64,000 bases of DNA from Zingiber officinale (taxonomy: Eukaryota; Streptophyta; Magnoliopsida; Zingiberales; Zingiberaceae): positions 23,367,173 to 23,431,172 of the forward strand of contig NC_055998.1 of assembly GCF_018446385.1 (NCBI RefSeq), given 5' to 3'. Of the stretch, positions 1 through 64,000 are shown piece after piece (position 1 is the first letter of the stretch; each line of letters starts with the position of its first letter). The notes under the pieces were generated by a model. It saw only the letters and a program-made list of their open reading frames with translations, searched no databases and was not told where the DNA came from. The position numbers and the translations under genes are program-made.

Positions 1-108
1 AGACTCAAACAAACATATCAAATACATATGAAAGCCTAACTTAAACTCTTTGACACACACATCAAAACCATGATCGTACCGATCAAACATAGGTTGATTG
101 CATCAACA
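1..108 (-). repeat. Element A 3' LTR, partial
   Basis: It matches 14511-14619 closely, including the shared stretch with ATGATCGTACCGATCAAAC and the terminal GCATCAACA. It ends in CA at 108 and is followed by the polypurine tract. The rest of this LTR is outside the window. Confidence 0.85.
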
Positions 109-122
109 ATCTCCCCCTTTTT
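109..122 (-). other. Polypurine tract of element A
   Basis: Read on the minus strand this is AAAAAGGGGGAGAT directly next to the LTR. That is the expected position and composition for the plus-strand primer of an LTR retrotransposon. Confidence 0.75.
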
Positions 123-1127
123 GATGTGTGACAATATGTTTAAGTTAGCCATTAATAACAACATAAAAATTAAAAGCAATATGTAAATATGAAGCATAAT
201 TTCCAAGCTCCCCCTTAACATATGCTCTTCAACCTTAATTTTCAAGTTTTGACACAATTAGGTTTTTAACTTAAACCTTCCCATTTCTCCCCTTTGACAC
301 CATCAAAAATTGTACCAAACATGTACACATACGAAGGTATCAATATGGACTTAAAATTACCCAAAACTAGCTCTTGACAGTGCTGGAAAACAGGTACCAG
401 TCGACTGGCATCTGTTGCAGTCGATTAGCACATTACCAATCTGAATTTCAGCCTTCCGAAATCAACTTCAGAAATGCATAAAAAATTCTAGAAAATTCAA
501 AAATCTATGAAATTTTGAACACATGTTTCTTATAATGTTCTTTAACAAGGAAAAATATGTTTTCATGAAAATTCATCATATTTTGGATGTTTTGATAAAA
601 ACTCAAACATTTTGAAAATCACTCAAGTTCATATCAATTTGAAACCTTGCTTTGAATTCATATGTTCCAAAATAACTATACCATAGTAAATAAAATATAA
701 AATAGTTTTCAAAACATTTAAAAATATCTAACTATGATATATGGGCAAGATGTCCATTAATTAAACATTTGCTTTCCCCATAGTTGGCCTATGATCACTA
801 AAAATTTGATACATTTTATAACTCATCAAAATGCCATAAGCATAAGTGAATTATCTGTATCATCCTAGTATCTCATATTTATGGTTAGAAAACAATGCAA
901 GTCATTGTGAGATAAAGGTAACCTCTACTTAGCCCTTTTGATCATGAATTTCTATCAAGGCTAACCAAATATTCTCCCCGATAAGGTCTCAAGTCAACCA
1001 TTTTTTAAGGATTTGAATTATGATTTCCATGGTTGACTTGACCTAAAATCCTCTAACCCTTGAGAATTGACTTTGGCACCCAATAGAAATTATTTCTAAT
1101 TGGGTTAACCAAATATTCCTTGGGGAT
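123..1127 (-). other. Non-coding internal region of element A
   Basis: AT-rich DNA between gag and the polypurine tract, with no pol-like reading frame. It holds an ACCAGTCGACTGG dyad at 396-408 and a degenerate partner (GCAGTCGATTAGC) at about 418-430. This is the same core motif that is arrayed in the element's LTR. Confidence 0.55.
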
Positions 1128-2131
1128 TCATTTTCTATCTATGGTCTTTGTCTTTGATTTCCCCCTACCAAGTAGATAATGATAAGTCTTTTCATTGTTG
1201 GGTTCATTGTATCTTAACCCATTTTTCTTAAAACTTGTCCTTTGGCTCTCAATAATCATGTTTAAGGTATTTGAGCCAATTTTAAATTTTCTAAGGGCAT
1301 TGGTAAGATACTCTACCTTTTCCCTTAATTTCCTATTTTCCTCTTCTAAACATGAATCATATAAACTTGTAGAAGAAGCATGCATATCATTGTCCTTAGA
1401 ACACATGGATTCTAATTTTTCATGAAGCATGCGAATATTATTTTTCAAATACTTATTTTTTTCTTTTAGCCTTAAACAAATCATCATTTGTACTTGTAAT
1501 AATTTTAATTAAAACATGGGGAGGAAGATTATGTATCTCACTTACCGAGAAGTCTGAATCTGAAGTTTGATCTCCCCCTTCACTTGAGCTCCCTTCTTCA
1601 TCTTCACTTGAGCTCCTTCCTTCTCTTTCGGATGAGGTGGAGGCAATGTCATCAACTCCCATTAATGCAAAATGGGATACATGGTGCTCTTCTTCCTCCG
1701 ATGATGATGGATCATCCCATGCTGCTTTTAAGTTTTTGACTTTCTTCCCTTTTTCTTTTGATTTCTTCTTCTCTTCCTTCTTCTTTTCTTCTTTCTTCTT
1801 CAAGAGAGGACAATCATCTCTTATGTGTCCTTCCCATTGACAATTATAGCAAATGATCTTTCTTGTCTTACTTTTGCTTCTTGAGCTTTTTCTAGCACGA
1901 GATTTGTTAGAAGAAAAAGATTTAAATACTTTTCTCATCTTCCTTACCATATACGCCTCTTGATCGCTATCCATTGAGGCGCTTGATTCTTCGGAGTCGG
2001 AGGGTGGTGGGGATGAAGACTTCTTTTTCTTACCCTTTCCCTAGTTTGCTACAAGGGCTACTCCTCTTGATCTATGGGCTTCTCCATCTAACCCTTCAAC
2101 TCTAGTTTCGTGGAGCTCCATTGTTGAGAAG
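1128..2131 (-). pseudogene. Element A gag, C-terminal part (zinc knuckle and coiled coil), broken
   Basis: This minus-strand segment continues the gag reading frame that is interrupted at 12929. The frame crosses the solo-LTR insertion site cleanly once one AGAAG copy is counted. A Lys/Ser-rich stretch is followed by one CCHC knuckle (CYNCQWEGHIRDDCP, fitting CX2CX4HX4C), a Lys/Glu run, an acidic Ser/Glu/Asp tract and a predicted coiled coil (EEENRKLREKVEYL). It closes with a short basic tail typical of plant Copia-type gag proteins. There is a stop in the upstream part near 2040, and a frame change near 1453-1487 separates the acidic tract from the coiled coil. Gag would form the particle and bind RNA. 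This copy cannot encode the full protein. Confidence 0.75.
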
Positions 2132-2566
2132 TGTTGGGACCAAATATGTAGCTAGAGAGGGAGTGAATAGCTCGGTGCGATCTCGTGCTCGTCGTTGCTT
2201 GTTTCTTATGATGAAATGCAGCGGAAAATACAAAGAGACAAACACACAACGCTAACTCGAGGATTTACTTGGTATCCACCTCAAGAAGAGGTAACTAGTC
2301 CAAGGATCCACACACTCACACACCCTCCACTAATAAAACACTCCTTTACGGTAACTACCAAAGGTGGAGAAGCCCTACAAGTTCACACTACAAGAAGAAC
2401 GGGAAAGGAAACAAAATATAAGCAAAAGCTTACAGGTTTGCACAAGAACACCCTAGCCCTAGCTTTCTTCTTCTTGCTGTAGATCCACCTCTTGACTTGG
2501 AAAAACCTCCAAAAACATCAAGAATTGGTGGTGAGAACTCTATAGACAAGCTGTGGAAGCGCTGTG
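2132..2566. repeat. Solo LTR B, left part
   Basis: It starts TGTTGGGACC right after AGAAG (2127-2131). It resembles the first 430 bases of the element D LTRs at 56437 and 62216, with the shared start AGCTAGAG..GTGAATAGCTCG and the block CTTGGTATCCACCTC. The LTR is interrupted after 2566 by the Copia insertion and resumes at 11815. Together the two parts make about 1549 bp. Confidence 0.85.
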
Positions 2567-4397
2567 TGTTGGGTTTTTCGGGCCGCAAAAATCACTTTTT
2601 GCGTTGCGAAAACCCCAAAACCCCAGCCACCGGATCCGTGCGAAGATTAAAATTTCGAAAACATTACGTGTACGAGTTTCTAACTTAGATTTACACTAAA
2701 TCTACAAAGGAGAAGATCTTTACCCTTGATGCGAAGCCCTTCGCGTATCCCGCTCGTCCAAGTGATGCCGGATCTCGAGATTGTCAAGTGTACAACCCTC
2801 TAGAAGTATCCACACGAACAAATAGGTGGAGAAAACTAAACAAAGGTGTGCTAGCACCCTTGATCAGTCACGGCAAGGAGGAGGAGAGGGAGAGAAGAAA
2901 CCTTGAGAGGAAGAAGAAGGAAGTTACTCACCAAATGAAAACTCCCAAGAAGAATTAAGTGGTCGACCACATTGAAAAGAAAGCTTTTAAACCTCCATGG
3001 GATACCAAGAGTCACAACTCTTGGTCTCTCTCATGAGGTGGCATACACATATGCTTACCTTGATGATGTGGCACATCATTATTGGCCCACTATTTGCCAA
3101 CTCACCAATGAGGTGGTAAATGGTCAAGTCAAACTTGACCCTTCATCTTCCTCTCAAGTCAAGTCAAACTTGACTTCATTACTCCCATGGTTGATTAAAT
3201 CCAACCATTTGATTCGAGCTAATTTAATATAATGAATCTAATTCATTTAATTAAATTGATTCAATGAGTCATAATCTAAATTAGACTCATTGAATACATG
3301 AATCAAATTGAGTCCAACTCAATTAGTGCAATTATGATTACTCTTAATCCAATTTGATTCACCACATGAATCTAATCCTCTTGGTTCATCATATGAACCT
3401 AATCTCCATCTGATTGTTCTTTGTGTGTGACCCTATAGGTTCTTGTAACGTTGGCAATGCTCCTAAACTCATTTAGAAGCATAAGTAATGAGCAGTATCT
3501 AGCAATACATCATTACTACCCAAGTTACAAGAATGTTGAGATCCAACATCACCTTGTGACTACTAATTGTGACTCTTCACAATATATGACATTTTCCTTC
3601 TATCCTAGACATCTAGATTGATCAATATGAGGCATAGACCGTGTCATCCTCTAATCAATCTAAATCTTGAACTCCAAGTAGACTCACTCGATCAAATGAG
3701 CTCAATATCTCATATTGACTCATTTGGACATGGTCATGCACTTAGTGGTCTCACTCTATCAAAAATATCGATGTATCTCCCGTCATATAGGAGGGATAGA
3801 TCCCATCTACATCACTCACATCCCTCTGCATAATTCGTTACATACCCAGTAATCGCCTTTATAGTCCACCCAGTTACGGGTGACGTTTGACGAAGCCAAA
3901 GTATGTAACTCCTTATGTAGGGAACCATGGTGACTTCAGGTCCAAGGACTAGTAGTCATACTAATTGCCACATGAGAAAGTATATGACACTCATATAACG
4001 ATCCATGATACTTTCTCATGGCGGGTCATTCAGTATACATTCTCCAATGCATACCCATGTGTCAACTTGATATCTCCATATCCATGACTTGTGAGATCAA
4101 GTCATCGAGTTGACCTACATGCTAATCTCGTCGCATTAACATTGTCCCTGAATGTTAATACTCGACTAGGAATGATTAAGAGTAGTGTTCCTTATATTAT
4201 CTCACTATCGATTCAACCAATCGATTGATATAGGTAAGAACCTTCTACTCAAGGACGCTATTATACTTAGTTATTTGGCACCAATACAAGTAAGTATAAT
4301 AACCAAAACAAATGCCTTTATTTATATATAGAAGAATATGATACAATGAGTCCATACAACAATTATCAAATGATTGACTCTAGGGCTCTAACTAACA
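2567..4397 (-). repeat. Copia 3' LTR
   Basis: It begins TGTTGGG and ends CTAACTAACA (plus-strand reading). It is near identical to 9944-11809 apart from scattered substitutions and one missing copy of a 35-bp repeat near 3140-3180. A TATA-like TATATATAAATA lies at about 4319-4331 when read on the minus strand, near the U3 end. Confidence 0.93.
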
Positions 4398-4408
4398 ATC
4401 TCCCACTA
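4398..4408 (-). other. Copia polypurine tract
   Basis: The minus-strand reading is GTGGGAGAT, abutting the 3' LTR. It is short but in the expected place. Confidence 0.65.
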
Positions 4409-4411
4409 GCA

Positions 4412-5320
4412 CTAGTGCCAATCAGTGTGGGCTCTAAGCCCCAATGATCTAGTATAACCATCATGCTTTCTCTGTGCCAAAGCCTTGGTTAAGGGATCTG
4501 CGATGTTAGCCTCTGTGGGTACTCTGCAAATCTTCACATCTCCTCTATCGATAATCTCTCGAATGAGATGGAAGCGTCGTAGTATGTGTTTGGTCCGCTG
4601 GTGTAAGCGAGGTTCCTTCGCCTGTGCTATAGCTCCATTGTTGTCACAATAGAGCTCAATAGGGTCAGCAATGCTAGGAACCACCCCAAGCTCGGTAATG
4701 AAGTTGCGGATCCAAACTGTCTTCTTTGTTGCTTCTGATGCAGCAATATACTCGGCCTCTGTCGTTGAATTAGCTACTGTGTCCTGCTTCGAACTCTTCC
4801 AGCTCACAACACCACCATTTATGCAAAACACGAACCTTGACTGCGATCGAAAATCATCCTGGTCGGTTTGGAAGATGGCATCACTGTAACCCTTTACAGT
4901 TAGCTCGTCATCGCCTCCATATATCAAGAAATATTCTTTAATCCTTCTTAAGTACTTAAGAATATTCTTTACCGCTATCCAGTGACTTTCACTTGGATCT
5001 AACTGGTATCTGCTCGTCATGCTCAAAGCATACGAGACATTAGGACGAGTACATAGCATGGCGTACATGATAAATCCTATGGCTAAGGCATAAGGGATAT
5101 GATCCATGCGGTCTCTCTCCTCTCTAGAAGAGGGACCTTGAGTCTTCGAAAGACTCACGCCATGTGTCATCGGCAGAAATCCCTTCTTGGAGTTCTGCAT
5201 GGCAAACCGTAGGAGTACCTTGTCAATATTTGTACTCTGACTTAGACCAAGCAACCTCTTAGATCTATCTCTATAGATCTGTATGCCAAGAATGCGGGAT
5301 GCTTCACCTAAGTCCTTCAT
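4412..5320 (-). pseudogene. Copia RT C-terminus and RNase H
   Basis: An open stretch of 302 residues begins MKDLGEASRILGIQI, the usual end of Copia RT. It continues through the thumb/connection region (YALSMTSRYQ, LRRIKEYFL) into RNase H: a GYSDA motif, the SWKSSKQ block, STTEAEYIAASEA and the DNNGAIAQAKEP motif. It ends shortly after KHILRRFHLIREI..ADPLTKAL, the usual end of the polyprotein, next to the PPT. The domain itself is intact but is cut off from the rest of the polyprotein by upstream stops. RNase H would degrade the RNA strand during reverse transcription. Confidence 0.88.
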
Positions 5321-6006
5321 TGAGAAACAAGTCCCTAGCCAAGTCTTGACAGACTATAGCAAAGGGATGTCTTTCGCAATAAGTAGTATGTCATCCACAT
5401 ACAATATGAGGAAGACAACTATATCCCCTACAATCTTCTTGTAGACACAAGGTTCATCTTCATTCTTGATGAAACCAAACTGTTTGATTGCATCATCGAA
5501 TCGAAGATTTCAGCTCCAAGAAGCTTGCTTTAGTCCATAAATGGACCTATGCAGCTTGCATACTCTACCAATATGTTGTGGATCTACAAAACCCTCAGGT
5601 TGTGTCATGTGCACATCCTCGAGCAGATTTCCATTCAGAAACGCGGTTTTGACATCCATCTACCATATCTCAAGTCATGGTATGTTGCAATAGCAAGCAT
5701 GATCCGAATGGACTTAAACATCGCTACTGGAGAAAAGGTTTCATCATAGTCAATACCATGAATTTGCTTGAAACCTTTAGCTACCAAGCGACCCTTATAT
5801 ATATGTCCATCCATGTCAGTCTTTCTCTTAAAGACCCACTTACACCCAATGGGTTTGACCCCTTCAGGTGGATCAACCAAAGTCCATACTTGGTTAGTGT
5901 ACATGGATTTCATCTCGGATCTCATGGCCTCTAGCCATTTCTCGGAATCTTCCTGATAGGAGGTGGGCTCATCCTCTATGAGCACAACGTCATCATGGTC
6001 AGACAA
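5321..6006 (-). pseudogene. Copia reverse transcriptase, N-terminal and catalytic part, with stops
   Basis: The segment starts with the KPIGCKWVFKRK block and the VAKGF..DYDETFSPVA motif of Copia RT. The frame breaks near 5640-5660. The catalytic YVDD is readable at 5390-5401, but the stretch leading to it contains stops, one in the QASWSWN-type motif near 5510 and one just before the KTWLGTCFSMKDLGEA segment near 5355. The polymerase is therefore inactive as it stands. It belongs to the same polyprotein as its neighbours. Confidence 0.85.
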
Positions 6007-6078
6007 GAGAAATGAGTATCTCTCAGGCTGACGATGTACCCTATCAGACCTGCAAAGAGGTATGTCTACTTGAACTGG

Positions 6079-7066
6079 TTATTGTTCCTCAACTCCTTGT
6101 GGAACAACATCATCCACAACACTTTGTGGTTCCAGTTCAACTTTCATCGAGGCTTCAGTACTATTGTTCGCATCTTGAACTTCTTCAAGATCGAATGTGC
6201 TCCCACTAGTCTTTCTAGAAACAAAATCCCTTTCTAGAAATACCTCAGTCTTAGCCACAACTACCTTGTGTTGACTGGGAACGTAGAAGTAATATCCCTT
6301 CGTTTCCTTGAGATATCCAATGAAATAGCACTTGTCGGGATTTGAGTCCCAATTTGTCCGAGACTTGACGTCGAACGTAAGCCTCACAATCCCAAATCCT
6401 CATAAAAGATACCTGGGTATCTCTCCCAGTCCATATCCTATATGGTGTCTTTATTACAGCCTTAGATGGAACTCGGTTGAGTATAAAGGCTGTCGTATCT
6501 AGAGCATAGCCCCAAAGGAATGTCGAAAGATCTGTGTGACTCATCATAGACCGTACCATATCTAATAAGGTGTGATTCCTCCTTTCGAATACACCATTCC
6601 ACTGTGGTGTTCCAGGAGAAGTAAGTTGGGATAGAATCCCACACTCAGCTAGATAGTCACGAAACTCATGGCTAAGGTATTCTCCACCTCGATCTGATCG
6701 AAGTATCTTAATACTCTTGCCAAGCTGGTTTTGTACTTCATTCTTGAATTCTTTGAACTTTTCAAAGGATTCTGATTTATGTGTCATTAAGTACACATAA
6801 CCATATCTACTGAAGTCATCAGTAAATGTAATGAAGTACCTATAACCACCTCTAGCAGCGACATTGAAAGGGCCACATACATCACTATGTATAAGACCTA
6901 ACAAGTCAGTCGCTCTCTCACTGTGTCCACTAAAGGGAGTCTTGGTCATCTTGCCTAGTAGGCATGACTCGCATGTCTCATATGATTCAAAATAAAATGA
7001 GTCCAGCAAACCATCTTTATGGAACTGGGATAAGCGCTTGTCATTTATATAACCTAAGCGACAGTG
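6079..7066 (-). pseudogene. Copia integrase, broken
   Basis: A GAG-pre-integrase/zinc segment (CESCLLGKMTKTPFSGHSERA) leads into the DDE core: first Asp in IHSDVCGP, second in LRSDRGGEYLS, and Glu in NGVFERRNHTLLDMVRSMM. The chromodomain-like C-terminal part (GYYFYVPSQHKVVVA) is in a different frame, so a frame change lies near 6390. A Trp-to-stop change lies near 7060, just before the zinc segment. Integrase would insert the cDNA. All three catalytic acids are present but the frame is not continuous. Confidence 0.88.
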
Positions 7067-8353
7067 TCAGAGATAGGTTTGGTTCATGTCATTTGACTTG
7101 AACCTCTTGGTATTTATGTTATAGATAGGGCTCTCAAGATCTAGAATATAGAGTCCGTTCATCAGAGGTGCACTACAATAGAACATATCATTTAAATAAA
7201 CTGAACAACATTTGTTCTTTATTATAAATGAAAAACCTTTCTTGTCTAAACAAGAAATTGAAATTATGTTCTTAGTCAAAGCAGGCACATAACAACAATC
7301 ATCCAACTCTAGTACAAGCCCAGAGGGTAGAGATAGAAAATAAGTCCCTACAGCAACAGCAGCAACCCGTGCTCCATTGCCTACGCGTAGGTCCACCTCG
7401 CACTTCGTCAATGCCCTGCTATTTCTCAGCACCTGGACATTAGTACAAATGTGAGAAGCACATCCGGTATCTAATACCCATAATGAAGAAATAGATAGAT
7501 TGACTTCTATAACATAAATACCTGAAGTGGAAGTCTCACTTCTCTTCTTCTTAAGATCTTCCAGGTACACTTTGCAGTTCCTCTTCCAGTGCCCGGTCTG
7601 ACCGCAGTGGAAGCAGGTAGCATCCTTGGCGACCCCTCCTTTAGGCTTCAGTGCCTTGCCTTTGCCCTTGGCTTGGGACTTTCCCTTGCCTTTGGGCTTG
7701 CCCTTGCCCTTATGTTTTTGAACCATCAGAACAGAGTTGGGCTTAACCTTCTTAAGGTTGAGCTCAGCAGTTCTTAACATACTAAGTAGCTCGGGCAGTG
7801 GCTTGTCAATTTCGTTCATGTTTTAGTTCATGACAAATTGACTGTAGCTCTCTGGAAAAGACTGCAAGATCAGGTCAGTGGCCAGCTCTTGGCCAAGTGG
7901 GAATCCCAACCTCTGTAGAATCTCTATGTACCCAATCATCTTGAGTACATATGGACCTACGGGAGCCCCATCTGACATCTTGCACTGAAATAGTGCCCTT
8001 GAGATCTCAAATCTCTCGTGTCGCGCTTGTCCTTGATATAGTTGATGAAGATGTTCAACCATATCATAAGCACCCATTAACTCATGTTGCTTCTGAAGCT
8101 TAGAGTTCATGGTCACGAGCATTAGACATGATACATCTAATGTGTCATCTTGATACTTCTTGTAAGCATCTTTGTCTGCTCGCGTGGCATTGGCAGGAGG
8201 AGCCTCCGAAATGGGCTGCTCTAGAACATACAGTTTACGTTCTTAGGTGAGAACTATCCTCAGATTCCTGTACCAGTCTAAGAAATTTGCTCCATTGAGC
8301 TTGTTCTTGTCAAGGACAGAACGCAGAGAGAAGGTGTTCGTGTTTGATGTCAT
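7067..8353 (-). pseudogene. Copia gag and protease, broken
   Basis: The likely start codon is at 8353-8351, opening MTSNTNTFSLRS. The UBN2-type gag region (NGANFLDWYRNLR, then TMNSKLQKQHELM..) has stops near 8243 and near 7820. A Lys/Gly-rich stretch precedes one CCHC knuckle (CFHCGQTGHWKRNC, residues about 72-85 of the 250-residue open stretch). After it comes the aspartic protease with VLDTGCASHICTN. Order and spacing match Copia gag-pol. The zinc knuckle would bind RNA and the protease would mature the polyprotein. Confidence 0.87.
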
Positions 8354-9930
8354 AGTTATCTACAACAAAAAAATGCAGAAAAATAAATATCATATTCTAT
8401 TAATCATCTAATTAGGCCTTTAATTAAATGATGCTCCCACTAAATTCTATAATTCATGTGGGACAAGATCCACATCATACTATGCCTTGAGTTAGCTTTG
8501 GCTAAATCGCCCATGACTTAGTATGATCGATAGGTAACGATTTACCAATTACATCTCTATGTAACTCTTGTTTATAGGATCATTATCCGCAGTTATATTA
8601 AAACTTGAGTTAGCTTTGGCTAATACACCCAAGAATTAATATAAATGTGATTTATGTCCTATCTTTCCAACCGTTGGAAGAATGTCTATAGTTGTACTCG
8701 ATTCAACCGAGTTAACTAGGAATACTCAATCTAATTGAGTTTGTACTCACCCATGCGTTGATAGGCGGGACCAAGATTGTCTCTCCGTACCCTACCAAGA
8801 TAATATGTGTTGCTCTGATTTGGCAGATTCAACAACAACATGTGATCGAGGTAGTGATAGGTATCACGGCATGGTAGGCATTTTAGAGTTGACGCGATTG
8901 AGATCTAATCTAATCGACGATGTGTATCATATACGCGATTTAGATCTAATCTAATTGTTAATTTTGTATCATATATGTGATTTAGATCTAATCTAATCGT
9001 GGTGCCTCATATAAGCGATTTAGATCTAATCTAATCGTTATGCATCATTTACGCGATTTAGATCTAATCTAATCGTCGAGGCGCTGATTAACTACTTTAC
9101 TAGCATGCATCAAATACACACACAAAAGCAATTAATTATACTATTTGTGATTAGTCATGGCCCTACTACGATCTTCTCAAGCCAATGAGAAGATCGGATG
9201 GTCAACCTAGGGTCAACAGCTTCTTCAAGCTCCTCCCTTTGACCACCTTGTGTTGCTCGCGCCCTCCTCGTAGCTCCGTCTCAAGTGGACCGTCCACCGG
9301 CTCATTTTGTACATTACAAAAGGGTGAAACTCAAGTTACATTCGAGTCTAAACTATTTACAACAAAAATATAAATGAAGGAAGGCATGACGCGCAGGTCG
9401 CGAATCAAATACAACACGCACAATCACATGACGGCACGTAGGCCGTATTATGAATTACAACACAAATATTCCAATCAAATTGGGTCTTTTTGGGCCATGA
9501 CCATCACAAATTATGCATAATTCTAAATTATGTAATTTTCATAATTTTATGTAATTTTAATACTATTTTACAATTTTTACGAGTAAAGAATTCCCGGCGG
9601 TCCCGATTAGCGGTTTTCGGGCGCAATCGCGGAATGAATCCCCTTGAGGGATTAGGGGCAGTATCCCTACCCGTGATATAACCATCGCGAGTGTTCCTTA
9701 GCGATCCAACAGCACTTTAGCCCGCTGTCCCAAAACATTTTGGGGCGAAACCTTGCCGTTTCGGAAAAATCTTCTCGGTAGTCGAAGGCTACAAGTGTCT
9801 AAACACTTGTGCTTCACTTCTACGAGAAAATTACCCATAAAAACTATAAAATTAGAAAATTCACAGGAACTTATAGATCTGCTATTTTTCATAAAAATAC
9901 GAATTAAACTCGTACAAGACTTCGCACGTG
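8354..9930 (-). other. Copia leader, with tandem repeats
   Basis: About 1.6 kb lies between the primer site and gag with no convincing gene. It contains the tandem array at 8892-9080. The rest shows nothing recognisable. Confidence 0.6.
8892..9080. repeat. Tandem array of about five 38-42 bp units
   Basis: Units begin near 8892, 8933, 8975, 9013 and 9051. Each carries CGATTTAGATCTAATCTAAT followed by a variable linker with TATCATATA or similar. It lies in the untranslated leader of the Copia element. Confidence 0.85.
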
Positions 9931-9942
9931 GCTCTGATACCA
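9931..9942 (-). other. Copia primer binding site (initiator tRNA-Met)
   Basis: The minus-strand reading is TGGTATCAGAGC, complementary to the 3' end of plant initiator tRNA-Met. It lies one base inside the 5' LTR. Confidence 0.92.
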
Positions 9943-9943
9943 T

Positions 9944-11809
9944 TGTTGGATTTTTCGGGTCGCAAAAACCACTTTTTGCGTTGCGGAAACCCTGAAACCC
10001 CAGCCACCGGATCCGTGCGAAGATTAAAATTTTGAAAACATTACGTGTACGAGTTTCTAACTTAGATTTACACTAAATCTACAAAGGAGAAGATCTTTAC
10101 CCTTGATGTGAAGCCCTTCACGTATCCCGCTCGTCCAAGTGATGCCGGATCTTGAGGTTGTCAAGTGTACAACCCTCTAGAAGTATCCACACGAACAAAT
10201 AGGTGGAGAAAAACTAAACAAAGGTGTGCTAGCACCCTTGATCAGTCACGGCAAGGAGGAGAAGAGGGAGAGAAGAAACCTTGAGAGGAAGAAGAAGGAA
10301 GTTACTCACCAAATGAAAACTCCCAAGAAGAATTAAGTTGTCGGCCACATTGAAAAGAAAGCTTTTAAACCTCCATGGGATACCAAGAGTCACAACTCTT
10401 AGTCTCCCTCATGAGGTGGCATACACATATGCTAGCCTTGATGATGTGGCACATCATTATTGGCCCACTCTTTGCCAACTCACCAATGAGGTGGCAAATG
10501 GTCAAGTCAAACTTGACCCTTCATCTTCCTCTCAAGTCAAGTCAAACTTGACCCTTCATCTTCCTCTCAAGTCAAGTCAAACTTGACTTCATTGCTCCCA
10601 TGGTTGATTAAATCCAACCATTTGATTCAAACCAATTTAATATAATGAATCTAATTCATTTAATTAAATTGATTCAATAAGTCATAATCTAAATTAGACT
10701 CATTGAATACATGAATTAAATTGAGTCTAACTCAATTAGTGCAATTAGGATTACTCTTAATCCAATTTGATTCATTACATGAATCTAATCCTCTTGGTTC
10801 ATCATATGAACCTAATCTCCATCTGATTGTTCTTTGTGTGTGACCCTATAGGTTCTTGTAACGTTGACAATGCTCCTAAACTCATTTAGAAGCATAAGTA
10901 ATGAGCGGTATCTAGCAACACATCATTACTACCCAAGTTACAAGAATGTTGAGATCCAACATCATCTTGTGACTACTAATTGTGACTCTTCACAATATAT
11001 GACATTGTCCTTCTATCCTAGACATCTAGATTGATCAATATGAGGCATAGACCGTGTCATCCTCTAATCAATCTAAATCTTGAACTCCAAGTAGACTCAC
11101 TCAATCAAATGAGCTCAATATCTCATATTGACTCATTTGGGCATGGCCATGCACTTAGTGGTCTCACTCTATCAAGAATATCGATGTATCTCCCATCATA
11201 TAGGAGGGATAGATCTCATCTACATCACTCACATCCCTCTTCATAATTCGTTACATACCCAGTAATCGCCTTTATAGTCCACCCAGTTATGAGTGACGTT
11301 TGACGAAGCCAAAGTACGTAACTCCTTATGTATAAACCATGGTGACTTCAGGTCCAAGGACTAGTAGTCATACTAATAGCCACATGAGAAAGTATATGGC
11401 ACTCATATAATGATCCATGATACTTTCTCATGGCGGGTCATTCAATATACATTCTCCAATGCATACCCATGTGTCAACTTGATATCTCCATATCCATGAC
11501 TTGTGAGATCAAGTCATCGAGTTGACCTACATGCTAGTCTCGTCGCATTAACATTATCCCTGAATGTTAATAGTCGATTAGGAATGATTAAGAGTAGTGT
11601 TTCCTATATCATCTCAATATCGATTCAACCAATCGATTGATATAGGTAAGAACCTTCTACTCAAGGATGCTATTATACTTAGTTATTTGGCACCAATACA
11701 AGTAAGTATAATAACCAAAACAAATGCGTTTATTTATATATAGAAGAATATGATACAATGAGTCCATACAACAATTATCAAATGATTGGCTCTAGGGCTC
11801 TAACTAACA
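9944..11809 (-). repeat. Copia 5' LTR
   Basis: It begins TGTTGGATTTTTCGGG and ends CTAACTAACA (plus-strand reading). It pairs with 2567-4397 and is 35 bp longer because of one extra copy of a CTTGACCCTTCATCTTCCTC-type repeat at about 10503-10590. Confidence 0.93.
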
Positions 11810-11895
11810 CTGTGAAGATCTGAGATGAAAATCGTGAGCTCTGCCGAAGACGATCTCACGCCAACAGCTATATCCTGCGCCAACGGTCGGATCCC

Positions 11896-12223
11896 AATCG
11901 ATTGGATTGCTCCCAATCGATTGGGGAAGCTTTGGATCGATCGACCAATCGATCCAGAGCGCCTCTGTGCTCTCGGGAATTGCCTGGATCGATCGGTCAA
12001 TCGATCCAGGGCTTATCGTGCGAAATCGCACCTCTTAATCGATCGCCCGATCGATTGGAGGCTCCCAATCGATTGGCTAATCGATTGGGAGGCTTTCTGT
12101 TCGTGAGACACTTCTCCCCAATCGATCCACTGATCGATTGGGAGGAGGCTTGTCGCGGGGACTCACCCAATCGATCAACCGATCGATTGGGCATGAGCCA
12201 ATCGATCGACTGATCGATCCAGC
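11896..12223. repeat. Array of ATCGAT-centred dyads in LTR B
   Basis: At least a dozen copies of CCAATCGATTGG, GGATCGATCC and related 10-12 bp dyads occur here, mostly in pairs. Several pairs form a larger inverted repeat, for example CCCAATCGAT then ATCGATTGGG four to six bases apart. Pairs are separated by 20-50 bp of unlike sequence. Confidence 0.88.
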
Positions 12224-12464
12224 TCTTGATTTTGCCCAAAAACAAGTCCAAAGTCCCCTAAACTAATATCCGGTCAACCATGACCTGTTGGCACGTCATG
12301 CCTAGCATCCGGTCACCCTTGACCTACTGGGACTCCCTCACCAAGTGTCTGGTCAATCCCTTTGACCCACTTGAACTTTTCTCCTCGTGCCAAGTGTCTG
12401 GTCAACCTTAACCCACTTAGACTTACCAACACCAGATGTCTGATCAAGCTTGATCCATCTAGAT

Positions 12465-12745
12465 TTCCTGTGCCTGGCTTCACTTACCAAGACTTTCACC
12501 TAGCTTCACTCACTAGGATTTTCCTTCTGCCTAACTTCACTTACTAGGACTTCTCATTTGCCTGGCTTCACTCACCAGGACTTTCCATACTGCCTAGCTT
12601 CACTCACTAGGTCTTTCACCTGGCTTCACTCACCAGGATTTTCCAGCTGCCCAACTTCACTCACCGGCTCTTTCACCTGACTTCACTCACCAGGATTTTC
12701 CAGCTGCCTGGCTTCACTCACCAGGACTTTCTAGTCAAGTGTCTG
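12465..12745. repeat. Minisatellite with CTTCACTCACYAGGAYTTTC core
   Basis: About eight imperfect copies of a unit of 25-35 bp alternate between 'TAGCTTCACTCACTAGG' and 'TGGCTTCACTCACCAGG' forms. The same unit is found in LTR C (17500-17960) and the element D LTRs. Confidence 0.85.
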
Positions 12746-12928
12746 GTCAATCTTGTCCTACTTGACTCTCCTTCACAATCTCACCACATGAATAATCGCA
12801 CCTGCAATCTCCATGTCTTGTCTCCATGTATTGTCAAACATCGAAACCCAAACATCAAGATTCGAGCTTGACTCAATTCAAGCTCAGTCAACCAGGTCAA
12901 CCTTGACCTAAGGAATATTGCACCAACA

Positions 12929-13511
12929 AGAAGAACTCATCTAGAGAGGATTTCTCTAGATCCTTTGAAATGTAGAATGAGTCTACAATTGAGCTCCATG
13001 TTGAGTTTCTTGGGAAAGCATTGATGGCTTTCATTATGATGTCTCGGTTTGTAAGTGTTTCTCCTACACTTATTAGTCCATTTAAAATTTTCTTAATTCT
13101 AGAATGCAAAATTGATACATTTTCTCCTTTTTCACGTCTGATATTGGTGAGTTGAGTTCGAAGGAGGTCTCTTCTTGCTAATTTTGCTTCCGATGTTCCT
13201 TCATGAAGCTCAACTAGCTTTTCCCACAAGTCTTTGGCACTTGTGTAGTTTCCAATCCTAGTCATCTCTTGTTGGGGAAGAACACTTAGGAGGTGATGCA
13301 TTGCTCTTGAGTTTGCTACATGCTCTTCCCTTTACTTCTTGCTCCACCTTACTTTCTCAATTAACTTATTGTCTTGGTCCCTAGGCATCTCAAAATCATT
13401 TTCTATAATTATCATTATATTAAAATCCGTTTCGAAGAATACCTCCATCTTCTTCTTCAACTAAGAGAAGTCTCCTTCGAATTTGGGTGGATGGATGCTT
13501 GAGCCGACCAT
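12929..13511 (-). pseudogene. Element A gag, N-terminal UBN2 domain, broken
   Basis: The likely start codon is at 13511-13509 (MVGSSIHPPKFEGDF). The UBN2 capsid-like domain is clear: YTSAKDLWEKLVELHEGTSE, then a segment with LLRTQLTNIRREKGENVSIL and ending DLEKSSLDEFF at the insertion point. Stops interrupt the first part, near 13465 and 13330. The frame continues at 2131 on the far side of the inserted solo LTR. Gag would assemble the retrotransposon particle. Confidence 0.82.
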
Positions 13512-13559
13512 TTTATAATGTTGCTCTTCTTGGCGATTAGTCCAATCAAGAGCGTCCTT

Positions 13560-13571
13560 GCTCTGATACCA
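13560..13571 (-). other. Element A primer binding site
   Basis: The minus-strand reading is TGGTATCAGAGC, two bases inside the right LTR, matching initiator tRNA-Met. Confidence 0.9.
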
Positions 13572-13573
13572 CT

Positions 13574-14619
13574 TGTAAGTGATCAATGGCTGGCTAGATG
13601 GGGGGTTGGATAGCTAGGTCACCCCCAAATCAATTTCTTCTCTACAAGGTTAGTGCACAAGCGGAATATCCTAAAACTAAAACAATGAAAGCAAAGCAAG
13701 AATACAAACGCTAACATAATTCCTTTACGTGGCTCGAAGATTGCTTGCTCCTACTCCACAGCGTGTCCTTGAGGTGGGTGAACCCTTGATCTTTCGGTGG
13801 ATCAATCCCCGACAATCTCCAGCTAGAGCTTACTCCTTCTCGATAGAGTACAACCTCTCACAAATCACTCTTCTTCTTTTACAAGATAGAGATTAAGAAT
13901 AGGAAGAAGAGTATGGATTGGAAGCTTTGGGCAATGACTTAGGAGTTATTCAACAAGCATGAGTGACCTCCTTCAAGCCCCAAAGCTTCCTATAAATAAG
14001 AGGAGAGAGTTGATCATCATATCAACTCATCTTGGTACCAGTCGACTGACAAAACTATCAGTCGACTGGTGCTACCGTTGGAGGTAGCCAACGGCTATTT
14101 CGCAACACCAACGATTTGCCAACGGTCATTTACCAGTCGACTGGTAAAACTACCAGTCGACTGGTCACTTCTGGCTGAGCGAACAGAATGCTTCTGTTTG
14201 TTTCCAGTCGACTGGTGCAGTCAACTGCACCTGGTTACATACTCACACTCATCCTCTCCGGAGTCGCCCTTGAAGTTCTCTTCCTCGACCTTTGTCCCTC
14301 AGTTGCACTCGAGCCCGCGGCTCCTCTCCGTGCCATCCTTCACATTGCCTTGAAGTCCACTTCCCTCGGCTCCACTCCATTGCTCCTCATCCGGTGGTCC
14401 CTCGGATATCTTCCACACCATCCTTCACCGACTCAAGGATTCGAGCCCTAGGATGAACTTCCCAAGCTTAGCTACACCAAGCTCCTCATGTGTGTTTCAC
14501 CAAGTCCTACAAGACTCAAACACACATATCAAACACATATGAAAGTCTAACTTAAACTCTTTGACACACACATCAAAACCATGATCGTACCGATCAAACG
14601 TAAGTCGATTGCATCAACA
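13574..14619 (-). repeat. Element A 5' LTR
   Basis: It starts TGTAAGTGATCAATGG and ends GCATCAACA, 1046 bp. Its end matches window positions 1-108. It holds five GTCGAC-centred dyads at 14037-14215. Confidence 0.87.
14037..14215. repeat. Array of GTCGAC-centred dyads in LTR A
   Basis: Dyads sit at about 14037, 14057, 14132, 14152 and 14204. Two are the perfect 14-mer ACCAGTCGACTGGT. The first four form two pairs with centres about 20 bp apart, and the first pair is itself an inverted repeat. Confidence 0.9.
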
Positions 14620-15750
14620 AACCTATCTAGGCTTCCTATTAGTTATCAAGTCCTCCAGACCTAACTAGACTTCGGACTTGTGTTAGGTCTCATCAAGTCT
14701 TTTAGTTCTGGATACTTGGTAAACAAATTAGAACACATAACATCTATCTTTAACCTTTGTCATTTATCAAAATCTGAGTTTGATTATTAATGCTAACTAC
14801 ACCAAAAAAAACAAGCAGAATTTCACAATCGACATCACTGGGAGTCAAGAAGGGTGTTTCGTAGATTTTAGAATCGCTATTGAAACATCAAACAAGCAAG
14901 AAACAACTCAGTAGAAGAAACAAGCAAGAAACCAGAAATAAGCAGAATTTTACAATTGACATCACTAGCAATCAAGAAGGGTGTTTCGCAGATTTCAAAA
15001 TTGCTACTGAAACATCAAACAAGCAAGAAACAACTCACCGGCTCAAGGGATGCAATCTTGGTTGGAGAAGTAAACTATGGCTCCCGGCGGGAGATGGAGG
15101 CACCGGGAGAGCGAGCAAGGGAGGGAGGTTGCGCATACACGACGTCGGAGACAAGGCCAAGGAACTAACTAGGGCTCCCAGTGGACGAATCGACCAACTT
15201 CCTCTCGGAGGGTCTTATCACCCGAGGTGCCCTCCTCTAGTGCCACTTGGTGAGCTCTAAATAGGAATGTCATGACAGAGGGAAACAGAGAGATAGGAAG
15301 ACAGAAGAGAAGAAGTGCATGTAAGATTGAGATGAACGAGAAAAGAGGGGTGAATATTGTTTTTTTTTATTTTAAAAAATACTTTGGAAACTTGAGTACA
15401 CAGCAAAAAAACTAAGTCAGAATAACATGATGGAAAGTAAAAGTCTCATTTGTTTTTTACTTGATTTGTAGTCCAACGATTACTACTTCAAGGCCCACGA
15501 TTATTTGGACCGTGTCGATTGGGCAATCTACTAAAATCTCTTCCAAAAAATTTTTAGATACAGATATCGAATACACAAATGAAGAAAGTGTAACAATCTA
15601 CACTTTCTTTATGTAGTAATAAGTAAAACACAACATTAAAAATTTTTACTGACATTTGTAGTAGTTGACGATCATAGCTCGAGGTTGGTGTAATAGATTT
15701 GTAGCACAATAGAATCAACTTGGAAACTTGTAAAGAAGTGATATTGAAAG
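14620..15750. other. Repeat-derived spacer with a tandem duplication
   Basis: The first 180 bases resemble LTR-type sequence. A 100-bp segment at 14811-14911 is repeated at 14938-15037 (period about 127, containing AAACATCAAACAAGCAAGAA). A GC-rich stretch at 15040-15260 is open in one frame, but I recognise no protein in it. The rest shows nothing. Confidence 0.5.
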
Positions 15751-16189
15751 TGTTGGATCGAGTGGACCGGTTAGAGGGGGTGAATAGATGACCTGCGATT
15801 AAAATCACAATTTCTCTTGCTTTTATCTTAGCAAAGACACATTAATTAATTGATTAAAAATAACATAAAAGAAATAAGAGGTCAGGAATTACTTGGTTAC
15901 AACCTGGTGATTGTTAATCTAATATAATAGAAAGCTCACTAAAAAGAACTCCTTCTTCGATCAAGATTGGAGGTGGAGTAGCCCCTTACATCAGTTGAAC
16001 GTACAAGAAATGAATACAGAAGTTTAAGAACATGTGTGTTTTTTACAACTAACTTTAGGGCTCTATTTGTAGCTCAACGGTTAAAGTGACCATTTTGATA
16101 ATGTGGCAGTTCAGAGCACCTCGAATAGTTGGAGGTATCTCCAAGTGGATAAAATTTTATCTATGTAATGTTTATATATTTGATCTAGC

Positions 16190-17050
16190 ATCATCGGAGG
16201 CACCTCGGTTCACCGAAGGCACCTCGATTGTTCCTTACGTGGATTCTCACTTCTTATCTGTGTTGCAACGGTTTTGAGCATCGGAGGCTCCTCCAGTTGA
16301 TCTAAGATGCTTCAGCTACTGTTCATCGGAGGCGCCTCCAGTTAACTAAGGCACCTTAGGTCACTTCCACAACAGCTGCTCTGTTGGGCATCCAAGGCGC
16401 CTTGGGTCTTCAGATCTTCATGGTCAACTTTTGAGTTAATCATCTTCTGACTCTGCTCAATTGGGTGATGCTCTGATCGTCTAAAGTTGAGATAACCCAA
16501 ACCCAACTCTGACATTCTCCTTAAACAAGCTTCCTTCCTAGTTTCTCATCCCTCGAAACGCTCCGTGTGTATCCTTCTCGCTCCACCGGTGTATTCTTTC
16601 ATAGCTCCTCGTCCCTCAGATGCACTGAGCCCGTCGACTCCCTTTCTATGTCATCATTCTTGCTCATCGCATTTTCCACTTAACTTTTTTTCTTCCTAAG
16701 TTTCTACATACTTAGACACTAGGCATCAAATACACACATGACTTAACTTAACTCGATTGATCACATCAAAATTAACCTGATGTAATTACAAAAAGAGGTG
16801 GACGAATGGTTCTTTTATACTGTATTGGGGGCACCTCCAATGAACCAGGGTGCCTCCAATGGTGTTGATCCATTCGGAAACTTTGTTGTTTATCCACTTG
16901 AGGGTGTCTCCAATCATCTAAGAGTACCTCCAGTCCTATCTGAGGTGCCTCTAATCAACCCAAGGTGCCTCTAATGACTGAAACTTCATCTTCGCAAAAG
17001 CACCTCCATCCATCTAGCGCTTCCAATCAGTCGAGGCGCCTCGAACACTA
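16190..17050. repeat. Array of GGCGCC-type dyads in LTR C
   Basis: Copies of GGAGGCGCCTCC, GGAGGCACCTCG, AAGGCGCCTT and decayed relatives occur, mostly as pairs about 20-22 bp centre to centre. Examples are GGAGGCACCTCG/GAAGGCACCTCG near 16195-16225 and GGAGGCGCCTCC/AAGGCACCTT near 16327-16355. Decay is heavier than in LTRs A and B; many CG cores have become CA or TG. Confidence 0.75.
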
Positions 17051-17499
17051 TTCATCCAAGTTTCATATTTGTTTACTCCAAGTTCTTGCAAAACGTGTTA
17101 GTCCAAAAATAACAAAGATATCTGTAAAATAGAGTTAGCATATATAATTAAATTATGAATTAGATCATGTCTAGCACAACCAGGATCTAGTCTTGGTTTC
17201 AACTTAGATTTCCAAAATGAATTTAAGTTAGACCAACACCTACAGTCTCATTAGGACTCGTTCTTACTGGATCTCTTTCCTCTAGTTATTTACTTGACCT
17301 TACCTGTCAAATATTTTATCCTCCAAACCTATTTAAAATTTCTTTAGTCCTGCTTAGTGTCTGATTAACCTAATTAATTAAGATTTTTCTGCAACACCAA
17401 GTTAGCACAATAGATATAAAATATCAAAGTAAAGCAATGTTAGCAGTATTCAAAATTTGCTAGTGTAGTCGACTGCACTTTCGCACATGCTTAGAGTTG

Positions 17500-17960
17500 A
17501 CTCTACCAAGACTTCTCATTACCCAGGGTTACCTCCCTTAAGGGTTTTCCACTGTCTAACTTCACTCACTAGGACTTTCCACCGTCTAATTTCACTCATT
17601 AAGGCTTTTACTACCTAACTTTACTCACTAGAATTTTTATCGCTTAGCTTCACTCGCCATGACTTTTACCATATAGTTTCACTCACTAGGGCCTAGCTTC
17701 ACTCACTAATACTTTCACCATTGACTTTACTTACTAGAACTTTCACCACCTAGTTTCACTTACTAAGACCTAGCTTCACTTACTAGGACTTTCACCGCCT
17801 AGCTTCACTCATCAGGATTTTCACCACCTGACTTCACTCATTAGAATCTAGTTTCACTCATTAGGACTTTCATAGCCTGACTTCACTCACCAGGACTTTC
17901 ATCACCTGTCTTCACTCATTAAGGATTAACTTCTTTCACTAAGATTTTTCATTGTTAGTC
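17500..17960. repeat. Minisatellite with CTTCACTCACTAGGACTTTC core in LTR C
   Basis: About fourteen imperfect copies of the same 25-35 bp unit are found in solo LTR B and element D. Confidence 0.82.
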
Positions 17961-18113
17961 ATCCGATCAACCTTTAACTTAAGTAAACTTCTCTCTTGCT
18001 AGTCATCTGGTTAATCTGACTAGACTTTTCTTTGGTTGTGTCAATATTGACCAAACTCCATTAAATATATTGACAAACAAATATGAAAACATCGGAGGTC
18101 GATTGTATTAACA

Positions 18114-20544
18114 ATGCAAAGCAACAATCGATGAACATGGGGAAGAGAGGAGAAATCGCATGAGGAAGAGAGGAGAAGTTGCAATTTAGGGAAAAAGAAG
18201 AGCCGCGTGAGAGAGAACTACGTGAGGAGAGAATTAAGATTTCTAATACTCTTGATAGTTTTATTCGGTTTGACAGAAAAAGATTAGTTTATCCGATTTA
18301 ATTTAATTTTGATTTTTAAAATTGAAACTAAATTGATTAAACTGACATAAACGATATTTAAAAAAAACTAAATTTTCAAATAAACAGAATCAAAATTTTA
18401 GATTTCATTCGTTTGATCGATTAATTTGGTTTAACACAAAATTTTGCTCGTCCATGACAGCAAACGATAAGTGGCCTGGCGTTGGGTTGCATGTAGCTGG
18501 CTCTAGGTATGGTAATTTCATCCGAATTCGATGGAGGATTCGATATTTGACCCAAATGGAGAAGGGTATGGAGGGACTATCAATACCCGATACCCGATCC
18601 GAATACCCGATTAAATAATATATATACATATATTAAAAAAAAAATATTTTTCCAAAATCAACTTACTATTTTTATTGATATTAGGAGGAGACTATATAGA
18701 TGTTTAATCTATTTTTTAAATTATATATATATATTTTTAATAGGTTGTTAATTTTAATATATTTTTGCTGAATAATAATAGTTGGATAAAAAGAAGAAAA
18801 ATTATAACTATAGAAGATATCTTATCATTTAATGGGTATGAGTATACTCATCGGAGATCCTATACCCGATAGATATAAAGACGAAGGATATAAAATTCGA
18901 TTCAAACTCGACTCATTATTATCCCTAACCGACCCCAGGTAGGAGAGGGGGTCGGTAGAAGAGGGAGGAAGAAGAGGCGAAGCTGTAATTTCAATGTCAC
19001 ATGAGCCAATTACATGACTACCTCACTGTTCGATCTATTTTATTTTTTTTGATATATCAATCCTAATTTTTAATTTTTTATTAATCGGACTTATTCAATA
19101 GGAAGTGCGATTTCTTAACGGTTACCGTGTAACATGTGCAATAATATTAAAATTATAATAGTTATGATTTTCTATTATAAGATAGACTTGTTCACTTAAT
19201 ATTTATATGGTAATAATATGAAATCATAGTTACTATAATATAAATTTATCATATTAAACAATATTTATATTGTAATCATAATTATCCAACACAGACTTAT
19301 GATGTTCACATAATTATCAACTAGTGAAATTGACCTGCTAAAAAATCAAAAATCGATAGAACAATACGTACATTTGAGGATAGCTCTGTATTTGTATAAG
19401 GGAGTTGAAGGGATAAAATGTTTTTTCGAATAGTATTATCAAATACATCAATTCATGATGAGACAGGTCAATTTATCAAAGATCCTTCGTATGATGGGGA
19501 GGGATGGGTCGGCCTACCATCTTGACAGATTGGGAAATCTTTAACCTAATTCAATGTGGGTTAGATGGAACATCTCTGTAAAAAAATAGAAAAACATATT
19601 AAATATAAAAAATTAAAAATTTTAAATTTGAATTATGAATTATGTGAATCATGCCCACAGATGTATTGAGTTTTTTATTACGCTCTATTTAAAGAAATTT
19701 TTTTTACAAATACGTTATAATTAAAAATCAAACTATGAATATCTATGTGATAATTTAAATATCCTACTTAATACCAAAATCCTTTTAAATTGACAAAATT
19801 AAAATTCAATCGGTTTAAATAATTATTGGAGGGGTCAATCCGGATCAAGACGGTTCTAACTTTCATTAAAAGAAAGTAAAATGATTATGAAATCTCTTTT
19901 ATTTTTTACCGAAGATAAAAGAATATTTATGATATCAAATTATATTATATTTTAATAATTTTAAAATGTTTTTTTAATGAAACGGATAATGAGAGGTTTC
20001 TACCGTTATAAAATCACTCAGGCGCGTTAGGTAGGCAGTCAGTGAGTCGTCGGTGTGCATAAAGTCCACCATCCAACAGACTTCTTCCTAATTCGCCTCC
20101 GAATTTGTCAATTATAATTTAGTCCTCATGAAAAATAATTTTGCACTTTCCAAATCATAAATGGTCCCGAGTGTTATCTACAAAATGAGTTGGTAATTAA
20201 AATTACAGATTATAATTTATAAATTTCATCTCGATTATTTCTTCAGGTTAAAGGTTTAAAATGTAAAATTGGTGCAAGGGCGTCCTTTTGCCTTTTGACC
20301 CTTCTCCCTCTCCAATAAAATAGCGAGCTGCAAGCTTTCAGCCTTCCCCTCCTCTCTAACATCCGTTTTATCTTCTCCCGTCCCAGATCCGATCGAATCG
20401 CCGGATTTTCTCGCTCCGAGGACCGATCTCGATCACCGGGATAGGGCGACGAGCGCTCCGATCCGAGAACTTCGGAGCCTGCTCCCTCCATCGATCCGCG
20501 CATCCCCTCGTAGATCCGGAGGCGGCGAAGAGGATCCGGAGGCG
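18114..20544. other. Intergenic, AT-rich; upstream region of the translocator gene
   Basis: No gene was found. 18480-18945 has repeated ACCCGAT-type words (AATACCCGATACCCGATCC) and ends TTATTATCCCTAACC, which looks like a decayed short transposon, but I could not define matching ends. The last 300 bases turn pyrimidine- and GC-rich and probably hold the promoter and 5' UTR of the next gene. No TATA box can be named with confidence. Confidence 0.45.
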
Positions 20545-22748
20545 ATGAGCGGGAAGGCGGCGGCAGCGATGTCGCCGGCGCAGTCGAATGGGCAGTTATT
20601 CACCATCGGGCTTGTCACCGCGTGGTACTCCTCCAACATCGGGGTGCTCCTCCTCAACAAGTACCTGCTCAGCAACTACGGGTTTAAGTACCCGATCTTC
20701 CTCACCATGTGTCACATGACGGCCTGCTCCCTCTTTAGCTACGTCGCCATCGCCTGGCTCAAGATCGTGCCGATGCAGTTCATCCGGTCGCGCGTCCAGT
20801 TCATGAAGATCGCTGCCCTCAGCCTCGTCTTCTGCGGTTCGGTGGTTAGCGGAAACGTGTCGCTCCGGTACCTACCCGTTTCGTTCAACCAGGCGGTCGG
20901 CGCTACCACGCCCTTCTTCACCGCCGTCTTCGCGTACCTTATGACTCTCCGGCGGGAATCGTGGGTCACCTACATTACCCTTATTCCCGTCGTCACCGGT
21001 GTCATTATAGCTAGTGGGGTGAGTACTTTGCATATGCCCATTGATATATGTGATTCATCAGAGAGATACCCACAGTTCTCAGGAATGTTTGATTCATGTC
21101 TATTTTAGATAACTTGTTTGTTTGCAGATCATCTCCTCTGTCACACTCATTTAGTTTCAATTTCGAATGGCCAATAGGTATTAGATAAGCTTATGGTTCA
21201 TGGTTTATCGTTTCATATTCTCGTCTTTTATTGCCCTTGACTTGGCTTCCTATGTTAAATAGTTGTTACAATGATGTTAATTGACTATTTCTTATATTGG
21301 TTGACTAGTGGGCTTGGGATTGATAGAATAGTTTGTTCTGCCCTGCTATTTTGTAGTTACATGACCATGTATTATTTGGTTGCCTACATTGGCTGTTCAA
21401 AGTTGATTGTCTGATTGAAAGGTGCTTTGTTATGCCTTTGACTTCATTCTATGTTCTAATAGTGCTTGTGTTGTAGCGCAAAAGTTTCTTAAACATTCGA
21501 CTAGATATCCATGCTGACACTATGATGGATTAACCTTGTAGGGGGAGCCAAGCTTTCATTTGTTTGGTTTCATTATGTGTATTGGTGCTACTGCTGCTAG
21601 GGCACTTAAGTCAGTGTTGCAGGGAATTTTGATGTCCTCTGAAGGGTGAGCTATCAATTCCCTTGAAAATTCAAAAAATTAAAAAAAAAAAAAAAGACAG
21701 GTTTTCTTAACCACTTATTTTCTTGTACAGGGAAAAGTTGAACTCTATGAATCTCCTTCTATATATGGCTCCAATCGCAGTTGTTTTTTTACTTCCTGCA
21801 ACAATTATAATGGAGGAAAATGTGGTTGGTACCACAATAGCACTTGCTAGACAAGATTTCAAGATTATATGGTATCTCCTGTTCAACTCTTCTTTGGCCT
21901 ACTTTGTGAACTTGACCAATTTCCTGGTCACCAAACATACGAGCCCTTTGACCCTTCAGGTACACCTTGTTCAATGTTTTGTTCATGAATATTAAATTAT
22001 GAACTCATTTTGAGAAATTTCATTGCTGGAACTCAATAGATTTTATAGTTTAGAAGAATTAGATTGATTAGAGTCAAATGTGTAAGATTTTAAGAATGGA
22101 GGGAAGTCAAAGAAAATAATTTTTATTAATGTAATTATAATTTACTTTATTAGAATGTCATATTGACATTATCATGCATAAGTTAGAGAAAGGATCCATG
22201 AAACAGACTCAAAGTTGTTTGAAATCCAAATTGATCATTTTGTCAGTAGTAATTCTAGCATTTGGAGACAAGGAGCCAACCCTGCAAACTAATGAATTGA
22301 TTAATCATCTAAAATCTTGAAACACAGCTGAGAGAGGACACAAGAAGATTTGAGGTGGTACATGATCCCTTAATATTCTTCATCAAGCCTTAAAGTCACA
22401 AAACCCAAAGTATTTCAGGCAATCAGAGTGACTATATTTTGTTTGCTTGATTACTACATTTAATTCTATTACAACCAACACAAAATATATTAAATAACTG
22501 TATTAATCTAATTAAGTTGAAAAGTTTTGATCACAATATGATTCTAACAGGTAGCTGAGTTGATACTAATCTTGTTTTTTTTTCTTTCCATAAAGGTTCT
22601 CGGAAATGCAAAAGGAGCTGTGGCTGTGGTCATCTCAATCTTAATATTCAGGAACCCAGTCTCCGTTACAGGAATGGCTGGTTACACACTGACCATTATT
22701 GGTGTAATTCTCTACAGTGAGTCGAAGAAGCGTAACAAGGGAAGTTAA
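20545..22748 (+). CDS. Sugar-phosphate/nucleotide-sugar translocator (TPT/NST family, At3g11320/At5g05820-like)
   Basis: There are four exons: 20545-21018, 21542-21645, 21731-21959 and 22596-22748. All have GT-AG introns and the phases join, giving 319 residues. The protein is a multi-span membrane transporter of the triose-phosphate translocator superfamily. Visible family blocks are [20 protein letters not shown] (residues about 27-46), [44 protein letters not shown], then [24 protein letters not shown] and the C-terminal [16 protein letters not shown]. The tail KKRNKGS is basic. Length matches the Arabidopsis relatives (about 308 residues). The start is chosen because the conserved core follows after 15-20 residues. 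Relatives lack a plastid transit peptide, which suggests Golgi/ER; the substrate cannot be told from sequence. Exon 1 is strongly GC-rich and later exons are not. Confidence 0.93.
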
Positions 22749-24477
22749 TCCTAGCAGCTATTAGCCTAGTCCTCACCGGTACTTGTGACCCCATAACATA
22801 TTGGATCACAAGGAATGAATTGAAGTCTCTTTTGTACCATTTATAAGCCAAATAGTGTGCTCAGAGGAAGATAATTTGTTTGTTAGATGCGTTGTTTACA
22901 TCAAGTTGGTAAGCATTCTGGGCCTTCATCATCTTGTTATACACACAATTATACATTCTAAATTTTTTGTAAGAGTATTGTTCTATCTATAAATTTCGCC
23001 GCAATCATATTATTGATCTAAACTACAATTTGTTCTCGGTTGATCATATTATATTCCTGATGTGTGAGGTACCCAATTGTAGCCAATGATTTTTTTTGCA
23101 TCCTGACGGCTTAAGTATCCGCTAAGATCCGGCCCAGATTTTGCTCCTAATTTAACCTATATGTTGATTCATATCATTCACGTGTATGTTGATTCATTTC
23201 ATTGTGTTATTATATTCTTGTTACATGTATATCTCATCCTTTACATAGAGGATTTCTTTATAGGATCAAATGTAACCAGTACAGTTAGCTCTTACAATAT
23301 AGTTGCAAATGACTTGAAGATTTATTCGGTAGATATCATTTCATTAATAAGGAAAAACAAATAAAGCCAATCAATCATTCAGCAATTCAGGAGAACTACT
23401 GTATGCAATCCAAGAGAATGCTTCTGCTAATCCTTCAACTTACTACTATCATTCTATTTTAAACATTGCAATCCAAGAAATTCGTAACTTCGAAACCAAT
23501 CGACGACTTGTTATTGTTAAGCTTAAACCACGATAATGTTAGTTATGACGCAATGTTTTTTGTTTACAATGGAATTCAATCTCATCGCAACCACTTCCAT
23601 CAATTGAACTCATACCATCACATAGGTTGTGTGGGCAATTCGGACTAGGCTAAGAGGATTGATCTTCCAGATGTCTCAGCCTGTGACCCAAAAGCATTGC
23701 ACAAGAAAGAGATTACCGAAAGGGCTAGAGAAGTTAGTGTAGCTTAATAACAGTTTTGAGACAATCCACATGGAAAAGTTAACTTCGTTATCTATGAATT
23801 ACATTGCATTCATGAATTAGCGAATTGAAACCATACATTGGGCAAGATATTAAACACTGATCTATTTGTTAGAAACAATATCCCAGCTGACTATTTCCTT
23901 ATAATCTAAGTTATTGCAATCATGGATAAGAGAATTAACATCCTAAAATTGACAGGTTATTATACGGTGTTTTGTTAGATTGAGGCGTTATCATTCAGCT
24001 TACAACTATCGGGCAATTTAGAATAACCATACTAATAGAGTTTGCAATACAAAGTTCGAGTAAAAGTAAAGACACCTAAAGGGAAAGAATAGAAGATCCT
24101 GTCAATAAAAATAGTGGGTAGAATGGTGCAGCTAGATCAGATTCAAAAACCAGAACCTAGGCATTGTTTGTTTCAAAAACATGGAAACAAGATATGGTCA
24201 GTCAAAATAAGTGAAAATGAGACTAAAACTATAACCGTTGCTCGTATTACTCCTAGAAGTACTGATAATAACCAAAGCTAGAATCACTTAATGCAAGCGA
24301 TAACTACTTATCCTTATGTTGCTACTGCTACTAAATCAGTTTGTAGCATTAACAACTCAAAAATCTCATTGAAAAGCAATCTGATTGTCAACAAAAAAGG
24401 GCAGAAGCAGCATTGCAAATGAAGAAGCTATATAGAACCATGCACTGAAAGATAATGTCTTTACCAGAGAAACGACT
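22749..24477. other. Intergenic between convergent genes
   Basis: It holds the 3' ends of the translocator (plus) and TOP6A (minus). It is AT-rich with no supported gene or repeat; short reading frames here are not protein-like. Confidence 0.5.
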
Positions 24478-25845
24478 TCACAGCCAATCCCTCTGCTGCA
24501 ATTTCAGAGGTAGATACACCTCAGAGAGATACTGGAATCCAAATGAACTTAGTGCTTGTATCTCAGCCTTTTGCCTTGTCTTGACCATTATCTCGAGCTC
24601 CTTGACCCACCCTTCATTCTTCTTAACGAAGTCCTCCTCCAACAAGTCTTTCCCAGCCTTCACGTCTTGATCTGTCATGGGGAGCCGACATTGCTCCGGC
24701 ACCTTGTATTTATCCAGATCGCTGGGCCGAACCCCCAGCCATTTGATATCAGGAGTCGTCAAGTTCGAGCTGTCGTAAGACATATTCTTTGACCCACACA
24801 TGTACACTGAGAGGATCTTGAGGCCGTAGGGATCACTGTCGACGAGTGCCAGAACCGGGAGCTTCAGTTCAGTCTTCATCCGTTTGAGGAAGAGCCTGGT
24901 AGCAACATCCGGCTGGCCTTTGGCGGTGACGATAATGCAGGGGAACCTGTTGTAGAAACGGTCCTCCGCGAGCCTCATAAATGCGGCGTCTTTCTCTACG
25001 AGAAGAATGAACAGGGCGTCGCTTTCGAGGTTGCCGACCCGGTCAATGTTTGGGGGAATGGCCTTGCCGCCGATGCCCATCTTAGTGCAGTCAATTCGGT
25101 CACCGTCGTCAGTGAAGACGAGGCGACCAACGACGACACCCTTCTCGGAGGCAACGACGTGGAGGGAGGATCGGGTGCATCCGAGCATGCAAGAGACGTC
25201 ATCAAGGACGGCATCGGACTGGGACTGGTCCTGGAAGAGCTTCACGTCGGTGTAGAAGAGGTCGCGCTTAGTGATGTGGATGTCTCGGCGGAGGACGGCG
25301 TAGACGAGGGAAAGCACGCGGGCTGTAACGGTGGCCTTGCGGACGGTGGAGAGACTAGCGAATGGGCGGGAGGATGATTTGTCGCGGAGCACGATGCGGT
25401 CGATCTCGGGGACGTAAAGCTGGTTGGAGGCAGCGCGGGAGGGCACGTCGAAGGAGAAGCCGCTCCCAGCAAGGATGGATCGGGCCACCGCGAGGACGGT
25501 GCGCTCGATGGCGACCTGCACGGAGGCAACGTCGCGATCGGAGACCTCGCGGCAGGCGGAAGAGAGGTTGAGGTCGGAAAGGGAGACGGCCTTGGAGGAG
25601 GAGACTTCAGATCGGGAAGCTTCGTACATCTCGCGAATGGAGGCGAGGATTTCGGCGTCGGACTTGAGATGTTTCCGCAGCCCTTGGGCGTGGGAGTCCT
25701 GCTTCCGGGGTTTCTTCGAGGTGGAACCGTCCGAAATAGAGGCGACCGGTGCGGCCGCCTCAGAGCGGCGCCGCTTCCTCTCAGACATCGAGCAGTTCGG
25801 CGGTGCCCTGGAGGAAGACAAGATGGACAGTCCAGTGTTTACCAA
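24478..25845 (-). CDS. TOP6A: DNA topoisomerase VI subunit A (SPO11-3/TOP6A)
   Basis: A single uninterrupted frame of 455 residues; the second Met (residue 20, codon starting 25788, [10 protein letters not shown]) gives 436 residues, closer to the usual length of about 427, and may be the true start. After a basic, Ser-rich N-terminus comes the winged-helix/CAP domain with the TKRDLFYTD motif and catalytic tyrosine at about Y198. The Toprim domain follows, with the acidic LLVEKDAAF (E284) and VDSDPYG (D336, D338). All catalytic residues are present. TOP6A pairs with the GHKL ATPase TOP6B to pass one duplex through another, and in plants it supports endoreduplication and cell growth. It is not the meiotic SPO11-1 or -2, which have many introns. 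The GC content falls from the 5' to the 3' end of the gene, as in many monocot genes. Confidence 0.95.
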
Positions 25846-26308
25846 CTTCTAGGGCTTCTCTCGTTTTTTTTTTTCATTAAAAAGGCCTTTGCTAATTTAG
25901 TAAATTAACTAATTAAATATGAATTTTAAATTTATTTTTTAAAATGATAATAGTAATATTAATACTAAGAGGCTATTTTTAAAAAATAAAAATAAAATAA
26001 AATATAGAGTAAAATAAATTTTCTCTAAATAGTTATAGATGCGTCCTCAAATTGAAGCTTGCAAGAAGCTGTTGCATTTGCTCCAAATGTTTGTTGTCGA
26101 GATCCCTTCCATATTGGCTTCTCCTATTTCCCTTCTTCCTCCACCGCTTCCCTTCTCTCCCTTGCTCCATCGCCGGAAAGAGCAGGAGCAGGGTTCCGAG
26201 GAGAAAAATAGGGGGCCGCTGGGTTGGCGGTTCCAACCTTTTGCATCATCAGGAGCAGGGTTCCGAGGAGTCCATCTCTGGTCACCGCCATCACCATGGG
26301 TACTGTGT
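25846..26308. other. Upstream of TOP6A and leading into the kinase pseudogene
   Basis: A T-run and AT-rich stretch (25866-26030) lies just upstream of TOP6A. 26040-26300 is pyrimidine-rich, with a direct repeat of AGGAGCAGGGTTCCGAGGAG at about 26184 and 26249. No gene is supported. Confidence 0.4.
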
Positions 26309-26417
26309 GATAATACTCATATCTCCACCAGAGTGATGGGTACTGTGCACCAGAATACGCTAAGACTAGACAGCTAACACTAAAATCAGATGTGTACAGC
26401 TTTGGAGTAGTTCTTTA

Positions 26418-27057
26418 GACCCTTTCCAACTACAAATTCTATTTTAGTGTACTTTCAACACTAATTTGATGTCATTTAAGCACCAAAATTTTTTTCAACT
26501 CCATCCATGAGACACCATTTCCTATCTTAAAAGGAATATTCTTTAGAATATTCTATTTTTCCATCTTATAATTTATTATTCAACATACATATTAATTTGT
26601 TAAATATTTTTATTACGATAATAATTACTATTAATTTTTATGATATTATGTTTTTAGTTACAAGAAAATTAAAATTAATATTTTTATAATTTTGTTAGAA
26701 ATAATTTAATAAACATACTAATATTTAATATTTAAAGATAATACACAATCATAAACAATTTAGATATTAATTTATAATAAATTCAATTAAATTAAATCAT
26801 ATTAATTTATAATATTTAAAAATATTTTAAATATAACTTACCTATTATGATATATTATATTAAAAAAATCTCTACTTACACCAAAATGATGCAAGTGAAC
26901 AGTGCAGCACCATTACCAAGTGAACAGTGCAGCACCAAGATGATGCTGCACTGTTCACTTACACCATTTTAGTACAATTTTTGGGATCACCATTGGAGAG
27001 GATATGGTGCCCTTTTTACACCAAAATGGTGTAAAAGGGCACCGATTGGAGATGCTC
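26418..27057. mobile_element. MITE with TTA target duplication (PIF/Harbinger-like)
   Basis: It interrupts the kinase pseudogene. TTA flanks it at 26415-26417 and 27058-27060. The left end GACCCTTTCCAACTAC and the inverted right end GAGCATCTCCAATCGG are imperfect inverted repeats. A 3-bp TTA duplication and GAGCATCTCCAA-type ends are usual for Tourist/PIF-Harbinger MITEs. It is AT-rich with no coding capacity. Exact excision would not restore the kinase frame, so other changes are present too. Confidence 0.7.
26893..26960. repeat. Direct and inverted copies of a 17-bp word inside the MITE
   Basis: AAGTGAACAGTGCAGCACCA occurs twice head to tail (about 26893 and 26918) and is followed at 26944-26960 by its inverse TGCTGCACTGTTCACTT. 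Either direct copy can pair with the inverse to form a hairpin. Confidence 0.85.
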
Positions 27058-27420
27058 TTAGAACTTATCTCCGGAAGAAGAGCTATCGACAATTCAAGAA
27101 GTGCAGGCGAGAGTATGCTGTTAGTTAATATTTGAGATATGGTTTGATCTTTACTACAAAGGAAGAGCTTCTTCATGCTCGTTAGGAAATGAAGCCTTTC
27201 CAAAAAGTCATTGATTCATCTATAGCATTAATCATGCTTTATTTGGTTGCAGGCGCTGCCAGTGTTCGAAGACAGGAAGAATTTCTCTCAAATGGGATCC
27301 AATGCTTAAGGGTCAGTGTCCAATCCGGAATTTATACCCGAGAATTGCCATTGCTTCAAGATGAGTGCAGGAGAAGCCCAGCATGAGGCCTTGGAATGCC
27401 GATGTCGTATCAGCACTTAG

Positions 27421-28068
27421 TTGCCTTTTCACAAACACAATCCTAAGACCCAAGCAGTGACACCGAAAGAATATCAATCTGAGAGGGTTCGATTAGGGCC
27501 CTTTGATTATCATTATTATTTTTCTATAAAATGTTTTGCAGACAAGAAGGGCAGCTATTTCAGTCCTCAGGTAGTATGGTTTATGTATTTAAACAGAGTA
27601 GCGGAATGGTTGGTATTGTTTTAAGATTGTATTGGAGCACAAGAAGCAATAGTTTGGATTTGTTCTAATAAGCAAAATTCGAGTGCATTGCCTGACTGTT
27701 ATGCTCCCTCCATTACAGTTAAGCCTCAACAACAGCGTTGGCATTTTGAATTTTGATGATTAAAATGAAGGGGAGAAAAACTAGATAGAAAAAAAAAAGG
27801 AAAATATTGAAATTGAAAGGCATTTAAAAAAAAAACATTAACATTGCAGGGACAGAATGAAAACATTGACGATTAATGGAGAGAAAAAAAATGACCTCTT
27901 CATAGACTGTCGATGACAAAGTACAACCGCATTCATCTTGATTTGATTACAATAATGGTAACCACCCAGAGTTTTCTGTGAAGAGAACGTCCGTATGATT
28001 ACCAAGTAAAGGGTATGCAAAGTAGTGAACGAGAAGCAGAGAAGTCGTACAAATTAATCCAACGTCTG
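27421..28068. other. Intergenic, 3' flank of the TBC gene
   Basis: AT-rich with poly-A runs at 27790-27840. It probably holds the 3' UTR of the minus-strand TBC gene. Nothing else is recognised. Confidence 0.45.
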
Positions 28069-31000
28069 CTATTCATCTGATGGCTGAAGACCACCGGTAT
28101 CACCCTGAGATGTGGGGCTCTGCTGCTGTACGACGTCAGAAGGGCTTTTACCTTCATTGGTGTCTTCTGGTTTGCCCTTGAGCATAAAAATAAAGGATAT
28201 TAAGCAACAAAAAATTCGTTACTGGGTGATATAGTGTAAACAAAATCCATGAATTCAATCAAAAAAAGTTGAGCTACATACGGCGTGATGATGATACACA
28301 AGCAACAATGATTTTGTCTGTGTTGTTTCTAACCACCTAATGTATTAAATTTGCAAATGTTTCGAGTATGATTTTGTTGATGGGAAAGAGGACTTTAATA
28401 AAATTCATTGGGGACAGGCTAATGACTCGAAAAGCAAAGGTGGAGAAAGAAATCACTATTATCATGAATAATTCTTCTAAGAGAAATTTCGACTTGGAAA
28501 TTATAAGTTACCAAATCCTACCTTTTTCTTGTCAAGCCAGCCAAGTCCAAATGGTCTAGAGAGCAAGCCTGCTTTCCTGCTAGGCATATTATAATTTATA
28601 AGGCATAAATTGATTGATCAAACATGGAGAATATTAATTTAAACAGATGCAACCATAAAAGCTAAAGCTGCATCGAGAAAGAACTACAAGTAGAAAGGGG
28701 TCCCAACCAAACAATAAACATGAAGGATCAAAGTTGAAGATGGAAAAGAGAGGATAGGCTGAATAAGTTATGACCAGATAGTCAAATATAAGAAAACAAC
28801 AGGATTGCAAGGTTGTATTAAGGTACCTTGGCGAAGGCAACGGTTCTTGAGATTTAGCATGGCCTGACTGATACTGTATCGTTGCCTCCAACATTGACTC
28901 TGCCATCACAGCCCTTTTTTCCATATTTGCAAGTGCAACCATAATCTCTTCATGCTTTTCCTGTGTGTAAACAAAAGAAGCTAAGTAGCCGATATGAAAA
29001 AAGACAATAATGATAAAACAGAGTTTCATTTGCAGAAAAAGCCAATTACTGAGATTTCAAATGAAGTCCAAGCCCAAACTAGTATTCTAGTGCAGTTTGT
29101 AGAAGTTTGACAGGTAAAATGCAAAAGGACGCTTTTCTTTGAAACAAATATATAGCCAAATGAAAAATTCTTGATCGAAATAATTCGATAAGATTTTCAC
29201 TACATGATTTTTCATGAACCAAAGTGTTTCTAAACAAAAAAATTAATGACAACTTATATGAAGTTGTCCATCATCCATCAGCTTGGCTTTATTTGTTCCA
29301 TTCACAAGATTTTAATTCCTTAGTATTTGATTGTTGTCTATGACACCCGTTTGAGGATTTCCATGATTACAAGATTGATTTATCTTGATTGAAGCTCAAA
29401 CCTGCATATTACATATCACTTCAAGTATCAATGTCTACATAGATAAGGATGTTAAAGAAAATTGATTAAACACAAATAGCTAAACAACCTAAAAATTTGA
29501 GGTCGATTCCTCAGTTGTATTTAATTTTAAATGGTTGGTCTTGATATGACTATTTTCATCAAAAAGGCATCAAGACAAGAAACACATGAACTCTTATTCT
29601 TTGAGGCAGGGGTGGCACAGTTAAAAACTCTTCAAACCAAACTGAAATCCTTGGAATCTAGTTTTTAAGTTTGAAAACTATCAAGATCCAAACAAACCAA
29701 AATTTTAAATTTGATTTGGCATAGGCCAATCTACTGATGATTCTATAATTTTCTATTCCTATTCTCTATTTCATAAATGTTAAAAAAAAGCATGTCCCCA
29801 TCTATGGCTTCGATGAATATCTGACTACAAGGCATTGCTACAACTACAATAGCAATCAGAGCTATATTTGTCTTGACTAACATGTTACTGTACCTATAAA
29901 ACGTATTCTTAGGACTATTTTGTGTGTATCCAGTTTGAGTTAAAGTTGATTAGAGTCAGTAAAATAAAATCAAACTGAAACGTGTTTTTTTTCAGATCAA
30001 GAAATCAATATTTCAGTTGATTGATTTGGTTTGTATGATTTTTAGTTAAGAATGCGCACCCTTACTCTAAGGCATGCATATTAAGAGAGTCAGGTAATTG
30101 TATAGAAAATGACACTTCTTAGTTAAATTTAGAGAGAACAAAAACGTGTTTCATCAACAAAGTTCAGCTGCAAAGATTTTTCACCCACAGTATGATTGGC
30201 AAATAAAATCAATATTTTATGGTGAAATTATGCTAGAAGGGAAAAAATGAGCAGACTTTCAAATTCCATAAATGAGGGGAAAAGAAATAAACAGAAAACA
30301 AAATCTACAATCCATTTGAGTGCAACTGCAAACTCAGGAATATTAGAACCTGAAGCATGTGTGCTGTATATTTCTGAGAAGCAGCATCCTGCTCAGCTAA
30401 CATGCGAGCATCTTCTGTCACTTTTTGTTCCTGCTCCAGCCTCATTAATACCTTTGGAAGTGTCACAATTCTTAAAATAAGTATAACATTATGATATTGT
30501 CTATACATAAAGGGAAAACAATTATACCTGAAGCATGGCATTTTCTCCTTCTTGTTTCTCCACCAGAGCTTGCTGCAATGTCAATAATTCCTGTTCCAGC
30601 TGCTCAACCTAAAAAAGGAATATCCCTTTCCTGGTTTAGCACAAAGGATATATAAGCAGGACAACTAATCATCTAGTTATATTCCCAATTATTAAGCTAA
30701 TGAGTTTGCACAAAGCCACATCATTGGTAATACACAAGTTATTCATATCATTTTTAATTTATCAAATGGAGTGTCTCTGGTCTCTCATTATCCTCACACC
30801 TTTTCCAAGGAAACTATTGTGACTAAGAATGTGTTCCTACTATCTGGATTTTCTCAAATCTTATCACCTATCGGATTCCAAATTCAAATCTACATCTAGC
30901 TATTCATGACTAGTATTATAGTAATATTCCAAAAATTCATCAGAATTAGTGACAGACTACTACTAGGCAATTTCCTATATCTATTTTCTCTCAATTTGAT

Positions 31001-34000
31001 CCATAAAGCATGAGAAGTTGCCCTTCGGTCTTTTTTTTTTTTTGTGTGTATGCCCCCTGGGTTTCAAAAAAAGGGTGGGATATTTTTTTTTGAAGTATGC
31101 TATATTTTTAATCCTAGTGTAAGAGCAGCTCACACCATTGGGACTTTTCTCAGCCATTGGATCAGCATGTCCACCAGGAAAACTGCACAAGGTGATCTAA
31201 TATAATGCATTCTTGGTCGTTCAGTTTCACACTTGCAGTCTACTCCTGATTATTTTTCATCATTAGAAATGCCTTGTCCTGGAGCAGATGAACTGACAGT
31301 GGTAGCACCAATCCTGCCGTCATGCGGTGGCTTGGATCTGATGAACTGACAGTGGCATTGCCAATCCTTCAGTCATGCAGTAGCCTGGAGCTGATGAACT
31401 GACAGTGTACAGGATGTAAACGAGCCGAACTGAACTGAACTGAACTGAACTGAACTGAACTGAACTGAACTGAACTGAACTGAACTGAACTGAACTGAAC
31501 TGAACTGAACAGTATTAGGCTCGAGCTCGGCTCGTTTCAGTTATATTCGGGCTCGAGCTTGGCTCGAGCTCGGCTCGAGCTCGAATCGAGCTTTTATCAA
31601 CAAGGCTCGAGCTCGGTTCGTTTTAGAATTATCAAGCTCGCGAACAGTTCGAGCTCGGGTCGTTATTAGCTCGATTATCAAAGTTAACGAGCCTAACTCG
31701 TTAAGCGAGCTCAGGCTCGTTTTCAGGCTCGTTTAGAGCTCATTTTTTTTTGCTCATTTTAAAGTTCATTTTAAGGCTCATTTTTTTGGCTTGTTTTAGA
31801 GCTCCTTTTTTTTGGCTCGGTTAAGGCTTGTTTTAAGATTCGTTTTTTTGGCTGGCTAGCCTATAAACGAACATGTTCGCAAGCTCACGAGCCGAATATC
31901 CTTAAGCTCGAGCTTGGCTCGATAAAACTATCGAGCTCAAAATCGAGCTCGAGCTCGGCTCGATAAGATAACGAACGAACTCGAATGAGCTTTTTATCGA
32001 ATCGAGCTCCGAATAGCTCGCGAACCGTTTGGTTCATTTACATCCCTAAGTGTACTGCTAATCCTTCACTCATGCAGACCTGGTATACAATATTATCCAT
32101 GACATGTAGCTAGCTTCTAATCCTTCAATCATGAAGACCTGGTACACAATATTATCCATGACATGTTGCTAGCTTCTAATCCTTCAAGTATGCAGACCAA
32201 GTTACCATAAGAGTAAGTTATTTATTACCAAGTTTGCCATTTTAGGAATAGGTTATTGTTATTAAGTTTTTTAGTGAAAAGATCATGGTTAGGGCTTATG
32301 AAAGATGCTCCAATTTTTTTTTAGTTTAATAGTGTACTGATATCCTCGATCAATCTTATCTTTAAATAAATAGATCCAAGATGTCAAAAACTCGTGAAAA
32401 AACTCAATCCAACTTAACTATTCCTGCACCCTTTTCTTTTCATATTGTTGAAGTCACATTTTCTTGAATCCAATCTTAGTTCCATTTATATTTAAAAACA
32501 TCATTTATATTTAAAAATATTTAGATTTCCAGAAGTTCTGGGGATATATAATCAGTAGAACAATAAGAAATCAGAACGAGATATGATTTTGAAATAGAAT
32601 CTTTTGTAAATCAGAACAATTAAAAATAATAACAATTTGTTAAAAACAAATCTATTCCTTAATTCAGAATGAAAAAAATTGCAATAAGATTATCAAAACC
32701 TATGCCCAGGAATTGGTATTGGTTTAGAACAAGAGCTTCAAAGGTGTGATTAGTCACTGGTGATGCATCATTCTGAATTGTTCCAGAATAGTGAATAGTT
32801 TGGAAAAGAGAGAACTTGCATTGATATATTGAACAAAACCAACAAAAAGATATGAAATCTAAACAACGGCAGTTTCACTATTTAAAACAATGCTAACAGC
32901 CTATGATCCATTTCTATGGAAAGCCCCCAGGATAATTGGCATGTAGAAGTGGTCAGGTTCATCAAAATTGCTACTCATCCTATGGTGAGTACCCAGTTTG
33001 ATTGTCAAACTTTAACCAATATAAAGTTTGTTACAAACAAACACCTTCGTTTTTACAATAACTGTGACACTTTCAGTCCAAACTCTGGATAAAACCTTAA
33101 CAACATATGATATTCACTTAATTCTTGGACTCAACATTCTTGTCCAACCTGACCGTGCCCTTCTTCTAACCAAGGATTATGCCCTTTTTCTTTCTACTCC
33201 TATTGTATCCCCTATTGTCTCCGACTATTCGGCGTTGGTACAAAAGTATGGCGTTGCCCCTCAAAACATTCCTGCTCCATCAATACTACCTCCCTCTAAA
33301 GTAGTACCGCCCAAGGTACATAGTATCCCTCTAATGCAAGAAGCAAACTGCCATTGTAAAGACCAAACTATTTGTAGAAGCTCTTACCTAATATACAGAC
33401 AACTCATTTCCAATGACTAAGCTTTTCAAGAACTTCAGGAAAACAGCCGTTTTGATGACTTAATGGACGAATTACATGACAAAGATATCTTTAGATCTCT
33501 AGAACTACCAAAGGATTTTTAGCACCATCAACATTACTCCAGCTTATCTCCATGCAAATAAATTTAGACGATATAGTTCTAAACTAGAAAAGCTAAAAAT
33601 TATATGAGACAACCCCCACCAAATATTGGACCCAGACTTACCCATAAAAGCACAAGACTTGCAATAGACAAACTAGGAGATAGAAGAATGTAAAACTCAC
33701 ATTCAACAACTCATAAAACATAGAGTTATTCAACGCTCTACCTCCAGACATAGGAGTCCAACTTTCATAGTAAACAAGGGAGCTAAACAAAAGAGAGAGC
33801 AATCCCGAATGATATTCAATTATAAGAGAATGAAAATTATCACAAAGATGGATATAAAATTTCAAACAAAGATCAGTTATTGAATAAAATACAAGACTCA
33901 AAGTGATTCCAAGTTCGACATGAAATCTGGATTCTGGCAAGTCAAAATGCATCCAGACTATGTAGAATGGACTGCTTTCTCTTGTCTCGAAGGATATTTT

Positions 34001-37000
34001 GAATGACTAGTAATGTCGTTTGGTTTAAAAGTAGCACCACAAATCTTCTAAAGAAAAATAGATAATATGTTTAAAAATGTAGCCAGCTGTACATGCGTAT
34101 ATATAGATGATGTATTAGTATTCTCTAAAATAAAAGAACATTATGCACATCTGCATCTTATCTTTAACTTATTTGAAACCTACGGATTAATTATCTCCCG
34201 AAGCAAAATGGAACTGGCTGTAGAGCATATAGAATTCCTAGGAGTAGAAATCGGACAAGGGAAAATATCTTTACAACCACATATTACTACCGAAATACTA
34301 AATTTTCCAGGTAAGATGGAGGATACGAAAATCCTTAGATCTTTTCTAAGTCTTTTAAATTATGCTAGACATTATCTAAAGGATAAGGAAAAATCAAGGG
34401 ACCTTTGTATAATAAAACATCACAAAGAGGACAAAAATATTGCAACCAACAAGATTTAGATCTGGTCAGACAAATAAAAGACATGGTAAAAAACTACTTG
34501 AATTAACACTACCACTTGATTCAGATTATATGATTATCAAACAGATGGCTATGAAACAAGATGGGAAGGAGTCCTCTACAGAAAATCCAATAAATATGAT
34601 CCTAAAAATATAAAAACACTATGCAGATATACTTTAGGCAAATACAAAGGAAAAAGTCCGCTAACTTCTTTGGACTATGAAATTTTAGCTGTAATTTACT
34701 ATCTTGATGCTTTCAGACTCTTTATTTGTAGCAAACAAGAGATCACAAAACAGATTGTGAAGGTATAGTAAAATATAGCCAACAAACAAAAATGATTAAA
34801 ATTTAGAAATGTCATTATTAACAAAGGTTTTACCATCTAATGAGAACACATTAAGGGAAGTAACAATTCCTTAGCAGATACATTATCTCAATTATTATCA
34901 TAAACTTTGAGATAGTTCTTGCAGACATGCATAAACAAAAGAAAGTCAACACTTTTACAATGAACACCATGCGATTCAGAAATCAAGAACTTTAACAATT
35001 TACTCATTATGAGGAACAAGTTTATTTTACAGAGAAAAATTAGATTACATACAAACATGTTTTCTTGACAACATCTGGGACATTCCAACAATTCCTAGAG
35101 GTACTAAATACAAGATAGTCATTTATTTATGGCTAATTACTTCCGGACAATAATACTAAAACCAGCCGAAAAGAAGTTCTCATGTTATGTAGTTTACTCT
35201 GGTTTTCAAGTAGGAGTATACTATGAAGGGGAAGAAGTTACCATAGCTATTCTGGTTGTGCAAATCCTTCATTCCGAGGTTTCTCTTCATTGGAAGATGT
35301 TTTTGCTTCAGCCAAATCAGTTATTGGGCCTAATTTCTTTATTAGTAACCCTACTAAAAACGGGAGGAAAAATACCTATGGAAACAGAACAACCAGAGAA
35401 GGCCGAAGAAATAGCTAAAAAGATATGCATAGGCTATTACAACTTCTCCAAACAATACTGAACCTCGGTATATAGGCCCAATTATTTAACGTTAGGGCAA
35501 TTAAGAACCAACGCTGTAGCCACATCCACACAGAAGCAATTTTGTTGGGCCTTCCCAACATTATACCAGATGATATATCTATATATATGAGACGCTTGCA
35601 AAAGACTACTTTTCAAAACTTTACTGACTTATGTGAAGCTTTAAAGATTTTACACCAACAGAAAGTCCCAAAAGGGATGACAATCATTTATGAAAGAGAA
35701 AGTAGCCCCAAGTTTAAATGCCACAAACGCAACAAAACTTGTAAAACTTCAAAAAAATATGGGTGTCGATACAACCTCTTATACGCCTTAAGAAAAGTAC
35801 ATATAAACATGGACGCATATAAACCACCAATAATTAAAGGAAGAGCAATTGCTCCGTTCCTCTTAATGGACTATGGCTTACTCTACAAACAATGGGTACA
35901 TGATCCCTCTAAGATTTTCCAAAGAAACTTGGATAAATCATCTCTTTAGCTCTCGAAGAAGAAGATACATTTGTCATCTGTACTTTAGAAAGTTCACCTC
36001 CAAAATGAGTCGGCTTAAAAGTAGAGTCTGCTAGGCACCTCAATAAAATTGACATTGACGAACTCAACGGTCGACAACTGGAGTTTGATGACTACACTTC
36101 TGATTTTGACATAGAAGCTTTCCCCTCTTTATCAGATCAAGTAAAACATTGGAGAGTTTCAGTTCAAGGAGCTAAGTGGTCATGGGATAAACTAGAAGAC
36201 CTAAATGAGTACCTCTTAGCCTAAGAAACATACACAGAGAAAATACACTGGCCTAGAGACATAGGTACCAGATTCTTTCCTTTCTCTCTTACAACTCAAC
36301 ATTCAACCTTACTATAGCACTACCAAGGGAAGGCTGACAGATGGGCTACTAAACGACTAGCAAGTTCTGTTCTATCCTCTAGAGAATATCGAGCATCCTT
36401 AGTTAGGTCGGAACAACATACAACCCCGGAATAATATGCAACTGAAGATACATCTACAGCCAGACATAAAGCCCAAAGTTCAACCCAAAGATCTTTAGCC
36501 CAATTCCAGCACGCCCAAGGAACGAATTCTACTCCATCATTGGATTTTGTCAACGAGCAAAACCTAGCCAACATGATGGAATTATAGGGACCCACTCTTT
36601 GTCCTTTTCCACTACCTTTACAGCTACACTATAGTGGAATCGTCCTTCTCATCCTCAAAGAATCTTTTCCTCCTTTACCTAGGCCACGCTATGCACTCAT
36701 GGGAGGAATCTGTTCCTTCTCCACTAAGGAACCTCTCCCTCTTCTATAAAAACCCTCTCCAACCCTTGCCCAGTGGCATAGCATATTTCTTCCGTTCCAT
36801 TATTTTTCCTTCCTCAATCTTTATCTAAGTACCCTAGTGTGAACAATAACTATACTATCTAAGGTCATAGGGTCAGTCCCTCACACACCAACAAAGAAGT
36901 CAGCGTTGCAAGTATATTTTTCTTTACAAGTGAGGCTCATTGGAAGGAAAAATAATACATAACCTACTCTATTCAGTTCACAATTATTGTTTAATTCCCT

Positions 37001-40000
37001 GTCCATAATTAGTGTTTAATTTACTGTTCACAATTACTGTTAATTTATTATTCATAATTACTATTCAGAATTACTGTTCACAATTTTAATTAGTATTCAC
37101 AAATACTATTCATAATTTTACTCACTTGTAGAGAAAAATATACCTGCAACCCCGACTTCTCTGTTAGTGTGTGAGGAACTAGCCCTCTGACCTTAGATAG
37201 TCTGCACAAATTTTATACAAGAATTCTCATACAATTACGATTCGTGCTAAGGTTAGATAAGGACTGAGAAAAGAAAAATAATGGAACGGAAGAAATATGC
37301 ATATGCCACTCTTTTTTTTTATTTAATGCTCATAGCAACGATATTTACATACACAAACAATATAAATATAGAAACTACCAACAAACCAAAGACGAACAAG
37401 ACTGACAGAAATAGACAAAGATTGCTTACATGCATGAACGAGAGGAAAGAGTACTTACGCTTGTTTTCTTTTTTTTTTGGGGGGGTGGGGAGCCTGCTGA
37501 GCAAGGGTTGGAGAGGGTTTTTATAAGAAGACGAGGATGTTCCTTAGTGGAGAAGGAACAAATTCCTCCCGTGAGTGCATAGCGTGGCCTGGGTAAAGGA
37601 GGAAAAGGTTCTTTGAGGATGAGAAGGAATAGCGGTAAAGTAGAGAAGGACAATTCCACTAAGAGTAGTGGAGTTGTAAAGATAGTGGAAAGGGACAGAG
37701 TGGGTCCCTATAATTCCATCATGTTGGCTGGGTTTTGCTTGCTGATAGAAACCAATGATAGAATAGAATTCGTTCCTTCGGCGTGTCCTGGAACTGGGCT
37801 GAACTTTGAGCTTCATGTCTGTATCTTGAGCTGCATATGGTTCTTGGGTTGTATGTTGTTGCGACCTGACTAAGGATGCTCGATATGCTCTGGAGGATAG
37901 AACAGAACTTGCCAGTCATTTCGTGGCCCATCTGTCAGCCTTCCCTTGGTAGTGTTGTAGTAAGGTTAAATGTTATGTTGTAAAAAAGAAAGGAAAGAAT
38001 CTAATACCCATGCCAGTATATTTTCTCTGTGTATGTTTCTCCGACTAGGAGGTACTCATTTGGATCTTCTAGTTTATCCCATGACCACTTAGCTCCTTGA
38101 ACCGAAGCTCTCAAATGTTTTAGTTGATCAGATAAAAAGGAGAAAGCTTCTCATTCTTTGTCAAAATCAGAAGCATAGTCATCAAACTCGGGTTGTCAGC
38201 CATTGAGTTTGCCAATGTCAATTTTAATGAGGTGCCGAGCAAGCTCTATTTTCATTTGGATCTTCTAGTTTATCCCATGACCACTTAGCTCCTTGAACCG
38301 AAGCTCTCAAATGTTTTAGTTGATCTGATAAAGAGGAGAAAGCTTCTCATTCTATGTCAAAATTAGAAGCATAGTCATCAAACTCCGGTTGTCAGCCATT
38401 GAGTTTGCCAATGTCAATTTTAATGAGGTGTCAAGCAAGCTCTATTTTTAAGCCGACCCATTCTGGAGGTGAACTTTCTAAAGTATAGATGACAAATGTC
38501 TCTTTTTCGTCTAGAGCTAAAGAAATGATTTGTCCAAGTTTCTTTGGAAAGTCTTGGGGGAAGTCTGGATCATGTACGTAGAGCAAGTCATAGTCCATTA
38601 AGAGGAACTAAATAATTACTCTTCCTTTAATTATTGGTGTAAGAGGTTGCATTGACAGCCATATGTTTCTGAAGTTTCACAAGTTTTGTTGCGTTTGTGG
38701 CATTTAAGCTTGGGGTTGCTTTCTCCTTCATAAATGATTGTCATCCCTTTTGGGATCTTCTGATGGTGTAAAATCTTTAAAGCTTCACATAATTCAACAA
38801 AGTTTTGAAAATTAAAGACTGGAATAGAAATATCATCTGGAATAGTGTTGGGAAGACCCAACAAAATTGCTTCGCCTTTGTGTGGATGTGGCTACAGCGT
38901 TGGTTCTTAATTGCCCAAACGTTAAATAATTCATTTTCCAATGAGTAGAAGCCTAAAATGAAAGATTTGCACAACCTTGAATAGCTATAGTAACTTCTTC
39001 CCAATCATAGTATACTCCTACTTGAGAACCAAAGTAAACTACATAACAGGAGAACTTCTTTCCGGTTGATTTTAGTATTGTTGTCTAAAAGTAATTAGTC
39101 ATAGCATTTATTATGACTATCTTGTATTTAGTACCTCTAAAAATTGTTGGAATGTTTCAGATGTTGTCAAGAAGGCATGACTGTATGTGATCTAATTTTT
39201 CTCTTGCTGTAAAATGAAATTGTTCTTCATAACGAGTAAATTGTTGAAGTTCTTGATTTTCGAATTGCATGTTCATTGTAAAAGTGTTAACTTTCTTTTG
39301 TTTATCCATGTCTACAAGAAGTATCTCAAAGTTTATTATAATAATCGAGATAATGTATCTGCTAAGGAATTGTTACTTCCCTTAATGTGTTCCCATTGGA
39401 TGGTTAAACCTTTATTAATAATGGTGTCTGTAAATTCTAATCATCTTTTTGAACTAAGACCTTTTGTTTGTTAGCTATATTTTACTATAGATTCACAATA
39501 TGTTTTGTGATCTCTTGTTTGCTGCAAATAAAGAGTTTGAAAGTATCAAAACAGTAAATTACAGTTAAAATTTCATAGTCCAAAGAAGTTAGGCGACCTT
39601 TTTCTTTGTATTGGCCTGAAGTATACCTGCACAGTACTTCTATATTTTTAAGATCATATTTATCAGATTTTCTGTAGAGGACTCCTTCCCATCCTGTTTT
39701 ACAACCATCTGTTTCAATAATCAGATAATCTAAATCAAGAGGTAGTGTTAATTCAGGTAGTTTTCTTACCATTTCTTGTATTTATCTGACCATATCTAAA
39801 TCTTGTTGGTTACAATATTGTTATCCTATTTGTGATGTTTTATTATACAAAAGTCCAATAATTTTTCCTATATACTTTAGATATAGTCTAGCATAATTTA
39901 AAAGATCTAAAAATTTTCGTATCCTCCATCTTATCATGAAAGTTTAGTATTTAGGTAGTAATATGTGGTTGTAAAGACATTTTCCTTTGTCCGTTTTTGC

Positions 40001-43000
40001 TCCTAGGAATTCTATATTCTTTACAACCAGTTTCATTTTGCTTCGGGAAATAATTAATTCGTGGGTTTCAAATAAGTTAAAGATAAGATGCAGATGCGCA
40101 TAATGTTCTTTTATTTTGGAGAATACTAATACATCATCTATATATACGCATGTACAACGGGATACATTTTTAAATATATTATCCATTTTTCTTTAGAAGA
40201 TTTGTGGTGCTACTTTTAAACCAAACAACATTACTAGCCATTCAAAATATCCTTCGAGACAAAAGAAAGTAGTCCATTCTACAGAGTCTGGATGTATTTT
40301 GATTTGCCAGAATCCAGATTTCATGTCGAACTTGGAATCACTTTGAGTCTTGTATTTTATTCAATAACTGATCCTTGTTTGAAATTTTATATCATCTTCT
40401 TGATAATTCATTAAGTCTCTTATAATTGAATATCATTCCGGATTGCCCTTTCTTTTGTTTAGCTCCCTTGTTTACTATGAAAGTTGGACTCCTATGTCTG
40501 GAGGTAGAGCATTGAATAGCTCTATGTTTTAGGAGTTGTTGAATGTGAGTTTTACATTCTTCTATTTCTCAGTTTGTCTATTGCAAGTCTTGTCCTTTTA
40601 TGGGTAAGTCTGGATTTATTATTGATAAGTGACAGTATATCTTATCTCTACGCCAATATTTGGTGGGGTTGTCTCCTATAATTTCTAGTTTTTCTAGTTT
40701 AGAAACTATATCGTCTAAATTTATTTGCGTTTAGATAAGCTGGAGTAATGTTGTCGGTGCTAAAAAATCCTTTGGTAGTTCTAGAGAACTAAAGAGATAT
40801 TTGCCATGCAATTCATTCATTAAGTCATCAAAAAGGTTATTTTCCTAAAGTTCTTGAAAAGCTAAGTCATTGGAAATGGGTTGTCTGTATATTAGGCAAG
40901 AGCTTCTACAAATAGTTTGGTCTTTATAATGGCAGTTTGCTTCCTGGGTTAAAGGGGGACTATGTACCTTAGGCGGTACTACTTTAGATGGAGGTAGTAC
41001 TAATAGAGTCAGAATATTTTAAGGGACAACGTCATGCTTTTGTACCGACGCCGAATAGTCAGATACAATAGGAGTAGAAAGAAAAAGGGTATAATCCTTG
41101 GTGAGAAGAAGGGCACGGTCAGGTTGGATAAGAATGTTGAGTCCAAGAATTAAGCGGATATTGGAGTGTTGTAAAGGTTTTATCCAGAGTTTGGATAACG
41201 ACAAGGGTGGACCGAAAGTGTCACCATTATTGTAAAAATGAAGGTGTATGTTTGTAACAAACTCTGTATTGGTTAAAGTTTGACCATCAAACTGGATACT
41301 CACCATAGGATGAGTAATAGTTTTGATGAATGCAAGAAGTAAAAGATTGCTAAAAGGGTCTTCTCATCTATTGTGGAATTAGTAGCTCCACTATCCAAAA
41401 AGACATGGAGAGTAAATTCATGTCCATGGATGTTGGCAAGGCATCGAACATGAATGTCCATGGTACGACCAGTATTACAAACACTAGGTGTTTTAATAAA
41501 AATCATGCCTAAGTCCTGTTGAGGTTCAGAGATGACTATCTCTTTTCCTTTATCAGTAGGCTTAATTATCTGGGCCATTAGTCTAAGTAATTTTACTTCA
41601 TCCTCTAGGTTGTTGAGTTTCTAAAACTAAAAGTCTTGTTTCAAGAAATAAGTTTCTTGAGGTCCTAGGGTTATAGGCATTAATATGGAAATACCGTATC
41701 CAGCCAAAGTGTGCAACATTGTTGTCTGCGCACGGTACAGCTTCCTCGTTTGTCGATAGAAGGATAGTAACCACAGATAAAACAAAGAACATTAGTAGTT
41801 CCTGATTTTAAGGTCTATTGGTGTGGACATTCGGAGTATGTATCCAAGCTATGTGATAATACCTATCGGAGTATTATGTCAACTGGTTGATAGATATCTT
41901 CCCATTGTTCCTCTAAGTCATTTAACTCGTCTTGTAATATATATGTAGGGAAACCATATTTGTCAATTTGTATTGGAGGTGGTAGAAAAGAATTGATTAG
42001 TGTATAATCTGAGGAAGAAGATACTGCTTCTCGATCGCGGATACTATTGAGTATATTGAGGATGTGTCTGAGACATCTAATTCGATTTCAACTAAATCCA
42101 AGTTTGTGCAATTTATTAGCTGGGGTTCTAAAGGTTTTTCTTTGTAAGACAAGCCAAAGAAAGATGTCCTAGCTCGTGACAGGTGAAATATGTAATAAAT
42201 ATGTAATAGTGTTTGCATACGTTTTAAATTTATATTTCTTTACATGTTTATCTTTATTTAAGTTAGGCTTCTTTTCCTTACTTTTTCGAACAAAATATGT
42301 TTTCTTTAGTTTTTCCTGGTGTTGTGATTGTATAATAGGTCTAGGAGGTTGTCGTCCTCTTCTTTTGTATTGTTTATGTTAATAGGCTCCATATTGTTGT
42401 GGAGTATAAATCTGATTACAAAAATCGCAGTGTTGGTTTTTAAGTTGTTTTTGTATTTGTATGTACATTTTTTTAGTACTATTATAATGTGTTGTATTCT
42501 TATCCATATGTTGTCATATTAAGGGAGGACTTTCATATCTGCCCATGTTTTATGGATTTCTTTGCCTAAGTCACCTGGTAATTGACTAAATAATCTTTCC
42601 CCTAATTCAAGGTTGCAGTAATTTCCAAAGATTGTTGGCTAAAAAGTCATTACAAATTGACTTGATCCAATTCCAACTAAAGAGTTGTAATTGTTCTAAG
42701 TTTCGCATTACCTCTCGCTGTCTTATGTCTAAGCATGTGTTAGCATCTTTGGCCGTTAATTGGCAGTGTACAATATAACAAAAATTTACGATATTATTTC
42801 CTTGGGTTGCTATTCTAGTAATGTCTTCTGGAAACTTTGTTTATATGATTCTCATACTGCTCTAGCTACACCCCCAAGTAATTTTCTCCTATACACATCA
42901 TAGCTTCGCCAGATTTAATATCAAGTTCATGTTTGGCTTAGTAGTCCCTTTGGACTAAAACAATCCATTATTCTAAATATGTCATACATTTGAGGATCAT

Positions 43001-45308
43001 CACATTCTGCTATATTTAAGAGTACAGAGTTTTTTTCAAAATAAGTTTTGTGGTTATCTTTTTCCTATTGTTCTAAGTAATGGATTGTTACTGGTGTATG
43101 GAGCAATTCCTGTTCTAGGGGATGTCCTTGGCCATAGTATCTTGTTCATATAGAACTTTCAGGATAACGTGTGGTTATTAGAGGTACGTTTAAGGATATA
43201 TTTCCGGATGGTCTAGATGTTCCTGTTGATTCTGCTGGGTTCATAAGATTTACTTGTGGGAATTGTTTCCTAGCAATGATGTTTTGATCATCATCAAAAT
43301 AGAGTTCCCAGTCCTGTTCTAGTCTATGTAATTGTTTTTTATTTTGTTCAAATTTCAACGGTTCTATATTTGTATAGGATGCTATTTCTACTGGGCTATA
43401 CATATATTCGTCTAAGTCATCATAAAAGCCTGGGAATTCTTGGTCCTGGTTTTCTTCAGGTAGGCCTTCAATGTTCATTAAGTTAAAGTTTTCTTCCTCT
43501 TCTTCTTTTTCATTCTGAGAAGTAAATAGTCATTAATTCTGACTATCATTTTCCCATGTCTATTTTTGTACAAAATCGATTCTTTTGGTCTTAATATTTG
43601 TTGTTGTGTGTTGAGGTCTAAATTTAAACTCTGATCTAGTCCTGCTAGGGTTTGAGAAGAAAAATCCTTTAGTTCCAAAAAGGATATACCTTTTGATGTT
43701 ACCGTTTTAATGACAAAGTTTATTTGGACTTTATAACTATTATTAATTTATGTCATTGTTTTTCCCCAAAAGACCATATCAGTCAAGATGTTATCTTTTA
43801 GAAAATTTCCATAACCTTTGGCTTGGACATTTATTTTAATATGTTTAATAAAATCTTCAATAGTTATATTAGAATTTGGATAAAAGTATGTAATTCCAAG
43901 GTTGTTATTCATGTCTACTTTTAGAAGTCCAATGATTGCCTGCTCTATTTCTGAGAAACGAGAATCCTAGAGGACTAGGAACACTTTAGCTCCTATTCTT
44001 TTTCTTGTTAGTCCTCTAAGTTCTATTACTAGTAATCCTAGGTGGATATAGTTATGTTGTCTTTGTGAGAGTGCTCTTGCAGATTTGACTCTCATGAGGG
44101 CTAAGTATTCTTCTCTTCCATCTGGTAAGTGTAGTGGTTGTGTCCTATGATGTCTATAAAGTGCTGTTGAAAAGTTTAGTAATCCTTGATTATAAATGTA
44201 TCTTGAATTTAATGTTGTTAATTGTCTGTCTGAGAAAGTAACCATATTACTTTCGACATCTATTAAGTCTTCTAGTTGATATGTATTTGTTGAAGTACTA
44301 TTTCTTCCATGTGTTATGATAATATCTAACCAGGAAGTAGTATTTGTTTCAGTTTGTCCTCTTATTGTTTGTGGGAGGCCTAAAAAAGGTTCAGTTTTGG
44401 TTCTTGTTTGACTCATTATATGTTAAAATTTTATATTTTTTTGGTTGTTTTCTAGGGATTATAGCTCCGGTAGAGAGTTTACTTAAATCTTTTGATATAG
44501 TATTAATACTTTAGTATAAATCTGTAGTCTTAGGTGTGTTTTTTATTTGAGTTTCTAGTTGTAGTAGTTTGTTATCTATTATTGTAAGTCTATGATGGAG
44601 AGATGTGAGTAAGGCTAATATGGTGTTATTTTGTTGGATGAGAACTTGATCTCCTGTTCCTACAACTTTAAGTTTACAGTAGCCTGTTTCTGTTGGTTTA
44701 GCAAATTGTTTGGAAAAGTCTAAAGATTCTTCATAGTAATTATTTTCAAAGTGTAATTTGTTCATTTATATTTAACTTCCTCAAAGGTTTGTTGTCAGTT
44801 ATCTAGTCCATTTATGAGTTGAGCTTTGTTGGCTATGAGTAACTCTTTAAGTTGTACTAGTGTGTCTCTTGGTTCCAAACGATTTAGTTTAGTGTGCCTT
44901 AAATGTTTTTTTAAGTAAGGAGTCTTGAGATTCTTTTAAAAAATCTAAATTTTGTCTAATACTGTTTATCTATTGATTTTGTTATTTTACTTGTTCAGTT
45001 ATTATTTCAAGGTGTAACTATTATTGTCTTACTTGCTCTTGAAGTTTTAAGAGTAAATTTTTAATAATGTCTAATTAAAGATAAAAATTGTCTACTAGAG
45101 GATATTTTTGTACGAGTTGGAGTCTGTTAGACATAAAAAGTCCTTACAAATTTTTAGAATTTGATACCAAAATTGTGAATAGAAATTATCAACCGTAATT
45201 AAAATCGTGAAAAGTAATTGTGAAATTCAACAGTAAACATAGGCGACTAAGTGCACGGGGCGCTCAGAAGTGATCCCGCATGGGGCCTCACTCAAGATAT
45301 CAAAATCG

Positions 45309-45348
<40 letters not shown>

Positions 45349-48300
45349 CATTACTACAATAACATAAAGCAATATTAAAATTATTCATACACATGACAAG
45401 AGTTCGCCATCATCCTCATTTAAGGTGGACTGATAATAATGACAAAAGTTAACCATCATCTTCATTATCATCAAATCATCCCAACTATTTGGGAGCGGAT
45501 GAGAAGATTTTAATTAAAATTTAAGTTTGTTTATCTCTATATTTTTTATTTTTAAAAAAGATATTTTTATATTTTTTTATTTTTAAAATATTTATATTAT
45601 ATATTTTTTTAATTAATATATTTTATATTTAAAAAATATCAAAATCATATCAGCACGGTACGATATAGTATCGAAATCGTATTATTTTGGTCATAGACCG
45701 AAACTCCGATACGATTCGTGATTTTAAACCATGATCATTTTTAATAACTCACATCTATCTTAACATTCTCACTATAAAATAAACTTCGTGCAAAAGATTT
45801 TTCCTAAGAGCCTAATACTCTGATGCATAAAGTATGCATATAAAGAATGCCAGATCATAACAATCTTTAAAATTATCCTTCTTTTAGCTTAAGAGGATCA
45901 CAAGAATCTTTCAAGAATCCAGGACCTCCTCTATATTTCAACCATAGTTTATAAAATCATGATTCTACGCAGGATTAATTTGGAGTTAGGATCAGATCGA
46001 ATCGGTCAGAATCGGACCGTAGAATCGTACGATCCTACTAAAAACCTTTGAAATTTTATGGTACATGATTAATATTTAGAAAAAAAATCTAAAAAGGTCA
46101 TTTACATATAAATAGATTAATAATTTTACATATACATACAAGTGTTGACACTCAACATCACATTTAACATTATTACATATATAAATCTAAATTAATTAGT
46201 AATTTAACTATCATTCTAGTATAGTAACACGCAATAATATTTATGTTTTTCATAGCACAAAATTAAGAGTATAAAATTGTTATTAACAGACAAACAATAA
46301 TCACATTAACCTCAATAATATTCCCTTAGTTCACAAGATAACTTGGTTTAAGGTCAACAAAGTAGCTGACATAGTGGAAATTGTTGAAACATTTGATTCG
46401 AACACGAACGTCGGAAACAATCTTTTAAAGACTTGTTGATTCTGCAAAATACTAAATAATAGACACCCAAAAAACTCATCGTTTTAAGAAAAGAAATGAC
46501 GAAATATTGTTAATTAAAAACTAACTCAAAAACAACTAAATAGATATTTAAATAGTCTCAAAACACTAATCCTAACTCTACGAAAGATGAAAAGGGCAGC
46601 CCGGTGCACAAAACTCCCGTCATGTGGGATCCCGAGGAAGAATCCATTGTATGCTTACGCTGCTTTTTGCAAAAGGCTCTACGAAAGATGAAAATAACCT
46701 AATTTATAAAATAGTACAAAAGATAATAAAAATAAAATAAAAATCTTCTGAGCCTCCGAAAAGACTTTAAACGAAGTTTTTTGAGTTTAAAACTAAGAAG
46801 TTAGGGGTTTTACTCGATAATCAATTGTAGATCTCTAAACATGTTTCAATTTGATATATTATAGGTTCCGTGGTTTAACCTGAATCAAAAGTTATAATCT
46901 CTCAAAGCTTCTACCGATCCTACTCCGATCCTATTCCGATCCTGATCCAATCCTATCGATCCTTCTACGATCCTGCTGTGATTCCACTACAAAAAATGAT
47001 TCTACACGATCTGGGATCGATTCGGTGTTTTGGATTGTAGGATCTAGGATCGCGATTTTGCAAACCATGATTTCAACCATCCTTTTTTTATTATATTAAT
47101 TATATTACCATCAATATCCCTGTATTATTGTGTAATACATCTAAGATAACTAAAACTCTTCAAGGAAATTCCTGTCCATTTATTTTAACTATTTCATCAA
47201 TTCTTTTCTAGTTACCAAAACTAAAATTTCAAAAGTTGAAAAAGGAAATTTGACCTAGAAGTTAAGAGCATTCTCTAATAATATTAAAAATTCTTAGAAA
47301 AATGATATACTTCAGTGAATGTCAAGCTTTTTAATTTGTGTGCTATATTCAGTCAAGAATGTCTGGATCAAGATTCTACCAAGAAATGATGAAGGAACAT
47401 CAGGCATCAGTTTGTTTTCTGAGTTTCCAACAAAATTTTTAGCCTACTTCAGATCTAGTTTTTATGCTAATTGAGATCTGGATCATCTGGACCAAATCAA
47501 GCCCTATAATCATAAATCTCAAGATACATATACAAATGTTAATAATGATGGTAGTATTCTAGAACAAGCAACTACAGAAACTAAAGAATCCAAACCTGAT
47601 CAAAACTAACAGATTATCTATGCGCGCATCATGATTCAAAGGCTGATAGAGTATATTTCAATTTTTCAACAACCTGAATTTCGTGCTTTCATTTGGTCCC
47701 TAGTATATTTTGTTTTATGTTAAGACAATAAATCAAATTGTATGTAACTTATTTTCAACTCAAAAAAGGTGGCTATAAATTTGTATTTAAAGATTGCAAG
47801 TTTCTTTGGAGTAACTATGCCAAAGTACATTCATTTTTTAATTCCAATATCTTCAAAAGGTTTGTGTTACTAATTGCTATACTAGAAGGTTATCAGAAAA
47901 GGGATCAACCAGGAACTAAATGGCAGACATAAACCATTAACATACCTAGGCAACTGAACTTATCAAATATCCTTTAAATTACCTGGGCGCTTAAAAGACG
48001 TCTATTGTCCTGTTTGACCATCTCCATCAATGCTGTCTCCAACTCCTCAGCTCTAACAAAATAGATCAGAAAAAATACAAAAAAGTCAGAGTTACTAATG
48101 AAAACTTATTCAACTTTTCCTCAGCCACAAGAGACACATTAGCATACATAAATAGGAGAACGTTAGTAGAAATTTCAATCTTGAAAATCTACAAAGGAAA
48201 AGAGACAACTTATCAGTCTAAGAATTCTGTAAACATGTGTTACAAAGCTAGTCATGTTAAAGTGTTAGTGGCAACAAATAGTCGTCATCATTAAGTTGTG

Positions 48301-51300
48301 CTTGTCCCAACTATTTTGAGTCAACTTCATAGATATTCTACTCCCATTAAGCCCTATACAATGTTATATCATCAATAATCAGCTAAAATGATTGTTATTC
48401 CATTCACTGGAGTTTCCTTGAAGGGGAACCTTGGCGCAGCTGTGCGATTTGGTGGTCACGGCTTTGAGTCACAGAAAAAACTCTTGCAATAAAGAGTAAA
48501 GCTAAGTACAATAGATCTAATATGGTCGGGCCCTACCCTGGACCCCACATTGGCGGAAGCTTGGTGTACTAAGCTACTCTTTTTTTAACTAGAATTCCGT
48601 TGGTCTCCTACCCCTTACACCTTCCATTATCATATCTGCTAGACTAATTTTTCGTTATGCGTTGCTTCCTAACATCTAAATACTCTGATCCAAGAATATT
48701 GTTGGCAATACAATGATCATTTCCTTTATTGCATCTCTTGTTAATATTTTGCTTTGATCCAAAAGAGGTAACAAAGCTAAATAACTAAAACAAAGCATGA
48801 ATTAAATAATTTGCAGCACCCTTGCCCTCTCTCCTGACAACAAAGACAAGTGCACGCAACAAATGAATTTTAAGGAATGGTACACAAACAAAGCCACACA
48901 ATCATGTGATTCTAATGGATGTAAACAGATAGAAGAAATGCAAATGTGCACTAACACAAAGATGAATCAAGAGGTCACTTGCAAACTGGAGAGCAGGGTG
49001 AAGTATGTACACACACCTAAGAGCAGCTGATCTTTTCTCAACCAGCAATCTGCATAACTCAACCTTCAACCATTTCACCTATACAAGAGATTCTTCTCGT
49101 ATTAATACTACAATAAAACTAAGAAATATAACAAATATAAGAAAGACAATAGTTGTTCCTATATGATCAGAGTTACAACTGTGCAATCAACTTGGTACTT
49201 ATTTTATGACTTCATCTCCAGTGAACTAGCCTTGGATAGGAGTCATCATTTAGGATGGGTGGATGCCTTTGTCCTTTGTCAATTGTTCCTTGGAACTCTA
49301 TGTTCTCTAGCTCCTCATAAATGATTGTCAAAATAATTATTTAACATTCTTTTAGAAATAATAAAAAATTCCTGCATTACTTTTTTACTGGAGCATTTAA
49401 ATATTCTGTGGTGCCAGAATTGGCTGGTTAAATAGAGTAAGCGCTTGAACGCTAAGCAAAAGATTAAACATAGGTTGGTTAGGCAGAAAGATTACCTGTT
49501 CTTTGAGATCAGGCACAGAATCTGACTCGCCATCAACTGCTAAGCTACTTTTGTATCCCTCAATTGACTCATTGATTTGAAGTTCACCTGATCCAACCTT
49601 GGAGTCAGTTTCTGCATGTAATGACTCTGGACCACGCTTAAAACTATACAATTTAGATGCAAGGCCCTGAGAGTTCTTCCAAACACGAAGGCCTCTGGAC
49701 CTTTCCTCCATGACAGCTAAGACTTCAGGTCTATGTTTTTTCCTCAAGTCTTCCAATTTCATCTCACTGACAGCTTGGAAACCCATGCAAGCTGTCAAGA
49801 CAAGTTGGCTGCTGTCAAAGGTAGAACCAGCAAGGGATTGCAACAAAGTAACTGCATCTCCAGCATCTCTTGTCATGACCAGTGCAGGACCTAGACATCA
49901 TTGCGTGGGGGGCATCTTAAGAGACTCAAGCATTGCACAAGTATAACTTGATTGAGATAAATAGATTATTCAAGAACACAAACCAAATGTCATTTACCCA
50001 GTACCATATAACTCCATCAATGCAAGAGCTGAGTGGAATAGCATAACGCGATTTCCATAAAAAAGAAGCACGTCCCAAATACGCAGCACTGAGATGGACA
50101 AAGACAAAGAATAAAGAGACGACATTTGCATCTTTTACGGATATGATTAATCAGAAATTGGCAAGTGTAAACCAATGAACAGGAAATTGTGGTGATTTAT
50201 GACAAAATTTTGAGATAGAGCTGAGGTACAAGGAAAGATACGAGTATATGACTAAATATTATCGGATGTGCAATAGATGAGGAGATGCCAAAATATCTAT
50301 CTTAGAGTCCATGTAAGAATACGAGAATCTAGCACCTCAATAAGGAGGTTCTATAAATAATAAAGAAAAGTAAAAAAAACAAACAGTATGATTGTACGAA
50401 CAAGATGAAGTTTCAAGAAAAATAAACTAAAATTGAGTGGCAATTATCTTTAATCGAATGTAGTGAATCTAAAGAACTAACCAGTTTCCCAAGGAAGCAT
50501 ATTTACAAAAATTGAAAGGAACCAAGGTCCAGTAACCCATGCAATCTGAACGCCCAGGTAGTCCAGGTGATTTACTGCCAACAGGAATGTATTATATCCG
50601 GTAAGTCATCAGATAACGCAATAGAATATCTCCACAAAAGAAACAGACCCAATTTTGGAAACCTTTCCCGAATCAGATCCTCAAGAACTAGTTGATCCAC
50701 CTGATGGAGATTAACAAATCAAAAAGTTAACATGTGTGCTGGTCATCACCAAACATCCATCAGTGAATGAAATGAAGATGATACTGAAAGTGGTGATTGA
50801 ACATGGATCAAAACCTGAGATTCAATCATTTCCTCAGAATAGTAACCATCAAAGTAGTCATCAATAATACCAACCAAAGTCCTACAAAATACCAATAATT
50901 TACATGACTAAATAAAATGCAGTAATTCGAGAATTTTGGTAAAGCAATTATTATTCTTGTTCAACCTACCAAAATGCATTCTCTTCAGGCATCAGCAGTA
51001 GCAACAAGCCTGCAAAGAAGTTCATGGCCTGGAGGCATGAAATCCCAGAGGTAAGAAGCAAAATTTGATTAAATATTGATCCTTGGTTCATAATCAGAGA
51101 ACAATGCCTACAATTTCAAAGCAGAATAGAAGTTCTACAAATAGATACACGAACACCCACACCAAAGTATTCAACAAAACATATGTTCCACCCCATATAT
51201 TTTTGATTTTTCTGTGTGGATGTTTCTCGTTATTGAATTCACTTTACTGAGGCATGAAAACCTTAGTTTAAATCATAAATCACCAATTATAGACATGGAT

Positions 51301-52858
51301 ATTAGTAATTAAACTCACAAACTTGGCCCCGGTATTCACTGTTTAGACAGTACATTTTCAGAAATTTCTGTGACCTTCTACAGAGTTTTTTTTTAAAAAA
51401 AATACATATCATAAGCATGTGCTGTGAACTAGTGAAACATCTCTTAATATCCATAAATATTGTGGAAAACTTAGCAAATTTATAAATATACTACTAGTTT
51501 ATTATATAGAATAAAACCTTCAAAGTGATAATAATAAACCAGAAAATCTAAGATGTGCATGAATTTGCTAGTAAAAAGTGCATTGCTACCTGACAATATC
51601 CAACTGATGGATTATGTCGCGCGTAAGCTGTTAGTAGGCGCCTCAAAGCATTCCTCCCATCTTCATCTAAAGCAGGGTGCCCAGGAAATGTTCGTGGCAA
51701 ATCCTACCAATAAAACAAAAGTGAAGAAAATTCCTACAATAACAAAACTCACTTGATGGTGTGGGAATTTGAATTTAAGGTCTCATTCACATGACAACCT
51801 TCTCAATCTGTCCCTTCCACTTCTCAGGGATGCATCGTCGAGTTGCTTTTGACAACTCAGAGTCATTTGAGTTGGAGGTTTCATGATCACTTGCATTTCC
51901 ATTCTCTGTGTCTGCTTCTGTAGATAGTAAGCCATCATAATATCCTGAGACCCTACGGGCTCGCACACCCACAAAGGCTTGCCACAACTGCAACCAAAAC
52001 ACATACAGAGGGAAAACATTGTCAATTTTAATATGACAAAGCATTCATTACTTAATATAATCTTGAATGCACCTCCCCTCTTAGAGCCATTGGCAAACCC
52101 CCACGAACCAAGCTTTGCAACTCTTCTTTCCAAGGGAAGGAAGGAGCATCGTCGGTAGGCAAATCGGCACCCCCTGATGCTTCTTGAACTAATTCTGGTC
52201 TGTCAACATCATAAAATTCTTCCTCAGATTCTTCTTCAGATGCACCTCTAGCTGACCTGGGCACACCTTTGTTCTGCTCATTCAAAGCCGGAAAGGTTCC
52301 ATTGCTTCCGGTAACTTCTCCATCACTATAAGGTCTTCTTCTTTTCTTCACTCGATAGCTCATCGTCTCTTCAATAGCACTTAATGATGGCCTTATCTGA
52401 CTCCATATTTGGATTTTGTGAGCCCTCGCTTCACTGGTATTCTTAGCAGCTACCTCTTCCAAGGTTTCGTGGTTACCAGTTCCATTCTGATTGCCCTCTG
52501 CGCCTGCAACATTATTTGCTCCTCCAAGACTCTCATCTACTGAAGAATCTTTAGTTACCCCCTCTTTTGATTCACAGATTCTGTCCAAGAAATCCTTCCA
52601 CCGATTGGATCTCTCTTCTTCCTCCTCCTGAAATGGAAATGGCAGCATCTGATCAGTAACAAAAACTTCTAATAATAAGCAGGCAAGGATGCAAAAGGTA
52701 GGATAAATTCAACGTATTGCCTTGTAGATCTTTGCATACTCGTGATATCTCTGTAAGTGTTGGGGCCTCACCGTAAATCCATAGGCATCCCTGCTCGCAT
52801 TTTGCATCAGCAATTCAAAATACACTAAAAACAACACGAGATAAACTGAACGTTTCAT
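28069..52858 (-). CDS. TBC-domain RabGAP with C-terminal coiled coil (EVI5-like plant family)
   Basis: Seventeen exons, all in phase: 52721-52858, 52073-52627, 51799-51987, 51590-51703, 50970-51028, 50815-50881, 50649-50700, 50482-50574, 50005-50088, 49496-49890, 49017-49078, 47983-48052, 30528-30608, 30350-30451, 28827-28960, 28522-28576, 28069-28176. The product is 785 residues (768 from the second Met at 52807). Residues 30-60 hold [20 protein letters not shown]. The TBC domain runs from about 221 ([18 protein letters not shown]) to 480. It has the arginine finger in IEKDLPRTFP (R298) and the glutamine finger in GYCQ (Q332), so GAP activity is expected. Residues about 570-740 are coiled coil. 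The family accelerates GTP hydrolysis by Rab GTPases in membrane traffic; the target Rab is unknown. Intron 1 uses a GC donor. Intron 12 is 17.4 kb and full of transposable DNA. Confidence 0.93.
31411..32048. mobile_element. TIR element with AGTGTAC target duplication, GAGCTCGAGCTCGGCTCG-rich
   Basis: The left end AGGATGTAAACGAGCC and the inverted right end TAGGGATGTAAATGAACC form terminal inverted repeats. AGTGTAC flanks both sides (31404-31410 and 32049-32055). The body is built from GGCTCGAGCTCG-like words and the pentamer array below. There is no coding capacity. A related, truncated left end lies at about 56259-56436. Superfamily uncertain; the 7-8 bp duplication would fit hAT. Confidence 0.72.
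31426..31510. repeat. Pentanucleotide microsatellite (GAACT)n
   Basis: About seventeen perfect copies of the pentamer lie just inside the left end of the TIR element. It probably expanded from the element's own GAACTGAAC-type terminal sequence. Confidence 0.95.
33028..33420 (+). pseudogene. Caulimovirid protease C-terminal segment (plus copy)
   Basis: It matches 41019-41306 of the opposite strand, including the shared words [18 protein letters not shown] and FLSTPIV. The protease active site (DSGA in the minus copy) is not present, because this copy starts just downstream of it. The frame stops at 33420. Confidence 0.75.
33640..34460 (+). pseudogene. Caulimovirid reverse transcriptase (plus copy)
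   Basis: RT motifs are spread over more than one frame with several stops. They are the [10 protein letters not shown] palm block near 33930, a decayed FGLK.APQIFQ block near 34020-34050 and the catalytic YIDD at 34100-34111. The open part ends with the [11 protein letters not shown] and LLNYARHYL blocks. In the virus it would copy pregenomic RNA. It is clearly inactive here. Confidence 0.83.
34490..34800 (+). pseudogene. Caulimovirid RNase H (plus copy)
   Basis: The RNase H blocks [13 protein letters not shown] and [18 protein letters not shown] are readable after a frame change from the RT. They match 39485-39772 of the minus copy. Confidence 0.75.
35129..35949 (+). pseudogene. Downstream viral ORF with viroplasmin-like (RNase H1 N-terminal type) domain, plus copy
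   Basis: The part near 35160-35330 reads CYVVYSG..VGVYY followed, in shifted frames, by a [24 protein letters not shown] end. This has the layout of the short domain shared by caulimovirus P6 and the N-terminus of eukaryotic RNase H1. The later part has a Lys/Cys-rich stretch. It matches 38631-39170 on the minus strand. It lies after the RNase H stop, so it was probably a separate ORF. The domain call rests on pattern only. Confidence 0.55.
35950..36600 (+). pseudogene. End of the downstream viral ORF, plus copy
   Basis: A broken frame continues through an acidic stretch ([17 protein letters not shown]) and a Ser/Thr/Gln-rich tail. It matches 37690-38600 on the minus strand. I recognise no known domain. 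Confidence 0.45.
36745..36752 (+). promoter_or_regulatory. Viral TATA box, plus copy
   Basis: TATAAAAA in a pyrimidine-rich setting (CTTCTATAAAAACCC), after the last viral ORF and before the leader. This is where caulimovirids keep the pregenomic promoter. It points toward the centre of the inverted repeat. Confidence 0.55.
36850..37260. repeat. Centre of the viral inverted repeat (leader sequence)
   Basis: CCTCACACACCAAC..CAAGTATATTTTTC at 36880-36925 recurs inverted at 37105-37190. Between them lies an AT-rich run of TTCACAATTACTGTT-like words. Similar words lie next to the primer-site-like sequence at 45.17-45.24 kb, so this is probably viral leader from both copies. Confidence 0.7.
37518..37525 (-). 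promoter_or_regulatory. Viral TATA box, minus copy
   Basis: TATAAAAA on the minus strand, mirror image of the plus-copy box, also pointing toward the centre. Confidence 0.55.
37690..39175 (-). pseudogene. Downstream viral ORF with viroplasmin-like domain, minus copy
   Basis: Counterpart of 35129-36600, broken in several frames. An open part at 38631-39004 shares [10 protein letters not shown] and [20 protein letters not shown] with the plus copy. The viroplasmin-like block lies at about 38935-39100. A 196-bp tandem duplication (38057-38448) interrupts the tail. Confidence 0.55.
38057..38448. repeat. 196-bp tandem duplication in the minus viral copy
   Basis: CATTTGGATCTTCTAGTTTA starts at 38057 and again at 38253, and the following sequence repeats with few changes. 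The plus copy has one unit only. Confidence 0.88.
39485..39772 (-). pseudogene. Caulimovirid RNase H (minus copy)
   Basis: An open stretch of 95 residues holds [32 protein letters not shown] and [20 protein letters not shown]. The block order matches caulimovirid RNase H. It follows the RT segment on the same strand. Confidence 0.83.
39790..40720 (-). pseudogene. Caulimovirid reverse transcriptase (minus copy)
   Basis: The YIDD box is at 40133-40144, with [18 protein letters not shown] after it and the SGFW palm block upstream near 40315. Stops and frame changes interrupt it throughout. It mirrors 33640-34460. Confidence 0.83.
41019..41578 (-). pseudogene. Caulimovirid aspartic protease (minus copy)
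   Basis: The active-site loop FLDSGATNS has its DSGA at 41384-41395, preceded by a beta-strand-like [17 protein letters not shown]. The frame changes near 41300 and then continues to [15 protein letters not shown]. It would cut the viral polyprotein. Confidence 0.78.
41580..43145 (-). pseudogene. Coat-protein region of the viral polyprotein, heavily decayed
   Basis: It lies between the movement and protease regions, where caulimovirids encode the coat protein. Only short open pieces remain. There are Cys-rich words near 42420 (CDFCNQ) and 41770 (CFICGYY), and a basic stretch near 42250-42350. I cannot assign a complete zinc knuckle. Confidence 0.5.
43146..44416 (-). pseudogene. Start of the viral polyprotein: 30K-type movement protein
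   Basis: A start codon at 44416 opens 149 residues. Near the end, [20 protein letters not shown] leads to FLVL, a stop (43967-43969) and DSR. That layout, a GL-rich strand, a basic turn and then an Asp, is the core of the 30K movement protein superfamily. Downstream open pieces (43478-43678 and 43146-43478) include an acidic segment. In the virus it would carry the genome between cells. Confidence 0.65.
44511..44765 (-). pseudogene. Small viral ORF 2 with coiled-coil character
   Basis: An open frame of 84 residues ends in an amphipathic stretch ([17 protein letters not shown]). Its place just before the polyprotein and just after another small ORF matches the ORF1-ORF2-ORF3 order of badnaviruses and tungroviruses. 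The frame is intact, but no homologue can be named by sight. Confidence 0.5.
44770..45134 (-). pseudogene. Small viral ORF 1, broken
   Basis: A start codon at 45134 opens [16 protein letters not shown]. Stops follow within 60 bases, after which coiled-coil-like residues ([13 protein letters not shown]) continue. Position suggests ORF1 of a badna/tungrovirus-like layout. Confidence 0.4.
45161..45169 (-). other. Primer-site-like sequence of the viral copy
   Basis: The minus-strand reading is TGGTATCAA, matching eight bases of the initiator tRNA-Met primer site TGGTATCAGAGC. It lies upstream of ORF1, as in caulimovirids. The match is short. Confidence 0.4.
45313..45347. repeat. (AT)n microsatellite
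   Basis: A run of about 17 TA repeats next to the right end of the viral insertion. Confidence 0.97.
45945..47069. mobile_element. TIR element of 1.1 kb with ATTTCAAC target duplication
   Basis: The left end CATAGTTTATAAAATCATGA and the inverted right end CATGGTTTGCAAAATCGCGA form imperfect inverted repeats. ATTTCAAC flanks both sides (45937-45944 and 47070-47077), and up to 11 bases match if the boundary is shifted. The interior has many GATCCTA/CGATCCT words near both ends. No coding region. The 8-9 bp duplication fits hAT or Mutator-type elements. A similar lone end (GTGATTTTAAACCATGATC) lies near 45720-45738. Confidence 0.7.
46594..46676 (-). mobile_element. 5'-truncated Au-type SINE
   Basis: GGGCAGCCCGGTGCACAAAA..CTCCCG and AATCCATTGTATGCTTACGC are the inverted 3' half of the plant Au SINE. 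A perfect 18-bp duplication CTCTACGAAAGATGAAAA flanks it (46576-46593 and 46677-46694), the mark of LINE-driven insertion. It sits inside the TIR element. Confidence 0.82.
48285..48422. repeat. Possible LINE-derived fragment
   Basis: TTGTGCTTGTCCCAACTATT and CCCATTAAGCCCTATACAAT resemble a dispersed plant repeat often attributed to LINE 3' sequence. The SINE that follows may have inserted into it. Weakly supported. Confidence 0.3.
48423..48586 (+). mobile_element. Au-type SINE in intron 11 of the TBC gene
   Basis: It opens GGGGAACCTTGGCGCAGCTG (tRNA-like A box) and has a B-box-like GGTCACGGCTTTGAGTC. Then come the CTCTTGCAAT, GTACAATAGATC, GGGCCCTACCCTGGACCCC and GCGGAAGCTTGGTG blocks, and a terminal T run, in the order of the Au SINE family. 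Target duplications are no longer clear. It is antisense to the host gene. Confidence 0.85.
52711..52720 (-). promoter_or_regulatory. GC splice donor of TBC intron 1
   Basis: Exon 1 ends CTACAAG and the intron starts GCAATACG; the acceptor is TTTCAG at 52628-52633. No GT nearby keeps the reading frame AKIYK|EEEEE, which is conserved in the family. It is a GC-AG intron. Confidence 0.8.
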
Positions 52859-53560
52859 GATTCAGGGAATAATAAACCAAATCATTTCATCAGAGTTCAG
52901 AGTAAAACATCTATTGTCGAAAAAAGAGGATCTCTGTTTTACCTAGAATCTACATCCATATGGATAGTAGAAGTGATCAGTAGGTAGAAACTGCGAAACC
53001 GATACGACCGTCCATGGAACTAATTGTGGACAACTGTCGGGGTTAAAACCCTAGAAATCCGGTGGGATCGGAATCCCTACCTACTACGGAATGAAGAAAA
53101 ACTCGATCCTAATGCATCCGAGGAGGAATTCCAGCACATAGACTCCCAAATGGCCGATGTAAAAGACACGCAAGAAAGCAGCTACATTGGCCAAATCAAA
53201 TCTGCGTGGACGAGGAAAAACGAAATCTAGCGTAGATGATAAGGAGAAGAAGGTCAAAACTCAAAATCAGTTTCTTCCGAGGAAATGAGAGAGGATTGAA
53301 AAGGCGAGCAACGCGGAGGTTTCGAAACGCGTGGTGACATCGACGCGGGGAGGGCTGACCTTTTGAGCTCAACGGTCGGGATGCGCGGCCGGCCCCTGCT
53401 CTTCATCTCCGCTTTACGCCGCTGCCGCGTCCGCCACTAGCGCCGCCCTTCTCGCGAAGGATGTGGACGGATTCCAGTTGAGTGCGCAGGAAGCGGAGGC
53501 GTGGTGGTGGATCTCGCTGCTGTAACGGCACGGCTGCGAGTGCTACATTACATGTCTCCT
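52859..53560 (-). promoter_or_regulatory. Probable promoter and 5' UTR of the TBC gene
   Basis: An in-frame TGA lies two codons upstream of the ATG at 52858. 53280-53540 is rich in GC and CpG (CGACGCGGGGAGGG, GGATGCGCGGCCGGCC), unlike the AT-rich DNA beyond. The transcription start cannot be placed. Confidence 0.45.
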
Positions 53561-54002
53561 CTTATAAAGCTTTTTCCCATCTGCATAAATGATTCTATGT
53601 CATTAATGTGTCTACGAAAGAGATGTAAAAAGAAAAGGAAAAACTATAAACCTTAAAAAAACAATAAAACAAAATATTATTTTAATATTTTAAAGATAAA
53701 ATATTTTTTTATAATAACCATAAAAGAGATGAAAATCATCCAAAAAAATATTCTTATTGTACCGATTGCAATCATAATTATTAAATTGAGTTAATTCTTT
53801 TAGTTCAATTTAGTGAAAATTACTCACATAAAATACTTTGTTACATAAAAAATATCCATTGACAGCTTAATCAAAATATTTTCACTTTGATTAAAAATGC
53901 TTAAATTTAATTAAAATCTCTTGAACTTATCAAAAATAATATAACACAATTGTAATTACGCCAGAGTTGCAGACCACTATAATTATAATAAAAATTTTAA
54001 GG
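53561..54002. other. AT-rich intergenic DNA
   Basis: No gene. AAAATATTATTTTAATATTT near 53675 recurs at about 55055, outside the foldback element. Nothing else is recognised. Confidence 0.4.
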
Positions 54003-54863
54003 TTTATCAAAAAGACATGCTATTTTATTATTTATCAAATGATGCACGTTTTTTACATATTTTCCCATTCTACTTTTCTAATTATTTTTTTTTCTTTTTT
54101 TTTATTTTTTTATTTTTTTTTTTCCTCCTATACATACAACATTTTTCTTTTTCCCATCAGACCAAACGTGAAGAATTTTGACTATTATTTATTATTACAT
54201 TTTAATATTTCTCGGAACTCGAAATAAACAATGGATAGCATATTTGAACTCTCTGTAATTTAAAAAATCTACAGAAACTAAAATGAGTGCAATCGGAGCT
54301 CTCGAGATTTATCAAAGGGTTTTGACCTGGGCCTGATATGATTCGATATCAGACCCAACGTTGAGAATTTTGACAATTCTTTCTTATTACATTTTAATAC
54401 TTTTGAAAAGTTGAAAATAAACAATGGATAACATATTTGAACTCCTTACAACCCAGAAATCCACAAGAACTGAAAATGGATGCAATCGAAGTTCTCTAGG
54501 TCCATCAGTGAGTTCGACCGGAATTCATTGATGGACCTAGAGAGCTTCGATTGTACCCATTTCAGTTCCTATAGATTTCTGGGGTTGTAAGGAGTTCAAA
54601 TATGATATCTATTGTTTATTTTGATTTTTCATAGTTATTAGAATATATTTAGAAGAACCGTGCAAAAAAGAGGAAAAAAAAGAGAAGAAACGTTGCATGC
54701 ATAGGAGAAAAGAGAAGAGAAAGGAACTACATAGAAAATAAAAAGAAAAATAATCAAGAGGGTAGAATGGGAAAAATACTGTAAAATGATGTATCATTTG
54801 ATAAATAATAAAGTACCAGGTACCTTTTGGTAAATTCAAAAATTGAGATATTTTGATAAATTA
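54003..54863. repeat. Foldback element with nested direct and inverted copies
   Basis: TTTATTATTTATCAAATGAT at about 54025 recurs inverted near 54800. A unit with AAATAAACAATGGATA..TATTTGAACTC..GTGCAATCGGAGCTCTC occurs directly near 54220-54305 and 54412-54497, and inverted at 54521-54620. The innermost hairpin is centred near 54518. No coding capacity. Confidence 0.75.
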
Positions 54864-56258
54864 TCATAAAAAAGTATATTATATTAAAATATATTTTTTT
54901 TGTCAACTTATTAACATTATTCAAGATTAATTAAAATCACTTTAACACTTCGATAGGTTGAAACAATTAAGGCTAACTTTAAATGATTTTAATAAAGAAA
55001 TTAAATAATAATAAAAGTAAGATAAAAAAAATTGGTAGAATGGAAAGAACAAAGTATTATTTTAATATTTTAAAAAATAGTTTTTTTTTACCAAAATGAT
55101 ATAAAAGACATTCTTTTGTTTTTCTTTTTTTTTTTGGCAAAAATTAAAATGACGCACAAGGTAACTAGTACTATTTTTTAATTAAAGTCAAATGTATGTA
55201 CGCTGCATTTAAAATAAACTATCTGAAATATTTTTAAACTGGATTTTAAGATTTAGATTATAGTAATTATTACAACAAATAGCAGGTGATTGATAATTTG
55301 TATAATAATATCATTATCTTCAGTCTTTTTGCACAAATAAAAATCATCACTTTGATTGTTGTCAATATATAAATAAGTTGAATAAAAGCCACAACTTTTT
55401 TTGTTTTTTATCACCATATATACGAAAATATATGATAAGGACTTACCCTGCACGCGAACCTAATTTTTCTATTTGAAAACTTTTATCAATTAGTAATTCG
55501 ATTAATTCTAAAAAAAATCATAAATATAAATAGGGATGACAATTTCATTAAATAAAAAAACATATGAATATGAAAAGAATTTTTATATCCGATTATAATA
55601 AATGAATATTCGGATATGAGTATAAAGGTGAATATAATACAATTCTATTCATACCCTACTTGATATCCCATATGTATATATATATATTTTTATTAAAAAA
55701 TAAATTTTTAACTCACTTTTCGTCTTAGAAAAAAATTTAATTTTTCTCTTTATTACTGATAACTACATTGAAATATTTTTTTAAAAAATAAAAATGATAA
55801 AAAGTAATAGGATGATGAATAAAATATAAATATCCAAAACTCGGACGGTATAAAGATGAATATAAAAATTAAATATCTAATGAGTATGATAATATATATG
55901 AATATAAATATAATAAATGAAGATGAATAAAAGAATATAAAATCTTACTTAAATCCTATTCATACCCTCCCTATATATAAGTTATTAATTTTTTTTAAAA
56001 TACTAATACATGAAGAAATCCGCGGCGTAATGTCTGCAGAACAGTAAAATTCATTATATATATATCTGCTCGTGAGTCGTGACTCCTTGAATGGCATGCC
56101 GAAGGGGCAAGACTGGCTTCCATTCATCATGTCGTTCATTTTGTCATTATTTTTAATTATTAATTATGAGGCAGATCCATGATTAAAGTTCATGGTTTTG
56201 GAACCATTCTTTAATCCGTTTCGGCCATTTGTGGATTTCACTCGTGTTAGTCATGATT
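54864..56258. other. AT-rich intergenic DNA
   Basis: No gene. 55536-55975 opens GGGATGACAATTTC and closes TCATACCCTCCCTA with repeated GAATATAAA words between, possibly a decayed short transposon, but I could not confirm ends or duplications. Confidence 0.35.
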
Positions 56259-56436
56259 AGGACGGTAAACGAGTCGAACTAAGTCGAGCTTTGGGATATT
56301 TAAGCTTGTTTGATAAGAGAACCAAGTCGAGCCGAGCTGAGCCCAGCTTACAATGAACCAAGCTTTTGAAATGAGTATTCAAACTTGGCTTAGTTTATTT
56401 TTTATAAGCTTGAGCTTATTTGAACCTTGACTTGAC
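56259..56436. mobile_element. Truncated left end of the GAGCTCG-type TIR element
   Basis: TAGGACGGTAAACGAGTCGAAC resembles the left end at 31411 (AGGATGTAAACGAGCCGAAC), and AGTCGAGCCGAGCTGAGC continues in the same style. It is cut off at 56437 by the start of LTR D. Confidence 0.6.
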
Positions 56437-57944
56437 TGTTAGGACCAAAAGTAGCTAGAGGGGGGGTGAATAGCTCGTCGCGTTCGCTCGGTGCTCGGCG
56501 TTGCTTGTTTCTTCAAGAATATGCAGCGGAAAATACAGAAACAAATACAACCACGCTAACACTAGGATTTTACTTGGTATCCACCTCCAAAGGAGGTGAC
56601 TAATCCAAGGATCCACACCACGCACGCACCCTCCACTATGAAACACTCCTTTTCGGTAACTACCGAGGGCGGAGAAGCCCTACAAGACTCTCGATACAAG
56701 AAGAAGGAAAGGGAAACAAAATACAAGCACAAAGCTTATAATGAATGCAGAAAACCCTAACCCTAGCTTCTCTTCTTGCCTTTGATCCGCCTCTTGACTC
56801 GGAGAGCTTCCAAGAACCTTCAAGAACTGGCGATCACGAGCTTTGAGAGTGCTGTGGAGGAGCTGGCGAAGATCTGAGATGAAACGGTGAAGTTCTTACC
56901 GCAGCCATCGAACGCCTGCAGCTATAAACGACGCCAACGGTCGGATCCCGATCGATTCGAATGTTCCCAATCGATCGGGGAGGCTTTGGATCGATCCACG
57001 GATCGATCCGGGCGCTCGCTCCAAACACGCTGGATCGATCCACGGATCGATCCGGCGCTATCGCGCGGCGACCGTCCCAATCGATCCACCGATCGATTGG
57101 GACATCTGATCGATCAAGGATCGATCCGGAAGCTCTGTTGGGGCAGTGCGGATCGATCCAGCGACGATCGAGCTGAATCGATCAGCGATCGATCCGGGGA
57201 TCGATCAGCGATCGATCCAGAATATCGCCCCGGATCGATCCAGCACTTGGTTTTGTCCAAAACCAAGTCCTAAACCTCCCAAACCAATATCCGGTCAACC
57301 TTGACTGTTGGTATGTCATGCCCAGCATCTAGTCACTTCCTTGACCGCTAGGACTCCCTTACCAAGTGTCCGGTCAATCCCTTTGACCCACTTGGACTTT
57401 TCTCTGTGCCAAGTATCCGGTCAATCCTTTGACCTACTTGTCTTTCTTTCATGCCAAGTATCCATCAATCCTTTGACCTACTTGGACTTCCCAACACCGG
57501 ATGTCCGATCATCCTTGATCCATCTGGATTTTCCCTTGCCTGGCTCACTCACCGGGACTTTCACCTAGCTTCACTCACTAGGGTTTTCCATCCGCCTAGC
57601 TTCACTCACTAGGACTTTCACTGGCTTCACTCAGGGATTTCCATCGCCTAGCTTCACTCACTAGGACTTTCACCGGCTTCACTCACCGGATTTCCATCCG
57701 CCTAGCTTCACTCACTAGGACTTCATACCTGGCTTCACTCACGGGACTTTCCTGACTGGCTTCACTCACCGGGACTTTCATTTTGCCTAACATCCCAGTT
57801 AGGACTTCCCAATCAAGTATCCAGTCAACCTTGACCTACTTGACTCTTCTTCAATCAATATCTTATTGTCAAACATCTAAACCCAAACCAAGACTCAGCT
57901 TGGTTACCCAGGTCAACCTTGACCTGAGGGATATTGCACCAACA
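56437..57944 (-). repeat. Element D 3' LTR
   Basis: It starts TGTTAGGACCAAAAGTAGCT and ends ATTGCACCAACA, 1508 bp. It holds the ATCGAT dyad array (56941-57243) and the CTTCACTCAC minisatellite (57530-57790). Confidence 0.9.
56941..57243. repeat. Array of ATCGAT-centred dyads in the D 3' LTR
   Basis: About fifteen GATCGATC-type dyads, many paired as GGATCGATCCACGGATCGAT, plus CCAATCGATCCACCGATCGA pairs. Confidence 0.9.
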
Positions 57945-57958
57945 ATCTCCCCCTTTTT
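57945..57958 (-). other. Polypurine tract of element D
   Basis: The minus-strand reading is AAAAAGGGGGAGAT, identical in form to that of element A. Confidence 0.78.
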
Positions 57959-60341
57959 GATGTTTGACAATACCACAATAACACTTACAATCCCATATGT
58001 AAGTTAGGCTAATCCCATAGCCTCCTTCTTCATGCCACTAGGTAATGAAAGCATAAATTAAGCTCTTCATTCTCCCCAAGAGGGCAAACTCCCTCTAGGT
58101 AATGAAAGTCTAACTTACTCCCTTTCATGAGTCCTTTCATTCTCCCCCTATGACCTTCCCATAGGTAATGAAGGACTAAGCTTAACCATACATTCTCCCC
58201 CTATTGGCACACATCAACCCATCGTTGGACACACATCAACCTATGCTCCAATTCTGGGCACACTTCAACAAATCCATTTGTTGAAGACTCTCCCCCTGAA
58301 GAGTTGCTCATCGTTGTTCACAACATCACTCGTTGTGATCAACACGATAATGAAGGTCTCATACCCTTCATTTATCCTTAACTTCTCCCTCAATGTAGAC
58401 AACTACCCAACCTTGAGCATTATCTACCACTTGAGTGTCCACTTGAAATAATGAGGATATCCACTCCCCATTTTTCCCATTTCAAGTTTAAATGCTCAAC
58501 CTTGAGCAAGTCCACAACAGAAGGTTAACCACCTTCCAAGGTTCATGAAAAATAATTTTCATGTCTTTAAAGAGTCCCTCCCCCTAAAGACATGGTGGTA
58601 ACTTTTATCATTGCACCAACAATGACTTGGAATCCCTAAAACATTAGGAAACCCAAATTTAGAAGTTTTGAGGTTCAAATATTCAAAATTTGAAACAACC
58701 TCAACCTAAACTTCTACTTAGTCTTCGTTAACCAATCCATCCTTGTTTTCAACATGAAAACACCCTTTGTATGTATACAAATGTATTTAAGGGGTTTGGA
58801 ATGGTTACCTAGACTCAAAGAGGTTCAAAGATGCTGAGATCAGGCCTTCCCCAAAATCAAGAACTTGGATCGATTGGAGTTGGGTTCCAATCGATTGAAC
58901 CTTTCGAATCGATCCACGGATCGATTCGAGACTCCTGAATCGATCGGCTGATCGATCCAGTGACTCTGATTGCAAGCCGTTGAATCGATCCATGGATCGA
59001 TTCATGGAACTCCAATCGATCCATGGATCGATCAGACTCGATAGTTGCTGAAATTCCATTTCGGTCAACTTGAAACCCTAGAAAATTCTACAAAAATCCA
59101 AAATTATGAAATTTCGTGTAGACATTATTTAGGGCATACCTAATCATGGAAAAATAGCTTTTATGAAAATACATCATATTTTCAAAGATTGACACAAACT
59201 TGAAAACTTGCAAAACTTTAGTGTTTTCTTCAAGTTTGTGTCTAACTATTCAATGGTGATTACTATCAAAAGATAGCCTTCACCAAGGTTTTCCAAAACA
59301 TTTTAAAAACATTTTCAAAACCAATATCCCATCATGTTCCTTGGGCATAATGCACATGACTTGTACATTAGCTTTCCCAATGATGGGAAAACACATAACT
59401 ATGTGTTTTGATGAATTTAAAACTCAAAGGAATGCACTAAATCAACATCTTGAGCTTTGTTCATCATCCTAACATCTCACTTGTATATAATATGCACTAA
59501 AACACATACAAGTCACCTTAGAGGTATTTGTGAGATGTAAAATTTGGTTTTGCCCTATTCTAGGGATCATGCATATCTATCTAGGCATTTTAGAGATATT
59601 AGACATCCACCCAGGATGTCACTTGTCAATAAGTGTCGTTAGATGCCATTTGTCCTTAATTATAAGGAATTAAACTTAATGCATGATTATGTTATGGCAT
59701 ACATCAAAAGAAAATAATTTTCAAAAGAAAATATCCTATTGCTACATGATGTATGAATGTCATGACATGGTATTTTTTTTTTTAATTTTTCATAATAAAA
59801 CATGAATGTAAAAATAGACATGATGTCATGGCATATGATGGGCAAACAATCATGGCAAGATTTAGCATAAATAAAATATACCTAGATTAACTATCTAAGT
59901 ATCCTTAAAGTCTTAGCTAAACTTACACCTTAAACCTAGATTGCCCTAAAGTGCTTCAAGAAAATGCCAAAGCCTAAGTTTGCATTTCTTATTCCCTTGA
60001 TTAATTTATGCCAATTAAAATAAACATGTCCTCAAATGTTGGCATATTCCATTTTTCCTCAAGAGTAACACTTTTAAATTTAAGGCCCGGATTGCCTTAA
60101 ATTGCCTAAGAACATACCAAAAACCCAACTTGATAGTTCTTATTAATTTTCCAATATGTGCCATTTAAGATTAAAATCAATTCTTCCACCATTAGGCACA
60201 TTTTACTCTTTCAAGGAGTAATCAATAATTCCATTTCATTTTCAAAGGTTAACAAAAACCTTGAAAATGCTCCTTGAGTGTCAATTTCCTCAAAGTTGGG
60301 TTAACTACCCTTCTAATCGGAGTTGACACTCTCTAACCCAT
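57959..60341 (-). other. Non-coding internal region of element D
   Basis: No pol-like frame. 58000-58400 has several AGGTAATGAAAG-type words. An ATCGAT dyad array lies at 58867-59037. The rest is AT-rich and unremarkable. Confidence 0.55.
58867..59037. repeat. Internal array of ATCGAT-centred dyads in element D
   Basis: About ten dyads such as CCAATCGATTG, GAATCGATCCACGGATCGAT and CCAATCGATCCATGGATCGA, in pairs. This is the same core as in the D LTRs, at the position where element A has its internal GTCGAC copy. Confidence 0.9.
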
Positions 60342-62082
60342 CTATGGGGTAGAGAAGATGCTCCTAGGAACCCAACACCTATTGGTGCTCCTTGGATGCT
60401 CTAGGTACTCACTAGGGATAACTTCCCTAGATACCTTCCTAGTGACCTTGTTGGGCTTCTTAGAAGCCTTGGTCACTTTTTCTAGGTCGACTCTAGGGAT
60501 AACCTCCCTTGTGACCTTGTTTGTGACTTTCTTAGACTTCTTAGAAGTCTTAGTCATATTTATTGCAAAAATACTCTTAGGGATGACTTCCCTAGTATTT
60601 TTGGCTTGACCACTAGACCTAGGGTTTGTTCCATAACTATATGGAACTCTATGGTAAGAGGGCACATCCTTCTTAGCCTTTGGTTTGTATCCCAAACCTC
60701 TATGGCCATTGGATGTCTTTTGTACCCCCTAAACCTAGGTTATGCTCATTTTGCCCTAATAGGATATTTTCCATCCTTTTTAGGGTCTTTTCAATTTTAT
60801 CAAGTCTTGACCTCAAGACTTGATTTTCCATCACTAAGTCCTTAGTTTTTGGTTTTTCATTTGATCCATGAGCATTTTTGTTTCTAGGCTTGTATCTTAC
60901 ATCCTTAGAGTTATCGCCTAGGTTTTTACCTACATTCCTAGCCTTAGGGATAGTAGTTTTGGCATGTAGGGCCACATGCTTTTCCTTAAAGCCCTCATGC
61001 TTCCTATTCTTATGGTAAATCGCATTAAAATGATAAAAATTTGACCTAGCATGCTTTTTACCATTTTGCAAGGGAATAGGCTCAACAAAAGTTACCTTCC
61101 TTTTTACCTTGGAGGCTCCCCCTTGACTAGTGCCTCCTTGAGCCTTGACCATCTTCTTCCCCTTGGGGCATTGACTTCGGTAATGCCCTTTTTGTTGACA
61201 CAAGAAGCACACAATGTGCTCCTTGCTCTTCTTTGTCCCGGGGGTGGTCTCCTTGGGCTTCTCCTTGCCCTTTTGTGCCACTTGGCCCTTCTTCTTGGCC
61301 AAGTTGGGACACTTGCTCTTATAGTGCCCATGTTCCCTACACTCAAAACATATTATATGATTTTTATTATTAATTGAAATATTTATACCTTCTTGTATAG
61401 GGATGACACTTGCTCCTCCATTTGATATTTCTTGAATTTCAGAGGTGGCACCATCTTCTTCTTCTTCACTTGACCCGGATGTAGAAGCTTCTCCTTCTTC
61501 TTGATCCGGTGTCACCAAGGATTGCTCCCCCTCAATCCTAGAGGTGGAGGCTTCATCATCTTGAATATGAAACAAGGAGTATGCTCCCTCCTTGTTCCCT
61601 TCGGTGCATTCCCTTGAGGATGAAGCTTCTTGGATTTCCTCTTCTTCGGAGGTTGAGCATCTATCAACCTCGGAGTCCTCCTCTTGGTCTTGATCCAATG
61701 AGTCGCCCTCTTTGGATTCTTCATGATCTTGTACAGTGGAGGGGATCTCTTCATGAAGCTTGGCCAATTTGCTCCAAAGCTCCTTGGCATCTTCGAATTC
61801 TCCAACTCGAGCCAAGATGTGGCTAGGCAATAAGTTGACCAGAAGCTTGGTCACTTTGTCATTTGCCTCGCCCCTTTGAATTTGCTCTGAGCTCCATCTG
61901 CTTTTCTTTAGAAGCTTGCCCTTGGAGTTCGTTGGAGCTTTGAAGCCTTCCATTAGAGCAAACCATTGCTCTATCTCCATCATCAAGAAATTTTCAATTC
62001 TTGATCTCCAAGAATCGAAGCTTGTGGATGTGTATGGTGGAGCCACCCTTGTATCAAATCCAAGTCCATCTTGGAATTGCAT
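60342..62082 (-). pseudogene. Element D gag with two zinc knuckles
   Basis: The likely start is at 62082 (MQFQDGLGFDTRVAPPY). The first 460 residues hold the UBN2-type region (FDSWRSRIENFLMMEIEQW..ELWSKLAKLHEE). A long acidic Ser/Glu tract follows, then two CCHC knuckles: CFECREHGHYKSKC (about residues 240-253) and CFLCQQKGHYRSQC (about 287-300). Then come a basic region and a short coiled coil (LRSRLDKIEKTLKRMENIL). The frame stops at 60700. A second frame (60342-60695) carries the expected tail with GYKPKAKKDVPSYHR and repeats of the REVIP word. The shift lies at or near a run of five G (60725-60729, minus strand). It would form particles and bind RNA. Confidence 0.8.
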
Positions 62083-62201
62083 CTTGAAGTTGAGCTTCTT
62101 GAATTCTTTGACTTTGATGAATTTGCTCCAACTTCTTCACCCTCTAGCTTTTCTTGATATGTTTGCCCCTTCCGGCGGTGATTCCGGTGAAGAGCAACCT
62201 C

Positions 62202-62213
62202 GCTCTGATACCA
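62202..62213 (-). other. Element D primer binding site
   Basis: The minus-strand reading is TGGTATCAGAGC, two bases inside the LTR, matching initiator tRNA-Met. Confidence 0.9.
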
Positions 62214-62215
62214 CT

Positions 62216-63623
62216 TGTTAGGACCAAAAGTAGCTAGAGGGGGGGGGTGAATAGCTCGTCGCGTTCGCTCGGTGCTCGGCGTTGCTCGGCGTTGCTTGCG
62301 TTGCTTGTTTCTTCAAGAATATGCAGCGGAAAATATAGAAACAAATACAACCACGCTAACACTAGGATTTTACTTGGTATCCACCTCCAAAGGAGGTGAC
62401 TAATCCAAGGATCCACACCACGCACGCACTATGAAACACTCCTTTTCGGTAACTACCGAGGGCGGAGAAGCCCTACAAGACTCTCGATACAAGAAGAAGG
62501 AAAGGGAAACAAAATACAAGCACAAAGCTTACAATGAATGCAGAAAACCCTAACCCTAGCTTCTCTTCTTGCCTTTGATCCGCCTCTTGACTCGGAGAGC
62601 TTCCAAGAACCTTCAAGAACTGGCGATCACGAGCTTTGAGAGTCTTGTGGAGGTGGCGAAGATCGAGATGAAGCGGTGAAGTTCTTACGACCATCGAGCG
62701 CTGCGGTATAAGCGGCGCCCGGTCGGATCCGATCGATTCGAATGTTCCCGATCGATCGGGAGGCTTTGGATCGATCCACGGATCGATCCGGGCTCGCGAG
62801 ACACGCGCTGGATCGATCCACGGATCGATCCGGCGCTTACTCCCAATCGATCCAGCGATCGATTGGGACATCTGATCGATCCACGGATCGATCCGTGGAT
62901 CTCTGGTTCAATTGATCGCCCGATCGATCGATCGAGCTGAATCGATCCATCGATCGATCCAGCGGTTTTGTCCAAAACCAAGTCCTAAACCTCCAAACCA
63001 ACATCCGGTCAACCTTGACTGTTGGTATGTCATGCCTAGCATCTAGTCACTTCCTTGACTGCTAGGACTCCCTTACCAAGTGTCCGGTCAATCCCTTTGA
63101 CCCACTTGGACTTTTCTCTGCATCCAGTCGATCCCTTTGACCTACTTGGACTTTCTTTCATACCAAGTATCCGATCAATCCTTTGACCTACTTGGACTTC
63201 CCAACACCGGATGTCCGATCATCCTCGATCCATCCGGATTTCCCGGCTTCACTCACGGGACTTTCACCTAGCTTCACTCACTAGGGTTTTCCATGCCTAG
63301 CTTCACTCACTAGGACTTTCACGGCTTACTCACCAGATTTCCATCCGCCTAGCTTCACTCACTAGGACTTTCACGGCTTCACTCACGAGTTTCCATCCTA
63401 GCTTCACTCACTAGGACTTCCACTGGCTTCACTCACGGGACTTTCTGGCTTCACTCACGGGACTTTCATTTTGCCTAACATCCAGTTAGGACTTCCCAAT
63501 CAAGTATCCGATCAACCTTGACCTACTTGACTCTTCTTAATCAATATCTTGTTGTCAAACATCTAAACCCAAACCAAGACCTGGTACTCAGTCAACCTTG
63601 ACCTGAGGGATACTGCACCAACA
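62216..63623 (-). repeat. Element D 5' LTR, shared with a following partial copy
   Basis: It starts TGTTAGGACCAAAAGTAGCT and ends ACTGCACCAACA. It is shorter than the other D LTR through several small deletions. It holds ATCGAT dyads at 62713-62965 and the minisatellite at 63240-63480. Confidence 0.88.
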
Positions 63624-63717
63624 ATCTCCCCTTTGATGTTCGACAATACCCCTTACAATCCCATATGTAAGTTAGGCTAATCCCATAGCCTCCTTCTTCA
63701 TGCCACTAGGTAATGAC
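63624..63717 (-). repeat. Partial internal sequence of a second element D copy
   Basis: It begins with a polypurine tract (ATCTCCCCTTTGATG) and matches 57945-58050. The right LTR of element D therefore also serves as the 3' LTR of another copy. It breaks off after CACTAGGTAATGA. Confidence 0.85.
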
Positions 63718-64000
63718 CGGACACTTGGTAAGGGAGTCCTAGCAGGTCAAGGGAGTAACTAGATGCTAGGCATGACATACCAACAGGTCAAGGTTGACCG
63801 GATGTTGGTTTGGGAGGTTTAGGACTTGGTTTTGGACAAAAACCAAGTCTTTGGATCGATCGATGGATCGATCCGGGCTCTGATCGTCGATGGATCGATC
63901 CGGACTGTCAATGACGAGCTTACGGATCGATCCGTGGATCGATCAGATGTCAATCGATCGGTGGATCGATTGGGGCTTCTGAGGAATGGCCGGATCGATC
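63718..64000 (+). repeat. Inverted LTR D fragment
   Basis: CCGGACACTTGGTAAGGGAG onward is the reverse complement of the LTR stretch at about 57120-57375, including the ATCGAT dyads (63851-64000). It runs off the window. Confidence 0.88.

Follow-up and report, generated by a model that had tools for sequence, protein, structure and literature searches.

Introduction

The general idea that caulimovirid hairpins give rise to siRNAs is already in print for inverted repeats other than the one described here. According to the parts of a recent review drawn on here (PMC10377300), caulimovirid inverted repeats produce 22-nt siRNAs that degrade matching transcripts. The examples given there include the TSAs of tomato, which are rearranged caulimovirid inverted repeats with 22-nt siRNAs (Valli et al. 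2023), and caulimovirid- and TE-derived inverted repeats in soybean, for which the siRNAs are 22 nt long and DCL2-dependent (Jia et al. 2020). For the clusters of petuvirus and florendovirus that it discusses, the same review gives no report of an episomal form. Intronic florendovirus loci in Vitis vinifera, and florendoviruses flanked by TA, are described in the portions of Geering et al. (2014, PMC4241990) used here. For Zingiber officinale, the material cited from PMC8346255 contains one caulimovirid co-transcript, which involves an SH3-domain gene and thus another host gene than ours. Our literature search found no paper joining ginger, small RNA sequencing and pararetrovirus, and an intronic caulimovirid inverted repeat was not named in the titles or abstract openings among the matches listed, from which we make no claim that such a locus is unpublished.

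Results

The host gene

The window, a 64-kb stretch of the Zingiber officinale genome, contains a gene for a TBC/RabGAP protein with one very long intron:

28069-53406, minus strand: coding region of the TBC/RabGAP host gene, from exon 1 to exon 18
47983-48052, minus strand: host exon 13, directly before intron 13
30609-47982, minus strand: host intron 13 of 17, 17,374 nt, GT-AG, containing the entire element
30528-30608, minus strand: host exon 14, directly after intron 13

A script was used to join seventeen of the exons, and the product reads in frame; exon 1 was located in addition, with its splice to exon 2 examined by eye. Sixteen introns have GT-AG borders and one GC-AG. The predicted protein carries a RabGAP-TBC domain (E = 6.5e-52), is 99% identical to a ginger protein (P0013) and 94% identical to one from Curcuma (P0014), and aligns end to end with the ginger, Curcuma, Musa and Canna proteins. 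By its sequence, the gene is intact and conserved. A placement of the host gene on the plus strand was rejected, as that strand contained no TBC exon and merely a weak kinase fragment.

Geometry of the inverted repeat

Self-BLAST and a repeat finder identified a long inverted repeat within intron 13, in which 32958-36934 on the plus strand pairs with 41330-37121 on the minus strand. Chance origin of the match is excluded, since the three longest inverted pieces had BLAST E values of 0.0. The features of the element are:

32958-36934, plus strand: left arm, caulimovirid-like, running from the protease region through RT, the RNase H region, the downstream ORF and a TATA box to the start of the leader
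36745-36751, plus strand: left-copy TATA box, directed at the loop
36935-37120, plus strand: spacer or loop, 186 nt of AT-rich tandem repeats
37121-41330, minus strand: right arm, the counterpart of the left arm in the second copy, in sense orientation relative to the host gene
37311-37496, minus strand: stretch of about 186 nt in the right copy only, just past the right TATA box, ending in AATAAA and a run of A
37519-37525, minus strand: right-copy TATA box, in the position equivalent to the left one and likewise directed at the loop
38056-38447, minus strand: tandem duplication of 196 nt (96%), right arm only
41331-45290 (upper end approximate), minus strand: rest of the right copy, present once and not part of the hairpin, with the leader and the movement and capsid regions
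45162-45169, minus strand: TGGTATCA, candidate core of a Met-tRNA primer-binding site, its only occurrence in the intron and at the expected end
45312-45346, plus strand: (TA)17.5 microsatellite close to where the right copy ends on its outer side

The left arm is antisense to the host gene and starts at a point equivalent to the protease region of the right copy; its regions other than RT were assigned by alignment to that copy. Most of the spacer is probably the remainder of the left copy's leader, as suggested by local alignment to the outer (leader) end of the right copy, which scored 39.5 compared with 20.0 for the reverse complement and 32.5 for the best of 300 single-base shuffles. Inspection of the left outer end revealed no TA repeat.

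An earlier note on this stretch had proposed two tail-to-tail caulimovirid copies with arms of about 4 kb and a spacer below 0.5 kb, flanked by intact host exons in phase, and these proposals agree with our results. Corrections to it include the following: the intron had been numbered 12, which on recounting is 13 of 17, and the right copy had been taken to end at 41.33 kb, while it extends as a single copy for about 4 kb past its arm, to about 45.2-45.3 kb. The arms had also been said to cover RT, RNase H and the downstream ORF, of which RT was recovered in both copies, RNase H below the cut-off and in the right copy only, and the downstream ORF had no match above the cut-off.

Viral content of the two copies

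The Pfam scan yielded matches above the cut-off to RVT_1 in one piece of each copy (34052-34456 in the left copy, E = 1.4e-09; E = 2.1e-09 in the right copy). Below the cut-off, the right copy alone matched RT_RNaseH_2 (E = 1.2e-05), Peptidase_A3B (E = 5.3e-05) and, in its single-copy remainder, Caulimovir_coat_dom (E = 4.9e-05). The movement region had no family match among the ORF pieces scanned, and is presumed to be such from its position. The downstream-ORF piece (35476-35946) had no Pfam match above the cut-off, weak PDB matches with a best E value of 0.029, and no relatives among 13 candidates. For the RT piece, 12 of the 16 candidates were scored as relatives, the best-scoring of which had 63% identity over 99% of the piece and the most similar 69% over 57%; Dendrobium catenatum was among the matches. 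A scan of a viral contig collection with three pieces of the element gave 2, 14 and 7 pattern matches, none of which was confirmed as a relative. Both copies are broken, with no stop-to-stop ORF across the element longer than 157 aa. Taken by its sequence, the element is caulimovirid-like and endogenous.

The motif TGGTATCA, a candidate core of a Met-tRNA primer-binding site, occurs 4 times in the window against 2.35 times expected by chance, so that only its position speaks for a primer-binding site. In view of this count we treat the motif as weak support and not as proof.

Promoters and pairing of the arms

With both viral TATA boxes directed inward, towards and across the loop, neither would transcribe both arms, whereas read-through from the host gene would. 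We infer that host transcription covers both arms; other promoters in the intron may also contribute. A single pre-mRNA would thereby carry both arms in a form able to pair. In cofolding of arm tiles, the true partner gave -230 to -289 kcal/mol versus -62 to -90 kcal/mol for a wrong partner in 8/8 tiles, these being the 8 of 10 tiles that lacked long gaps. The arms share 38 unbroken matches of at least 21 nt, summing to 1121 nt.

Divergence of the arms

The MAFFT alignment of the arms showed 89.5% identity (3287 of 3672 aligned columns), with 385 differences and a K2P distance of 0.114. The differences were distributed as 122:118:119 over the codon positions (p = 0.96; 359 of the 385 differences, in a test run without a positive control on known viral pairs), and as 86:80:72 with a strict choice of frame (p = 0.54). 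Both counts would exclude a two-to-one excess at third positions (p of about 1e-9 and 7e-9, respectively). The flat distribution indicates that near-identical copies drifted without coding constraint, and a history in which the arms represent two lineages that diverged while still viruses is not favoured. Differences of the wobble type numbered 150 versus 119 (p = 0.067), a lean in the direction of RNA pairing that is not significant, and selection for pairing was rejected on this ground. Overall, the divergence of the arms looks neutral, with no sign of selection maintaining the hairpin.

The divergence is also uneven along the arms (p = 0.0027; 17 windows with identities of 81.8% to 94.4%). 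Plain drift does not predict such a pattern, which could be explained by patchy gene conversion or by poor alignment near gaps.

Discussion

We think it likely that the locus represents an ancient, dead caulimovirid in decay, captured tail to tail, drifting neutrally and transcribed passively by its host, with siRNAs as a by-product at most. On this view, intron 13 would have taken up a pair of near-identical viral DNA molecules together, or else two fragments of a single concatemer, probably when a break close to the TA microsatellite was repaired; the arms would since have drifted to their present identity. Host transcription would then read through the intron. Before the intron is spliced out, or during that step, its RNA could form a hairpin, imperfect and with arms some 4 kb long; that the arms can pair is computed, and the presence of the hairpin in the cell is presumed. 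Such a hairpin would be a plausible DCL substrate and may yield some siRNAs matching the element's sister copies.

It is possible, though we consider it unlikely, that the element is simply silenced in the intron, packed and methylated by 24-nt RNA-directed DNA methylation fed from many genomic copies, with an inverted layout that plays no role; this account may overlap with the one we favour. The observed/expected CpG ratio is low in every viral part, with 0.42 and 0.46 in the arms and 0.36 in the single-copy part, but it is equally low (0.36) in the host gene stretch 48000-52800, for which reason CpG content is uninformative about silencing. A methylation footprint specific to the arms was rejected, as the single-copy part and the host gene are just as CpG-poor.

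With regard to origin only, a local inverted duplication of one copy after integration, instead of the capture of two molecules, seems doubtful. It would also provide near-identical starting arms, but each copy has private sequence on its loop side, namely the leader-like spacer on the left and the extra 186 nt on the right, a situation that later deletions could mimic.

The reading put forward in the earlier note was that of an antiviral small-RNA locus driven by the host promoter. In its full form, this account would have the hairpin diced to siRNAs of 21-22 nt, with effects in trans on related viruses or sister endogenous copies, and useful enough to be kept. The structural half of this proposal stands: both arms lie inside one transcription unit, they pair strongly along many unbroken matches, and, as the viral TATA boxes are directed inward, making the full hairpin would fall to an outer promoter, for example that of the host. 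There is also a precedent in the caulimovirid inverted repeats whose 22-nt siRNAs degrade transcripts, as cited in the review (PMC10377300). Against the antiviral function stand the neutral divergence of the arms, the lack of a significant wobble excess and of CpG loss confined to the arms, and the viral contigs, which yielded no confirmed relative of the three pieces. To these can be added the statement in the review (PMC10377300) that the clusters of petuvirus and florendovirus have no reported episomal form, a point that would count here if the element belongs to one of them. We judge the antiviral function improbable.

A pair of LTR retrotransposons mistaken for a caulimovirid is highly improbable. 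RT and RNase H domains are common to both kinds of element, as is the primer-binding motif; of its 3 other copies in the window, 2 are placed within 1 to 2 nt of repeats that belong to Copia-type stretches. However, none of the 16 ORF pieces scanned matched an integrase, a search of pieces that a decayed trace could escape, self-BLAST detected no LTR-like terminal direct repeats flanking the element, and the weak traces of capsid and protease, neither of which reaches the cut-off, point to a caulimovirid. Finally, inverted neighbours are a recognised type of assembly artefact, but a palindromic chimera is hardly credible here because it would give near-identical arms, whereas these differ at 10.5% of the aligned positions and by many separate, independent indels, and the outer ends of the copies differ as well.

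Returning to the decaying, passively transcribed element that we favour, any siRNAs made from it would render the locus a natural equivalent of RNAi constructs whose hairpin is carried in an intron, with antiviral RNA tied to the expression of a host gene. If no siRNAs are made, it provides a useful negative control, being a long viral inverted repeat within a gene that reads as intact. We give little credence to a stricter scheme, in which the hairpin would be switched on by the host promoter alone, with the viral promoters giving just overlapping inward transcripts, so that siRNA output would be tied to the Rab-regulator gene and the silencing of sister copies in ginger would depend on it.

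Compared with described systems, the ginger locus resembles the TSAs in being an endogenous caulimovirid inverted repeat capable of forming hairpin RNA, but for the TSAs the review (PMC10377300) reports small RNAs together with degradation of their targets, whereas our locus is known from its sequence. The position in a host-gene intron and the inward-facing viral TATA boxes form a layout that we state for the ginger locus alone. With the soybean loci, as presented in that source, it shares a long inverted repeat containing caulimovirid sequence, although siRNAs are reported in soybean. Like the florendoviruses in the portions of PMC4241990 cited here, it is an intronic caulimovirid with a TA repeat near one end and an ORF after RNase H that lacks recognised relatives, although a downstream ORF without matches is not equivalent to a match to florendovirus ORF2; florendovirus is a candidate genus for the element. 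An intronic inverted pair such as the ginger one is not among the loci described in those portions. Caulimovirid inverted repeats with siRNAs and intronic florendoviruses are both already published in these sources.

Structure and content of the inverted repeat

The TBC/RabGAP gene on the minus strand carries an endogenous caulimovirid-like element, consisting of two inverted copies, in intron 13 of 17. The intron and the two arms are as follows:

47982-30609, (-), host intron with the element, 17,374 nt
32958-36934, (+), left arm, located by repeat finder and self-BLAST
37121-41330, (-), right arm, located by repeat finder and self-BLAST

The tail-to-tail viral inverted repeat described in the earlier note is thus real and well placed according to the repeat finder, self-BLAST and global alignment, and the spacer, put there at under 0.5 kb, measures 186 nt. 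The arm-to-arm comparison suggested in the same place yielded an identity of 89.5% (3287 matches and 385 mismatches over 3672 aligned columns), with a K2P divergence of 0.114 and with 22 gaps in the left arm and 15 in the right. Unbroken matches of at least 21 nt numbered 38 and summed to 1121 nt, the longest being 70 and 60 nt. Identity varied along the arms (p 0.0027 over 17 windows) and was highest, about 94%, in the RT part (33700-34200 with 40040-40550); gene conversion is a possible cause of this unevenness.

One piece per copy matched RVT_1 above the Pfam cut-off, and traces of RNase H, protease and capsid were seen below it in the right copy. Further weak Pfam matches in the element pieces were neither above the cut-off nor fitting for a viral protein, and no integrase was found in the 16 pieces scanned (ten plus six). 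Both copies are broken, the longest stop-to-stop ORF over the element being at most 157 aa. Sequence of the right copy continues past the arm, ending at about 45.2-45.3 kb close to a (TA)17.5 repeat, and the left copy begins at the point equivalent to the protease region of the right copy. Within the intron, TGGTATCA occurs solely at 45169 (-); with four in the window versus 2.35 expected by chance, only position supports a primer-binding site there. Another occurrence, at 9935-9942 (-), adjoins the second LTR of a pair (2567-4397 and 9944-11809) around Copia-type ORFs. Elsewhere, a 478-aa Copia-type gag ORF (60703-62136, -) lies between direct repeats 86% alike (56437-58048 and 62216-63716).

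The host gene

The 17 exons from 52790 to 28069, when joined, read in frame, and exon 1 lies at 53406-53360, its splice to exon 2 having been checked by eye. Intron borders are GT-AG in 16 of 17 cases and GC-AG in one. The protein carries a RabGAP-TBC domain (E 6.5e-52); 8000 candidates were scored, giving 1584 matches, and among the best 120 of these the closest were from Zingiber officinale (99%) and then Curcuma longa (94%), which assigns the window to ginger or a very near relative. The junction of exons 13 and 14 is gap-free in all five rows of the protein alignment, and the flanking exons are intact and in phase, as had been claimed. The gene reads as intact and is probably expressed, to judge from its conservation and its presence in annotated databases. 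The arms begin 6652 nt downstream of the donor and stop 2349 nt upstream of the acceptor.

The same intron contains a (GAACT)17 array (31427-31510) plus 53- and 59-nt tandem repeats within 31269-32198. A weakly matching protein kinase fragment lies at about 26.3 kb (+), near the 3' end of the gene, and 24481-25848 (-) holds one ORF of 456 aa, measured from stop to stop, that contains SPO11/TOP6A domains.

Origin and age

Had the arms come from two lineages that diverged as viruses, an excess of third-position differences should be seen. In 25 gap-free blocks of at least 45 nt, covering 359 of the 385 differences, the codon positions differed 122:118:119 (p 0.96); taking only the 22 blocks that start before 36600 gave 111:104:108, and taking only the 13 with one clearly best frame gave 86:80:72. 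These counts disfavour a third-position excess of 1.5 to 1 (p <=0.001) and one of 2 to 1 (p about <=1e-8). The arms were therefore most likely near-identical at the start and then decayed free of coding constraint. Plant substitution rates lie between about 4.5e-9 and 1.3e-8 per site per year, at which the arm divergence would have taken, very roughly, 4 to 13 million years to build up. The K2P of the Copia-type LTR pair, 0.035, gives a sense of scale.

The spacer aligned to the outer leader end of the right copy with a score of 39.5, compared with 20.0 for its reverse complement and 32.5 for the best of 300 shuffles, which preserve single bases only, so that simple repeats may inflate the score. 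Near the loop each copy holds sequence absent from the other, which fits two molecules captured together better than a duplication made later, although not decisively. About 186 nt (37311-37496), present in the right copy only, directly follow its TATA box and end in AATAAA and an A run; either a small insertion or a piece of leader that the left copy has lost could account for them.

Transcription and folding

Paired TATA boxes at equivalent places, 36745 (+) and 37525 (-), face each other across the loop; two more TATA-like words, 37361 (+) and 37217 (-), are not so paired. Transcription from either paired box would run out of the copy that carries the box and into the opposite one, and the two transcripts would overlap only around the loop. 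Since these boxes face inward, a transcript with both arms needs an outside promoter, for which the host gene's would be the evident candidate. This need is the strongest point in favour of the host-driven, siRNA-producing hairpin locus proposed in the earlier note. The locus is most likely a passive relic. Poly(A)-like AATAAA words of the minus strand, one at 37323 in the right arm close to the loop and one at 37049 in the spacer, could terminate transcripts early; with 25 such words in the AT-rich intron, 18 of them preceding the loop, they are weak evidence either way.

In a minus-strand transcript, Watson-Crick and G-U pairing would cover 3437 of the 3672 columns (93.6%), and wobble-type differences numbered 150 versus 119 (p 0.067). 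Cofolding of arm tiles (8 of 10, two with long gaps being dropped) gave -230 to -289 kcal/mol with the true partner, -62 to -90 with a wrong partner and -302 to -371 with a perfect one. Mismatched hairpins can remain effective in plants and may escape self-silencing, as far as described in PMC9263138, so the arm identity is no bar. CpG observed/expected was 0.42 and 0.46 in the arms and 0.36 both in the single-copy part of the right copy (41331-45290) and in the host gene stretch 48000-52800, a comparison that revealed no arm-specific CpG loss.

Comparison with known systems

The locus is of moderate interest and deserves small-RNA mapping. It may resemble florendoviruses, as they are outlined in PMC4241990, in the TA repeat and in the ORF that follows RNase H, for which no match above the cut-off was seen; the genus assignment is putative. 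That source places 9% of Vitis florendovirus loci in introns and describes no consistent pattern in florendovirus small RNAs. Tandem or rearranged caulimovirid arrays are frequent in the account of PMC10377300, which also mentions repeats of caulimovirid derivation in soybean and caulimovirid inverted repeats in tomato whose 22-nt siRNAs can degrade transcripts that match them; PMC9124383, for its part, links tomato pararetroviruses to DCL2-dependent 22-nt RNAs. The components of the intron-hairpin idea are thus already known, and the ginger locus combines them at one site.
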